Shown in pieces: positions 1 to 48,117 of a stretch of DNA of 48,117 nt (its first letter is position 1; each line of letters begins with the position of its first letter). The stretch is taken from positions 1-48,117 of the forward strand of contig CANHQJ010000012.1 in NCBI GenBank assembly GCA_947462875.1. Reading direction: 5' to 3'. The stretch is from Verrucomicrobiia bacterium. Its GTDB lineage: Bacteria > Verrucomicrobiota > Verrucomicrobiia > Verrucomicrobiales > Akkermansiaceae. Position numbers and translations under genes: made by a program. Under the pieces are notes generated by a model. That model did not search any database, was not told where the DNA came from, and worked only from the letters and a program-made list of their open reading frames with translations.

Positions 1-74
1 CGCTCCTCCGCTACGCTCCGAAGCGCCCGCAGGGGCAACCAAACCAACCACCAAAAACAAAGCCGCTATGGTGT

Positions 75-140
75 CTCAATTATGAGGCAACGATCCCGAT
101 CATTCAGGAACCTTTGGGTGTGCTCGAATTATGAGGCAAC
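75..140. promoter_or_regulatory. Paired operator-like direct repeat upstream of the metal permease operon
   Basis: The 14-mer AATTATGAGGCAAC occurs at 78-91 and again at 127-140, 49 bp apart. The first copy lies in a short dyad, CTCAATTATGAG (75-86); the second lies in a near-dyad, CTCGAATTATGAG (123-135). Both precede the His-rich permease gene. Two identical boxes about five helical turns apart suggest a repressor site, possibly for a metal sensor, since the downstream genes look metal-related. The regulator is unknown and the first repeat could belong to sequence left of the window. Confidence 0.4.
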
Positions 141-215
141 AGGCATGGCGCCTTGTCAGCAAAGAGCATGATTTTTGGATTGGAATTCCTCGCGAAGTCG
201 TTAGCTTGCGGGCAG

Positions 216-1310
216 ATGACTGGTGAGGCACGGCAGGACTTTGCGTTTGCGTTTTTGAGCATTCTCTTCGAGGGGGCTCCGTTCATATTGTTAGGCACAC
301 TGATCAGCGGGTTTATCGATATCTACATGCCGCCGGGCATGATGGATCGTTTTTTGCCGCGCAACAAAACCTTGGCGGTGATCATGGCGGGATTGATGGG
401 GGCGGTGTTTCCGGTTTGCGAATGCGCCGTCGTGCCGGTGATCCGGCGCCTGGTGCGCAAGGGCTTGCCGGTTTCCTGTGCGCTGACGTACATGCTGGCG
501 GCACCGATTGTGAATCCGATCACGGCTCTGAGCACGTGGAAGGCGTTTACCGGTCCGGTCATGATGGTGCATGGCGAGTCCATGGCAGCCAATGTCGTGA
601 TGACGGGCAGTCGGCTCGGGCTGGGGCTGGCGGTGGCGGTATTGTTAGGTCTGGTGGTGGCGCGTTTGCCGCTGGTGTGGATATTGCGCAAGAAGCTGGT
701 GGAGGAAATTCAAACACCCGCCGCCGCGCCTGATCACTCGCATGATCACGATCATCATGACTGCTGCGGGCACTCGCATGGAGAGGAAAAATCCCATGCG
801 CACAAGCACGACCACAAGCACGACCATGACGGCTGCTGCGGGCATGATCACGTTCACGAAACGAGCGCTGCGGTTACGGGCAATCCTCGCCTGGTCGCGG
901 CCTTCCGCTCGGCGATCAAGGATTTTGTCGATGTGGGTGTGTATTTCTCCATCGGTGTGGCCATCACCGCGTTGTTCAATACCGGCATCGCACCCGGAGC
1001 GGCGTGGCTGGACTCGCTGGCGAACCGTCAGGTGCTCGCACCGGCCGCATTGATGGCACTGGCGTTTATCCTGAGCCTCTGCAGCACCTCGGATGCCTTC
1101 ATCGCGGCCACGCTCGACAAGTTCACCTACGGCGCGAAGCTGGCGTTTTTGGTGTTCGGCCCCATGCTTGATTTGAAATTGCTGTTCCTCTATCAGACCG
1201 TGCTGCGGCGGAAATTCATCGTTTGGATGGCGCTGGGCTTGTTTGTCGCGATTGGAGCGGCCGCCGTGGGCTTTCAATGGTATCTGAACAACCAATCGAC
1301 TTTGCCGTGA
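216..1310 (+). CDS. SO_0444/ArsP-type permease with His-rich loop (putative divalent-metal efflux)
   Basis: An integral membrane permease of the DUF318/ArsP_1 family (PF03773; SO_0444-like Cu/Zn efflux proteins). The N-terminal helices carry FPVCECAVVPVIRR and LAAPIVNPITAL, the conserved CEC and PIVNP signatures. The middle of the protein is a soluble loop very rich in His with two CCGH motifs, a likely metal-binding region. The C-terminal half repeats the helix bundle (SLCSTSDAFIAA). I chose ATG 216, giving 364 residues, because homologues begin close to the first helix; TTG 153 and ATG 168 are also in frame. It overlaps the next gene by 34 bp, implying translational coupling with the TIGR03943 partner that usually accompanies this permease. 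The substrate (Zn, Cu or another ion) cannot be read from sequence. Confidence 0.85.
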   Translation: MTGEARQDFAFAFLSILFEGAPFILLGTLISGFIDIYMPPGMMDRFLPRNKTLAVIMAGLMGAVFPVCECAVVPVIRRLVRKGLPVSCALTYMLAAPIVNPITALSTWKAFTGPVMMVHGESMAANVVMTGSRLGLGLAVAVLLGLVVARLPLVWILRKKLVEEIQTPAAAPDHSHDHDHHDCCGHSHGEEKSHAHKHDHKHDHDGCCGHDHVHETSAAVTGNPRLVAAFRSAIKDFVDVGVYFSIGVAITALFNTGIAPGAAWLDSLANRQVLAPAALMALAFILSLCSTSDAFIAATLDKFTYGAKLAFLVFGPMLDLKLLFLYQTVLRRKFIVWMALGLFVAIGAAAVGFQWYLNNQSTLP

Positions 1311-2125
1311 ATCTGAAATTCCAACGCGTTTTGTTTTCTCTCATCGTGCTGATCTGGGCGGCGGTGATGTTGTATTTTTATGCCAGTGGCCGGATTGGCA
1401 AGTATCTGGCACCGGATTTCCGACCGCTGGCGCTGTATGGTGGTCTCGGCTTGGCGGTCATGGGATTGTTTGTGCTGCTCACGGCGGGTGAATCCGCCAG
1501 TTGCGGGCACGATCATAGCGAGGGCGATCCGCATGATCATGAGGCGAGTGAGATGCATCCGCTGACGTCGATGTGTTTCATGCTGGCACCGTTGCTGTTC
1601 GCGGTGGCCTCGACCAAAGATGGCTTCTCGGTTCAGGCGCTCTCGCGCAAGGCACTGTTTGACGCGCCGCTGAGCAACTCGGTATTCCTCGCGCAGGATC
1701 TGCCGCCGCTGACACTGGAGGAAATCGAAAAAACGCATCGCAAGAACGAGGCTGGTTTTTATGAGTTCAATCTGATGGAGCTGTACTTCGCGGTCGGTGA
1801 TCCGGAGTTGCAGAAACTGATCGACGGCATGAAAGTGGAGACCGAAGGCCGCTTGGTCATGGAGAAGGAAAACAACGAATCGGGCAAGCGCCGGCGACTC
1901 TATCGGCTTTTCATCACCTGCTGTGCGGCGGATGCCAGAGCCGTGCCCATCATTCTCGATTTCGGTGACACGCCGATACCCGCTCTGGAAGAAAACGCCT
2001 GGGTCAAGGTCTCCGGGGTGGTGACCTTTCCCGTCGAGCGCGGAGCGGCGCAGGTGGTGTTGAAAGCCGCGACGTGCGAGCCGAAAGAGGCCCCGTGGGA
2101 AGAGAGTTTCATGCGCAACAATTGA
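1277..2125 (+). CDS. TIGR03943/DUF1980 family putative permease subunit
   Basis: The partner protein of the upstream permease. After the start it has two hydrophobic helices (FSLIVLIWAAVMLYFY and a second near residue 60), a short His-rich linker (CGHDHSEGDPHDHE) and another hydrophobic segment. A periplasmic or cytosolic C-terminal domain carries RLFITCCAADARAVPI, the conserved CC-A-D signature of the family. ATG 1277 lies inside the permease gene in another frame and gives 282 residues; a longer frame to 1223 exists but would start inside a well-conserved permease helix. Both proteins have His-rich inserts, which supports a joint role in metal handling. The biochemical role of this subunit is not established. 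Confidence 0.82.
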   Translation: MVSEQPIDFAVNLKFQRVLFSLIVLIWAAVMLYFYASGRIGKYLAPDFRPLALYGGLGLAVMGLFVLLTAGESASCGHDHSEGDPHDHEASEMHPLTSMCFMLAPLLFAVASTKDGFSVQALSRKALFDAPLSNSVFLAQDLPPLTLEEIEKTHRKNEAGFYEFNLMELYFAVGDPELQKLIDGMKVETEGRLVMEKENNESGKRRRLYRLFITCCAADARAVPIILDFGDTPIPALEENAWVKVSGVVTFPVERGAAQVVLKAATCEPKEAPWEESFMRNN

Positions 2126-2143
2126 GAGCGCAAACTTGTTTGA

Positions 2144-2455
2144 TCACGGATTTTGGTATTTTCCCGGTCGCAGCACCTCCACGTCCTGGGAGTAGACGAC
2201 CACCGACCAATTTTCAAAGTAGTGCTGGGCGATGTCCTCCATGATGGCATCGGCCACGCTCTCGGGGACCAAAGTGTAAATTTGCACGTTGCTTCCTTCC
2301 CACTCGGAGGCGCGCAGCCCGCGTGAGCCTTCGCCTGTGACGTTTTGGGCGGTCCAGCCGCTGACTTTGTGGCGTTTGAGCAATTCCACCACTTGCTCAT
2401 GGAGCACCCGCTCCGCGACGATGGTGATTTTTTTGAAGCGCATTTTCATAGCCAT
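2144..2455 (-). CDS. sbtB: SbtB-like PII-family regulator of the bicarbonate transporter
   Basis: A small PII-like signalling protein (103 residues from ATG 2455, or 101 from ATG 2449). It starts with a ferredoxin-like strand (MRFKKITIVAERVL), follows with an amphipathic helix (EQVVELLKRHKVSG) and then a T-loop region (GEGSRGLRASEWEGSN). It lies directly downstream of sbtA; ATG 2449 overlaps the sbtA stop as ATGA, so the two are translationally coupled. In cyanobacteria SbtB binds adenine nucleotides including cAMP and controls SbtA. This protein ends in LRPGKYQNP and lacks the C-terminal Cys-containing loop of many cyanobacterial SbtB proteins, so that redox layer is probably absent. The pairing with sbtA is the main evidence for the SbtB assignment. 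Confidence 0.82.
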   Translation of the reverse strand: MAMKMRFKKITIVAERVLHEQVVELLKRHKVSGWTAQNVTGEGSRGLRASEWEGSNVQIYTLVPESVADAIMEDIAQHYFENWSVVVYSQDVEVLRPGKYQNP

Positions 2456-3402
2456 GGCGAAAGAAGGTGCGAGAGATGGATATAGAGTGGGATGCCGAGA
2501 CCGAGATTGAAGGGAAAGGTGATGCCCAGCGCAAGCGTGAGGTAATAGGCGGGGTTCGCCTGCGGCAGCGCGATGCGAACGGCGGCGGGAGCGGCGATGT
2601 AGGAGGCGGAGCCAGCCATGGCACCTAAAACAGCGGAACCGCCGGGGCCCATGCCGGACAGTAGCCCGGCAGCCACGCCGATCGCGCCCAGGATGGGTGG
2701 CAGGATGATGCCGAGCGAGAGCAGGCGCAATCCCGCGCGACCGGCATCGCGCAGCCGCTTGCCCGCCACCAATCCGAGTTCTAACATAAATAGACAAAGC
2801 GCACCCTTGAACGCGGCGCCGAAAAACGGCTGCACATCGGTGAGTTTCTGGGTGCCGCAGAGAGCGCCGATGCATAATCCGCCGATGAGCAGCACGATGC
2901 TTTTCCCCGTCACCACCTCGTGCAATGCCTTCGACCAGCTCGACGAACCCTCCGAACGCACAAACAGCAGAGCCACGACAATGCCCGGCACTTCTAACAA
3001 AGCCACCAGCGCCGGTAGGTAGCCCTCCGCCTCCAGGCCCTGGCGCTTCACCGCTTCCGATGCCGCTAAAAATGTCACCACGGAAACGGAGCCATAATGC
3101 GCCGCGATCGCCGCGGCATCGACGGCCGAGCGTTTTCCGATCTTTCGTAGCATGACGTAGGCGATCACCGGACTGAGCAAGCCGATGACCAGAGTGGCGA
3201 AAGCGGGTTTGAGAAATACAGTGAGAGGCGTGTCCGAAAGCGCGGCACCTCCCTTGAGCCCGATGGCGAGCAAGAGGTAAATCGAGATACCCTGATACAT
3301 CGCCTCCGGCAGCGCCAGATCGCTTTTCACCCAGCGGGCGATCATACCCATGATAAAGCAGAGCACGACCGGGGTGAGAATGTTATCGAGGAGCAGCGAC
3401 AT
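2446..3402 (-). CDS. sbtA: SbtA-type sodium-dependent bicarbonate transporter
   Basis: A polytopic membrane protein of PF05982 (SbtA family) that imports bicarbonate with sodium in cyanobacteria. The start MSLLLDNILTPVVLCF matches the family N-terminus, so I placed it at 3402 (318 residues) although the frame is open to 3486. About ten hydrophobic segments are visible. The conserved AAHYGSVSVVTFLAA and ALLEVPGIVVALL stretches are present, along with the repeated half LGAMAGSASYIAAPAAVRIALPQANPA, quoted here only to show the inverted-repeat fold. It is the first gene of an sbtA-sbtB pair that runs divergently from gpmI. In a heterotroph it would supply bicarbonate for carboxylases or pH balance; no carboxysome or RuBisCO genes are in the window. 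Confidence 0.87.
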   Translation of the reverse strand: MSLLLDNILTPVVLCFIMGMIARWVKSDLALPEAMYQGISIYLLLAIGLKGGAALSDTPLTVFLKPAFATLVIGLLSPVIAYVMLRKIGKRSAVDAAAIAAHYGSVSVVTFLAASEAVKRQGLEAEGYLPALVALLEVPGIVVALLFVRSEGSSSWSKALHEVVTGKSIVLLIGGLCIGALCGTQKLTDVQPFFGAAFKGALCLFMLELGLVAGKRLRDAGRAGLRLLSLGIILPPILGAIGVAAGLLSGMGPGGSAVLGAMAGSASYIAAPAAVRIALPQANPAYYLTLALGITFPFNLGLGIPLYIHLSHLLSPWL

Positions 3403-3523
3403 GAAAACGTGGGGACGCGCCATTCTACCGCTCAGGCCCGCGCAGGCAATCATGAATTCGGCGCGCGGGAGAGATGCATTTGCCATGGACTTTGCGGGTG
3501 GGATCGTCTATGCATCGCGCGTC

Positions 3524-5065
3524 ATGGCAAAGAAACCAGTAGTTTTGATCATTCGCGATGGGTGGGGTGTGAATCCCGGCGGCAAGGAAACGGCGCAGCG
3601 TGATGGCAATGCCACCTTGCTCGCGCGCACGCCATTTCACGATGAACTTTATGCCAAGTATCCGCAGAGCCGTCTCTCTGCCAGTGGCATGGACGTGGGA
3701 TTGCCGGATGGGCAAATGGGCAATAGCGAGGTCGGTCACCTGAATCTCGGCGCGGGGCGCATCGTCTATCAAGACCTCACCCGCATCAACAAATCCATCG
3801 TCGATCGCGAGCTGGAACAGAACGCCAATCTGCAAGAAGCCTTTGCCAAGGCGAAACAGGGACGTCTGCATTTGATCGGTCTGGTCAGCGATGGTGGTGT
3901 CCACTCGCACCAGGATCATCTGATCGCCCTCGCGGAAATGGCGAAACGCGCCGGTGTGACCGATACCCTGATCCACGCCATCACCGATGGCCGCGATACC
4001 TCGCCCACCAGCGGTGCGGGTTATCTCGCGGATGTGGAAAAGCGCCTGGCCGGCACCGATGCGAAGATCGCGACGGTAATCGGTCGTTATTTTGCGATGG
4101 ATCGAGATAAACGATGGGAGCGTAACAAGCTCGCCTGGGACGCGATTGTGCTCGGGCGTGGGCAAGTTTCCTCCGTCACTCCCTCCGCCGCCGTGCAGGC
4201 GACCTACGCGCAGGATGCCCGTGGCGATGAGTTCGTGCAGCCTCTCATTTTTTCCCATGCCAATGAGCAGCGAGTGCGCGATGGCGATGTGTTTTTGTGG
4301 TTCAACTACCGCAGCGACCGCACGCGGCAACTGACCGATGCCTTCCTGCATGCCGATTTCAATGGCTTCGATCGCGAGGTCACGCCGCAGGTGCATTATG
4401 TCACGCTCACCCGCTACGGCGATTACGATTGCCCGGTGATCTTCGAACCGCAGTCGCTGAAAATGATTCTCGGCGAGGCCGTGGCGCAGGCCGGGCTCAC
4501 GCAGTTGCGCTGTGCCGAAACGGAGAAATATCCTCACGTCACGTTTTTCTTCAATGGTGGCGTGGAACCGCCGAATCCCGGCGAAGATCGCTACCTCGCC
4601 ATCAGCCCGAAGGAAGTGGCGACCTACGATTTCAAACCGCAGATGAGCGGGCCCGACGTCGCGTTTGAGGTGTATCGACGCATGGAAAACTACGATCTCG
4701 TCATCGTGAACTTCGCCAATCCCGACATGGTCGGCCATACCGGCGTGGTGGAGGCGGGCATTCATGCCTGTGAGACGATCGACCTCGGTGTGCGCTTGCT
4801 CGTCGAGCGCGCGCTCTCGCTCGGTGGCAAACTGCTCATCACGGCCGACCACGGGAACTGCGAGCTGATGCGCAATCCGGATGGATCGCCTCACACCGCC
4901 CACACGACGAATCTGGTGCATTGCCTCTATGTCGCGGCGGATGCGGATCAATATCAACTGCAAAACGGCATCCTCGCCGATGTGGCACCGACCTTGCTCG
5001 ACATGCTGGGCGTCTCGCAGCCTGCGGAAATGACCGGCAAGTCCTTGCTGCAGCGCAAAGCCTAA
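3524..5065 (+). CDS. gpmI: 2,3-bisphosphoglycerate-independent phosphoglycerate mutase
   Basis: A glycolytic and gluconeogenic enzyme interconverting 3- and 2-phosphoglycerate through a phosphoserine intermediate, with Mn2+ at the active site. At 513 residues it has the usual length. The N-terminus VVLIIRDGWG holds the first metal Asp; GQMGNSEVGHLNLGAGR holds the catalytic Ser68. The C-terminal metal motifs ADHGNCE and HTAHTT are intact. I chose ATG 3524 (MAKKPVVLII) because it aligns with the family start; the frame is open back to 3350 but that part overlaps the divergent sbtA gene. trmL follows 13 bp later on the same strand, probably in the same transcript. Confidence 0.96.
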   Translation: MAKKPVVLIIRDGWGVNPGGKETAQRDGNATLLARTPFHDELYAKYPQSRLSASGMDVGLPDGQMGNSEVGHLNLGAGRIVYQDLTRINKSIVDRELEQNANLQEAFAKAKQGRLHLIGLVSDGGVHSHQDHLIALAEMAKRAGVTDTLIHAITDGRDTSPTSGAGYLADVEKRLAGTDAKIATVIGRYFAMDRDKRWERNKLAWDAIVLGRGQVSSVTPSAAVQATYAQDARGDEFVQPLIFSHANEQRVRDGDVFLWFNYRSDRTRQLTDAFLHADFNGFDREVTPQVHYVTLTRYGDYDCPVIFEPQSLKMILGEAVAQAGLTQLRCAETEKYPHVTFFFNGGVEPPNPGEDRYLAISPKEVATYDFKPQMSGPDVAFEVYRRMENYDLVIVNFANPDMVGHTGVVEAGIHACETIDLGVRLLVERALSLGGKLLITADHGNCELMRNPDGSPHTAHTTNLVHCLYVAADADQYQLQNGILADVAPTLLDMLGVSQPAEMTGKSLLQRKA

Positions 5066-5078
5066 CGGATCGCCTGCC

Positions 5079-5534
5079 ATGTTTTCGATCGTCCTCGTCG
5101 CCCCGGAGATCCCGCACAACGCGGGCGCGGCGGGCCGATTGGCTCTGGCCACGGGCTCCAAGCTGCATCTGGTCAAACCGCTCGGGTTTTCGTTAGAAGA
5201 CAAATACGTGCGCCGCACCGGGCTCGATTACTGGAAGGACGTCGATGTGCAGGTATGGGAGTCGTTGGAAGAATTGCAGCAAGCGGCGGGAGCGGACGCG
5301 CGGTTCTGGTATCTCAGCACCAAGGCGCAACGGGGCTTGTGGGAAGTGCCCTTTGCTCACGGCGACTACTTGGTCTTCGGCTGCGAGGGCCGCGGCCTGC
5401 CGGAATCGGTAGTGCACGGCGCCGGTGATCAGGCGCTGAAAATCCCGATGAAAGAAGGCAGCACGCGCAGTCTGAATTTATCGACCGCCGTCGCCATCGT
5501 GCTCTACGAAGCCGTGCGGCAGGTAGGATTCTAA
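5079..5534 (+). CDS. trmL: tRNA (cytidine(34)-2'-O)-methyltransferase
   Basis: A small SPOUT-class methyltransferase (151 residues) that 2'-O-methylates the wobble base of certain leucine tRNAs using S-adenosylmethionine. The N-terminal PEIPHNAGAAGRLALATG corresponds to the family PEIPxNTGxxxR block; LHLVKPLGF follows. The C-terminal trefoil-knot SAM site is visible as FGCEGRGLPES and RSLNLSTAVAIVLYEAVRQ. Asn and Arg of the substrate-binding block are kept, although the usual PPNTGN is replaced by PHNAGA. It starts 13 bp after gpmI and is likely co-transcribed with it. The related TrmH/SpoU families are longer, so TrmL (YibK) is the best match. Confidence 0.9.
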   Translation: MFSIVLVAPEIPHNAGAAGRLALATGSKLHLVKPLGFSLEDKYVRRTGLDYWKDVDVQVWESLEELQQAAGADARFWYLSTKAQRGLWEVPFAHGDYLVFGCEGRGLPESVVHGAGDQALKIPMKEGSTRSLNLSTAVAIVLYEAVRQVGF

Positions 5535-5548
5535 AGCCGGAACGTTTC

Positions 5549-5563
5549 ATCCCTCAGCGGGAT
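5549..5563. terminator. Short hairpin between trmL and the convergent DUF971 gene
   Basis: ATCCC-TCAGC-GGGAT forms a 5-bp stem just after the trmL stop, in the 51-bp gap between two convergent genes. There is no clear T-run, so it may be a weak terminator or a fragment of one of the palindromic repeats seen elsewhere in the window. Confidence 0.3.
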
Positions 5564-5585
5564 ATGGCGGGTCATTCGGCGTGTC

Positions 5586-5894
5586 TCACACGTGGGAAAA
5601 CAGTTCGCGCAGATAGGGCAGCGAGTAAATGCCCGTCGAGTGGCCGTCCTGCCAAAACAGTTGCAGCGCATAAGAACCGACGGGTGTGATCTGTCGCAAG
5701 TGCGTGGAGTTTTCCTTCAGTTCGACCTTGGGGCGCACGACACGTCCCATCGCATCCGGTTCGCCCTGACAGGCGGCGCATGGACAAGCGCGGCGGAGAA
5801 GGGGGAGGGGAAGATAGATTTCCACGCCATCATTGAAAGTAAGGCACAATTCCTCTCCGATCACGGCCATGGTTTCAATTTGCAGCGGACACAT
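5586..5894 (-). CDS. DUF971 domain protein (gamma-butyrobetaine hydroxylase N-terminal-like)
   Basis: A 102-residue protein consisting only of the DUF971 domain (PF06155). This domain is the N-terminal, zinc-binding part of gamma-butyrobetaine hydroxylases and is also found alone in many bacteria, often near iron-sulfur or Mrp-type genes. Visible signatures are LTFNDGVEIYLPLPLLRRACPCAAC, with the Cys cluster at residues 37-42, and the C-terminal GSYALQLFWQDGHSTGIYS with YLREL. The family consensus has the basic pattern W.DGH..GIY, which is intact. It points towards trmL and has no visible operon partner. The molecular function of the stand-alone form is not known. Confidence 0.85.
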   Translation of the reverse strand: MCPLQIETMAVIGEELCLTFNDGVEIYLPLPLLRRACPCAACQGEPDAMGRVVRPKVELKENSTHLRQITPVGSYALQLFWQDGHSTGIYSLPYLRELFSHV

Positions 5895-6127
5895 GCGCGG
5901 AGGTTACGGGTGATACCGGGCAGATGCAAATGCTTATTTGGCCGACCCATGGCAGATGACCTAACAACAAGCGCGGATGCGCTCGTGACTCGTCGGTATA
6001 AGGCAGGGAAAGAGTGAATCGCCTGTCTAAGGCACGATGGTGTTTGTTTCTTTGGAAGCCGGGGCCAATGATCGGGACTGATGAAAGGAAGGGATTTCAA
6101 AGGCGTATTGTCAGGCAATACACTTTT

Positions 6128-9100
6128 ATGAAATTTCTGTTTGTTTCCTTATCGCTGTTTGCGTTTGTTGCGCAGGCGCAGACGGCGCCCGCAGTACGTG
6201 CCGCCCATTTTACGGAAGCCTTGGAAAAAGCCAAAGCGGGCAATCAGGACATCGTTGTGTTCCAGCGCGGAAGCGACTGGAACGCGCTGGGGGAGTCGCT
6301 CTATCGGAACGTGTGGCAGAAACCGGAGTTGTTGACGGAACTGGGCGAGGGATTTGTCCTGGTGGCGGTGGATCGCCCCGAGCAACCGGGCATGCCTGCC
6401 ATCGGTGAAACCGCGGATCCCGAGGGGCTTCGTGAGTGGAAAAGCCTGAGTGCGGCCGGTTCTTTCGCGACGGAAAACCAGCTGATCGGCGTGGTGGCTG
6501 AAGGGGGCGCTGGCTACCAAAAACGTGCCGATGGTTCCTGGTTGCTCGATGACGCGAAGGGCGAGCGCAATCCGGCGCAGGATGTCATCACGCTCACCCT
6601 AACGGCGCCGCAAGCCGGGCGTGTGCTGCGACTTGATTTTTTGCCCGATCCCTCGCTGCCGAATGCGGGCGGAGGACGCGCGTCAAATGGCAACTTTGCG
6701 ATCTCGGAAATCGAGCTGTCTTCCGGCGACAAGCCGATCAAGGCGCAGGCGGTGTGGGCGAATCATCGCGAGGCGGCGCTGCTGCCTGCGGAGATGATCG
6801 ATGGGATTTCGGATCAGCCGGCCAATGGTTGGAATGCGGGTGCCCACCTGCGACAAGCTCGCACCGTATTGCTGGTGCTGGATCAGTCCGTGCCAGCGCG
6901 TGCGACCTTGAAGGCGCGCCTGACCTGTCGTTCGCAATGGCCGCAGCACGTGCCCGCGTGTTTCCGTGCGGCAGTGATCGGTAATGAGGCCACGGCTCAG
7001 CTGGTGACGCGCGTGACCGCGGCGGAGCAACTCGCGCGGCTGAATGCGACGTTTACCTGGTGGGACAGCTCGAAATGCCCGCGCATCGCCTTGGTGGATT
7101 CCGAGGGGCGGGCGATCGCCGCGGAGGATAAGCCGCGAGGCGATATGACCGTGACAAAGCTCGCCGCGCGCGTGCAGGAGCTGCGCCAGAAACGCCTCGC
7201 CCGTGATGAAAAACTGGCGAGGGCGGCGAAGGCGGAAGGTGCGGAAAAAGCCGAGTGGCTGCGGCAGGCGCTCGATGTGTTAGAGATACGCAATTGGCCC
7301 GGCAATGCCAATTGCTACAAGCCGATTCATGAACAGATCAAGCAGGCTGACCCGCAGGATGTGAGCGGGGTAAGCCGCTGGCTGGGTTTCAGCGCCGATC
7401 CCAAAGGTGGCGTGCCCTGGGCCAAACCGGCATGGAATGAAGCGCTCAACACCCAGGGCGGCAAGCGTGCGCTCAGCGATGCCGATTACGTGGAAGCGCT
7501 GGCGCGGGTGGACAAAGAACTGGCCGACCCGCGCAACAAGATCCTGTCGACTGAAAACATCCAGCGCATGATGGTGGCGAAGTATCACATCTACAAGTCC
7601 TGGAAAGGTGCCGAGGAAAAGCGTTTCGATGTGCAGCGGGAGATTGCGGCACGGGATGCCACGACGTTTTGGGGCATCGGTGCCCGTGGGTATCTCGGCA
7701 TGCATGGTCGCAGCGATACTCCGTATCTCACGTATGGATGGAAAGCGGGTCAGGTGAAGGCCGGGCTCAATTCCTGGCGCATGACCGATACGTCGTATTT
7801 TTTTGATCATCCCGGGAAGTATAACATCGCCATCTCGCACATGGCGGGTGCCAGTGCGGTGAAGATCAAACGCATCGCGCTGCTGGATGGCGATGCGGCA
7901 ATCGCCGAGCTCCGCCCCGATGCCGATCTGGGACCGGGAGCCTTGGCGAAGAAGGAATTTTTTCTCGACGGCACGTCATGGAAACCGGATCGCAGCTACG
8001 TCATGCTGGTGGAAATCGAGACCGCGGAAGGTCAAACGGACAGCGCGGGATCTTTTGCAATCGAGCCATGGCATGAAGAGGCTGTGGCGGCAGCGAAGCC
8101 CACGGAGCTCGATTATTTCACGGCGCGCACCGAGCTGCAGGAGAAGTTGTGGAAAATATTCGCACAAAAAAACGCTTCGTTCGACTTACTGTTGCAAAAT
8201 GATCAGGTGCGCAAGGAGCTGACAGGCTATGAATTGCTGCGGCGCTGTGGCGCGGACGCGTTGAATGAGATGAGCCAGCAAGCGAGCGGCGCGGAGTTCC
8301 TGCAGCAGTTCCGGAACGATCTCCCGTGGATGCAACAGTTTTTGATCCAGGACGAAGTGACTTCCTGGGCGATTGCCTTGGAGAACCTGCGTTTTCTTCA
8401 TGTCAATGGCAAGCAAACCGATGTTCCGCTCTATCGCACACTCGCCACGGCCATGGCCTGTGCGGCGGGGCCGATGAACCGCTATCGACTGCTCGATCGC
8501 TACCGCGATATCATCCGCGTGCATCAGGAGGGGCTGCTGCATGCGTCCTTCGACAATCTGGACGTCCGTGAAATGCGATGGGCTGTCCCGCTGGCGGGAA
8601 CGGCGAAGGATTACCAATTCATGGTCGATGTGATGCAATACCGGCTCAGGGAATACATCGGAGCTTGTTGGGGGATCCCCTACATCGATCCGAATGTGTA
8701 TGGTTATTCCGTGCAAGGCTGGGGCTATGCCGATCCGTGGACGCATATCTATGGCACCGGCACAGGGGACAGGCCTTTCATCGCCCAACGGCAGGTCGGC
8801 GGGGTATGCGGCACTTTATCGGGATTCGGTGCCTTTGTCAGCAAGGCGCATGGAGTGATGTCCACCACCGTGGGGCAGCCCGGTCATTGCGCCTATGTCG
8901 TGCGCGTCGGGCTGGAGTGGCCTACGGGAAATGACGTGTTCGGTTGTGAAACCAATGGCGCTTCGGTTTATGAAGGAACGGGGTTCCCCACGATGCATCG
9001 TCTTTATGAAGTGATTCATGCGGACAAAGCCGCCTATCGGAAATCGACGGAGCTGAGTTGGATCGCGCATGTGCTGATGGACGGGCACGGTTCCTTTGTG

Positions 9101-10633
9101 CGTATCCGCAAGGGGCTGAAGTATGGCGTTTACGATTTGCCCGGCGGGAAAATCGCGGAAATTCCCAAGCTGCAACCGGTGAAAACGGGGGACGCGAAAG
9201 GTTTCGATCTCGCAGCGGTGCTACCCGTCCATCCGGTGAATTTCGGCGTGGTTTGGGAAGGGGAGATCGAGGTGGCCGGGAAGGGGCCGGTGATGGTGCA
9301 TGTCGCCGGTGATGACGCCACGCGACTCCTGATCGATGAGCAAGTCATCGTCTGTCAATCCGCGCCTACCGAAGTCAAAATCAGCCCCGGCATCCACAAG
9401 ATCCGCCTGGAGTATGGGCAGGCGGGGGGAGCGTATTCGCTGGCGGTGAAGTGGTCCTCGGCGCCGCGCTGGGATCCGCTGTGGACCGCTGCGTACGGTC
9501 AGGCCATCGCGGCACACCCGATCAACTATCCGATCCGTCTGGAGTGCATCAAAGCGCTGGAAACCGCTGCCGATTTGCCATCGGGGAACTGGCAGAAAAT
9601 GATCACCAGCATTGCCGCGACCATGGCTCCGTATGGCGAGTCGGCCTGGGCCTTGATCAACCGCTGCTACGACAAAGCGGCTCCCGCGATGACTCCGCCG
9701 GAGCGCTTGCAGTTGCTGTTGCAATGCCATCAGGAAATCCGCCAGTCGAAGTCACCCCATTTCATGGGCTTCAATTTCGCTGCAGTTCTCAACAAGCAAT
9801 GTGATTCGTTGGGCGATGTGCCCACGCAGTTGGCATTCTTTGAAAAATTGTTAGGAATCCACTTTTCCCAGATCCCCACGCAGAATCGCTTGTTTGGCGA
9901 CGTGATGAACTGGGGTGGCACTCGTTTTTCCGGGAAGCCTGAAACATCGCTCGCGTATGCGAAAGCGATAGGATCGTTTTTTTCAACCCAGGGAGACAAA
10001 GCTGATGCCAATCAGATGAAAACGCAGATCACCAGCGCGATTCGCAAGACGAGCGAGGCGGGGGATGTGCCCGCCTATCAACTCTGGTCCGGCATGGCGA
10101 AAAAACTGTTGCCGCCAGTGGTGCCGGGCGATGTCCATCTCAGTCCGGCGCAGGCCGCTGCCGCACCCAAATTCGAGCCGTTCGGTGGCGAGTTGTTAGG
10201 GAAAAACGGCTTGCTGCAAACGAGCAGCGCCTGTCAGTTCGACAGACCGCTTTCCTATGCCGCCGTGCTAGATGGCACGGCTCCGGGATGGTTCGATACC
10301 AATGGCGAGGCGAAACCATGGGCGCAAGTCCTGTTGGCCGGAGATGCGGAAATCAGCGGCATCGTGTTGGTCAATCGCTATGAGTACGCGCCTGACCAAG
10401 AGGAGTTCCAGTGGGCGGCGCCGCTGAAGGTGCAATGTTCGCTGGACGGCAAAACGTGGACGGATGTCGCCACCTGCGAGAAAGCCGAGGCCGTGATGCG
10501 CATCGATCTCACCGGCAAGGTGGCGCGCGCCCGCTACATCCGCATCGAGCGCCAAGCGTCCGCCGATCCCGCCAAGGCTCCGGGCCGCCTTCACTTCCGC
10601 AACTTCCTCGTCTATGGCAAAAAACTTTACTGA
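6128..10633 (+). CDS. Large secreted multidomain protein with transglutaminase-like, PA14-like and F5/8C-like domains
   Basis: A 1501-residue exported protein; ATG 6128 begins a clear signal peptide (MKFLFVSLSLFAFVAQAQ). Domains by eye: residues 20-110 are thioredoxin-fold-like (FQRGSDWNALGES) without a CXXC; about 150-280 is a beta-sandwich resembling the domain attached to planctomycete DUF1549/DUF1553 proteins (LRLDFLPDPSLPNAGGG); 510-700 has further beta regions. Around 894-936 lies a transglutaminase-like active site with Cys894 (GGVCGTLSGFG), His920 (QPGHCAYVVRV) and Asp936. A PA14-like domain spans about 1035-1115 (VHVAGDDATRLLIDEQ) and a C-terminal F5/8 type C-like domain about 1360-1501. 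This layout suggests a surface protein that binds carbohydrate and acts on or cross-links protein or glycan. The catalytic claim rests on motif spacing only. It converges with ispH, overlapping its end by 7 bp. Confidence 0.75.
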   Translation: MKFLFVSLSLFAFVAQAQTAPAVRAAHFTEALEKAKAGNQDIVVFQRGSDWNALGESLYRNVWQKPELLTELGEGFVLVAVDRPEQPGMPAIGETADPEGLREWKSLSAAGSFATENQLIGVVAEGGAGYQKRADGSWLLDDAKGERNPAQDVITLTLTAPQAGRVLRLDFLPDPSLPNAGGGRASNGNFAISEIELSSGDKPIKAQAVWANHREAALLPAEMIDGISDQPANGWNAGAHLRQARTVLLVLDQSVPARATLKARLTCRSQWPQHVPACFRAAVIGNEATAQLVTRVTAAEQLARLNATFTWWDSSKCPRIALVDSEGRAIAAEDKPRGDMTVTKLAARVQELRQKRLARDEKLARAAKAEGAEKAEWLRQALDVLEIRNWPGNANCYKPIHEQIKQADPQDVSGVSRWLGFSADPKGGVPWAKPAWNEALNTQGGKRALSDADYVEALARVDKELADPRNKILSTENIQRMMVAKYHIYKSWKGAEEKRFDVQREIAARDATTFWGIGARGYLGMHGRSDTPYLTYGWKAGQVKAGLNSWRMTDTSYFFDHPGKYNIAISHMAGASAVKIKRIALLDGDAAIAELRPDADLGPGALAKKEFFLDGTSWKPDRSYVMLVEIETAEGQTDSAGSFAIEPWHEEAVAAAKPTELDYFTARTELQEKLWKIFAQKNASFDLLLQNDQVRKELTGYELLRRCGADALNEMSQQASGAEFLQQFRNDLPWMQQFLIQDEVTSWAIALENLRFLHVNGKQTDVPLYRTLATAMACAAGPMNRYRLLDRYRDIIRVHQEGLLHASFDNLDVREMRWAVPLAGTAKDYQFMVDVMQYRLREYIGACWGIPYIDPNVYGYSVQGWGYADPWTHIYGTGTGDRPFIAQRQVGGVCGTLSGFGAFVSKAHGVMSTTVGQPGHCAYVVRVGLEWPTGNDVFGCETNGASVYEGTGFPTMHRLYEVIHADKAAYRKSTELSWIAHVLMDGHGSFVRIRKGLKYGVYDLPGGKIAEIPKLQPVKTGDAKGFDLAAVLPVHPVNFGVVWEGEIEVAGKGPVMVHVAGDDATRLLIDEQVIVCQSAPTEVKISPGIHKIRLEYGQAGGAYSLAVKWSSAPRWDPLWTAAYGQAIAAHPINYPIRLECIKALETAADLPSGNWQKMITSIAATMAPYGESAWALINRCYDKAAPAMTPPERLQLLLQCHQEIRQSKSPHFMGFNFAAVLNKQCDSLGDVPTQLAFFEKLLGIHFSQIPTQNRLFGDVMNWGGTRFSGKPETSLAYAKAIGSFFSTQGDKADANQMKTQITSAIRKTSEAGDVPAYQLWSGMAKKLLPPVVPGDVHLSPAQAAAAPKFEPFGGELLGKNGLLQTSSACQFDRPLSYAAVLDGTAPGWFDTNGEAKPWAQVLLAGDAEISGIVLVNRYEYAPDQEEFQWAAPLKVQCSLDGKTWTDVATCEKAEAVMRIDLTGKVARARYIRIERQASADPAKAPGRLHFRNFLVYGKKLY

Positions 10634-11877
10634 GGTGCGATGCCGAGCGCGGCATGAATATCAGCAAGGCTGATGCCGCGCATGGCGAAGACCTTGACGA
10701 TGGTGTCCTCGATCAGGTTGTTCGGGCAGGAGGCGCCGGCGGTGATACCGATCACTGCCGGATTGTCTCCTAACAGAAACTGCGGATAGGTGCTGGTGAT
10801 TTCCTGTTTCTCATGCAGATCGTAGTGGATGATCTGTTCCAGCGAGGCCAGGCACTCGGCATTGCGGATGAAGAAGGTGGGCAGGGACTGCTCGCCGATT
10901 TCCACCAGGTGGGTGGTGTTGGAGCTGTTGTAGCCACCTACGACAAAGAGCACATCCATGGGCTTGCGCAGCATGTCGAATAGCGCATCCTGGCGTTCCT
11001 GGGTGGCACCGCAGATGGTGTCGAACATTTGAAAACGATCGGTATTTCCATCGCGCTGGAGAACGGCTTCTTTGATGCGTTTTTGGATTTCCTCGGTCTC
11101 GCTTTTGAGCATCGTCGTCTGATTGGCGACGCCCACGTGGGCAAGGTGAAGATCGGGATCGAAGCCGGGGGAAACGGCATCGGCGAACTTGGTGAGAAAC
11201 TCCTCGCGGTTTCCCTGACCGGTGATGTAGCGACAAACGTAATCGGTGTCCGCCAGTGTCAGAATGATCAGGTAGTGTCCCTTGCCATCCTCGCCCATCG
11301 CGCGCGAGGCGGTGGCGCGGGTTTCCTCGTGGCCGGCCTTGCCGTGTATGATGCTGGTGATGCCGTCCTTGGCGTAGGAGCGCACGCGGCGCCAGACTTT
11401 CATCACATCGCCACAGGTGGTGTCGACGATGTAGCAGCCCTTGGCGTCGATTTTATCCATGAAGTTCGTGGGCGCGCCGAATGCCGGGACGATCACGACG
11501 TCATCAGCGGTGAGATTTTCGTAATCGGCGCTCAGTTCCTGCCATGGCAGCGAGACGATGCCCATGTCCACCAGCTGGCGATTGACCTCGGGATTGTGAA
11601 TGATTTCCCCGATCAAAAAAATGCGGCTCTCGGGAAACACCTTGCGCGAGGCGTAGGCGAGGTCGATCGCGCGCTCCACGCCGTAGCAAAAGCCGAATTG
11701 TTCCGCGAGACGTAGCGTGGTCGAGCCGATGACCAATTCGCCATGAAGGTCGCGCAGGCGCTCGACGATCGAGGATTTGTAGTGCTTGGCGACCTCTGCG
11801 GTGACCAGTTCCATCACATCGGGACGGCGGACATTGACTCGGCTGCGTTTGATGCTTGGGTCGGCGGATTGTGGCAT
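10627..11877 (-). CDS. ispH: 4-hydroxy-3-methylbut-2-enyl diphosphate reductase (long form)
   Basis: The last enzyme of the MEP isoprenoid pathway; it reduces HMBPP to IPP and DMAPP with an Fe-S cluster. The three cluster cysteines are Cys64 (FGFCYGVERAID), Cys155 (DTTCGDVMKVW) and Cys289 (FDTICGATQERQDAL). The conserved EIIHNPEVN block follows the first. At 416 residues it is the long form typical of cyanobacteria and plants, with the TTCGDVMKVW variant and an extra N-terminal segment, rather than the roughly 310-residue enterobacterial form. The start at 11877 is the first in-frame ATG; an internal Met22 is possible. No other MEP gene is in the window. The stop overlaps the end of the large secreted-protein gene on the other strand. 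Confidence 0.95.
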   Translation of the reverse strand: MPQSADPSIKRSRVNVRRPDVMELVTAEVAKHYKSSIVERLRDLHGELVIGSTTLRLAEQFGFCYGVERAIDLAYASRKVFPESRIFLIGEIIHNPEVNRQLVDMGIVSLPWQELSADYENLTADDVVIVPAFGAPTNFMDKIDAKGCYIVDTTCGDVMKVWRRVRSYAKDGITSIIHGKAGHEETRATASRAMGEDGKGHYLIILTLADTDYVCRYITGQGNREEFLTKFADAVSPGFDPDLHLAHVGVANQTTMLKSETEEIQKRIKEAVLQRDGNTDRFQMFDTICGATQERQDALFDMLRKPMDVLFVVGGYNSSNTTHLVEIGEQSLPTFFIRNAECLASLEQIIHYDLHEKQEITSTYPQFLLGDNPAVIGITAGASCPNNLIEDTIVKVFAMRGISLADIHAALGIAPQ

Positions 11878-12046
11878 GACGCGGCACTTGTAGCGCAGCC
11901 CGGCCGATTTACCAACAAAGAAAAATGATTCTCGCAGATGCAGGAGGTCGATAACTCATGATTTTGCCGCATGACGCGCTCCGTTACGGTAAATCACATA
12001 TTTTTTGCATCAGACACTTGTCATTCCCTAATAGTCTGCTACACCG

Positions 12047-12664
12047 ATGCCCGCCATGGCCACCGTAGGAGCAATTTCTTTTCCCAGCACTCATTTTTCG
12101 GCTGTCATCTTCGATTGTGACGGCACCCTGGTAGACTCCATGCCGGCCCATTTCGATGCCTGGTGCGAGGCGCTCGCCCAGTATGGGGCCGCGAATGTGC
12201 TGGCGGAAGACGTGTTCTATGCGATGGGGGGGCGTCCTACGAAAGACATCGTGATCGAGCTCAACGCCGAATATGGTCTGAAGCTGGATCCGGCGCGCGT
12301 GGCGTTGTCGAAGCGCGAGGCGTTTTTGCGCAAGTTGGAACAGGTCGAGCTCATTGAAGAAGTCGCGGAATTCGCCCGCAGTTTGCGTGGAAAAGTCCCG
12401 ATGGGCATTGCCACCGGTGGTTCTCGTTTTGTCATTGAGAAGACATTGCAGATCGTCGGTGTCTCCGATTGGTTTGATGAAGTGATCACGGCCGATGATG
12501 TGATCCACGGCAAGCCCGCTCCGGACATTTATCTGGAAGCCGCGCGGCGCTTGGGAGTTTCTCCGCTCAAATGTCTTGCTTTGGAAGACGCGCCTGCGGG
12601 CATGGATGCCGCGCGTGCCGCCGGGATGATGGTGGTGGAAATTCCTTGTCCCATGCGCGGTTGA
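12047..12664 (+). CDS. HAD-family phosphatase (beta-phosphoglucomutase-like)
   Basis: A 205-residue hydrolase of haloacid dehalogenase subfamily IA. Motif I is VIFDCDGTLVDS with nucleophile Asp23 and Asp25; motif II is the ATGGS stretch; the Lys is in HGKPAPDIYLEAA; motif IV is LALEDAPAGMDAARAAGM. The helical cap between residues 35 and 100 is that of beta-phosphoglucomutase and YqaB-type sugar phosphatases. It probably dephosphorylates a small sugar phosphate in the cytoplasm; the exact substrate cannot be told from sequence. It stands alone on the plus strand, divergent from ispH with about 170 bp between, and is followed after 68 bp by a secreted sulfatase. Confidence 0.85.
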   Translation: MPAMATVGAISFPSTHFSAVIFDCDGTLVDSMPAHFDAWCEALAQYGAANVLAEDVFYAMGGRPTKDIVIELNAEYGLKLDPARVALSKREAFLRKLEQVELIEEVAEFARSLRGKVPMGIATGGSRFVIEKTLQIVGVSDWFDEVITADDVIHGKPAPDIYLEAARRLGVSPLKCLALEDAPAGMDAARAAGMMVVEIPCPMRG

Positions 12665-12684
12665 GGTCATCAGTTCATGGAAAT

Positions 12685-12706
12685 CAGTCATTTTATTGAA
12701 TGATTG
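12685..12706. terminator. 8-bp hairpin after the HAD phosphatase gene
   Basis: CAGTCATT-TTATTG-AATGATTG forms an 8-bp stem with one G-T pair and a 6-nt loop, 20 bp after the phosphatase stop and 27 bp before the sulfatase start. No T-run follows, so a regulatory site for the sulfatase is equally possible. Confidence 0.35.
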
Positions 12707-12732
12707 CATGCTCTTTCCGGGTATCATGGGGG

Positions 12733-14196
12733 ATGAAATTTTCTCTGCGATGTCTGCTCTTCACCCTGGCGCTATGTCCCGTTTGGGCGGCGGAAAAACC
12801 CCTCAATGTGGTGTTTTTCCTCGTCGATGACCTCGGTCAGCGCGATCTGGGTTGCTACGGTAGCACCTTTTACGAAACGCCGAACATCGATCGGCTGGCG
12901 AAAGAGGGCGCGCGTTTCACCGATGCCTACGCCGCCTGCCCGGTGTGTTCGCCCACGCGGGCCAGCATCATGAGCGGCCAGTGGCCGCAGCGCACGGGAG
13001 TGACCGATTACATCGGCGCGCCATTCCAACCCGAGCAGTGGAAGCGCAACACCCTGCTCTTGCCGGCACCGTACGCGGATCGACTGCCACCTGGCACGCC
13101 TACACTGGCATCGCGCCTGAAAGCGGCGGGATACGCGACTCTTTTCGCCGGGAAATGGCACCTGGGTCCTGAAGGGAATTGGCCGGAAAATTTCGGATTC
13201 GATGTCAATCTCGGCGGTCACTCCGGCGGCGGTCCCTATGGCGGCAAAGGCTATTTTTCTCCCTACAACAACCCTCGGTTGACCGACGGTCCCGCGGGCG
13301 AGCATTTGCCGGATCGATTGGCCACGGAGACGGTGAAGTTTATCGAAGAGCACAAGGAGAAGCCGTTTTTCGCGTATTTTTCGTTTTATGATGTCCACAC
13401 GCCCCTGATGGCGCGCGAGGACCTCCGCAAGAAATACGAGGAAAAACGCCAAAAACTCGGACTGCAGGACAAGTGGGGCAGGGAAGAGCCGCGCGATGTC
13501 CGGCTCACCCAAGACCACGTGGTCTATGCCGCGATGGTCGAGGCCATGGACCAGGCCGTGGGCAAGGTTATCGCGAAACTCGATGAACTGAAACTGCGCG
13601 ATCGCACGCTCATCATTTTCACCAGCGACAACGGCGGGCTCTCGACCAGCGAGGGCTGGCCCACTTCCAACCTGCCGTTGCGCGGCGGCAAGGGTTGGAT
13701 GTATGAAGGCGGCATCCGCGAGCCGCTGATCGTCCACTGGCCCGGAGCCTCGCAAGCGGGCAGCGTCATTGCCACGCCCGTCTGCAGCCCGGATTTCATG
13801 CCTTCCTTGCTCGATGCCGCGAACATCGAACTCAAGAGTTCCGAGCCCCGGGACGGTATCAGTTTGCGCGATTCGTTGGAGAAAAAGCCCGATAGCGATC
13901 GCGCCCTGTTCTGGCACTATCCGCATTACGGCAACCAGGGCGGCGCGCCTGCGGCGGCGATTCGCCGTGGCAATTGGAAACTCATCCACTGGTATGAGGA
14001 CGAGCGCATGGAGTTGTTTGATCTCTCGAAAGATCCGGGCGAAAAAGAAAATCTCGCCGCAAAGGAACCCGCCCGCGTGTCGCAACTTTCCAAGGAGTTG
14101 CAGCAATGGCAGAAGGACGTGGGAGCCAAATTTCCTCAGAAAAATCCCAAGTTTGATCCCCAAAAAACCAACGGCCGCGCGGCCAAAAGAAAATAA
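12733..14196 (+). CDS. Secreted formylglycine sulfatase
   Basis: An exported sulfatase of the S1 (arylsulfatase A-like) class, 487 residues, that hydrolyses sulfate esters, probably on polysaccharides. A signal peptide (MKFSLRCLLFTLALCPVWA) precedes VVFFLVDDLG, which holds the first calcium-binding Asp pair. The maturation motif CSPTRASIMSG places the formylglycine Cys at residue 72; GKWHLG and SDNGG, which supply further active-site residues, follow. The start at ATG 12733 is preferred because it gives the signal peptide directly; the frame extends back to 12700. A second sulfatase gene starts 9 bp after its stop, so the two form a tandem operon. A maturase (FGE or anSME) is needed but none is in the window. 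Confidence 0.93.
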   Translation: MKFSLRCLLFTLALCPVWAAEKPLNVVFFLVDDLGQRDLGCYGSTFYETPNIDRLAKEGARFTDAYAACPVCSPTRASIMSGQWPQRTGVTDYIGAPFQPEQWKRNTLLLPAPYADRLPPGTPTLASRLKAAGYATLFAGKWHLGPEGNWPENFGFDVNLGGHSGGGPYGGKGYFSPYNNPRLTDGPAGEHLPDRLATETVKFIEEHKEKPFFAYFSFYDVHTPLMAREDLRKKYEEKRQKLGLQDKWGREEPRDVRLTQDHVVYAAMVEAMDQAVGKVIAKLDELKLRDRTLIIFTSDNGGLSTSEGWPTSNLPLRGGKGWMYEGGIREPLIVHWPGASQAGSVIATPVCSPDFMPSLLDAANIELKSSEPRDGISLRDSLEKKPDSDRALFWHYPHYGNQGGAPAAAIRRGNWKLIHWYEDERMELFDLSKDPGEKENLAAKEPARVSQLSKELQQWQKDVGAKFPQKNPKFDPQKTNGRAAKRK

Positions 14197-14205
14197 GTTT
14201 CCTGT

Positions 14206-15675
14206 ATGAAAAAATCCATTTTGTTAGGCCGATGGGCCCTGCTCTGGAGTTGTGTGCTGATGCTGTCATCGACGGCGGCGGACAAGCCGAACATCGTCTT
14301 CATCATCACCGATGACCAGGCCGCGGATGCCGTCGCGGCCTCGAAATTGTGGGGTGCGGAAACAAGCGGACTGCGCACACCGAATCTCGATCGACTCTAT
14401 CAAAACGGCACCGTCTTCCGCCAGGCCTACAACATGGGCGCGTGGCACGGCGCGGTCTGCGTGGCCAGCCGCTCCATGCTGATGACCGGGCGTTTCGTCT
14501 GGAATACCCGCAATCAGGAAAAATCGAAATTCGCCGAGACACTGGCGCAGGAAAAAACCTGGTCGCAGCGCATGAAACGCGCGGGCTACCGCACCTACCT
14601 GAGCGGCAAATGGCACGTGGAGGCGGATGCCAAAAAGATTTTCGATCACACCGTGAACATCCGCCCCGGCATGGCACCCACGGTGCCGGAATCCTACAAC
14701 CGACCCGTGGAAGGGAAAAAGGACAATTGGAATCCCGCCGATCCCAAGACTCGCGGCCTGTGGACCGGAGGCAAGCACTGGTCCGAGGTGCTCGCCGATG
14801 ACGCCGAGGTCTTCGTGCAACAAGCGGCGGCAGAAAAGAAACCGTTTTTCATGTATCTGGCCTTCAATGCGCCGCACGACCCGCGCCAGGCACCGCAATC
14901 GTGGCTGGACCAGTATTCCGTCGAAAAAATCCCGATGCCGGAAAATTTCCTGCCGATAAATCCGCACCGTGCCATCATGGGCATGGAAAATGCCGATGGC
15001 TCGAACGTGCTGCGCGATGAAAAACTCGCACCCTTTCCCCGCACCGAGTTCGCCATCCGCACCCACCGCAAGGAATACTACGCCCTCGTTTCGCATACCG
15101 ACGAACAAATCGGCCGCATCGTGAAAGCTCTGGAAAAAGCCGGGGTTGGCGATAACACCATCATCGTCTTCACCTCCGATCACGGACTGGCCATCGGCCG
15201 CCACGGGCTCATGGGCAAGCAGAGCATGTTCGAGCACTCCCTGCGTGTGCCCTTCGTCATCAGCGGTCCGAAAATTCCCCAGGGCAAGGTCATCGACGAG
15301 CGCATCTATCTGCAGGACGCGGTGGCGACATCTCTCGACATCGCCGGTGCGGATCGCGACGGCATCGATTTCAAAAGCCTGCGCCCGCTCATGGAAGGCA
15401 CTGCCAAAAAACACTACGATGCCATCTACGGTGCCTACGAACTCAACAGCCAGCGAGCGGTCATCGATGGCAATGACAAGCTCATCCTCTATCCAAAGGG
15501 CAAAGTGGCATTGCTCTACGACCTCGCAAAAGATCCGTTGGAAAAAAATCCCATCGCCGATTCCGCCGCCAGCGATTCCCTGAAAAAACGCCTCTTCGCC
15601 AAACTGCTCGATCTGCAAAAGGAAAACAGCGACCCGCTCGATCTCACGGTGATTTATCCTCACTGGATTCCCTAA
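14206..15675 (+). CDS. Secreted sulfatase with CxAxR maturation motif
   Basis: A second S1-family sulfatase, 489 residues, 9 bp after the previous one and surely co-transcribed. A signal peptide (LLGRWALLWSCVLMLSSTAA) is followed by IVFIITDDQ. The maturation motif reads CVASR at residues 85-89, so the usual Pro is Ala; CxAxR is a known substrate for the radical-SAM maturase anSME, whereas CxPxR is accepted by both maturase types. SGKWHVE, FNAPHDPRQAP and FTSDHGLAIGRHGL supply the remaining active-site residues and resemble choline-sulfatase and glycan sulfatases of planctomycetes. The C-terminal part (LLYDLAKDPLEKNP) is the usual sulfatase C domain. Substrate unknown. Confidence 0.93.
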   Translation: MKKSILLGRWALLWSCVLMLSSTAADKPNIVFIITDDQAADAVAASKLWGAETSGLRTPNLDRLYQNGTVFRQAYNMGAWHGAVCVASRSMLMTGRFVWNTRNQEKSKFAETLAQEKTWSQRMKRAGYRTYLSGKWHVEADAKKIFDHTVNIRPGMAPTVPESYNRPVEGKKDNWNPADPKTRGLWTGGKHWSEVLADDAEVFVQQAAAEKKPFFMYLAFNAPHDPRQAPQSWLDQYSVEKIPMPENFLPINPHRAIMGMENADGSNVLRDEKLAPFPRTEFAIRTHRKEYYALVSHTDEQIGRIVKALEKAGVGDNTIIVFTSDHGLAIGRHGLMGKQSMFEHSLRVPFVISGPKIPQGKVIDERIYLQDAVATSLDIAGADRDGIDFKSLRPLMEGTAKKHYDAIYGAYELNSQRAVIDGNDKLILYPKGKVALLYDLAKDPLEKNPIADSAASDSLKKRLFAKLLDLQKENSDPLDLTVIYPHWIP

Positions 15676-15682
15676 TCACCGT

Positions 15683-15747
15683 GGAGGCGGCATCTTGCCT
15701 CCCGGCCAAAAGTCATCACAACACTGGAGCGCGGATCTTTAGTCCGC
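15683..15747. repeat. Two short palindromic repeat units after the tandem sulfatases
   Basis: A GGAGGC...GCCTCC hairpin (15683-15702) starts 7 bp after the second sulfatase stop and may end its transcript. It is followed by GGAGCGCGGATCTTTAGTCC with the final GC (15726-15747), a 5-bp GCGGA/TCCGC hairpin whose sequence is nearly the same as the inverted repeats bounding the element at 17584-17931. These look like dispersed repeat units. The rest of 15748-15916 shows no gene I can support. Confidence 0.5.
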
Positions 15748-15916
15748 CCTTCCACCTAAGCAATCTAGGAATCAGGAGCCTCGCTTCGTAACGTAAGAAT
15801 GATCGCTGAACTCGTTGCAGCGAGCGCATCTCAATTTATGAAAATGATGCCGCGCGTTTGTAGGCATTTTGACAGTAACCGGAACTACGAGTGGTGAAAT
15901 TCGTTTGCTCTCAAAC

Positions 15917-16133
15917 GCACCAAAGGTGCAACCACCCGATAGCCCATGGGCAACGCCCTGGGATTGATGATCATACGATTTCTTGAGCGCTGAAAGTGCG
16001 ATACCCTAAGCGAGAAGTGCTAGGAAATGGATGGCGCACAGACGAGTTACGCCCTTTCAGGGCTTGGTAATTGTTTGGTGGATTTGCACCCAGCGCGCTG
16101 CACTGGGCTTTCGAGTATCTGCACCGTTGGTGC
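15917..16133. repeat. Palindromic multi-hairpin repeat, copy A
   Basis: Left arm: hairpin GCACC-AAA-GGTGC (15917-15929), 13-nt linker AACCACCCGATAG, then hairpin CCCATGGGCAACGCCCTGGG (15943-15962). Centre: a weak GCGCT/AGTGC hairpin (15987-15999) and GCCCT-TTC-AGGGC (16051-16063). Right arm: CCCAGCGCGCTGCACTGGG (16089-16107), 13-nt linker, GCACC-GTT-GGTGC (16121-16133). The same layout is seen at 26636-26828. It fills most of the gap between a sulfatase and a small membrane protein and holds no convincing ORF. It may be a REP/BIME-like element; no transposase for it is in the window. Confidence 0.75.
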
Positions 16134-16259
16134 GCATAACCAATATTCAAATAACTCGATGCGCGGTAGTATAACAAGCGCATCCAAGGGCGGATAACGC
16201 TCTTGTTTGAATTCTGGCTTCCTTTCCTGCAGTGGATGGCCTATTTTTTGCGTCAAAAA

Positions 16260-16598
16260 ATGAAACGTGCAATGGAACTGAGTATGCTGAAGCACATCAC
16301 CAGTGAGTTGATTGCGACTCCGTCGCGTTGCTTCGTTTTGGCGCTGATGCTGATAATGCTGGCGGGAGGACTTGCGTCTCCGTTCACGGTGGTTCGCGAT
16401 AAGCGCGATGCTTCTGGACGAACCATTTTGGATAGCGAAGGAACGCCAATAGTTGAGGTTGATCGATTTGCGAATTTCGCCGCCCACTGGCCTGAGAACG
16501 TCTGTTTCATGAGTGGATTAGCTATCGGAATACTCGGATTCGCTAAATGGGTTTCCCGCCTGAACAACCACCATTGCAACATAGGGACAGAAAAATGA
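16260..16598 (+). CDS. Hypothetical small membrane protein
   Basis: A 112-residue protein I do not recognise. It has two hydrophobic segments, RCFVLALMLIMLAGGLASPF near residue 30 and NVCFMSGLAIGILGFAKWV near residue 85, with a polar stretch between them (VVRDKRDASGRTILDSEG). It is thus probably a two-helix inner-membrane protein. ATG 16260 is chosen; ATG 16236 and TTG 16203 are also in frame and none has a strong ribosome binding site. Base composition is more AT-rich than the flanking genes, and it directly follows palindromic repeat copy A, both of which suggest an accessory or acquired gene. It could also be a spurious frame. Confidence 0.45.
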   Translation: MKRAMELSMLKHITSELIATPSRCFVLALMLIMLAGGLASPFTVVRDKRDASGRTILDSEGTPIVEVDRFANFAAHWPENVCFMSGLAIGILGFAKWVSRLNNHHCNIGTEK

Positions 16599-16704
16599 TT
16601 ATAGATCTTCTAGCTCCGCGGATGACGTCCTATCGTTTTTTGTGACTATGCGCAGGATATGCATTTGCTAGAATGACGCCGGTGATGTAATAATACACCC
16701 AGCT

Positions 16705-17559
16705 ATGTTTGAATGGTCGAAGTTGTCAGGGGTGAAGTGGATGGATGCGTGGGAAGACCGTTTTCACGGCAACCCGAATTTTGTGATCGAGGTGCTCAAA
16801 GGCGGCAAGTCCGCCCGCGTCCGGGTGTTTTGTGCCACGGAAAAAGAAGCGAAAGGCATCGTCGAACAATTCGGCGGGTCGGTGCGACGCGTCCAGCATG
16901 CGGAATGGACCAATCCCGTCAACACGGTGCAGCCTTTGTTGAAAATCCGCGACGTCTTCGGCGTCACGGCGGAAGCGGATCCCAAAAAACTCAAAAAACT
17001 GCGCGAGCAGAATCCTGGTCGTGACATTTTATCGATCCCCGCCGAGATGGCCTTCGGCACCGGTGATCATGCCACCACGTCCACTTGTTTGCGCTTGCTG
17101 GTGGACATCGGGCGCGATCGCAAGCCGGGTTGGTCCATTGCCGACCTCGGCACGGGCACGGGCTTGTTGGTGATCGCGGCGAAAAAAGTCGGGGCAGGGG
17201 AGGCGTATGCCTGTGACTTCGATCCCTTTTCCGTCAAAGCCACCGCCGACAATCTGGAGCGCAATGGCGTGACCGATGTGACACTCGAAGAAAAAGACGT
17301 GCTGAAATGGAAACCGCGCAAGAAATACAATGTGGTGGTGGCCAACCTCTTCAGCACGATTCTGATCCAGGCCTTTCCCGTCATGGCAAAATTGCTCAAG
17401 CCCGGTGGTGAGATCGTCATTTCCGGCATCCTGGCGAGCCAGGCCTGGGACGTCTTCACGGCCGCCGCCGAACACGGCTTCGGTTTCCCCACGGTGATCC
17501 GCAAGGGGAAATGGGTCACCGCCCGTGGCGGATGGATGGCGGATTTGGTGGAGAAGTGA
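16705..17559 (+). CDS. prmA: Ribosomal protein L11 methyltransferase
   Basis: A SAM-dependent methyltransferase that trimethylates lysines of ribosomal protein L11. At 284 residues it is slightly short of the E. coli enzyme (293). The family block IPAEMAFGTGDHATTSTCLRLL is intact, quoted for its AFGTGxHxTT core; motif I is ADLGTGTGLLVIAA, and the post-I acid lies in YACDFDPFSV. The catalytic-loop equivalent of NPP(Y/F) here reads VVVANLFSTIL, as is common in PrmA (NxL). The substrate-binding N-terminal domain is represented by residues 1-100. It stands alone between repeats A and B on the plus strand. Methylating L11 is not essential in E. coli. Confidence 0.92.
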   Translation: MFEWSKLSGVKWMDAWEDRFHGNPNFVIEVLKGGKSARVRVFCATEKEAKGIVEQFGGSVRRVQHAEWTNPVNTVQPLLKIRDVFGVTAEADPKKLKKLREQNPGRDILSIPAEMAFGTGDHATTSTCLRLLVDIGRDRKPGWSIADLGTGTGLLVIAAKKVGAGEAYACDFDPFSVKATADNLERNGVTDVTLEEKDVLKWKPRKKYNVVVANLFSTILIQAFPVMAKLLKPGGEIVISGILASQAWDVFTAAAEHGFGFPTVIRKGKWVTARGGWMADLVEK

Positions 17560-17583
17560 TTGGGGAACATGCGCAAAAGCTTT

Positions 17584-17931
17584 GGAGCGCGGACTTCAGT
17601 TTAATGCTTTTAAAGGCTTCGAGGTCGGATCAAGTAGCTCTTCAAGGCCAATGGCCTTACACATGCCAGTCCCGCTGAGCGGGAGCAACGCCCTAGGAAC
17701 GAGTTTGCCCAAGATTTCAAAGCCCTGAATGGGCGTAACAACACGGCGCGACTATCCGCCATTTGTGTCGCCCTGATAGGGCTCTGGATTCATTCCCTGC
17801 CAGTTCCTAGGGCGTTGCCCCAGGCTGACATGTGGCGCACCGTTGGTGCTGAGGGACACCCGACCCCTTTCAGACATGGGTCTTCATCGTGCCAGAGGCA
17901 GTGAGAAGAAGCGGACTGAAGTCCGCGCTCC
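17584..17931. repeat. Palindromic repeat copy B bounded by 17-bp inverted repeats
   Basis: A 348-bp gene-free stretch bounded by exact inverted repeats GGAGCGCGGACTTCAGT (17584-17600) and its complement (17915-17931). The right end also forms a perfect GCGGACT-GA-AGTCCGC hairpin (17911-17926). Inside lie AAGGCC-AAT-GGCCTT (17644-17658), CCCGC-TGA-GCGGG (17671-17683), a 16-bp inverted pair GCAACGCCCTAGGAAC (17685-17700) and its complement (17803-17818), GCCC-TGAAT-GGGC (17722-17734), GCCCT-GAT-AGGGC (17770-17782) and GCACC-GTT-GGTGC (17837-17849). It shares the last hairpin exactly with copies A and C. It may be a MITE- or BIME-like element. Confidence 0.7.
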
Positions 17932-17935
17932 ATGC

Positions 17936-17971
17936 ACAAAAAACCCGCGGGCCTTTCGGTCGCGGGTTTTT
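17936..17971 (-). terminator. Rho-independent terminator of rpmB
   Basis: AAAACCCGCG pairs with CGCGGGTTTT around the loop GGCCTTTCGGT (17940-17970), giving a 10-bp stem ending in a T-run on the minus strand. It lies 24 bp past the rpmB stop. The symmetrical A/T flanks mean it could also work on the other strand. Confidence 0.85.
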
Positions 17972-17994
17972 ATGTCGAAAGTCTCGTTGATCGA

Positions 17995-18258
17995 TCAGAT
18001 CAAACCAGCCTTGATCAGCGTGTTGAGGGCGCCGTTTTTGGTGATCGTTTTGATCGCTTTGCAGGAGAGGCGCAGTTTGACGTAGTGACCGAACTCGGGC
18101 ACCCAGATGCGCTTGTCCTGAAGGTTCGGCGAAACCTTGCGTTTCACCACCTTGGTGACGTGACGACCGATACCGCCTTTTTTCTTGGCGAGACCGGAAC
18201 GATGAATGCGTCCACCGCTGCGGACATGTGAACCTCGGATACTGCAAATGCGTGACAT
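17995..18258 (-). CDS. rpmB: 50S ribosomal protein L28
   Basis: An 87-residue basic large-subunit ribosomal protein. The N-terminus MSRICSIRG and the block KVSPNLQDKRIWVPEFG, followed by VKLRLSCKAIKTITKNG, match bL28. No CxxC zinc pairs are seen, so this is the zinc-free type. The gene has its own terminator downstream (17936-17971). About 100 bp separate it from the ThuA gene upstream on the same strand, so it may have its own promoter there. Confidence 0.95.
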   Translation of the reverse strand: MSRICSIRGSHVRSGGRIHRSGLAKKKGGIGRHVTKVVKRKVSPNLQDKRIWVPEFGHYVKLRLSCKAIKTITKNGALNTLIKAGLI

Positions 18259-18363
18259 GGCTGGATAAAGTTGCTGTTATGGGGGGCGCGAAGAAAAGCG
18301 GGAAAAGGGTGTGAGGTCAAGCAGAAATCATCAAATATCTGCTTTTTTCCCTGAATTTTTGTC

Positions 18364-19230
18364 TTACGAGGCGGGATGGAGCCAGCGGACGGCGTTTTCC
18401 AGCACCTGGAGGGGCTCTTTTTGTTGATAAACGGGATAGGTTTCGTGGCCGGGGCGGAAGTAAAAAACCGCCCCTTTGCCGATGTTCCAGACGCAGCCGC
18501 TGCGGAAGGTTTCGCCTTTGTCCCAGTTTTCTTCGAAGACGACCACGTCGGGTTTCGGCACGTGGAAGGGCTCGGCATACATTTCCGTCTGCGCGATGTC
18601 CCATTGCGCGGGCAGGCCTTTGGCGATCGGGTGGGTGGGGGCGGGTGTGGAGACATGCGATACGGCACCATCCGCGCGCCAACTGGGAAAAACGCAGAGG
18701 GGCAGGGCGAGTTCCCAGAATTCCTCCTTCTGCTCGAGATTCGGCGTCAGTTCATCGTCGGCCTTGGGAACCTTGCCCATGGGGTTTTCATTGCGATAGC
18801 GCAGAGTGACCGCGTTGCCGAGTTGCTTGCGGGCATCGGCGATGGCCCGGGCCTGCATCAGTTTGATGAACGGCTTCGACCAATGCGCGGAGTGCAGGGT
18901 GATGAGGCCGAGTTTTCCCTCCTGGACACGACGGGTGATTTCCTCGGCGTGTTTGTCCGACAATTCGGCGTTTTTTTTGTGCGACCAGAAAATCAACACA
19001 TCGGTCTCCTCGAGTTGAGCGGCGGCGAGGCCCTGATCGGGGGAAGACAACGCGGCGGTTTTCACCTGCAATCCGGGCTTGGTCGCCAGATGGGCGGCGA
19101 TGGTCTCACCGAGGAATTTTTCGCCATACGCCTGTTTTTGTTCCGGCTGTTGTTCATCCCACACCAGCACGCGGATGGGCTGCTGGGCGAGGGCCGAGGC
19201 GGTGAAGAGCAGGAGAAAAGCGCTTTTCAT
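18364..19230 (-). CDS. Secreted ThuA-domain protein (trehalose-utilisation family)
   Basis: A 288-residue protein with a short signal peptide (MKSAFLLLFTASALAQ) and a glutamine-amidotransferase-like ThuA domain (PF06283). Visible signatures are IRVLVWDEQQPEQKQAYGE at the first strand, DVLIFWSHKKNAEL, GLITLHSAHWSKPF with the His characteristic of ThuA, and FRSGCVWNIGKGAVFYFRPGHETYP near the C-terminus, quoted to show the GKGxxFYxxxGHE pattern. ThuA in rhizobia takes part in disaccharide 3-keto conversion, but many family members are uncharacterised. It lies 19 bp downstream of the Ldh-family oxidoreductase and is probably in that operon, consistent with a role in sugar oxidation. I chose Met 19230 because it starts the signal peptide. 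Confidence 0.82.
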   Translation of the reverse strand: MKSAFLLLFTASALAQQPIRVLVWDEQQPEQKQAYGEKFLGETIAAHLATKPGLQVKTAALSSPDQGLAAAQLEETDVLIFWSHKKNAELSDKHAEEITRRVQEGKLGLITLHSAHWSKPFIKLMQARAIADARKQLGNAVTLRYRNENPMGKVPKADDELTPNLEQKEEFWELALPLCVFPSWRADGAVSHVSTPAPTHPIAKGLPAQWDIAQTEMYAEPFHVPKPDVVVFEENWDKGETFRSGCVWNIGKGAVFYFRPGHETYPVYQQKEPLQVLENAVRWLHPAS

Positions 19231-19249
19231 GGGAGGGCGAGGTGTGCGA

Positions 19250-20341
19250 TCACTGGGCCTTGGCCAAGGAAGCCACATCCCATTCCGGACGACCGAGTTC
19301 GCGGTTGAGTTCGTTGAACTCGGCGACTTCGGCGGCGGTGAAAAGGATGCCGCCATTGGCGTCGGATTGTTTGCGGGCATTGGCTTCGAGCTGGCCGGGA
19401 AGCATGGCGTTTTCATTGCCGTGGCCGAGGATGTCGTGCACCACCGCGCTGAGGTTTTCGAGTTGTGTGCGGCCTTTGGCGAAATTTTTTCCACTGATGG
19501 CATCGGGGTGGATGATCTGGAAGTAGAAGGCGGAGGTGGATTTTTCGCCTTCGCTCGGCACGGCGCGACCGCGGTGCGTGGGCAGTGAGCCACCGATGAG
19601 AGCGGCCATGAGTTCGTTGATGAGCGAAAGTCCGTAGCCCTTGTGCGCGCCGAAGGGCAGCAGGGAGGCGACCTGGTTCGGATCGGTGGTGGGGTTGCCG
19701 TCCTTGTCCACGGCGGCTCCCGGAGGCAGTTGTTTGCCCTCGCGTTTCAGGGCCTGCACGCGGCCCATGGCGACGGTGGAAGTGGCCCAATCGATGACCA
19801 AGGGGAATCCGGAGGCGGCCATGGTGGGGATGCCCCAGGAGTGGGGATTGGTGCCGAGGGTGGGGAATTTTCCGCCGAATGGCACGACCTCGGCGAGGGT
19901 GGAGGTGCAGTTGGTGTAAGCGATGTAGCCGCGTTCGGCCGCCTCCATCACGTAGCCGCCGCCCCAGAGGTAGTGGAAGGCATTGTCGATGGAAATCTGG
20001 GCGATGCCGTATTGGTCGGCGAGTTCGATGCCGCGTTCGATCGCGCGATAGGCGACGCTCTGGCCGAGTTTTTTGTTCGCATTCCATGTTTCCGAGGCGG
20101 GGAAACGCGAGGGCAGCACCTCGATTTCCGCGCCGGGCACACAACCGCCTGTGGCCGAGCCGAAGAGGTGGTCCAGGTGCAGGGCCTTGAGCGCATGGTG
20201 GGTGCGGATGCCATGGCGAGCGGCCTCGGCGGCCAGTTTGGCACCCTCGGCGGCTTCGTCGGCGGAGTAACCACGGGAAACATAGGCGGCGATTACGAGA
20301 TCATCGTGTTGTTGACGGGGAATAACGAGAAATTCAGACAT
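19250..20341 (-). CDS. Ldh-family NAD(P)-dependent oxidoreductase (malate/L-lactate dehydrogenase-like)
   Basis: A 363-residue cytoplasmic dehydrogenase of PF02615 (malate/L-sulfolactate/ureidoglycolate dehydrogenase group). Typical blocks are RGYSADEAAEGAKLAAEAAR, HGIRTHHALKAL with the catalytic His near residue 44, GTNPHSWGIP, LVIDWATSTVAMGRVQAL and PFGAHKGYGLSLINELMA, quoted for the GxHKGYGL nucleotide-site motif. The usual substrates are 2-hydroxy acids, converted to 2-keto acids with NAD(P). Insertions near residues 250-270 make it slightly longer than average. It lies between gluconokinase and a ThuA gene on the minus strand. A role in sugar-acid catabolism is inferred from the neighbours; the exact substrate is unknown. 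Confidence 0.87.
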   Translation of the reverse strand: MSEFLVIPRQQHDDLVIAAYVSRGYSADEAAEGAKLAAEAARHGIRTHHALKALHLDHLFGSATGGCVPGAEIEVLPSRFPASETWNANKKLGQSVAYRAIERGIELADQYGIAQISIDNAFHYLWGGGYVMEAAERGYIAYTNCTSTLAEVVPFGGKFPTLGTNPHSWGIPTMAASGFPLVIDWATSTVAMGRVQALKREGKQLPPGAAVDKDGNPTTDPNQVASLLPFGAHKGYGLSLINELMAALIGGSLPTHRGRAVPSEGEKSTSAFYFQIIHPDAISGKNFAKGRTQLENLSAVVHDILGHGNENAMLPGQLEANARKQSDANGGILFTAAEVAEFNELNRELGRPEWDVASLAKAQ

Positions 20342-20431
20342 GGATGTGGTGTGATGGAAAGTGAGTGAGGCAGGATCGTTTGCGAGGCGAAACTAGGAAT
20401 TTTATGGCTAGCTGTCTAGCCTCTATCTCAG

Positions 20432-20902
20432 TCATACGATCAGTTCGATCAGCTCCTGAGGGGAGAGCGCCACGTTCAGTGTCAGCGCTGCCGCGGGAGG
20501 CTCCAGGGTGGCGAGTTGGCTGTCGAGCAGGGATGCCGGCATGAAATGGCCTTGGCGCTTTTGCAATCTTTCTAACAAAAGTTCGCGACTACTGTGGAGG
20601 TGGATGATTTTCATGCCGGGACATGCGGCGAGGAGCTGCTGGCGGTAGCTCTCGCGCAGGGCGGAGCAGGCCAGGACGAAGGGGGAGTCCGCGAGTGTGC
20701 GGATCTTTTCCGCGATCATCGCCAGCCAGGGTTGGCGATCCTCGTCCGTCAGCGGCTGCCCCGCTGCCATCTTCGCGAGATTGGCAGCAGGGTGAAAGTC
20801 ATCGGCATCAAGAAAAACGGCACCGATTTCTTCGGCCAATCGTTTTCCCACCGTGGTCTTGCCACAGCCACTGACCCCCATGATGAGGAAGTGTCGGCTC
20901 AT
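20432..20902 (-). CDS. gntK: Gluconokinase
   Basis: A 156-residue P-loop kinase that phosphorylates gluconate to 6-phosphogluconate, feeding the pentose-phosphate or Entner-Doudoroff route. The Walker A is GVSGCGKT (residues 9-16); FLDADDFHPAANLAKMAAG is the gluconate-binding signature, and LTDEDRQPWL and ACSALRESYRQQLL are conserved. Length is normal for GntK/IdnK. The start ATG 20902 overlaps the upstream isomerase stop as ATGA, so the two are translationally coupled; a frame to 20914 exists but would intrude further into that gene. Together with the isomerase and the Gfo/Idh gene upstream it forms a sugar-oxidation cassette. Confidence 0.93.
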   Translation of the reverse strand: MSRHFLIMGVSGCGKTTVGKRLAEEIGAVFLDADDFHPAANLAKMAAGQPLTDEDRQPWLAMIAEKIRTLADSPFVLACSALRESYRQQLLAACPGMKIIHLHSSRELLLERLQKRQGHFMPASLLDSQLATLEPPAAALTLNVALSPQELIELIV

Positions 20903-21780
20903 TCCGGCAACCAATCGATCTCACGCAACAAGCCTTCGAGTTTGCGGCCGTAGGTGACGTAGGAGTCGTAGCACTGCTGCCAATCGACCTGCGACTGGTC
21001 CTTGACGTGGAAGACGGTGGCGACGTGGGGTTCGATCGCGATGAAGCCATCGTAGCCGCGGGTTTTGGCGTCTAACAGAATATCCTTCACCTTCGCCTCA
21101 CCCTCGCCGGGCCAGGTGTATTCGGGCTCCACGCCCTCGGTCACGGGGTACTTGCAGTCCTTGATGTGGATGTGCACCACGTGATCGCGCACGGCTTGCC
21201 AGAAGGCGAAGGCATCCTGCCACTGTCCGGCCTGGGCGGCGGAGCGGTCGATTTGGAAAACGGGATTGCCGGTATCGAACACCAGTTTCAGGCCTGGCAC
21301 TTCTTCGATCAGGCGCAGTGTGTGCTGGGCCGAAAAGCCTCCCCAGTTCATGCAGTTTTCGTGTGCGGCGACGATGCCGGCATCGGCGAATCGCTTCACG
21401 ATTTCGCGCAGACGGCGGAAGCGTTCTTCCTCCTGCTGGTCCTCGCCCCAAGGCTCCTGCGCGTAAGACATGATGCGGATGAGCTTGGTGCCGAGGCGAT
21501 GCATGCGCGGAATGGCGCGGTCGATCTCGGCGAGTGTGATCGCGAAGTCGCTGCTGATCTTTTTCCCCCAGTTGCCGATCAATGACCCGAATTCCGGCAC
21601 GGCAATGCCGGCGGCATCGAGCTGGTCGGCGTAGGCGGCGAAGGTGTCTTCCGGCACCTCGTGGAAATTGACGCCATCGACGCCGCGCGCGGAGAGATGA
21701 GTCCAGTCGAGTTCCTTGGTGGCCTCGATCTGACGTGCCAGCGGGCGACCCGCTTCATCGGAAAATCCTGTGAGTTTCAT
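20899..21780 (-). CDS. Sugar phosphate isomerase/epimerase (xylose isomerase-like TIM barrel)
   Basis: A 293-residue TIM-barrel protein of the AP_endonuc_2 superfamily (PF01261). Visible metal-site blocks are ENCMNWGG (Glu/Asn), LVFDTGNPVF, VHIHIKDCKY with the His-x-His pair, and FIAIEPHVA with the last Glu. Such proteins isomerise or epimerise sugars, or act on inosose and 3-keto sugars. It starts 14 bp after the Gfo/Idh gene and overlaps gntK by 4 bp, so it is the middle gene of a three-gene operon. No signal peptide; it acts in the cytoplasm. The substrate cannot be deduced. Met 21780 (MKLTGFSDEAG) is the natural start, since the family begins at this strand. Confidence 0.87.
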   Translation of the reverse strand: MKLTGFSDEAGRPLARQIEATKELDWTHLSARGVDGVNFHEVPEDTFAAYADQLDAAGIAVPEFGSLIGNWGKKISSDFAITLAEIDRAIPRMHRLGTKLIRIMSYAQEPWGEDQQEEERFRRLREIVKRFADAGIVAAHENCMNWGGFSAQHTLRLIEEVPGLKLVFDTGNPVFQIDRSAAQAGQWQDAFAFWQAVRDHVVHIHIKDCKYPVTEGVEPEYTWPGEGEAKVKDILLDAKTRGYDGFIAIEPHVATVFHVKDQSQVDWQQCYDSYVTYGRKLEGLLREIDWLPE

Positions 21781-21794
21781 GTGGAGAAAATAGG

Positions 21795-22838
21795 TTAGAG
21801 GGTGATGCGTTTGCCGCCTTCGCGTGCGGATTGATAGACAGCATTGATAACAGCCACGGCCTTGCGGGCCTCGCTGGCATCCACGGCGCACTTGCGGCCC
21901 TCGCGGATGGCCTCGACCACCTCCTGGAAATTCCGGCGATGTCCTTCGTAGTTGATCGCTGAGGGATCATTCGCGCCGAGGCCCTTGGCGGCCCCTTGCA
22001 TTAGCCTCTCGCGGATGCTGGCGTCTTCCTCTTTCGCTTCGGCGAAGTCCCAGACGCGGAAAGCCTCATCGGCAAGAAACACCGAGCCCTTGGTGCCGCA
22101 GACCTGCACTTCCGCCGGGTGTCCGGTGGACGACCAGCAGCAGGTGGAAGCCTCCAACACGCCGCGAGCGCCATTGGCAAACTCCAGAATCGCCACGCAG
22201 GCGTCTTCCACCTCGATGCGCTCGTGGGCGAGCAATGCCGTGGATGCGGTCACGGCGACCACCGGCCCCGCGATGTGGATCAATTGATCGACCGTGTGCA
22301 CGCCCTGGTTCATGAGGGCGCCGCCGCCATCGAGCGCCCAGGTGCCGCGCCATGCGCCGGAGTCGTAATACTCCTGGGTGCGCCACCATTTGACATAAGC
22401 CGAGGCGGAGGTGATTTTGCCAAAGCGCTCTTCCTCGCTGGCTTTTTTGAAGGCCTCGATCGCCGGTTGGAAACGTCGGTTCAGCACGGCGGAAAGGGTT
22501 TTTCCGGCAGCGGCGGCAGCGGCCACCATTTCATCGATGCGCTCGGTGGTGATCTCTAACGGTTTTTCGCAAATCACGTGTTTGCCCGCTTGCAGTACGG
22601 CGATGGCGGGATCGCGGTGGGCGCCGGAAGGCGTGCCGATGGTCACCACTTCCAGTTCCGGATCCGCCAGGAAATCCTCGAAGCTGGAGAATGCCTTGCA
22701 GCCGTATTCGTCGGCGAGTTTCTGCGCGCTCTCGGCCCGCAAATCGAATACCGAGTGCAATTCTCCGTCCGCCATGGCACCGATGGCCTTGGCATGAAAA
22801 TGTCCGATCATCCCTGCTCCAATAATTCCAAATTTCAT
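21795..22838 (-). CDS. Gfo/Idh/MocA family oxidoreductase
   Basis: A 347-residue NAD(P)-dependent sugar or inositol dehydrogenase. The Rossmann motif GIIGAGMIG is at residues 4-12, followed by the conserved VICEKPLEIT (Lys of the EKP motif) near residue 90. The C-terminal beta-sheet domain includes GGALMNQGVHTVDQLIHIAG, which holds the His of the catalytic pair, quoted as GxxxxxGxHxxD. It is the first gene of the minus-strand operon continuing to the TIM-barrel isomerase and gluconokinase. A reaction such as oxidation to a lactone or 3-keto sugar is likely, but the substrate is unknown. No twin-arginine signal is present, unlike many planctomycete relatives. Confidence 0.9.
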   Translation of the reverse strand: MKFGIIGAGMIGHFHAKAIGAMADGELHSVFDLRAESAQKLADEYGCKAFSSFEDFLADPELEVVTIGTPSGAHRDPAIAVLQAGKHVICEKPLEITTERIDEMVAAAAAAGKTLSAVLNRRFQPAIEAFKKASEEERFGKITSASAYVKWWRTQEYYDSGAWRGTWALDGGGALMNQGVHTVDQLIHIAGPVVAVTASTALLAHERIEVEDACVAILEFANGARGVLEASTCCWSSTGHPAEVQVCGTKGSVFLADEAFRVWDFAEAKEEDASIRERLMQGAAKGLGANDPSAINYEGHRRNFQEVVEAIREGRKCAVDASEARKAVAVINAVYQSAREGGKRITL

Positions 22839-22964
22839 ACGTGGCGCAAAACCTGACAGGATTTTTTGCCGCTGTCAATTTGTATGACAGGCAGTAAAGA
22901 CGGACCGCATGAGTCTGGGCTGGATTTATGAGCCGGGCTGGCGCAGCATGCGGCCGCATTTTCT

Positions 22965-24113
22965 ATGACATACGATTTTGACAGCATCATTCCGCGACGT
23001 GGGACGGGAAATATCAAGTACGACCGCCGTCCTGAATTGGACCCGTTTTGGGTGGCGGACATGGATTTCGCCTCGGCTCCGGAAATCACCGCCGCGATCA
23101 TCGCCCGCGCGCAGCATCCGATCTACGGTTATGCTCAGGCGCATGCGGGCTTGATCGAGGCGACCCTCGCCTACCTCCAGCAGCGTCACGGCGTGGAGGT
23201 GATGGCGGAAAACATCGTCTGGCTCGGCGGACTGGTGCCGGCATTGTCACTCGCGGTCAAAGCGTTTTGCCAAGCGGGAGAGGCGGTAATGACCTGCACT
23301 CCCTCGTATCCGCCCTTTCTCAACGTGCATCACGATGCCCGCCAGGTGCAGCTCACCAGCATCCCTCACGTGCAGCAGGAGGGGCGCTGGACCTTTGATT
23401 TTGCCGCGATGGAAAATGCCATCACGCCGGAGACGCGGCTGTTTTTGTTGAGTAATCCGCAAAATCCGTTAGGACGGGTGTTCACGCGTGAAGAGATCGT
23501 GGCATTGGCAGATTTTTGCCAGCGTCATGATCTGATCCTGGTATCGGATGAGATCCACTGCGATCTGATTTTTCATGAAGACCAGACGCCGCATGTCTGC
23601 GGCCACTCACTGCCCGCTTGTTATCATGATCGCATCATCACCTTGCTCTCGCCATCGAAAACCTACAACATCGCCGGGATCGGCATCGCGTATGCCATCA
23701 TCACCGATGACTCGCTGAAACGCCGCTTCACATCCGCCCGTGGGCATACGCAATCCGAAATCAACACCTTCGGCTACTACGCGGCCGAGGCGGCCTATCG
23801 TCATGGGGAGCCATGGCGCCAGCAATTGCTGGCCTATCTGGCGGAAAACCAGCAAGTGATGCATGCCTTCCTTGCCGAGCACGCGCCGTCGCTGGCGGTG
23901 AACCGCAATGAGGCGACGTACCTGACTTGGATCGATTGCCGTGGCTACGGTCTGGAGAACCCGGCGCTGCATTTCGAGAAGGAGGCCGCGCTGTTTCTCT
24001 CCGATGGGGCCTTTTTCGGCGTGCCGGGGCATGTGCGTTTCAATTTCGGCTGTCCCCGTGTGCGCATGCTGGAGGGGCTGGAGAAAATGGTGAAAGTACT
24101 ACCTTTATCGTAG
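22965..24113 (+). CDS. PatB/MalY-type PLP-dependent aminotransferase (putative cystathionine beta-lyase)
   Basis: A 382-residue fold-type I PLP enzyme. The N-terminus (FDSIIPRRGTGNIKYD, WVADMDFASAP) is the signature of the MalY/PatB group, whose members cleave cystathionine or cysteine conjugates (C-S lyase), sometimes with regulatory roles. The block LLSNPQNPLGRVF supplies the Asn that contacts PLP, LVSDEIHCDLIF the Asp, and SPSKTYNIAG the Schiff-base Lys232. FNFGCPR near the end provides the carboxylate-binding Arg. Length is normal. It is divergent from the Gfo/Idh gene with 126 bp between and lies 28 bp upstream of a ThuA gene. Cytoplasmic. A true aminotransferase function is the main alternative. 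Confidence 0.9.
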   Translation: MTYDFDSIIPRRGTGNIKYDRRPELDPFWVADMDFASAPEITAAIIARAQHPIYGYAQAHAGLIEATLAYLQQRHGVEVMAENIVWLGGLVPALSLAVKAFCQAGEAVMTCTPSYPPFLNVHHDARQVQLTSIPHVQQEGRWTFDFAAMENAITPETRLFLLSNPQNPLGRVFTREEIVALADFCQRHDLILVSDEIHCDLIFHEDQTPHVCGHSLPACYHDRIITLLSPSKTYNIAGIGIAYAIITDDSLKRRFTSARGHTQSEINTFGYYAAEAAYRHGEPWRQQLLAYLAENQQVMHAFLAEHAPSLAVNRNEATYLTWIDCRGYGLENPALHFEKEAALFLSDGAFFGVPGHVRFNFGCPRVRMLEGLEKMVKVLPLS

Positions 24114-24141
24114 TTGTGGCGGCTGTTACAACTCGGATCGT

Positions 24142-25152
24142 ATGAAATACCTGACAACCGTATCTTTGTTGTTTTCCTCCGTTCTGGCATCCGCCCAACT
24201 GGTCTATCAGGGCGGGGAGGGGATAGGGAAGGGCAAGCACATCGTGTTTCTCGCTTCCGATCACGAATACCGCAGCGAGGAGGCCTGCCCGGCGCTGGCG
24301 CGCATCCTGGCGAAACATCATGGTTTCAAGTGCACGGTGGTGTTCGGGGTTGACGGCCAGGGGAACATCGAGGCGGGCTCGTCGACGATTCCAGGCATCG
24401 ATGCCCTGAAAGACGCGGATCTGTTTTTCATCTTCGCACGCTTTCTCAATCCCTCGCAGGAGCAAATGCAGCCGGTCATCGACTACATCGGTCGCGGTGG
24501 CCCGGTGGTGGGACTGCGCACTTCCTCGCACGCCTTCAAGATCCCGAAAAACAGCCCCTTGGCGAAATACAGTTTTGATTCAAAAGTGGAAGGCTACGAA
24601 AACGGTTTCGGGCACCAGGTGCTCGGCAACACCTGGGTGGGCCACTACGGCCAAAATCACAAACAGGGCACGCGCATCCAACTGATTCCCTCGCAAAAAG
24701 AACACCCGATCCTGCGTGGCGTGGAGGACGGTGCTTTTGTGCATGCCGGTGCCTATGTGGGCAAGGCGGCGGCGGACTTCACGGTGCTCGCCAACAGCCA
24801 GCCCATGGTATCGATGGATCCCAAGGCGGAACTGGATGCCTCCAAGCCGCCCATGCCCTGCACGTGGACGCGTGAGTATGCATCGACTTCCGGAAAAAAA
24901 GGTCGCGTGTTTCACAGCACGCAGGGAGCCTCCGAGGACATGCTGGATGAGCGCTATCGCCGTATGATTTTCAACGGCACCTTGTGGGCGCTGGGGCTGG
25001 AAGAGAAGATCAAGGCCGACCTCGATATTTCTTTCGTCGGGCCCTACCAACCGCTCACTTTTTCCTTCAATGGACATGCGAAGAATGTGAAACCCTCGGA
25101 TCTGCAGAGCTACGATAGCCCGATTCTGCCGAAACAGGAAAAGAACAAGTAA
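24142..25152 (+). CDS. Secreted ThuA-domain protein
   Basis: A 336-residue exported protein with signal peptide MKYLTTVSLLFSSVLASA. The ThuA-like (class I glutamine amidotransferase-like) core includes HIVFLASDHEYRSEEACPAL, DADLFFIFARFL, GPVVGLRTSSHAF with the Ser-His pair, and the C-terminal GRVFHSTQGASEDM and RMIFNGTLWALGLE. This is the common PVC-group form in which ThuA is fused to nothing else and is secreted, and it differs clearly from the shorter one at 18364. A role in handling sugars is usually assumed, but no activity is established. It starts 28 bp after the PatB/MalY gene and may share its transcript. An ecotin gene follows about 95 bp later. Confidence 0.83.
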   Translation: MKYLTTVSLLFSSVLASAQLVYQGGEGIGKGKHIVFLASDHEYRSEEACPALARILAKHHGFKCTVVFGVDGQGNIEAGSSTIPGIDALKDADLFFIFARFLNPSQEQMQPVIDYIGRGGPVVGLRTSSHAFKIPKNSPLAKYSFDSKVEGYENGFGHQVLGNTWVGHYGQNHKQGTRIQLIPSQKEHPILRGVEDGAFVHAGAYVGKAAADFTVLANSQPMVSMDPKAELDASKPPMPCTWTREYASTSGKKGRVFHSTQGASEDMLDERYRRMIFNGTLWALGLEEKIKADLDISFVGPYQPLTFSFNGHAKNVKPSDLQSYDSPILPKQEKNK

Positions 25153-25247
25153 TGGCATCTCCGGAAATGTTCCGTGCGTCCGGTGTGAGCCGGGCGCATT
25201 TTTTTTGGAACTTGCTAAGAAACGCGATTCTGTGGTGTCCTAGCGAT

Positions 25248-25718
25248 ATGAAAACAGTAACCGTTCTCTTGTTGTCCTTGGTGTGTGGCATTTCAGCCTT
25301 CGCGCAGCCGAAGCCCTTGCAGGCATTTCCCGCTGCGAAAGAAGGACAGCAGCGATTCGTGATCGAGGTCCCCAAGGCGGAAGACGAATATGCGCTCAAG
25401 GTCGAGCTGGTGATCGGGAAAACGGTGCCCACCGATGGCGTCAACCGGCATTTTTTCGGAGGCAAGGTGGAAGAAGTCGAGCTGAAAGGCTGGGGCTACA
25501 GCTTCTATGAAATGAAAGAACTGGGTCCGATGGCCGGCACCAGAATGGCCCCGCAACCCGGGGCGAAGATGGTGGACTCCTTTGTGCGCGTCAATCACAC
25601 GCTGCCCTTGCTGCGCTACAACTCCCGCATGCCCATCGTGGTCTACGTGCCCGCAGGAGTGGAAGTGCGCTACCGCATTTGGAAGGCTGCGGAAGAGCGC
25701 AAAGCTGCAGAGGGCTGA
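25248..25718 (+). CDS. eco: Ecotin-family periplasmic serine protease inhibitor
   Basis: A 156-residue exported homologue of E. coli ecotin, a dimeric inhibitor of trypsin-fold proteases. A signal peptide (MKTVTVLLLSLVCGISAFAQ) precedes the conserved ALKVELVIGKT, FGGKVEEVELKGWGYSFYE and LLRYNSRMPIVVYVP with VEVRYRIWKA at the C-terminus. Aligning by GWGY, the reactive-site loop reads GTRMAPQPG where E. coli has STMMACPDG, so P1 is Arg99 instead of Met84. Both E. coli disulfide Cys positions (50 and 87) are replaced, so the loop-bracing disulfide is absent. ATG 25248 is preferred because it starts the signal peptide; the frame runs back to 25152. An Arg at P1 favours trypsin-like targets. It stands between a ThuA gene and an AT-rich membrane protein. 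Confidence 0.92.
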   Translation: MKTVTVLLLSLVCGISAFAQPKPLQAFPAAKEGQQRFVIEVPKAEDEYALKVELVIGKTVPTDGVNRHFFGGKVEEVELKGWGYSFYEMKELGPMAGTRMAPQPGAKMVDSFVRVNHTLPLLRYNSRMPIVVYVPAGVEVRYRIWKAAEERKAAEG

Positions 25719-25813
25719 TCACCGAAAGGTTAGTCATCGAACCTATGGGCGACTGCACTGTGTGCCAGTTACCTTCGTATATTGCTTACAAATCACATGC
25801 TCGAAGGAAGTGA

Positions 25814-26284
25814 TTGGTTGTTCTGATAGACAAACGATTTTACGGAAATTTTACGGAATTTTTCTTGCAGTGGCAGGGAAACTTTGTTTCTCTTCCAAAC
25901 GGAATATTGGCTAATGTGGCTCAAAATATGATTATCTACATCATAATAATAATCGGGGTTATCGCGTTTTGGATTCACGCCGAGAGAAAACTTGGTTTCG
26001 GATTTCGGATCCTAGCTACTATGCTAGTCGTCACGACGATTACCTTGTTTTTGCAATCGGTTCATCGAATCCATAGTTTTTATGATCGGGGATACGTTGC
26101 AGAGGCGTTAAAGACTATGGTTGAAGGTGAACAAGTCCAGAATAAAGAGCTATACTTCAGTATGATCGAACGATATAAATACGGAAAGACTACTGGAGGA
26201 GCTTTCCTGATGAACGAGAGTAGACGTATACAAGATTTGCGCAAAGAAATACCTGCCGAACAAGATTCGATGAGAAGGAAGTGA
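25814..26284 (+). CDS. Hypothetical AT-rich two-helix membrane protein
   Basis: A 156-residue frame from TTG 25814, or 118 residues from ATG 25928. I do not recognise it. Two hydrophobic helices are clear: MIIYIIIIIGVIAFWIH and ILATMLVVTTITLFLQSV. A polar C-terminal half rich in Lys, Arg and Glu follows, ending in EIPAEQDSMRRK. A GGAAG stretch lies just before TTG 25814. The gene is markedly more AT-rich than its neighbours and is followed by an IS110 remnant and repeat copy C, which suggests an acquired segment. It resembles the gene at 16260 in size and layout (two helices, next to a palindromic repeat) but not clearly in sequence. Confidence 0.5.
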   Translation: MVVLIDKRFYGNFTEFFLQWQGNFVSLPNGILANVAQNMIIYIIIIIGVIAFWIHAERKLGFGFRILATMLVVTTITLFLQSVHRIHSFYDRGYVAEALKTMVEGEQVQNKELYFSMIERYKYGKTTGGAFLMNESRRIQDLRKEIPAEQDSMRRK

Positions 26285-26370
26285 CGGGCAGCGCGTGAGC
26301 GCTGTGATTCAATCCGCACTGTCATGAAACCACAAATTCCATCCATCACCATACTCCTCCGCTAAAAGCT

Positions 26371-26474
26371 ATGGCGCACAAGTAGGTCTCGATCTCGGCG
26401 ATCAAAAGCACGACCTGTGTGGTTTGAACCAAGACGGCGAAATCATCGACGTGCTCTCGATCCAATCACGCAGA
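26371..26474 (+). pseudogene. Remnant of an IS110-family transposase (N-terminus only)
   Basis: Reading from 26382, the frame gives VGLDLGDQKHDLCGLNQDG followed by EIIDVLSIQSRRW, the DEDD (RuvC-like) N-terminal motif of IS110/IS116/IS902 transposases with its first catalytic Asp in GLDLGD. ATG 26371 is one base out of frame with it, and after about 30 codons the similarity stops and repeat copy C begins. The rest of the transposase (over 270 residues) is absent, so it is a dead fragment. Confidence 0.6.
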
Positions 26475-26522
26475 TGGTCCATGGTATCTGCCCTTTTTTT
26501 ATACCCTTTCGCAAGATATGAG

Positions 26523-26828
26523 GCGTCCCGTCAGGACGCGTTGAATTTCTTGCGCAAAAACCCACGATTGAAATCGTGGGCTCTCTATGAATCGTCGCGT
26601 TGCGACGGTGAAGATAGAATCGTATTTGCTATTTCGCACCAAAGGTGCAACCACCCGATAGCCCAGCGCATCGCGCTGGGTGGTAGCCGCCCAAAAGATC
26701 CGAGCCCTGAAGGGGCGTGACTCTCGTAACCATCGATAGAGGTATCGCCCCTGCAGGGCTCTTGTGAATGTTGTGTTGTGTCACCCATGGCGTTGCCATG
26801 GGCTGGTGAGTTTCTGCACCGTTGGTGC
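26523..26828. repeat. Palindromic multi-hairpin repeat, copy C (most complete)
   Basis: Three outer hairpins come first: GCGTCC-CGTCA-GGACGC (26523-26539), CCCACGATT-GA-AATCGTGGG (26561-26580) and CGTCGC-GTT-GCGACG (26593-26607). The left arm is GCACC-AAA-GGTGC (26636-26648), a 13-nt linker, then CCCAGCGC-ATC-GCGCTGGG (26662-26680). The centre has GCCCT-GAA-GGGGC (26704-26716), CGATA-GAGG-TATCG (26734-26747) and GCCC-CTGCA-GGGC (26747-26759). The right arm is CCCATGGC-GTT-GCCATGGG (26784-26802), a 13-nt linker, then GCACC-GTT-GGTGC (26816-26828). It matches copy A. The rest of 26475-26979 shows no supported gene. Confidence 0.8.
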
Positions 26829-26979
26829 GCCGGAAGCCGTGCAATTCTTCAGGGCGCGATTGCATGCGAATGATATGTAATAGGAACCCTCACGGCACCC
26901 TTCACTATCACCGCTTGCACCGTTAGGACATTTTTCCACACAACGTGATGCGTGAGCGCCGAGCTCTTGATTTATACGC

Positions 26980-28710
26980 TCACTTCACGGTTACCGATGC
27001 CTTCCCTTGCATTTCGTCCTTCAAACGCAGACGGCCATTGGCAAAATCGGCGGCCACGGCTTTGCCATCGATGTAGGCTTTTTGTCCGGCGGTGGCAGGG
27101 AGATCGATCACGGCCGTGACTCCTTCCGGAAGGGAGACGTGCCAGGTCTTGGAGGCTTTTTCCCACTTCAGCAGCAGCGGGCCGCGGGGTGAGGGGACTT
27201 TGGCGTTGAGTTTCGTGAGGCTGGCGGGCTGGGGCTGGATGAGGACCTTGGACCATCCGGCTTCGATGGGTCGGACGCCGACAAAATAGCGCGGCAGGAT
27301 GTTTGCCGGCGCGGCACCCCAGGCGTGGTTCCAGTCCTGGTTGGGCTTGTATTTGTTGTCCCATGCTTCCCAGGTAATGGTGGTGCCGCTTTTGAGCATG
27401 TGTTTCCAACTGCGGTCCCCATCGGCCAGGATCAGGCGCAGTGCGGTATCACCCGCGCCATTTTCCAACAATCCTTCCATCAGATACTGCGCGGCATAGA
27501 CCGAGCATTTCATGCCGCGCTGACTGAGAAAGGCGATGACCTTGGGCTTGCGATCCGCGGGAACCAGGCCGAAGGCCAGTGGGAAAAGATTGGCGTGCAG
27601 GGAACTGTGTTTCGTGGTTTCGCCATCGGTATAGAGACCGGTGGCGGGGTTGTAGAGTTTCGCTTGGAAGGAGGCGAGAGCTTTGTCGTACTGCGCCTGC
27701 ATGGATTTCGCCTCATCGGCTTTTCCAGCGGCGGTGGCCATCTCGATCATGAGCTGCAGGGCGCGCAGGTGGAAGGCATTGACGACGGTGTTGACGGGAG
27801 TGAACACGTAACCATCGCGCTCATCCTTCGGCCAATCGACGATGTCATCGCGCTTGATCTGTTTGTCATTGCTGACCAGCAAGCCATCTTCGCGCGCGCG
27901 CTCGCCCAGGGTCTTGGATTTGAGGGAATCAAAGCGCTGGTTCATCCATTCCTTGTCGCCCGTGAACATCCAATCGGCATGCACCATGAAGATCAAATGC
28001 GGCGCCCACTCGCTGGGCCAGGTCGGTTGTTTCATCAGGTGATCAAAGGTATCGCGCGCCATTTGCGGATCGGGATCACAGGCGTAGTGGCTCAGCTGAT
28101 TGAGATAGGCATCCGCCTCGTAGGGAATGCGCTCGCGATCCCCATCCACATAGACGCCGGCAAAGGTCGTGGCTTTGATCGAGTAACGGCAGAGTTCCCA
28201 GATCTGATCGAGGGTGGCATCGGAGGAGGAAAAGGTGGCGGCATCGTCCTGCCAAGTCGCGGCAAAAGCGGCATTTCGCTGGATGTTGGCGGCGGTGAAT
28301 TTCCCTTTCCAGCCCTCGATCTCGACCCAGCGGAAGGGCAGCACGACACCCCATTCCTTCGGTGTTAAAATAGCGGCGGGCAGGGTGGTATTGCGCTTAT
28401 CGGCAGCGGGAGCGACACGGGTTTTTTCGCCCTGCGCCGAGGCCTTGGTCTGGGCGTAGCGAATCGTTCCGCCGGGACTGCGGTTGATACGATCGTCCTT
28501 CGATGCCTCGCCGAAATGCACGGTGAGTTCTTGCGCTTCCGCTGCCTGGAGCAGATCGATGTTGCCAAAGGCGACCTTGCCGAAATCGACGAGGATGGTG
28601 CCATCGCCCAGGGTTTTGACGCTCACGGGAGGCTGTGTCACTAGGTGCGTGGGTGCGGCGCTGGCGGCCACGGCAAGGCAATGGAGCAGTAGGAAAATGA
28701 ATCGTTTCAT
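26980..28710 (-). CDS. Secreted GH78-type alpha-L-rhamnosidase (short form)
   Basis: A 576-residue exported glycosidase with signal peptide MKRFIFLLLHCLAVAASA. The (alpha/alpha)6 barrel of Bac_rhamnosid6H type starts near residue 165 (LDQIWELCRYSIKATTF). The likely general acid is Glu193 in YVDGDRERIPYEAD and the likely base is Glu448 in TTITWEAWDNK; DWNHAWGAAP follows. The N-terminal part (FGKVAFGNIDL) is a beta-sandwich, and a C-terminal beta domain is near residues 500-576. Many GH78 enzymes exceed 900 residues and carry extra binding domains, which are absent here. It probably removes terminal rhamnose from pectic or sulfated rhamnose-containing glycans. The next gene in its direction is beyond the repeat region; DUF3820 lies 15 bp upstream on the same strand. 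Confidence 0.85.
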   Translation of the reverse strand: MKRFIFLLLHCLAVAASAAPTHLVTQPPVSVKTLGDGTILVDFGKVAFGNIDLLQAAEAQELTVHFGEASKDDRINRSPGGTIRYAQTKASAQGEKTRVAPAADKRNTTLPAAILTPKEWGVVLPFRWVEIEGWKGKFTAANIQRNAAFAATWQDDAATFSSSDATLDQIWELCRYSIKATTFAGVYVDGDRERIPYEADAYLNQLSHYACDPDPQMARDTFDHLMKQPTWPSEWAPHLIFMVHADWMFTGDKEWMNQRFDSLKSKTLGERAREDGLLVSNDKQIKRDDIVDWPKDERDGYVFTPVNTVVNAFHLRALQLMIEMATAAGKADEAKSMQAQYDKALASFQAKLYNPATGLYTDGETTKHSSLHANLFPLAFGLVPADRKPKVIAFLSQRGMKCSVYAAQYLMEGLLENGAGDTALRLILADGDRSWKHMLKSGTTITWEAWDNKYKPNQDWNHAWGAAPANILPRYFVGVRPIEAGWSKVLIQPQPASLTKLNAKVPSPRGPLLLKWEKASKTWHVSLPEGVTAVIDLPATAGQKAYIDGKAVAADFANGRLRLKDEMQGKASVTVK

Positions 28711-28725
28711 AAGCGAGAGAGTTTT

Positions 28726-29040
28726 TCAGTCAAATTCGAAAGAGGTGGGTCGTTTCGGCCGCAGGGCGGACCGTCCCCCGTGCGCCTGACGTATAGGGTC
28801 GAACAGGGCGTCCATGCCATGCGATTTGATGTCATACACGGCCGAGAGCAGTTCGCCAAGCCGATCTTTCGGGAAGCCGCGCTCCTTGAACCACGCGAGA
28901 TACTCGACAGGCAGGTCGCAGATCCACACGCCGTGCGGCGGGCATTGTTTGGGGCCGAATTTCCCATAAGGCATGCGCATCGCCCCAATGTCCGCCAGCA
29001 AGCGCCGAAAGTCATCGCGGTCAATTTCTGCATGTTCCAT
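28726..29040 (-). CDS. DUF3820 family protein
   Basis: A 104-residue soluble protein of the DUF3820 family (PF12843), sometimes labelled a putative quorum-sensing-regulated virulence factor; its function is unknown. The family blocks MPYGKFGPK, WICDLPVEYLAWFKERGFPKDRLGELL and VYDIKSHGMDALF are visible, the middle one quoted to show LPxxYLxWFxxxGFPxxxLG. There is no signal peptide. It is read away from the AbrB-Doc pair (divergent) and lies 15 bp upstream of the rhamnosidase gene, which it may precede in a transcript. It has no obvious link to glycan breakdown. Confidence 0.85.
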   Translation of the reverse strand: MEHAEIDRDDFRRLLADIGAMRMPYGKFGPKQCPPHGVWICDLPVEYLAWFKERGFPKDRLGELLSAVYDIKSHGMDALFDPIRQAHGGRSALRPKRPTSFEFD

Positions 29041-29087
29041 GGGGAGAGCCTACCTTGGTTTACGGAAAAGGAAATCTCAAAAAGCTT

Positions 29088-29119
29088 TTGACATTAAGCG
29101 GGGTAAAACATGGTATTAC
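29088..29119 (+). promoter_or_regulatory. Promoter and candidate autorepressor site of the AbrB-Doc pair
   Basis: A consensus -35 box TTGACA (29088-29093) is followed after 17 bp by a weak -10 (TGGTAT). Overlapping it is a dyad, GTAAAACATGGTATTAC (29103-29119), with one mismatch in the arms, ending 3 bp before the antitoxin start. This is where an AbrB-type antitoxin would be expected to bind and repress its own operon. Confidence 0.45.
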
Positions 29120-29122
29120 GCC

Positions 29123-29353
29123 ATGATCAAGACCATCACCAAAATCGGCAATTCCCAGGGCATTATTTTCGACAGCGCGCTGCTGCAGTTGGCGCGGCTG
29201 AAGCTGGGCGATGAGGTGAATGTGGAAATTCATGCGGGCGGGAGCATTACGATAACGCCACTGGAACAGGCGGTGATTGAGGCGAATACAGCGGCGGAGT
29301 CTGCTCGTCGGTTGATTCAGAAGAACAATGAACTTTTTCGTAGGTTGTCATGA
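29123..29353 (+). CDS. AbrB/MazE/SpoVT-family antitoxin
   Basis: A 76-residue protein with an N-terminal swapped-hairpin AbrB DNA-binding domain: MIKTITKIGNSQGIIFDSAL, then LARLKLGDEVNVEIHAGGSI and TITPL, the classic xxxKxGNSxGI pattern. The C-terminal helix (EANTAAESARRLIQKNNELF) would be the part that holds the toxin. Met 29123 is the right start, since the frame upstream has no match to the family. It overlaps the toxin start as ATGA. It should both neutralise the Doc-type toxin and repress its own promoter at 29088-29119. Doc is usually paired with Phd; pairing with an AbrB-type antitoxin is known for this toxin family in several phyla. Confidence 0.88.
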   Translation: MIKTITKIGNSQGIIFDSALLQLARLKLGDEVNVEIHAGGSITITPLEQAVIEANTAAESARRLIQKNNELFRRLS

Positions 29354-29745
29354 GCGTCCCGATCAAACATCCTACGGTGGACGCTGTTCTCGCCATTCAT
29401 GTCGAGGTGCTTGCTGCGGATGGAGGTGGTTTAGGGCTGCGATCGCGTGAGCTTCTGGAAGCTGCTGTGGCGGCTCCGCAGGCATGCAAGCTGGGAGTCA
29501 TGATGATGACAGATCCTATCGAGATCGCTGCTGCTTATCTATTTTACCTTTGCTGCAATCATCCGTTTGTGGATGGAAACAAACGCGTGGCCTTGGCTAC
29601 GTGTTTGGTTTTTTTGAGTCAGAACGGTCTTCTCCCGAATGAATCTCTGGAGGCAGACAAATGGGAAAATCTCACACTCGCTGTTGCCGCTGGTGTTTTG
29701 GGGTGCGATGAAGTGACGGTGACCTTGCGCACTTTGCTGAGCTGA
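29350..29745 (+). CDS. doc: Doc/Fic-family toxin (death-on-curing type)
   Basis: A 131-residue Fic-fold toxin. The active-site loop is HPFVDGNKRVAL (His71 to Lys78), the Doc variant of the Fic motif HxFx(D/N)GN(K/G)R. Doc of phage P1 phosphorylates elongation factor Tu. The N-terminal blocks GLGLRSRELLEAAVAAPQ and AAYLFYLCCNHPF are typical of the death-on-curing family. It overlaps the AbrB antitoxin gene by 4 bp (ATGA) and ends 3 bp before the convergent sulfatase gene. The pair lies inside the polysaccharide locus and runs against the direction of its neighbours, so it looks like an insertion. Confidence 0.9.
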   Translation: MSVPIKHPTVDAVLAIHVEVLAADGGGLGLRSRELLEAAVAAPQACKLGVMMMTDPIEIAAAYLFYLCCNHPFVDGNKRVALATCLVFLSQNGLLPNESLEADKWENLTLAVAAGVLGCDEVTVTLRTLLS

Positions 29746-29748
29746 GTG

Positions 29749-31176
29749 TTATTTCGCGGCGGGGAGGATTTTTTTCTCCTTCGGCGCGAGGGCGCGCAGT
29801 TCGCTGAGCTTGGCGGCGTGTTCGGCTTTAGGCGCGAGGTTGGTCCATTCGTAGGGATCGGTGACGATGTCGTAGAGTTCTTCATCGCCGCCTTGGTAGT
29901 GGATGTGGCGCCAGCGCTCGGTGCTGATGGCATAGCTGTCGGGCTGATCGAGCTGGGTCATCGCGCAGTGCGGCCATGCGACGGATGGATCGCGCAGCAA
30001 GGGGATGAGGTTGTGGCCGGTGACGTCTGCTTTTTCGGGCAGACCGCACAAGGCGGTGAGGGTGGGGAACAGCGAGGTGAGGTCCACGGGACGCTCGCAG
30101 ACGGAACCCGCTTGGGTGCCTGCGGGTAAAGCAGCGATTCCCTCGGGCACGCGGATCATCAGCGGCACTCGGGCGCAGGCGCGCCAACCGGTGAATTTCT
30201 GCCAATGCTCTTTCTCACCGAGATGCCAGCCGTGATCGCTCCAGAGCACGACGATGGTGTTATCCCGATGCGGGCTTTTTTCCAACGCATCGAGCACGCG
30301 GCCGAGCATGGCATCGGCGTAATGGATCGATGCGAGATAGGCCTGGATGCCTTGTTTCCACTGGCCTTCTTTTTGGATGTGGGCGAAGTAGCGATTGCGC
30401 CCGAGCTTTTGCCCTGCGGGCGGCACGTCATCGAGATCATCGGGGTTGTAGCCTGGGCCGGGTTGGATGGAATCTAACGGAAATGGCGCAAAGTATTTCT
30501 CCGGCACAAACCAAGGCTCGTGCGGGCGATAGAGGCCGCAGGCGAGAAAGAACGGCTTGCCCTGTTTCTTCTGCAGTTGCTCGCCGACCCATTTCGTCAC
30601 GAGCCAATCGCCGCCGTATTCCTCATCGCTGAACTTGAGGGCGGCCCAGTCGGTTTCCTGATACTGCCACTCGCCACCACGGGGGAGACTGACCGGACGT
30701 TTCGGCGGATCGTAAGTGCGGGGGAAGGGATTGTCCGTTTCCTTTTTCGGGAAATACTCATCCCACGATGGCGGATCGATGATGTAGTGCAGCATCTTGC
30801 CCGAGCCCGAGGAATGGTAGCCGTGACGCGAAAAGTATTTCGGCAACAACTCCGCCTCCGGCAGCACCTCGCGCATTTTTTGCCGATTGGTGTAGAGCCC
30901 CGAGCGATGCGGTGCGATGCCGGAAAAAACCGCGGTGCGCGAGGGATTGCAGGAGGCCGCGGGGCAGTAGGCGTTTTTGAACAAAACAGCGCTGGCGGCG
31001 AGTCGATCGATGTTCGGCGTCTTCGTCAGCGGATGCCCGCCGAGGCACCCGATCCAGTCATTCAGATCGTCGACCGCGATGAAGAGCACGTTGGGCTTTT
31101 TTGTCGGAGCATTGTCCGCGCATAGGGATGCGATCGGCGCAAGCAGAAAAAATGTTAGGAAACAAAGCGACTTCAT
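29749..31176 (-). CDS. Secreted sulfatase, iduronate-2-sulfatase-like
   Basis: A 475-residue exported S1-family sulfatase. A signal peptide (MKSLCFLTFFLLAPIASLCA) precedes VLFIAVDDLNDWIGCLGGHP, the N-terminal signature of the iduronate-2-sulfatase-like subgroup. The maturation motif CNPSRTAVFSG places the formylglycine Cys at residue 76. YHSSGSGKMLH, LYRPHEPWFVP and LWSDHGWHLGEKEHW supply further active-site and substrate residues and match that subgroup, which removes 2-O-sulfate from uronic acids and also acts on other glycans. It converges with the Doc gene and lies 14 bp downstream of the beta-helix glycosidase on the same strand, likely in one transcript. Confidence 0.93.
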   Translation of the reverse strand: MKSLCFLTFFLLAPIASLCADNAPTKKPNVLFIAVDDLNDWIGCLGGHPLTKTPNIDRLAASAVLFKNAYCPAASCNPSRTAVFSGIAPHRSGLYTNRQKMREVLPEAELLPKYFSRHGYHSSGSGKMLHYIIDPPSWDEYFPKKETDNPFPRTYDPPKRPVSLPRGGEWQYQETDWAALKFSDEEYGGDWLVTKWVGEQLQKKQGKPFFLACGLYRPHEPWFVPEKYFAPFPLDSIQPGPGYNPDDLDDVPPAGQKLGRNRYFAHIQKEGQWKQGIQAYLASIHYADAMLGRVLDALEKSPHRDNTIVVLWSDHGWHLGEKEHWQKFTGWRACARVPLMIRVPEGIAALPAGTQAGSVCERPVDLTSLFPTLTALCGLPEKADVTGHNLIPLLRDPSVAWPHCAMTQLDQPDSYAISTERWRHIHYQGGDEELYDIVTDPYEWTNLAPKAEHAAKLSELRALAPKEKKILPAAK

Positions 31177-31190
31177 GGCTGAGGTGAATG

Positions 31191-32771
31191 TTAGCGATCC
31201 AACCTGTCACTCTCGGGGAACGATAGCAAGTCAACGAACTCATTTGTTTTGAAAAAATCGGCTTGGCTGATTCTTTTGCCGCCGAGAGTGAGATTGTCGA
31301 ACGCGATGTTGCGAATGCGCGCGTTGGCTTGCCCCCACAGCAATTGTGGTTCGCCGAGAACGCTGGGCGCGGCAATGGAAATGTTTTGAAAAAGGATGCC
31401 TGACAAGTTACCCGCCTCCCGCTTTTCTGCCCGTTTGGAGTAGGGTTCTGGCATGCTCATGCAGAGGAAAAATTGCTGCAACGTGGGTCGTGGGTCCTCG
31501 ATGTTGATGTTGCGGAAGATCACTCCGTTTCCTGCTGCTCCGCCTCCTTCGCCACGCATGTTAAACACCCGCCCGCCGCTCCAGTGATGCCATTTCGCCC
31601 TCGCATAAATGACATCGCAGTCTTCCACGAGCAACTTCCGATCACTGAGATGCGGCAGGGCACTCAACACGAACGAGGAGCCATTCGCATCATTCCATAA
31701 CACGCAACGACGGATCCCCAGACCATTCACGTAGAGCGAATCATCCTGAGTGCGCAGAAAACAATCCTCGATCCGGGTGTTTCCAAAGGGATTGATGCCA
31801 TCGCCATTGACGCGCCACGTGAAAATCTTCGTCCAGCGGACTTCGTTCGGATGACCTTCTTTGTAGGGACTCACCAACATCAGCGAGTGCGTTGCGGAAT
31901 CGGCGATGGTGATTCCTTCCACTCGGGTGTCGGTGGTGCCGATCACTTCGATGGGCCGATACAAGCCGTGGTCTTTTTCTGAGATGGGTGGTGTCAAGTA
32001 TTTCGGATGTTTCAACCGCGCGCCCGACAAAGTGCCATGACCAAAAATGCGAATGTGATGACCATCCGCCCATTTTCTGTTAGAGAGAGTGCCATACACC
32101 ATCGCATCACCGGGGATGTAGTAATTCCGTTGCGCGAGCAGGGGAAAAGCCAAGCCCACATCGTGAACGCCTGGCAGAAAATAGAGTGTGTGCCATGAGC
32201 CATCGGATGGTGGAGTCTCGCCGGGTTTCACGGTCAACACACCCGGATCACCGGGCTTGGGTTTGTTTGCCAACGGCGGATTGGCAAAGAGTGAAATCGT
32301 GTGCAGCGGCGGCCCTTGGAACCCCTTGCCCGTATCCTGCGAATCCATCTGGCCATCGATATCGACGGCGACAAGACAGGCTTGATCGAGTCTGACAATC
32401 GCCTTGCCGCCCTCAATCGTGCAGGCTGATGCCTTGCGCCGTGGATGCACCGCAGCCGTGCGAATCGGTTCGCCATTCACGCGGGCGATTTCAATTTCCA
32501 CGCCGCCCGTGGTCTCGAAATTCACATACGTATGCGTCCAGCCCGCCAGGTGATCGAAATAACCATCCGTGTTTTTCTCGATCATTTTGCAGCTTGTCTG
32601 AAAAGCGAAGGCACTGCGCCACTCACTGCCCGCAGTCATGGCCCGCACCCGCACCTTGTAATGCTCCGAGGCATCCAGTCCAGGCACGGGTGGATACACA
32701 AACACTCCTTCCGCACGGCAGAGCATAGGCGTGAGCAACAGAGTGATGAGGAGCTTGGCGATGCGTTTCAT
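31191..32771 (-). CDS. Secreted right-handed beta-helix glycosidase (GH28/GH49-like)
   Basis: A 526-residue exported protein with signal peptide MKRIAKLLITLLLTPMLCRA; Met 32771 is chosen over 32795 because it starts that peptide. The N-terminal 200 residues form a beta-sandwich (HDVGLAFPLLAQRNYYIPGD resembles the N-domain linker of dextranases). The rest is a parallel beta-helix with IRIFGHGTLSGARL, RVNGDGINPFGNTRIEDCFL and RTQDDSLYVNG; the paired Asp residues in NGDG and QDD match the catalytic Asp set of GH28 polygalacturonases and GH49 dextranases. It probably hydrolyses a galacturonide or alpha-glucan backbone. The family assignment between GH28 and GH49 is unsettled. It sits 14 bp upstream of the iduronate-type sulfatase. 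Confidence 0.75.
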   Translation of the reverse strand: MKRIAKLLITLLLTPMLCRAEGVFVYPPVPGLDASEHYKVRVRAMTAGSEWRSAFAFQTSCKMIEKNTDGYFDHLAGWTHTYVNFETTGGVEIEIARVNGEPIRTAAVHPRRKASACTIEGGKAIVRLDQACLVAVDIDGQMDSQDTGKGFQGPPLHTISLFANPPLANKPKPGDPGVLTVKPGETPPSDGSWHTLYFLPGVHDVGLAFPLLAQRNYYIPGDAMVYGTLSNRKWADGHHIRIFGHGTLSGARLKHPKYLTPPISEKDHGLYRPIEVIGTTDTRVEGITIADSATHSLMLVSPYKEGHPNEVRWTKIFTWRVNGDGINPFGNTRIEDCFLRTQDDSLYVNGLGIRRCVLWNDANGSSFVLSALPHLSDRKLLVEDCDVIYARAKWHHWSGGRVFNMRGEGGGAAGNGVIFRNINIEDPRPTLQQFFLCMSMPEPYSKRAEKREAGNLSGILFQNISIAAPSVLGEPQLLWGQANARIRNIAFDNLTLGGKRISQADFFKTNEFVDLLSFPESDRLDR

Positions 32772-32811
32772 TTTTTTTAGAGTTAAAGTTCGCACCTAGG
32801 CATGTGATGCA

Positions 32812-33204
32812 TCAGTAAGGCAAGACCATTAAACCCGGCACGCGGCTAAACTCGTCTACATTAAGTGTCACCACGCCCATGTCATGCACCAGCGCAGTAG
32901 CGGCAATCCACATGTCGTTAGTGCCGATGAGTTGACCTTTGGCAGAGAGTGCCCGATAAATCTCTCCATACTGCCAAGATACATCGCTGGACCACGGGAG
33001 AACCGGATAGGGCGCACACAGGCGCTCCCAGTCTTTTTTCGGACTCGCGGATTGGCCGCAAGCCAGCTCACCCGCCACGGTGAAGGTGATGTAATAACTC
33101 TCTTTCGCACGTCCGGCAAAGAAACGGTCAATTGTGGTCGTGATCCCGCGCTTGGCCTCACGCTCGGCCGTTATGATGAAGTTGGTGTCGAGGATCAGGC
33201 CCAT
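32812..33204 (-). CDS. vapC: VapC-type PIN-domain toxin
   Basis: A 130-residue PIN-domain ribonuclease. The four acidic metal-binding residues are visible: Asp6 (LILDTNFII), Glu46 (VAGELACG), Asp97 (GTNDMWIAATAL) and Asp117 (LNVDEFSRV). VapC toxins cut initiator tRNA or 23S rRNA. Length is normal. It overlaps the antitoxin gene by 10 bp and is read with it on the minus strand. The pair lies between the beta-helix glycosidase and the first DUF6288 gene, so it interrupts the glycan locus. Confidence 0.93.
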   Translation of the reverse strand: MGLILDTNFIITAEREAKRGITTTIDRFFAGRAKESYYITFTVAGELACGQSASPKKDWERLCAPYPVLPWSSDVSWQYGEIYRALSAKGQLIGTNDMWIAATALVHDMGVVTLNVDEFSRVPGLMVLPY

Positions 33205-33434
33205 GGGTTATCGGGAATTGGGTCATACTTGGAGGCTTCTTCCACCGCATCCAAATACTTGTCACTGATGCCACTTCCGCCGCTACGAAAATAGTGCAAC
33301 AACGACTCGCTAGTCGCCGGAGCATCTACCCATATGGCACGACGCACCACTTCTGTGAATGACTCCCCTCCACGCTTGGCGGAGCGTAGTTTCTCGTAGG
33401 CATCGAGTTCCAAGGTGATTGTCTTTGTTGCCAT
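33195..33434 (-). CDS. VapB-like antitoxin
   Basis: A 79-residue protein with an N-terminal DNA-binding segment MATKTITLELDAYEKLRSAK and SFTEVVRRAIW, matching the PF02697-type (DUF217) antitoxins partnered with VapC. The C-terminal half (SGISDKYLDAVEEASKYDP) is acidic and should bind the toxin. Met 33434 is chosen because it starts the first strand; the frame extends to 33449. It is the first gene of the vapBC operon and overlaps vapC by 10 bp. Tandem repeats lie 25 bp upstream, a probable site for autoregulation. Confidence 0.82.
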   Translation of the reverse strand: MATKTITLELDAYEKLRSAKRGGESFTEVVRRAIWVDAPATSESLLHYFRSGGSGISDKYLDAVEEASKYDPIPDNPWA

Positions 33435-33458
33435 GCACGAAAAATACACGAAATAATG

Positions 33459-33501
33459 AAATTTCTCAAATGAAAAACTGCAAATTTTTCAAATGAAAAC
33501 T
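33459..33501 (-). promoter_or_regulatory. Tandem AT-rich repeats upstream of vapBC
   Basis: Two near-identical 20-21-bp units, AAATTTCTCAAATGAAAAAC (33459-33478) and AAATTTTTCAAATGAAAACT (33482-33501), are placed about 23 bp apart just upstream of the antitoxin gene. They form a likely operator for the antitoxin or complex. Their AT richness contrasts with the surrounding sequence. Confidence 0.5.
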
Positions 33502-33511
33502 TGGGTTACCC

Positions 33512-35980
33512 TCACCGCTTGATACTCCGCAATTCCGGTTGGGTGGTGGCGGATTCGATGGCTTTGATGGTGTCCTCGATGGCTCCGACTCTGACAAGAT
33601 TCAACGAACCAGGAAACTCCCCGCGTTCGGTATCGCGGTTGAAGATTTCGATGACTTTTCGCAGCGCGGGAATCTGTGGTTTGGCGGCGGCACCATAGCT
33701 GGCGATGATTTTCATGATCTCGCCCGTGCGGCTCTCGCTGCCGTGACCGCCTTGTGTTTCGGCGAGGGCGGCGGCGGCGGGGAGGCATTCCTTGAAGTGG
33801 TATTTCGCGAGTGCCTTCAATCCCGCCATGCGGATTTCGTTGTTGAACATCGTGTCCGCCGGGCTGGGGTTTTCGACGGCGGCGATGATGGCGGGCGCGA
33901 GCGCGATGACGTCGGCCTCGCTGAGTTGGTTTTCGAAGAAATCACGCAGCGTGGCGCGCGCCATGCCATCGGGATTGGTCGATACCGAGCGGATGGCGGC
34001 GTAGCGCAGTTTGGCATCCATCTTGTTCACTTCTTCCTTGAGCGGACCGCTGAAGACGGCGGCGGCGAGTTGACCGTGGGCGAACTGCACGGGATCCTCC
34101 CAGCGGATGGGCCATAGCGGCTCTGCTGTGGAGACCAGTGCCTTGAGAATGTCTTCGAGCGCGGGCTTGGCGGTGCCTCCCATCTTGCGGATGGCTTCGG
34201 CGGATTTGTAACGCACCCATCGGTCCGTGTGGGAAAGTTGTTTCACCAACACTGGCAATGCCTCGGGAGTGTTGAGCCGGCCTAACGTTTCACAAGCTCC
34301 TTGGATCTGGTGCGGGTTGTTGCCTTCGGCGAGCTTGATCAGCTCGGGAATCATGGTTTTTCCCTCGGGTCGTTGCGCCAATTCCTCTGCTGCCCAACTG
34401 CGGACGATGGGCGACCAGTCATCGAATGCTTTCACCAGTTCCGCAGGTGTCATTTTTTTCCGGTCCAGATCGAATCGCCCGGAGGCGACGACGGCGGCGG
34501 CTTGATCCTTGGTGAGCCAGGTGGCGGGATTCGCATCGCGGCCGGTAATGATGAGCTTGCGCAAGGGCAGGGCATAGGTGAGGATATACGTGGCGGCGGG
34601 GCTGAGACCGTTGTAGCTACTATTTCCATAGTAAGTGTTGTCATCGGTTTTTCCGGGGCTGTATTGTTCGCCGCCGTCATAGGTGAACGAGCCATCGGAC
34701 CGACGCACGAGATCGAAATGCCAGGACGCCTTGCGGAAAAATGCCGCCGCCCCATCCGGTCCGCCGACGGCCGCACCGAGGGAGCTCCACAGGTAGCTGA
34801 AGCCCTGACCGGTGTGGCCGTATTCGCGGTTGGCGTAGCCTGCGGTGGCCATACGGGCGAAAAAGTCCGCCTCTTTCGGTCGGTTGCCGATGGCGCTGAA
34901 CATGACGGCGGTGATGGAATTTTTGCCGTTGTTTTCATGATACGGCCATGGCTCGTGCTCGCCGTAGGGAATCGAACCCTTGCCGGTGAAGTAGCCGAAA
35001 AACCCCGCGGCGCGGGTGATGGCGAGATCGACTTCCGGGCTTTTCACACCGCATTTTTTTCCGAGCACGATGGAGAGATTCGCGGGCAGTCCGGCCATGT
35101 TCACGGGGCCGTACGGCGGCACCGAGCCATTGAATTTCCCCTCCTTCGTGAGTGCGGCAAAGCCGTGTCCGAAGGTGCCGTACATGCTTTGGCCACGGGC
35201 TAACAGGAGCGTGTTCTTGGTGATCGCGGGCATGACTTCGCTGTCCTTGGTGATGAGAAAATACTCGCAGAGGAACAGATTGCGGTAGCCCATGGTCCAA
35301 GAATCGCCCCAGACGAATCCTGCGGGTTTTTTATCAGGGTCGACCTCGATCGCCGCAAGCTTGCGTGCGAACTCCTGCAACTTCGGCAGGTAATCGGGAT
35401 TGCCCGTGGCGAGCAAGGCGAGCCCCTGGACGGGACCGCACCAATCTGTTTTCAGCTCCTCTTTTTCGAGAACCTTGCTGGCTTCTTCGAGAATGCGTTT
35501 CGACTTGGCACAGTTCCAGGGCGCGGTGTCGCTGTAGGTGCCCATGACGGTGAGTTTGATCGCAAGCTCCTGCACTTGCCCGCCGCGCGAAACCGTTAGC
35601 TTGAGAACGCCGCCCTTGGCTTCCGTCTCCGCTTGCTGAATGGCCATGGCGAAGCTTTTGCGCGCGTCGTCATTGAAAAGTCTGCCGTCCGCACCGAGGA
35701 TGACGTCATCCACTTTCACCACGCCATCCGCCGGTGAGCCAGTGCCGACATGGGTGACCAAAATTTGACGACTGGCCAAGGTGGTGCGGCCTTGCGCGGC
35801 ATCGAGATTGTCCGCCGCCTTGGTGTGGATCCAACCGCGCAGGCCGGTGGCACCGAGGTTGTAGGTGAGCTCGCGATCAATGGACTGGATGTCCTTGGTG
35901 AGATCGGGAACCTGCGCATGAAGCGGGCCGGCGATGCCGAGCACGATCAGCAGGGAGCTTTTTTGGAAAAATGATTTCAT
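33512..35980 (-). CDS. DUF6288 secreted protein with PDZ-like domain, alpha/alpha toroid and HEAT repeats
   Basis: An 822-residue exported protein. A signal peptide (LLIVLGIAGPLHAQ) precedes a PDZ-like domain at residues 35-145 (YNLGATGLRGWIHT, HVGTGSPADGVVKVDDVILG, LKLTVSRGGQ). Residues 160-540 look like an (alpha/alpha) toroid (NLFLCEYFLITKDSEVMPAI, YGTFGHGFAAL, GHTGQGFSYLWSSLGAAVGG), as in DUF6288 proteins of planctomycetes and Verrucomicrobia. The last third (residues 545-800) has HEAT-like repeats (VRSWAAEELAQRPEG, VRYKSAEAIRKMGGTAKPAL). The function of the family is unknown; the toroid fold also occurs in polysaccharide lyases and glycosidases. It follows a SASA esterase and a sulfatase on the same strand, the same order as the shorter paralogue at 38596. 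Confidence 0.8.
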   Translation of the reverse strand: MKSFFQKSSLLIVLGIAGPLHAQVPDLTKDIQSIDRELTYNLGATGLRGWIHTKAADNLDAAQGRTTLASRQILVTHVGTGSPADGVVKVDDVILGADGRLFNDDARKSFAMAIQQAETEAKGGVLKLTVSRGGQVQELAIKLTVMGTYSDTAPWNCAKSKRILEEASKVLEKEELKTDWCGPVQGLALLATGNPDYLPKLQEFARKLAAIEVDPDKKPAGFVWGDSWTMGYRNLFLCEYFLITKDSEVMPAITKNTLLLARGQSMYGTFGHGFAALTKEGKFNGSVPPYGPVNMAGLPANLSIVLGKKCGVKSPEVDLAITRAAGFFGYFTGKGSIPYGEHEPWPYHENNGKNSITAVMFSAIGNRPKEADFFARMATAGYANREYGHTGQGFSYLWSSLGAAVGGPDGAAAFFRKASWHFDLVRRSDGSFTYDGGEQYSPGKTDDNTYYGNSSYNGLSPAATYILTYALPLRKLIITGRDANPATWLTKDQAAAVVASGRFDLDRKKMTPAELVKAFDDWSPIVRSWAAEELAQRPEGKTMIPELIKLAEGNNPHQIQGACETLGRLNTPEALPVLVKQLSHTDRWVRYKSAEAIRKMGGTAKPALEDILKALVSTAEPLWPIRWEDPVQFAHGQLAAAVFSGPLKEEVNKMDAKLRYAAIRSVSTNPDGMARATLRDFFENQLSEADVIALAPAIIAAVENPSPADTMFNNEIRMAGLKALAKYHFKECLPAAAALAETQGGHGSESRTGEIMKIIASYGAAAKPQIPALRKVIEIFNRDTERGEFPGSLNLVRVGAIEDTIKAIESATTQPELRSIKR

Positions 35981-36007
35981 AGCGAATGTTCTGACGTAAA
36001 TGGGAGA

Positions 36008-36910
36008 TTATTTCAACAGCTTCTTCATGCCCTCACCCGCGGCATCACCGATGAGAAAGTAGCTTTCGGCGTTGGCGAACCAATGATGTCCATGTGTGGG
36101 GCAGGGCGAAAGTTCCGCAGGTCGCGCGAAGTCCGTGGTCTTGACGAAGAGAGCGTTCTTGATTTTCTTGGTTCCTTTTTCCTGTGCCTGGCGGAAGTCA
36201 TACATATCACCTTCCTTGACCGGTCCGCCATTGCCCAGCTCTCCGACCACGACAGGCAAGTTCGGTGCGTTGAATTCCTTGCGCAGATCGCTCACCAAAT
36301 TGACGAGGTTATCCGCGTATTCCGCGATCGCCGGTTTCTCGCACATATCGTTCCAGCCCTGCTGCCAATAAAAACCCGCTAACTCGTATTTCTCCTCTCC
36401 CAGCGCCGCCAGAGCCGCGCGCACTTCATCCACCATTTTCGTGTAGTATGGCCCCACCTGTCCGCCGGAGCTGGGCGGGCGGAAATCGACAAACAAGCTC
36501 TTGCCGCCCCAGGCCGTCTTGATCAGCAACACGGGCTCTTGAAAAAAATCACCCATCACCATGCCGAAGCCCAGTTCAGGACCGATGTGGCTGCTGTTGC
36601 CATAACCCGTATAGCCCACGGTCAGTCCGCCCTTGCGAACCGTGTCGCCCACCTTGAAGGAAATCTGCACATCGTCCCGCACCACCCACTCGCCTTTGTC
36701 GTTCTTGAGCGGCTTCATCTTTTGTGCGCTCTTCGAATGCTGCATAGCCCACACCAAATTGCCCTTGCCGCCATTGTAATCTCTTTCCCCATCCATGGAA
36801 ACCACCCCCTGGCCCTCCATGTTCGATTGTCCGGCGAGGATGAAGACTTTGATCGGTTTCGCGTCCAATGGGGAGAGGGCGAAAGTGAATAGCAGGGCGA
36901 TGGATTTCAT
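36008..36910 (-). CDS. Secreted SASA-family carbohydrate acetylesterase
   Basis: A 300-residue exported esterase of the SASA family (PF03629), SGNH-like. A signal peptide (MKSIALLFTFALSPLDA) precedes KVFILAGQSNMEGQG, which holds catalytic Ser29. Block LLIKTAWGGKSLFVDFRPPS and WQQGWNDM follow, and the C-terminal HGHHWFANAESYFLIG carries the catalytic His. Such enzymes remove O-acetyl groups from glycans or sialic acid, here most likely from a decorated polysaccharide. Met 36910 starts the signal peptide; the frame is open to 36940. It lies 27 bp upstream of the long DUF6288 gene and follows a sulfatase after 267 bp that hold no supported gene. Confidence 0.9.
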   Translation of the reverse strand: MKSIALLFTFALSPLDAKPIKVFILAGQSNMEGQGVVSMDGERDYNGGKGNLVWAMQHSKSAQKMKPLKNDKGEWVVRDDVQISFKVGDTVRKGGLTVGYTGYGNSSHIGPELGFGMVMGDFFQEPVLLIKTAWGGKSLFVDFRPPSSGGQVGPYYTKMVDEVRAALAALGEEKYELAGFYWQQGWNDMCEKPAIAEYADNLVNLVSDLRKEFNAPNLPVVVGELGNGGPVKEGDMYDFRQAQEKGTKKIKNALFVKTTDFARPAELSPCPTHGHHWFANAESYFLIGDAAGEGMKKLLK

Positions 36911-37177
36911 GAGTGGTTGGAATATGTGTGACGAAATCACTACTTCCGGCGCGGGTGATTTGTTTCATCGATTCTTATCATGGGAGGTGGCAGGATGCTG
37001 AAGAATCAACAATACTTCGGGCAAAGGAACAAAACGATATCAGGCGAGTTGACGATCACCGGTCAGGAAATCAGCCGATCATTGCCATCATGCCGCAAGT
37101 TGTTCCCATCACCGGCGGAATTTTCCCGCTTATCGCCGATTCCTATTCAGGTTCTCGGAATCCCACGATTGCTGAAA

Positions 37178-38494
37178 TCATTTTCCCAGATCATCAAAAA
37201 CGGCTTGCAGTGATTTGCGCGCCGCGGCTTCTTTCTCGGGATCGCTGTTTTCGTTAGGTCGGGCGGGGTCTTCCCAGAGCGGGACAACGCGGCGGAGCTG
37301 ATCCTTGTTGTCTAACATGTAATCGTTGTTTCTCACTTGCCGGCTGTTCGCATGCTGGATGTGAATCCACATGCGGGGCTGGCCGGGCTTGCCGAGGAGC
37401 TGCGGTACGAAGGAGCGTCCGTGGATGGATTGCTCAGGTTGTTTGGCACCGGTGAGTTCGCAGATCGTGGGGAAGAAGTCGGTGAGATCGATGAGGTCCT
37501 CGCAGACGCTGCCCGCCTTGATTTTTCCCGGCCAGCGGACAAGGAGCGGCACATGGGTGCCGCGGTCGGTCATGGTGCCCTTGCCGCCAGCGATGGATTT
37601 TCCCTCTCCCCATGCATGGACGAGACCGGTATCGGTGCCGTTATCCGCAAGGAAAATGACGATGGTGTTTTCGGCGATGCCGAGGTCATCGAGGGTCTGA
37701 AGCATGGTGCCGATTTGCTTGTCGAGGTAGGCGAGCATATCCGGGAAATACTTCGGATCACCTTTGTGGGCCGCGTTGGGTGCGCGATAGGTTTTTTCCT
37801 TGCTGTCCGGCGTGGGTTCCCACGGGAAATGCGGCAGGTAGGTCGAATAGTAGGCGAGGAAAGGTTTCTTCGCTTTTGCGTTGGTCTTGATGAAATCGAG
37901 ATAGACATCGAGGTCCACGTCCGGGCCGTAGCGGTCTTTGATTTCATCGGCGATGATGCGATCGTCGCGCATCAGATAGGGATTCCAAAAGCGGGTGGTT
38001 TTCCCGCCCTTTTCATCGAAGATGCACCAGGTCTGGTAATGATCGAAGCCGAACTCGCGGATGGTGTTGTGCTTGTGCTCCAGCGAGACGTGCCATTTTC
38101 CGACAATCTGCGTGGCGTAGCCGTGCTGCTTGAGCTGGCGGGGGAAGCTCGGCTGGGATGGCTTCAGATAGATGTTCTCCTGCTTCTTGCTGTGAAGCAC
38201 AACATTCAGGCCGTTTTGGAAAGGGTAGCGACCGGTGAGCAGCGAGCCGCGCGAGGGGGAGCAGTAGGGGTTTGAGAAACAGCGGGAGAAGCGCATGCCT
38301 TCCTTAGCCAAGAGGTCGATGTGCGGCGTCTTGTGCGAGGTGCCACCGTAGGCGGACAGGCACTCGATGCCGAGATCGTCCGCCAGGATGAGCACGATGT
38401 TAGGCCTGGTAGCGTCTTGAGCCAAGGCACAGCTGTTGGTCCCGGCGCAGAGCGAGAGAGCAAAGATGGTTGTTTTGAGGATGAGGGTTTTCAT
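37178..38494 (-). CDS. Secreted sulfatase
   Basis: A 438-residue exported S1-family sulfatase. A signal peptide (TTIFALSLCAGTNSCALA) precedes PNIVLILADDLGIECLSAYG. The maturation motif CSPSRGSLLTGRYP places the formylglycine Cys at residue 78. GKWHVSLEHKH, TYLPHFPWEPTPDS and FLADNGTDTG carry other active-site residues; YGGTSHKTPHIDLLAKEGMR is the usual block after the first motif. It is at the shorter end of the family. It leads the second sulfatase-SASA-DUF6288 unit in the direction of transcription (37178, 36008, 33512). Substrate unknown, probably a glycan sulfate. Confidence 0.93.
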   Translation of the reverse strand: MKTLILKTTIFALSLCAGTNSCALAQDATRPNIVLILADDLGIECLSAYGGTSHKTPHIDLLAKEGMRFSRCFSNPYCSPSRGSLLTGRYPFQNGLNVVLHSKKQENIYLKPSQPSFPRQLKQHGYATQIVGKWHVSLEHKHNTIREFGFDHYQTWCIFDEKGGKTTRFWNPYLMRDDRIIADEIKDRYGPDVDLDVYLDFIKTNAKAKKPFLAYYSTYLPHFPWEPTPDSKEKTYRAPNAAHKGDPKYFPDMLAYLDKQIGTMLQTLDDLGIAENTIVIFLADNGTDTGLVHAWGEGKSIAGGKGTMTDRGTHVPLLVRWPGKIKAGSVCEDLIDLTDFFPTICELTGAKQPEQSIHGRSFVPQLLGKPGQPRMWIHIQHANSRQVRNNDYMLDNKDQLRRVVPLWEDPARPNENSDPEKEAAARKSLQAVFDDLGK

Positions 38495-38595
38495 GTGCGC
38501 CTGTATCTGCGCTTAATCGTATTCAAGATGCAGGGACTACTCAAGGCTCTTGATCGCTTATGGCACAGGGTATGCCGTGTGCTCCGCGGCAATGC

Positions 38596-40122
38596 TCATT
38601 TCGGCAGGACTTTGCCGGTGATGACAAGGTTACGTTTTGGGATGGTGTAAATGAAAGCTACCACGGAAGATGCCGTCATCCGCGCCGATGAATCGTAGCC
38701 CGAGCTATCCCGATTGGGCTGATAGTAGAAAGTTCCATCGCCGCATTGTGCCATGGTGAACCACCAACGGTTGGCGTCCATCAGCTTGCGGAAATTTTTT
38801 GGGTCGAGGTTGGCCCCCAATGCCTCATAGCCCATGCCCATGGGCGGCGAGGCATGGGTATCGGGAAAACTTTGCGGATGCTTGCCGATGACGTCCGTGT
38901 GCTTTCGGGCCAGACTGCGGTAAGATTCGCTGTATGCCGGGGCAAGAAAGCAGGCGATACCTGCGGCACCTGTCCTTCCCATGTCCGCCCACTCATCCGG
39001 ACCGCTGGCAGAATCGCCATAGCCGACGTAGCCGTTCGCTCCCGTGCCACGCTTGAGGAAATCGTATGCCGCGTTGTGGCGTTTGCTATCGATCTCGATG
39101 CCACAGCGGTGCATCAGGGCATATGTGAGCGCACCCTGTGCGGTAATCATGGCGATGGGGCCGTAGCCCTCGAATCCGGGATTATGTCCCCAGCCGCCAT
39201 GAGCTTGTTTCGGCCCTTTGGGATAGTCGTCCGGGTGTGATTCCTTGACCTTCGGATTGATCTGGGACATGTCGAGGTATTGGCCTTGATAAAGTATGTC
39301 GCGAATTTTCTCTAACTCGGGCAATACCCAATCTTCCTTTGTGATGAAATAGTACTCGCAGAGCACAATCGCGGTAGCCATGTATGTCCAGTTCATCAGA
39401 CCAAACTTCCTTGTTTCTTCATCGAGCGATTTTATCGAATCGCAGAGGTGGCGCAAGTTGCGCTTTACAGGAGGAAGGTATTTCTTCTCGCCTGTTCCTA
39501 GCATCGCTAGGGCGGCGAAGGCGTTGTTCACCGGATCACCGAAGGATCCGTTATCGTCTTGTTGTTCGCTGATGTAATCAAGCAACTCAGCGAGGATTTT
39601 TCCGGATTTCGGGCAATCGGCGGGGAAGGTATCCGCATAGCTGCCGTATTCCTTTCCGATATCGAGCTCCACGTCCATTGTTTCCTTGCCGCGCTTCACC
39701 ATGAGCTTGAGTTTGCCGGTGGCTGATTTTGCCTGACAGGCTTCTAGGACTTCCGCCAACTCAGCTACCGGACCTTCCGCGCCAAAGACTTCCATGCCAT
39801 AACCATCGAGGTGGGGCTTTTTGAATTTTTTCCCATCGACACCGATGATGAGGTCATCGATCTTGATTTCCTTGTTCGCTGGCGATTTTTTAAAAACATG
39901 CTTCACGAGAAGTGCTTTTGGTTCATTCTCAACCAATTCGGCGCGGATTCCTGTAAGTCCCAGATTGTAGTACCAGCCAGGAACCTCGGCATCGGGCCCG
40001 GAGTCGGCTCGTTGGCTCCAAGGTTGATCGCCGTTGTAGTCAACTTGAGCCTGCAATGTGCCAGAAAAAGCAGCGATTATTGCGGTAAATGCGATGGATG
40101 AATAGATGTTGTTGGTCTTCAT
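38596..40122 (-). CDS. DUF6288 secreted protein with PDZ-like domain and alpha/alpha toroid
   Basis: A 508-residue exported paralogue of the protein at 33512, without the HEAT region. The signal peptide is SIAFTAIIAAFSGTLQAQ; Met 40122 is chosen for it, although the frame runs to 40242. The PDZ-like domain spans residues 45-150 (YNLGLTGIRAELVENEPKA, VKHVFKKSPANKEIKIDDLI). The toroid begins near 165 (ILAELLDYISEQQDDNGSFG, LCEYYFITKEDWVLPELEKI, GYGPIAMITAQGALTYAL). Shared blocks with the paralogue are NLG.TG.R, CEY..ITK and G.NG..GYGD-like stretches. No catalytic residues can be assigned. It lies between a PL6 lyase upstream and a sulfatase downstream on the same strand. Confidence 0.8.
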   Translation of the reverse strand: MKTNNIYSSIAFTAIIAAFSGTLQAQVDYNGDQPWSQRADSGPDAEVPGWYYNLGLTGIRAELVENEPKALLVKHVFKKSPANKEIKIDDLIIGVDGKKFKKPHLDGYGMEVFGAEGPVAELAEVLEACQAKSATGKLKLMVKRGKETMDVELDIGKEYGSYADTFPADCPKSGKILAELLDYISEQQDDNGSFGDPVNNAFAALAMLGTGEKKYLPPVKRNLRHLCDSIKSLDEETRKFGLMNWTYMATAIVLCEYYFITKEDWVLPELEKIRDILYQGQYLDMSQINPKVKESHPDDYPKGPKQAHGGWGHNPGFEGYGPIAMITAQGALTYALMHRCGIEIDSKRHNAAYDFLKRGTGANGYVGYGDSASGPDEWADMGRTGAAGIACFLAPAYSESYRSLARKHTDVIGKHPQSFPDTHASPPMGMGYEALGANLDPKNFRKLMDANRWWFTMAQCGDGTFYYQPNRDSSGYDSSARMTASSVVAFIYTIPKRNLVITGKVLPK

Positions 40123-40195
40123 GGTTGTTGGGTTGATAGAATTGCTCAGTGGAAAATACTGCGTATCGTAGCCGGAAATCGGTATAGCTTTATTC

Positions 40196-41638
40196 TCATT
40201 TTTCGCCTTCCATAGCGGTAAGGAGACCGACGTCCTCGGCACCGAGAGGTTTGGCTTTGTTCTGCTTCATATCATACTGAAATGCGCCAACCGTTCCATA
40301 TTCCGGACGAGCGTTGCCTGCCAGATCGATGGCTAATTCGTTCGTGTTCATTCCCGTTCGCAGGGCTGTGAGCGTCTGTGCGGTTGGTAGCAGACGTTCG
40401 CCAGTCCTCTTGGAAAAAGCGGAGCTTTGCTGAAGACCCGTGCGCGGCGCGATTCCCAGAACGCCTTGGTAGATATTGCCCTGCCATGTCCATTTCTCCG
40501 GCTCCTGGTTTTTCACGAATGCGATCAGCCCATTTTTGGCACCCTTTTCCTGGTAGAAAATATTGTTGGCGATGGTGCAGTCCTTTGGTACTGTTCCTTC
40601 AGGGTAATTGGAATGGTTGAGACCTATCTGGAAGGCGTAGCCACAGTTGACGAATGTGTTGTGTGCCACGAGGGCCCGCTCGACACGGGAATAGAACTCG
40701 TCCGCCGTTCCATCCATCATGGCGAGTGCTGGGCCGCTCAAGCCATCAAAGTAGTTATTGATCACCACCTGGTCTGTTCCTTGCAGTCGCACGCCGCCAC
40801 TCCCGCCAAGAAACCAGTTGCCGGTGACCACGTTGCGATGACCAATGCGCAAGACCAATTCACCGCGACATTGGGAGAACGTGTTGCCACGGAGAAGATT
40901 TCCGTTAGATTTTACAGAGACGATTTCCGATTCGCCATCGCAGCGTTCAAACAAGTTGGATTCGATCACGTTTCCGGTTTCCCCCTCCTTGGGGTTCCCA
41001 CGGGAAATAAGCTGGATCGTTTCGTAGCCGTTGCCGGTCTTGCCTTTGGGAATGTCCCGGAAATGGTTGTGATGGATGTGGTGGGATTCTTTTTGGTTGG
41101 TGACTTCGATGCGCATCAACTGGCAATCTCGATCCTTCTCGCGGCTGTTCTCTTTCTTTTCGAACAAGCAGCGATCGATCTCGATACTCCGGCTCTTCGT
41201 GTCTACTCTTAGCCATTGCGCTGCTTTGAGATTGTTCATATAGCATCGGCTAATTCGGCAAGAGATGCCATTCTTGACGGCGATTCCTCCGTTGTCTTTG
41301 AAACGGAAGCCGATCAGGGACAGATGCTCACCTCCAAGGGTAAGCTGATTCAGCAACTCAACGCCACCGAGGGTCTCGGCACGGATGACGATCGGGAGTC
41401 CTTGCGATCCTTTTCCCTTGAGATGACATGGTTCAATGTATGTACCTTTCTTGAGTAGTATCGTTGTGCCGGCCTTTGCCTTGGCTGCCGTCTCCTGCAA
41501 CTCTTTGATCGATGTCACTGTTGTAACGATTGCCTGCTCAGTATCCGGCATCGGAGTCTTCTCTCCTCCATGCAACGGTGAAAACGTCAAGAGCGTTAGA
41601 ATTGGCAAAAGCGATAGAGTAGAAAATACTGTTTTCAT
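40196..41638 (-). CDS. Secreted polysaccharide lyase family 6 (chondroitinase B/alginate lyase-like)
   Basis: A 480-residue exported beta-helix lyase with signal peptide VFSTLSLLPILTLLTFSPLHG. The PL6 core (chondroitinase B type, PF14592) shows NGYETIQLISRG and RCDGESEIVSVKSNGNLLRG, with Ca2+-binding Glu236 and Glu238 and the likely base Lys243. RGELVLRIGHRNVVTGNWFL carries the likely acid Arg264. The Lys-Arg spacing of 21 matches that of the Pedobacter chondroitinase B active site. PL6 enzymes cleave alginate or dermatan sulfate by beta-elimination, so a uronic-acid polymer is the probable substrate. The gene is more AT-rich than many neighbours. It lies 73 bp before the DUF6288 gene and just after a DUF1552 remnant. 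Confidence 0.87.
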   Translation of the reverse strand: MKTVFSTLSLLPILTLLTFSPLHGGEKTPMPDTEQAIVTTVTSIKELQETAAKAKAGTTILLKKGTYIEPCHLKGKGSQGLPIVIRAETLGGVELLNQLTLGGEHLSLIGFRFKDNGGIAVKNGISCRISRCYMNNLKAAQWLRVDTKSRSIEIDRCLFEKKENSREKDRDCQLMRIEVTNQKESHHIHHNHFRDIPKGKTGNGYETIQLISRGNPKEGETGNVIESNLFERCDGESEIVSVKSNGNLLRGNTFSQCRGELVLRIGHRNVVTGNWFLGGSGGVRLQGTDQVVINNYFDGLSGPALAMMDGTADEFYSRVERALVAHNTFVNCGYAFQIGLNHSNYPEGTVPKDCTIANNIFYQEKGAKNGLIAFVKNQEPEKWTWQGNIYQGVLGIAPRTGLQQSSAFSKRTGERLLPTAQTLTALRTGMNTNELAIDLAGNARPEYGTVGAFQYDMKQNKAKPLGAEDVGLLTAMEGEK

Positions 41639-41691
41639 ACCATAGGATTCATTTGGCTATTCCGTAACTAACCCATTAACCAAGCTCGCGT

Positions 41692-42000
41692 TTAGACCCG
41701 CTCAAGGCCGCCTTTATGACCGGCGAATTCGTTGGTGTCGATGCCCATTCGTTTCAGGATGGTGACGAAGAGATGAGCGTGGGGGAGTTCGTGACTGTCG
41801 AGGTCGCTTGCCCAACCGGAGTCGTCCGCGATTCCCGCACAGGCTTGATTGTCTTCGTTGCCTTTTCCGAACTTGAGGTAACGGCCGTTTTGGAAGCCGA
41901 GGTTTTTGCCGCCTGCGGAGATGATGGGGTAGTTGAGCGAAAGGTGGAAGCTGCTCGAGGCCGAACCGTGCATGGCGAAGTTGTTGTCGAGCATAGACAA
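41692..42000 (-). pseudogene. C-terminal fragment of a DUF1552 protein
   Basis: The frame gives 102 residues, beginning SMLDNNFAMHGSASSSFHLS and continuing with PIISAGGKNLGFQNGRYLKF and LFVTILKRMGIDTNEFAGHK, which match the C-terminal end of DUF1552 proteins (PF07586, common in planctomycetes and Verrucomicrobia). The expected upstream part of more than 300 residues is missing; instead, a SASA esterase gene ends 3 bp before it. The TTG at 42000 is a chance start. It is probably the residue of a gene whose front was replaced by the esterase gene. Confidence 0.65.
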
Positions 42001-42003
42001 AGC

Positions 42004-43797
42004 CTATTTCATCAGTTTCAGGTTCGCTTCCGCAAACGCCTTGCCCATCTGGGCGAAGATTTTGGCACTGCCCAGATAGTGGTAACCGCCATTGGAAGCA
42101 CCTTTGATGGCCTCCCAGTCCTTGGGCGAAACGACTTCTTCCAAGGCAAGTTCGAGCTTTTTCCGGTCATCCTTGGTGATGGCTTCGATTCGCATGTCAA
42201 CCGCTCCGTAACGTTCAGGAGAATTGTCTTCATATTGGTCATTCGCATAGACCGCCAATACGTTTTTTCCTTTCTTCAAATACTGGACCTGCTCTTTTCC
42301 GATTACGATGGAGCCGTAAACGGGTTGATCCTGCCACCAGATGTAGGTGTGGATTTTGTGGCCGTTCAAGTAAACATGGAATCCCTGTCGCGCCAGATTC
42401 GCGATGCGATACGATGCGAAGTCGAGCTCGTCCACTTCAAATGTTGTGCGCATCAGAAGGAATTCACCAGCCCCCCATGGGGAGGGGAATTTGTCCAAGG
42501 TGATGCCGTTGTGTTTCCAGACGCCTTTGCCGATGGGGGCCTTGCCCGATGTCCATTTGCTGTCATCGAACTCGGGCATGAACCAATTCTCCATACCGGC
42601 AGGCAAGGTGATGTCGCGGAAGCGTCTGGGAGTGTATTCTGTCATCTTGTCCTTCGCTTCTGTGGCATCAACGGTGGTGAATCTCCATGTCCGTTCCTCC
42701 GGAAGCGGTTTGCCAAGCGGCTTCCAGTGGTTTCCCCATTTCCATTCCGTGTCGATGGTTCCATCCGCCGCTAATTTGTGTGAAGTACCGATGATGCTAT
42801 CGTATTGGCCCTTCTTCTCCAGGGCAGCTTCCATGGTAGGATCCCAGAAGGGAGCGGTTGGCACAGCGATCACATTGCCCTTGAACTCGGGCATGTCGGC
42901 AGGCGCGGCCATGGCTTTGCGGAAAATTTCATTCTCGCTCTCACCGCCGACTCCCAGCACGCCGATCACGAATGGCATTTTCGGAGCCGAGAGATCTTTG
43001 CGAACATCGCGGATGAAGTGGGCCAAAAGACGCGAGTATTCGTCGAATTTTCCCGGCTGATCGGGACCGGGATAGGTAGTCCCATCGACCAGGTCGTTGA
43101 AACCCTGGAGCCAGACAAAGCCAGCCAGCTCGAAGCCCGACTTCTCGTCGTATTCCGGACAGACCCGCTTGGGATCTGCCAGAACCTTTTTCACATGTTC
43201 GATCATCATGCGGTAAAACACCCCGGAGGCGGCATCCTTGTCTTCCTGCCATTTTTTCCGTTCCTCAAGCTTGGGAACTCCGTGAGCACCCTGGGGATGT
43301 TGATCCCATACATCCTGGATCTGCTTGGGCAGCTTGTATGGCCCGGCACTGGGTGGACGGAATTCGGTGTTGAGCGACCTGCCGCCCCAGGCGGTTTTGA
43401 TGATCAAGATCGGCTCCTTCAGTTCTTTCTCCATATAGATTCCGAAAGTGAACTCGGGGCCGATTTTGCTACATAACTTAGTGGGTTGATCATCACGCGC
43501 GCCGAAGCCCGCGGTCAGCTTGCCCAGGCCCTCGCCATTCGCACTGCCATCATACGGGCCTGTCAGATAGGACATCCAGACCTTGTCACATACCCGTGGA
43601 GTGCCATCGGGATTGCGCATCTCCTTGAGCAAGGGTGCCGTCAGCGGATCCTTGCCTATGTAGTCAAACGTGCTGATTTCCGCATGTCCTTCCATGTTGG
43701 ATTGCCCCGCGAGGATGAAGACCTTGAGCGGCTTGGCGTAAGAGAACGGCGAGAGGGCGCACAGCAGCGCTGTGGCAAGGATTACGGTTGGTTTCAT
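42004..43797 (-). CDS. Secreted SASA-family acetylesterase with C-terminal beta-sandwich
   Basis: A 597-residue exported esterase, about twice the size of the one at 36008. A signal peptide (MKPTVILATALLCALSPFSYA) precedes KVFILAGQSNMEGHAE with catalytic Ser33. LIIKTAWGGRSLNTEFRPPS and VWLQGFNDL match the SASA family; the catalytic His is expected near DTEWKWGNHWKPLG or in the missing tail of the domain, so it is not certain. Residues 375-520 form a beta-sandwich like the N-domain of family 2 glycosidases (MRTTFEVDELDFASYRIANL, GFHVYLNGHKI, GKNVLAVYAND). It probably deacetylates the locus polysaccharide. It follows the EF-hand sulfatase by 22 bp. Confidence 0.85.
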   Translation of the reverse strand: MKPTVILATALLCALSPFSYAKPLKVFILAGQSNMEGHAEISTFDYIGKDPLTAPLLKEMRNPDGTPRVCDKVWMSYLTGPYDGSANGEGLGKLTAGFGARDDQPTKLCSKIGPEFTFGIYMEKELKEPILIIKTAWGGRSLNTEFRPPSAGPYKLPKQIQDVWDQHPQGAHGVPKLEERKKWQEDKDAASGVFYRMMIEHVKKVLADPKRVCPEYDEKSGFELAGFVWLQGFNDLVDGTTYPGPDQPGKFDEYSRLLAHFIRDVRKDLSAPKMPFVIGVLGVGGESENEIFRKAMAAPADMPEFKGNVIAVPTAPFWDPTMEAALEKKGQYDSIIGTSHKLAADGTIDTEWKWGNHWKPLGKPLPEERTWRFTTVDATEAKDKMTEYTPRRFRDITLPAGMENWFMPEFDDSKWTSGKAPIGKGVWKHNGITLDKFPSPWGAGEFLLMRTTFEVDELDFASYRIANLARQGFHVYLNGHKIHTYIWWQDQPVYGSIVIGKEQVQYLKKGKNVLAVYANDQYEDNSPERYGAVDMRIEAITKDDRKKLELALEEVVSPKDWEAIKGASNGGYHYLGSAKIFAQMGKAFAEANLKLMK

Positions 43798-43819
43798 GTT
43801 CTTTGATTGGTGGTTGATG

Positions 43820-45385
43820 TTAATTGGTTGATGGCGTGACGAACTCCTTGCGGCTGACTTTGCCGTCGCCGTCTTTGTCGAAGCGCTTGTAACGGGCTTC
43901 GAGATCAGGTCCGCCGTTTTGCCCGGCTTTGTATTCTTGCAGTGTGAGAAACTCGTCTTTGTTGCTGTCCCAACGGGTGAATGGAATGCTGCGGTCTTTG
44001 GCAGGAGTCTTGGATTTGGGCGTTGCCTTTTCCGGTTCGCCCTCTTGTGTTTCTGCCAAACAGCCAGGATCCGCCTTGGTGGGCAGTGTCGCGTTCCAAT
44101 CGAGTGCCTGCTTGGTCAGGCGCGCGACGATTTCGGGATGATCTTTTGACTGATCTCGGGCGATGTCTTCGGAGCGGTTTGATTTCAAATTGTGCAGTTC
44201 GACCTTCTGGCCATCGAAGGTCGTCACCAGTTTCCAATCCCCGTCTCGTACCGCCAAATCAGGCCAGAAATCGGGATCTTTTTTATTGGCGTTGATCCGC
44301 CAGAAAATGGGCTGGGTGCGCCGGACGGATTCGCCCTTGAGAGCCGGTAGCAAATTTTCGCCGTCGCCATTGGCATCGGGCGGCGGGGTGACTCCGGCGG
44401 CGGCGCAGAAGGTGGGGAGCAAATCCACCGCCGTCAGGACCGTGGTATCATTTTTCACGCCAGCCGGAGCATGGACCGGCCACCGCACGATGAACGGCAC
44501 GCGCACGCCACCTTCGAAGAGACTGGTTTTTTGTCCCCGCATGCCGCCGGTTTCACCGACATTGTAGTGATTGCGATACTTGCCGGATTCGCCTTTGTCG
44601 CCCTCCTTGAGTTTTGCAGGGCCGTTATCGCTGGAAAAAACCACCAGGGTGTTCTGCGCGATTCCGCACCGCTCCAGCGCATCGAGGATGATGCCGACCT
44701 TGTTGTCGCCGTCGGTGATGACCGCCGCATAGACCTGTTGCCGGGGGGCGAGATGTTTCCAGCGCGCCATGGATTCGTCCGACGGGCTGTGGGCCAAATG
44801 GCTCTCATGCAGCCAGACGTTCACATAGAACGGACGGTCTTTGTTCGCCTCGATGAATTTCACCGCCTGATTGGGAATATCGTTGCCATACGGTCCGACT
44901 TTTGGCCCCGGCCCGTGATAGACCGCCGACTCGTCAAAGCCGTAGTCCGTCATGGTCGGTGCGCCTTCCCCCAGGTGCCATTTCCCATAGTGTCCCGTGC
45001 GGTAGCCCGCTGCTTTGAGCAAGCGTGGTGTCGTGGGTGCCTTGGGGTCCAACCAGTCCGGCATTTCCGGAGGCTTGGCGACACCGAAGACCGTGTTGAT
45101 TCCGAAGCGACCCGGAAATCGCCCCGTCATGACCGCCGCACGACTGGGCGAGCAGATCGGACTGAGCACATTGAACTGCTGGAAATCAATGCCCTCACTG
45201 GCCAGCTTGTCGAGGCGCGGAGTTTTCAGCCACGTGTTGCCGTGACAGGACAGATCGCCCCAGCCCCAATCGTCGGCATAGATGAAGACGATGTTGGGCT
45301 TGGGTGCATTCTCGGCTTGGACACTCGGGAGCGATGCGAGCAACAGAGAGCTGAGAAATGCAGAAAGGAAGCGAGTTGATTTCAT
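43820..45385 (-). CDS. Secreted sulfatase with C-terminal EF-hand pair
   Basis: A 521-residue exported S1-family sulfatase. A signal peptide (FLSAFLSSLLLASLPSVQA) precedes PNIVFIYADDWGWGDLSCHG. The maturation motif CSPSRAAVMTGRFPGRFG places the formylglycine Cys at residue 78; GKWHLG and FSSDNGPAK follow. After the catalytic domain a tail of about 50 residues holds two EF-hand loops: DSNKDEFLTLQEY and DKDGDGKVSRKEF, the second a full canonical calcium loop. Such tails are seen in some planctomycete and Verrucomicrobia sulfatases, where they may bind calcium for stability or attachment. It lies 21 bp downstream of the alpha/beta-hydrolase gene and 22 bp upstream of the SASA gene, so all are probably co-transcribed. 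Confidence 0.93.
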   Translation of the reverse strand: MKSTRFLSAFLSSLLLASLPSVQAENAPKPNIVFIYADDWGWGDLSCHGNTWLKTPRLDKLASEGIDFQQFNVLSPICSPSRAAVMTGRFPGRFGINTVFGVAKPPEMPDWLDPKAPTTPRLLKAAGYRTGHYGKWHLGEGAPTMTDYGFDESAVYHGPGPKVGPYGNDIPNQAVKFIEANKDRPFYVNVWLHESHLAHSPSDESMARWKHLAPRQQVYAAVITDGDNKVGIILDALERCGIAQNTLVVFSSDNGPAKLKEGDKGESGKYRNHYNVGETGGMRGQKTSLFEGGVRVPFIVRWPVHAPAGVKNDTTVLTAVDLLPTFCAAAGVTPPPDANGDGENLLPALKGESVRRTQPIFWRINANKKDPDFWPDLAVRDGDWKLVTTFDGQKVELHNLKSNRSEDIARDQSKDHPEIVARLTKQALDWNATLPTKADPGCLAETQEGEPEKATPKSKTPAKDRSIPFTRWDSNKDEFLTLQEYKAGQNGGPDLEARYKRFDKDGDGKVSRKEFVTPSTN

Positions 45386-45406
45386 GGATGGTGCGGAAGA
45401 TTTTGC

Positions 45407-46333
45407 TCATAGCTTGTTTTCCAAAAAGCGCAGCAGCGTCGCTTCATCGATTGCCCCAGCCGCGCCGTGACCTTCGCCCAGGACCTTGTAGTGAACGATG
45501 GTGCCATCGAGGTAACTGAAGATCTCAAGCTTGCCGGCGACGCTGCTCGGCTTTTCCTGTTTCTCGCCCCGGTATCCCATGGCTTTGGCCCACAGGAAAA
45601 CGGACTCCTCCGCAGCGACGAAGCCGAGCTTTCCATTCTTCGCAGGTATCACAGAGGAAGGCCCGCCGTGATAAGGAATCAGGCGATCTTCCGCTCCCGA
45701 GATATTCATGATTCGTTTGCCGTTGCTGGGTGTCGCAACGGTCTGGTAGCTATTGTCGTCGCCCTTGGCTTTGAAGTTCCGCCCATCGTGTTGCAGCACG
45801 TTGAGCGGGCTGACGGCGGTCACGTAGTTGCGGATGTTCGGCAAGCGACTCTCGATGGCCAGTTGATTCGCCAACGCCGCGCCATTCGAGTTGCCCATGA
45901 TGGTGAAATTATCCGGCTGAACGTTGTCACAAGCCGCGAGCTTTTCGACGATGGCTTCGACGAACTTGCGATCATCCGCCTTCGACCGCTCGGCCGAGAT
46001 GTTCCAGCTCTTCAGATAGCCGTCCGGAAACACCATCACATAACGCGTCGCCATAGTCGGGCGCTGTTTGAGGAAGCCGTTCATCGCGCTCCGGGCGCCC
46101 CCGCCGTTGCCGTGGAGAAAGATCAAGACGGGCAACTTCCGGTTGTCCGGGTTTGCTGGCACGTTTACGTGATAGGGGCGCGGGAACTCCTGCTCCTGAG
46201 ACCACGATTGCCGGATGAAATACTCGCCGGAGGAGAGCTTGGCCGTGGGCGCATCGCCTGCGTGAAGCGCGGCCAGAGGCGCGAGCAGCAGGGCGGTGAG
46301 GAGTGTGAGGGTCAGTTTCATGCGGCCATTCAT
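45407..46333 (-). CDS. Secreted alpha/beta-hydrolase esterase (polyhydroxybutyrate depolymerase/LpqC-like)
   Basis: A 308-residue exported serine esterase. A signal peptide lies in MKLTLTLLTALLLAPLAALH (from Met5; Met1 overlaps the upstream stop as ATGA and is chosen for coupling). The oxyanion block VLIFLHGNGGG and the nucleophile elbow MGNSNGAAL (GxSxG) are clear. A catalytic Asp is likely in SGAEDRLIPYHGG and the His in LGEGHGAAG. Related esterases include feruloyl and acetylxylan esterases and PHB depolymerases, so it may remove ester groups from a polysaccharide. It is translationally coupled to the glycosidase upstream. Confidence 0.87.
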   Translation of the reverse strand: MNGRMKLTLTLLTALLLAPLAALHAGDAPTAKLSSGEYFIRQSWSQEQEFPRPYHVNVPANPDNRKLPVLIFLHGNGGGARSAMNGFLKQRPTMATRYVMVFPDGYLKSWNISAERSKADDRKFVEAIVEKLAACDNVQPDNFTIMGNSNGAALANQLAIESRLPNIRNYVTAVSPLNVLQHDGRNFKAKGDDNSYQTVATPSNGKRIMNISGAEDRLIPYHGGPSSVIPAKNGKLGFVAAEESVFLWAKAMGYRGEKQEKPSSVAGKLEIFSYLDGTIVHYKVLGEGHGAAGAIDEATLLRFLENKL

Positions 46334-48117
46334 TTCTCTTTTTTGATGATGAGATTGTCGATGGCTCCTGCGAAACGACCGCTCTTTGCTGCATCTTCGG
46401 GAGCGATTCGGAGACGCAGCGAGCCGGAACCATCACCGGTGTAGTCGAATCCGGCTGCGGAAAATTCGGTCCGCCCTTTCCAGGCTCCCGGGGCATGTTT
46501 GAAACTCTTCAGCACACTGCCGTCTTTGCGCAGCACTTCGATGATCAGTGCATCGGTCGTTTGAGTCGCCTGAAATTCTTGAGCGTAGACGGCGGGGCTC
46601 GTATCAAAGGCAAAGCGGTAGGTTGCGCCGGTCGCGTTCGCGTCGATCTCTGCGGAGGTGATGACGTTGTCGTCAAAGATCATGATGGCCCAGTCAGACG
46701 GGGTGACTTCGCCGCCCTTGAACGAGCGGTCCACGGCATGCATGATGCGGCGACCCGCTCCGGTCCAGCCGGGGACCTTTCCATCGCAGGCAACGTTCAG
46801 TCCGGTGTTGAACTGGGTATCGTTCTGGTTTCCCCTATAGCCGCCGAAGCCCTCAACGAAGATTTCGCCGCCAGCGCCGTGCACGTTAATCGTCAATTCT
46901 ATCAGCGCTTCTGTTCGGTCCGCCTTTTTGACGGATAGGAGAAATGAATTTAGCCCGGTGCTTGTATCAACCGGCGTGCCCTCGTAACTGCCGTCGGGTT
47001 TGATGGACAGCCATTCCGCTCCGGTCTTCCGGGTGAACACCGCGCCGGCCGGTTGGAGTTTTCCGGAGCACGGTTCGCCAACCTTGATCGCGGGGAGTGT
47101 GACGATTTCGCAGCGTTCCTGTGCCTGCATCACGAGCACCCAATCCTGCGGAGAGGGTACGTTTGGCGAATTCCAGGTGCCGGACAGGGTGTGGACGCCG
47201 AGGTCATAGCGTCGTCCGGAAACCGGATCGAAATAGAATGCGAACCAGGTTCCCGGTTCGACGTTATTGACCGCAATGCCATCCCATTTATAAACGCCAC
47301 GGTTCGGCTGATAGATCACCCGGACTTTGCCCGGAATACCTGCAGCGAAAACGTCCTTCGCGACCCATTCGGGGTGCTCTTGAAACTGTTGCCATGGAAG
47401 TGTTTCGAGCAGTGCTTTTGCGTGTCCAAGCTGCGCCGAGCCGGGGAAGTTCATGCCTTCGTTCCAAGTTGTTAGGTCATAGGGCTGACCACCCCAGCCA
47501 CCCCAGTTGCCATGCGCTTCGGGTGTCGCCATGTGCCAGATGCCTGCCGCGCCATAGGTATGACCGGCTGCCCCGGCAAGCATCAGTGCCCAGAACTGAT
47601 AGCGTTGCAGGTAGGCGGGATTTTCCTGCATGTGCAGCTCGTAACAGGATTCACCGCTCACGAAGGGTTTGAGCGGATTGTATTTCAACGACTGTCTAGT
47701 CTTGCCGAGAATCTCATTCACCGTGCCCCAGGAATTGTGTCCGGTCGCGTCCATGTCGAAATCGAACATGGCGGTGCCTTCCAGAGCCTTGCGCAGGTGG
47801 GAGCTGTGGTTGCACAACAGGCGGTTGTAGGGATCCGTCGCCTCGACATACTCCGCCAGTTCGTGCCAAGGCCCTTGCCCTTTGTCGGTCTCACCACCCA
47901 GAATCCAAATCACGGGATAGGCACCGTAGCGCGCGATGAGATTGCGGAAATGACGCTTGTAGCCGGGCAATCCGACAGGGTTCAAATTTACGGCACGCCC
48001 CCAACCGCCGACGATAGCGGGTACGATACCGGCATCGACCAGATGCTTGAAACGGCGGTCGGCGTAATCGAAATACTTCGGATTCATTTCGCTGAAATAC
48101 AGTTTCAAATATGGCAT
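46330..48117 (-). CDS. DUF4038 (apiosidase/GH140-like) glycosidase, cut by the window end
   Basis: The last 595 residues of a glycosidase; the ATG at 48117 is at the window edge and the real start lies beyond it. The TIM-barrel part resembles DUF4038/GH140 apiosidases: VIWILGGETDKG holds a likely acid/base Glu76 (fragment numbering) and KPFVSGESCYE holds a likely nucleophile Glu156. Then GAAGHTYGAAGIWHM and PWQQFQ lead to a beta domain like the putative collagen-binding domain (PF12904; WFAFYFDPVSGRRYDLG). Further C-terminal beta domains (residues 430-595) include SSGSLRLRIAP-like stretches. Apiosidases act on pectic rhamnogalacturonan II; other members act elsewhere, so the substrate is open. 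It overlaps the esterase gene by 4 bp. Confidence 0.8.
   Translation of the reverse strand: MPYLKLYFSEMNPKYFDYADRRFKHLVDAGIVPAIVGGWGRAVNLNPVGLPGYKRHFRNLIARYGAYPVIWILGGETDKGQGPWHELAEYVEATDPYNRLLCNHSSHLRKALEGTAMFDFDMDATGHNSWGTVNEILGKTRQSLKYNPLKPFVSGESCYELHMQENPAYLQRYQFWALMLAGAAGHTYGAAGIWHMATPEAHGNWGGWGGQPYDLTTWNEGMNFPGSAQLGHAKALLETLPWQQFQEHPEWVAKDVFAAGIPGKVRVIYQPNRGVYKWDGIAVNNVEPGTWFAFYFDPVSGRRYDLGVHTLSGTWNSPNVPSPQDWVLVMQAQERCEIVTLPAIKVGEPCSGKLQPAGAVFTRKTGAEWLSIKPDGSYEGTPVDTSTGLNSFLLSVKKADRTEALIELTINVHGAGGEIFVEGFGGYRGNQNDTQFNTGLNVACDGKVPGWTGAGRRIMHAVDRSFKGGEVTPSDWAIMIFDDNVITSAEIDANATGATYRFAFDTSPAVYAQEFQATQTTDALIIEVLRKDGSVLKSFKHAPGAWKGRTEFSAAGFDYTGDGSGSLRLRIAPEDAAKSGRFAGAIDNLIIKKEK

Follow-up and report, generated by a model that had tools for sequence, protein, structure and literature searches.

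Widespread linkage of DUF6288 proteins with SASA esterases in Verrucomicrobia and Planctomycetes suggests a candidate glycan-active enzyme family

DUF6288 proteins (PF19805) and SASA esterases form a real and widespread linkage in Verrucomicrobia and Planctomycetes. In the cluster described here, this pair is the widely kept unit, and the adjacent sulfatases are mostly local additions. Bacteria of these two phyla break down persistent algal polysaccharides, and many proteins in their clusters are still unnamed. With dozens of copies in some genomes and fusions to a deacetylase in several, DUF6288 is a specific candidate, open to test, for a missing chain-acting enzyme, and its function would help the annotation of glycan clusters in lake genomes. 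We favor, with reasonable though far from full confidence, the reading that DUF6288 is a glycan-active enzyme family, so far uncharacterised, which forms a pair with a deacetylase and whose chemistry we infer.

The window, the whole stretch of 48,117 nucleotides that was analysed, is part of a polysaccharide-degradation cluster with probably secreted products, and its host appears to be a lake-type verrucomicrobium that groups with Akkermansia-like genomes. The ORF list and a Pfam profile search bore out the gene positions and the one-strand arrangement given in the original prediction. On the minus strand, in the direction of transcription, the window opens with an apiosidase-like glycoside hydrolase truncated by the window edge (46330..48117; PF13204, 151.9 bits), the reading frame of which stays open up to contig base 49074 (L042), and an esterase-like alpha/beta-hydrolase (45407..46333; NCBIfam PHA-depolymerase-type, 1.7e-16, under its cut-off). 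These are followed by sulfatase a (43820..45385, 521 aa; PF00884, 145.3 bits), which carries a C-terminal EF-hand (EF-hand_1, 25.6 bits), SASA esterase a (42004..43797, 597 aa; PF03629, 65.9 bits), a DUF1552 gene remnant of about 100 C-terminal codons without a start codon (41695..42003), a PL6-type beta-helix gene related to alginate lyase and chondroitinase B (40196..41638; PF14592, 166.6 bits; PDB matches AlyGC, 1.5e-31, and chondroitinase B, 2e-16), and DUF6288 protein b, a PDZ-like domain plus toroid (38596..40122, 508 aa; PF19805, 191.3 bits). A second run comprises sulfatase b (37178..38494, 438 aa; PF00884, 184.6 bits), SASA esterase b (36008..36910, 300 aa; PF03629, 99.2 bits) and, 27 bases beyond the esterase stop codon, DUF6288 protein a (33512..35980, 822 aa; PF19805, 442.6 bits, and HEAT_2). 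Further along the same strand lie a probable beta-helix glycosidase weakly similar to dextranase and isopullulanase (31191..32795; PDB 6nzs dextranase, 7.3e-6; no Pfam match), sulfatase c (29749..31176; PF00884, 150.9 bits) and an alpha-L-rhamnosidase (26980..28710; PF17389, 197 bits). The ORF list begins DUF6288b and SASAb at GTG codons (40242 and 36940), and the next ATG codons (40122 and 36910) yield the 508 and 300 residues given above.

Sulfatases a and b, SASA proteins a and b and both DUF6288 proteins exceed the cut-offs of their respective Pfam models, that of PF19805 (curated, 26.3 bits) being passed across nearly the whole model. Sulfatases a and b both contain CSPSR, in agreement with the C/S-x-P-S-R modification motif, and both SASA proteins contain GQSNMEG, with the GQSN serine motif. 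The DUF1552 fragment was recognised correctly in the original prediction: the remnant had no match of its own in the Pfam search, and two of its pieces align with the C-terminal end of a complete frame in locus L069 (1163-2542; phmmer E 1.2e-7 for the whole sequence and 0.0019 for the best piece), which is itself PF07586/DUF1552 at 9e-68.

Across four whole genomes, a SASA gene stands no more than 5 kb from 56 of 96 DUF6288 genes, where some 8 would be expected, and the two share a strand in 55 of the 56 cases. The window's own genome (G000) contributes 6/10 (0.6 expected, P 1e-5), with the two window genes that led to the finding counted in; outside the window the figure is 4/8. The other genomes give 8/15 in G152 (1.3 expected, P 1e-5), 16/26 in G153 (2.1 expected, P 9e-12) and 26/45 in G150 (3.8 expected, P 5e-17); they were chosen for their many copies, each via a locus with a SASA neighbour already seen, and one gene in each is thus not blind. 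These binomial P values assume independent genes, which clustered genes are not. Matches were merged into genes (12 to 10 in G000, 27 to 26 in G153, 47 to 45 in G150), SASA pieces at most 900 bases apart on one strand were joined, and so were two sulfatase pieces of G153.

The linkage is also seen at short range. In 80 loci, the top-ranking ones among at least 553, several of which share an assembly, SASA genes occur around DUF6288 at 2.9 per 10 kb up to a distance of 1 kb, and at 0-0.33 per 10 kb past 4 kb. The frames mostly abut, as measured on stop-to-stop frames, true gaps being somewhat longer, and SASA precedes DUF6288 in 33 cases and follows it in 12. Of 54 related loci with both flanks visible, 27 have SASA next to DUF6288 or fused to it. 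The remaining 27 have DUF6288 without an adjacent SASA; the ten neighbours scanned in loci of this kind include several ordinary metabolic genes, and no SASA was found near DUF6288 in the gut-type locus L061. Both domains share one reading frame in six loci, in either order: L153 (1187 aa), L154 (3077 aa), L155 (2327 aa), L095 and L129 (1227 aa) and L060 (3327 aa), Pfam seeing both domains in L060 and L095. A DUF2341–LamG–SASA form of about 1000 aa is common beside DUF6288. Adjacent genes, fusions and whole-genome enrichment therefore set SASA neighbours apart from the random level; of the two neighbours named in the original prediction, SASA is strongly enriched, adjacent and fused, whereas the sulfatase half is weak.

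As to the protein itself, DUF6288a has a signal-like N-terminus, a PDZ-like domain (about 40-145), an (alpha/alpha)6 toroid (about 150-487) and a HEAT arc (about 490-820) in an AlphaFold2 model with pLDDT 89.8 and pTM 0.90. Foldseek with the full model returned HEAT/ARM-type repeats as its best 50 matches; VIA-align with the full model brought up toroids, and the toroid alone was then folded and searched. The predicted toroid is similar to GH76, AGE epimerases, GH88 and squalene-hopene cyclase in fold alone, the GH76 alignment reaching Z 21.9 (rmsd 3.2, 274 aligned). Among the folds listed by VIA-align, numerous unrelated (alpha/alpha)6 proteins score about equally, near Z 20, and therefore the fold does not name the chemistry. 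Against the sequences of solved structures, the best 60 matches of DUF6288a cover the PDZ and HEAT parts only, and DUF6288b gave two chance-level matches (best E 0.039).

Four residues are kept in all three groups compared: His272, Tyr290, Tyr339 and His389 occur in 4/4 b rows, 5/5 divergent members and 98-101 of 102 a-type members. Glycines apart, they are the only loop residues on the candidate active face that reach 90% conservation, the face being as assigned by us from predicted secondary structure, several loops being of low confidence in the toroid-only model. Under the same assignment, columns kept at 90% or more number 12/112 in the candidate active-face loops, 2/16 in the opposite turns and 7/169 in the helices.

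DUF6288 is best described as a probable enzyme acting on the same polymer as the SASA esterase. The original prediction had offered the toroid as a possible backbone-acting enzyme; the toroid fold and the conserved His/Tyr set support this idea, in which catalysis itself is the inferred part. In the proposed mechanism, the substrate would be an acetylated glycan that bears deoxy sugars. SASA would strip off its O-acetyl groups, and DUF6288 would then work on the uncovered chain at the open side of the toroid through His272, Tyr290, Tyr339 and His389, to which Trp228 may contribute. The PDZ-like and HEAT domains would serve to retain the partner protein or the chain, and the sulfatases, PL6, rhamnosidase and apiosidase would be substrate-specific extras of this cluster. 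Hydrolase, lyase and epimerase are all candidate reaction types. Glycan genes are frequent among the operon-like neighbours of DUF6288: the 25 of 114 families listed include GH2 (6), GH95 (5), GH29 (5), GDSL (5) and GH78 (4), from 88 of 136 neighbours scanned with long ones cut to 600 residues. Copy number reaches 47 matches per genome, which fits substrate diversification. The fullest version of our proposal, about which we are evenly divided, is an unrecognised carbohydrate-active family, found in Verrucomicrobia and Planctomycetes, that has a His/Tyr site in a toroid and dozens of copies in some genomes. Its coupling to an O-acetyl esterase, by operon and by fusion, would then join deacetylation with chain cleavage in a single two-step module.

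The alternative that survives best, unlikely as we judge it, is a non-catalytic scaffold or glycan binder, in which the PDZ-like and HEAT parts bind partners such as SASA and the toroid binds the chain. The presence of these domains agrees with it, as do the LamG, Ig-like, PA14 or cadherin-like domains carried by several large DUF6288 proteins and the non-glycan proteins among the fold-tied toroids. Glu/Asp341 is lost from the divergent group, no carboxylate pair kept across all three DUF6288 groups was found, and the candidate active-face loops show no higher average conservation than the remaining parts (mean top-residue frequency 0.59, against 0.59 in opposite turns and 0.55 in helices). 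On the other hand, the two His and two Tyr persist even in divergent members and have the look of catalytic residues, the Pfam search gave no HEAT match for the b-type protein, and up to 47 matches per genome are more usual for enzymes.

A polysaccharide lyase or sugar epimerase, working by His/Tyr acid-base chemistry on uronic-acid chains, would likewise suit a conserved His/Tyr set lacking an acid pair common to all groups; AGE epimerases stand high among the matching folds (first in Foldseek, E 1.3e-3; Z about 20), and the window contains a PL6-type gene. We regard this as doubtful, and slightly more so than a scaffold. GH88, expected for unsaturated uronide products, was not found in G000 or G152 and occurs as a single gene in G153 (E up to 1e-5), and the most frequent neighbours, among the families listed, are neutral-sugar glycoside hydrolases. 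Toroid lyases have a beta-sheet half, which is not seen in the AlphaFold2 model.

The sulfatase–SASA–DUF6288 triad, the order of which had been thought to be kept, is a very improbable functional unit. Its contiguous form occurs in the window and in L062, L105, L109 and L114, yet this amounts to 5/101 scanned loci, and a sulfatase directly adjoins DUF6288 in 2/54 loci with both flanks visible. Sulfatases are in excess near DUF6288 in the window's own genome (5/10, 1.35 expected, P 0.006; 3/8 outside the window), not clearly so in G152 (4/15, 1.6 expected, P 0.065) and not in G153 (1/26, 1.5 expected). In the fetched loci the best relative of sulfatase b is 37% identical, against 89% for its neighbour SASAb and 91% for DUF6288a. 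On the adjacency, contiguity and G152/G153 counts the triad was rejected as a general unit, and as a general rule it is largely refuted. Within the window, too, the order is weakly held: in the first run the DUF1552 remnant and the PL6 gene come between SASA and DUF6288, and of the 90 possible orders of the labels SADSAD, the observed order is 1 and some triple is repeated in 6. What does generalise is the SASA–DUF6288 pair. SASAb relatives (79.5-89% identical) lie directly upstream of DUF6288a in L062, L064 and L127, the closest one in L069 (80%) ends 1.2 kb upstream of it, and SASAa relatives (77-79%) adjoin DUF6288a in L067 and L070.

Tandem block duplication is ruled out, in line with the original prediction that this is no recent tandem copy: the window pairs share 26% (DUF6288), 34% (SASA) and 31% (sulfatases) identity, the in-window partner ranks 105/110 for DUF6288a, 24/41 for SASAb and 13/38 for sulfatase b, and the nearest relatives of DUF6288b in the fetched loci are L054 and L055 (57-62%). 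Because each partner has nearer relatives elsewhere, the repeated order is not an inherited block, and the two runs, judged by their sequences, are not copies of one ancestral triad. Equally hard to credit as the triad is mere co-residence of SASA and DUF6288 in glycan clusters; glycan genes as a class are frequent among the operon neighbours, but sulfatases, also glycan genes and used as the stricter control, are near SASA less often (12/62, 9/56 and 3/40 in G000, G152 and G153; Fisher at 5 kb, 5.5e-3 for G152 and 3.2e-6 for G153), and the abutting frames, preferred order and fusions in both orders argue against it as well.

Among known families, PF19805 is one without assigned function, its model spanning the PDZ-like part and toroid and leaving out the HEAT arc, and DUF6288 is not mentioned in the open-access literature searched. 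The GH76 alpha-1,6-mannanases (6shd, 4boj) share the predicted (alpha/alpha)6 toroid at 7-12% identity in the GH76 rows listed, but their adjacent catalytic Asp pair, known from PDB entry titles, is absent among the conserved DUF6288 columns. The hhalign probability is 0.6% for GH76 (shallow alignment, 4/5 GH76 loci used, no positive control) and 6% for squalene-hopene cyclase (shallow profile, 5/6 cyclase loci used, no positive control). Squalene-hopene cyclases have the fold in common (Z about 20), with a Pfam match at 8e-5 in one divergent DUF6288 member; unlike them, DUF6288 is probably secreted and sits in glycan clusters. AGE-type epimerases share the toroid (cellobiose 2-epimerase, Z about 20; YihS against the full DUF6288a model, Z 13-14) and have conserved histidines, with 6-12% identity in the rows listed and 16% in the Foldseek top row, a likeness by fold alone. 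Fucose- and rhamnose-glycan clusters of aquatic Verrucomicrobia, organisms of the same kind as the window host, hold GH29, GH78, GH95 and sulfatases (PMC13174399, PMC8857213, PMC5615132), and the terms SASA, DUF and esterase do not occur in PMC8857213. The SASA esterases (PF03629) have the GQSNM motif in common with the two window proteins, and solved relatives are 2apj, a putative esterase, and 1zmb, which is acetylxylan esterase-related; SASA esterases remove O-acetyl groups, and, unlike those known examples, SASA here is linked to or fused with DUF6288.

Genes for DUF6288 (Pfam family PF19805) are closely linked to genes for SASA esterases (PF03629). A pattern scan of bacterial genomes with the alignment of DUF6288a (33512-35980, minus strand, 822 aa) yielded at least 553 relatives; around the best 80 of them, mostly lake-type Verrucomicrobia and Planctomycetes by annotations of which some are plainly wrong, SASA and sulfatase genes were located with profiles built for this analysis. 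Of the 64 SASA genes counted in this set of 80, 40 are no more than 1 kb from DUF6288, all on the same strand, and SASA density drops about tenfold past 2.5 kb, while the same count gave no comparable peak for sulfatases. SASA and DUF6288 frames, measured stop to stop, mostly abut or slightly overlap. Eight proteins that adjoin DUF6288 or share a frame with it were checked, and every one scores above the Pfam cut-off for SASA; six have a large DUF2341–LamG–SASA form, and proteins of this kind, about 1000-1270 aa long, directly adjoin DUF6288 in loci L105, L098, L141, L059, L109 and L093. Neither DUF6288 nor PF19805 is mentioned in the open-access papers searched, and a word search for DUF and toroid gave no match in a survey of planctomycetal carbohydrate enzymes (PMC11131199).

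The original prediction was that both sulfatase and SASA genes would be over-represented near DUF6288, and only its SASA half held generally. Where each flank of the locus spans 600 bases or more (54 loci), SASA is adjacent or fused in 27 and a sulfatase adjacent in 2. DUF6288 lies within 5 kb of SASA in 6 of 10 cases in the genome of the window itself (G000; 0.6 expected; 4/8 without the two window genes), and in three genomes chosen for high DUF6288 copy number the counts were 8/15 (G152; 1.3 expected), 16/26 (G153; 2.1) and 26/45 (G150, a 12.6 Mb and possibly mixed assembly; 3.8). As a control, sulfatases lie near SASA in 12/62, 9/56 and 3/40 cases in G000, G152 and G153. Sulfatase neighbours of DUF6288, counted in the same three genomes, are in excess in G000 (5/10 vs 1.35 expected, P 0.006), unclear in G152 (4/15; 1.6 expected, P 0.065) and not in excess in G153 (1/26; 1.5 expected). 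The family is strongly expanded, with 47 matches in the possibly mixed G150, 27 in G153 and 15 in G152; in G000 (3.95 Mb), twelve matches correspond to ten frames.

ORF and Pfam checks of the window (contig bases 1-48117) confirmed the genes called previously. In the direction of transcription, the minus strand carries an apiosidase-like gene truncated at the window edge, an alpha/beta-hydrolase, sulfatase a (43820-45385; an EF-hand is seen at its C-terminal end), SASAa (42004-43797), a C-terminal DUF1552 remnant without start codon (41695-42003), a PL6-type beta-helix protein, DUF6288b (38596-40122, 508 aa), sulfatase b (37178-38494), SASAb (36008-36910) and DUF6288a, followed by a dextranase-like protein of 534 aa (31191-32795) with no Pfam match and weak similarity to dextranase and isopullulanase, sulfatase c (29749-31176), a gap of about 1 kb and a rhamnosidase. 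The cluster extends beyond the window, where a third SASA gene (4735-6096 of locus L042, about 48735-50096 of the contig) shares 61% identity with SASAa across 359 residues. All nine proteins inspected by eye (both DUF6288, both SASA, sulfatases a and b, PL6 and those at 31191 and 45407) have a signal-peptide-like hydrophobic N-terminus.

The repeated order sulfatase–SASA–DUF6288 had been described as seemingly conserved and not as a recent tandem copy. The latter is borne out, the paired proteins being 25.6% (DUF6288), 34% (SASA) and 31% (sulfatases a and b) identical; the former holds weakly within the window, where 6 of the 90 possible label orders repeat some triple, and not as a general rule, contiguous triads occurring in 5 of 101 scanned loci (the window, L062, L105, L109 and L114). 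Relatives in other loci reach 75-91% identity for DUF6288a and 79.5-89% for SASAb, and the best sulfatases of other loci score 36-37%. Because partners within the window are distant and nearer relatives lie in other loci, the two runs were put together from separate lines. In the L062 triad, SASA is 89% identical to SASAb, and the sulfatase falls outside the six best matches of sulfatase b; a PSD/cytochrome-type gene (PF07631 and others) lies downstream of its DUF6288.

Fusions also join the two domains. DUF6288 precedes SASA in single open frames of 1187 (L153, with an additional SASA gene directly upstream), 3077 (L154) and 2327 aa (L155), and in two frames of 1227 aa (L095 and L129) that may be a single protein from related assemblies; SASA comes first in a 3327 aa frame (L060). 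Both domains are recognized by Pfam in L060 and L095. Because both orders occur, the data suggest at least two fusion events. In L104, DUF6288 continues into sequence that matches the DUF2341–LamG portion before the end of the contig. A sulfatase and a PhoD-like phosphatase share one frame right after DUF6288 in L043 (11119-13998).

Operon-like neighbours of DUF6288 (88 scanned) include GH2 (6), GH95 (5), GH29 (5), GDSL (5) and GH78 (4), in keeping with the substrates rich in fucose and rhamnose that PMC13174399 and PMC5615132 describe for Verrucomicrobia of aquatic habitats. The ten neighbours scanned at loci without SASA are mixed: some are glycan-type proteins, including GH95 and GH29 fucosidases, and others are a permease, a dehydratase, an amidohydrolase and an enolase-type enzyme. 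In the favoured reading, SASA would deacetylate a glycan and DUF6288 would then act on the chain; the linkage of the two is observed, their chemistry proposed. That DUF6288 is a lyase yielding unsaturated uronides is, even when taken jointly with an epimerase role, unlikely; GH88 was not found in genome searches of G000 and G152, which argues against the lyase.

The AlphaFold2 model of DUF6288a (33 sequences; pLDDT 89.8, pTM 0.90) comprises a PDZ-like domain, a toroid and a HEAT arc; modelled alone, the toroid reached pLDDT 80 and pTM 0.87, with loops of low confidence. In the predicted secondary structure of the toroid, long loops alternate with short turns; we assign the former to one face and the latter to the opposite one. 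Across 46 representatives below 70% identity, the long loops are on average not better kept (mean conservation 0.59, opposite turns 0.59, helices 0.55), and the only non-glycine loop residues of that face kept at 90% or more are His272, Tyr290, Tyr339 and His389. These four occur in 98-101 of 102 a-type, 4/4 b-type and 5/5 divergent rows; Glu/Asp341 occurs in 100/102, 3/4 and 0/5, and Asp429 in 97/102 and 4/4, with Asp or Glu in 4/5 divergent rows. In 9 of 15 listed genomes of a related genus (2.2-3.3 Mb, apparently Akkermansia-like), a divergent form of DUF6288, about 1460-1510 aa long, was seen; one such gene (L061, 7434-11864) has no SASA nearby and sits among metabolic genes, for a malic enzyme and a TPP enzyme. 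Because several toroid families score near Z 20 and the best Foldseek E-value against solved structures was no better than 1.3e-3, the predicted model makes the fold class secure but not the family: GH76 aligns with the toroid at Z 21.9 (rmsd 3.2, 274 residues), and cellobiose 2-epimerases, squalene-hopene cyclase and GH88 each give Z near 20.
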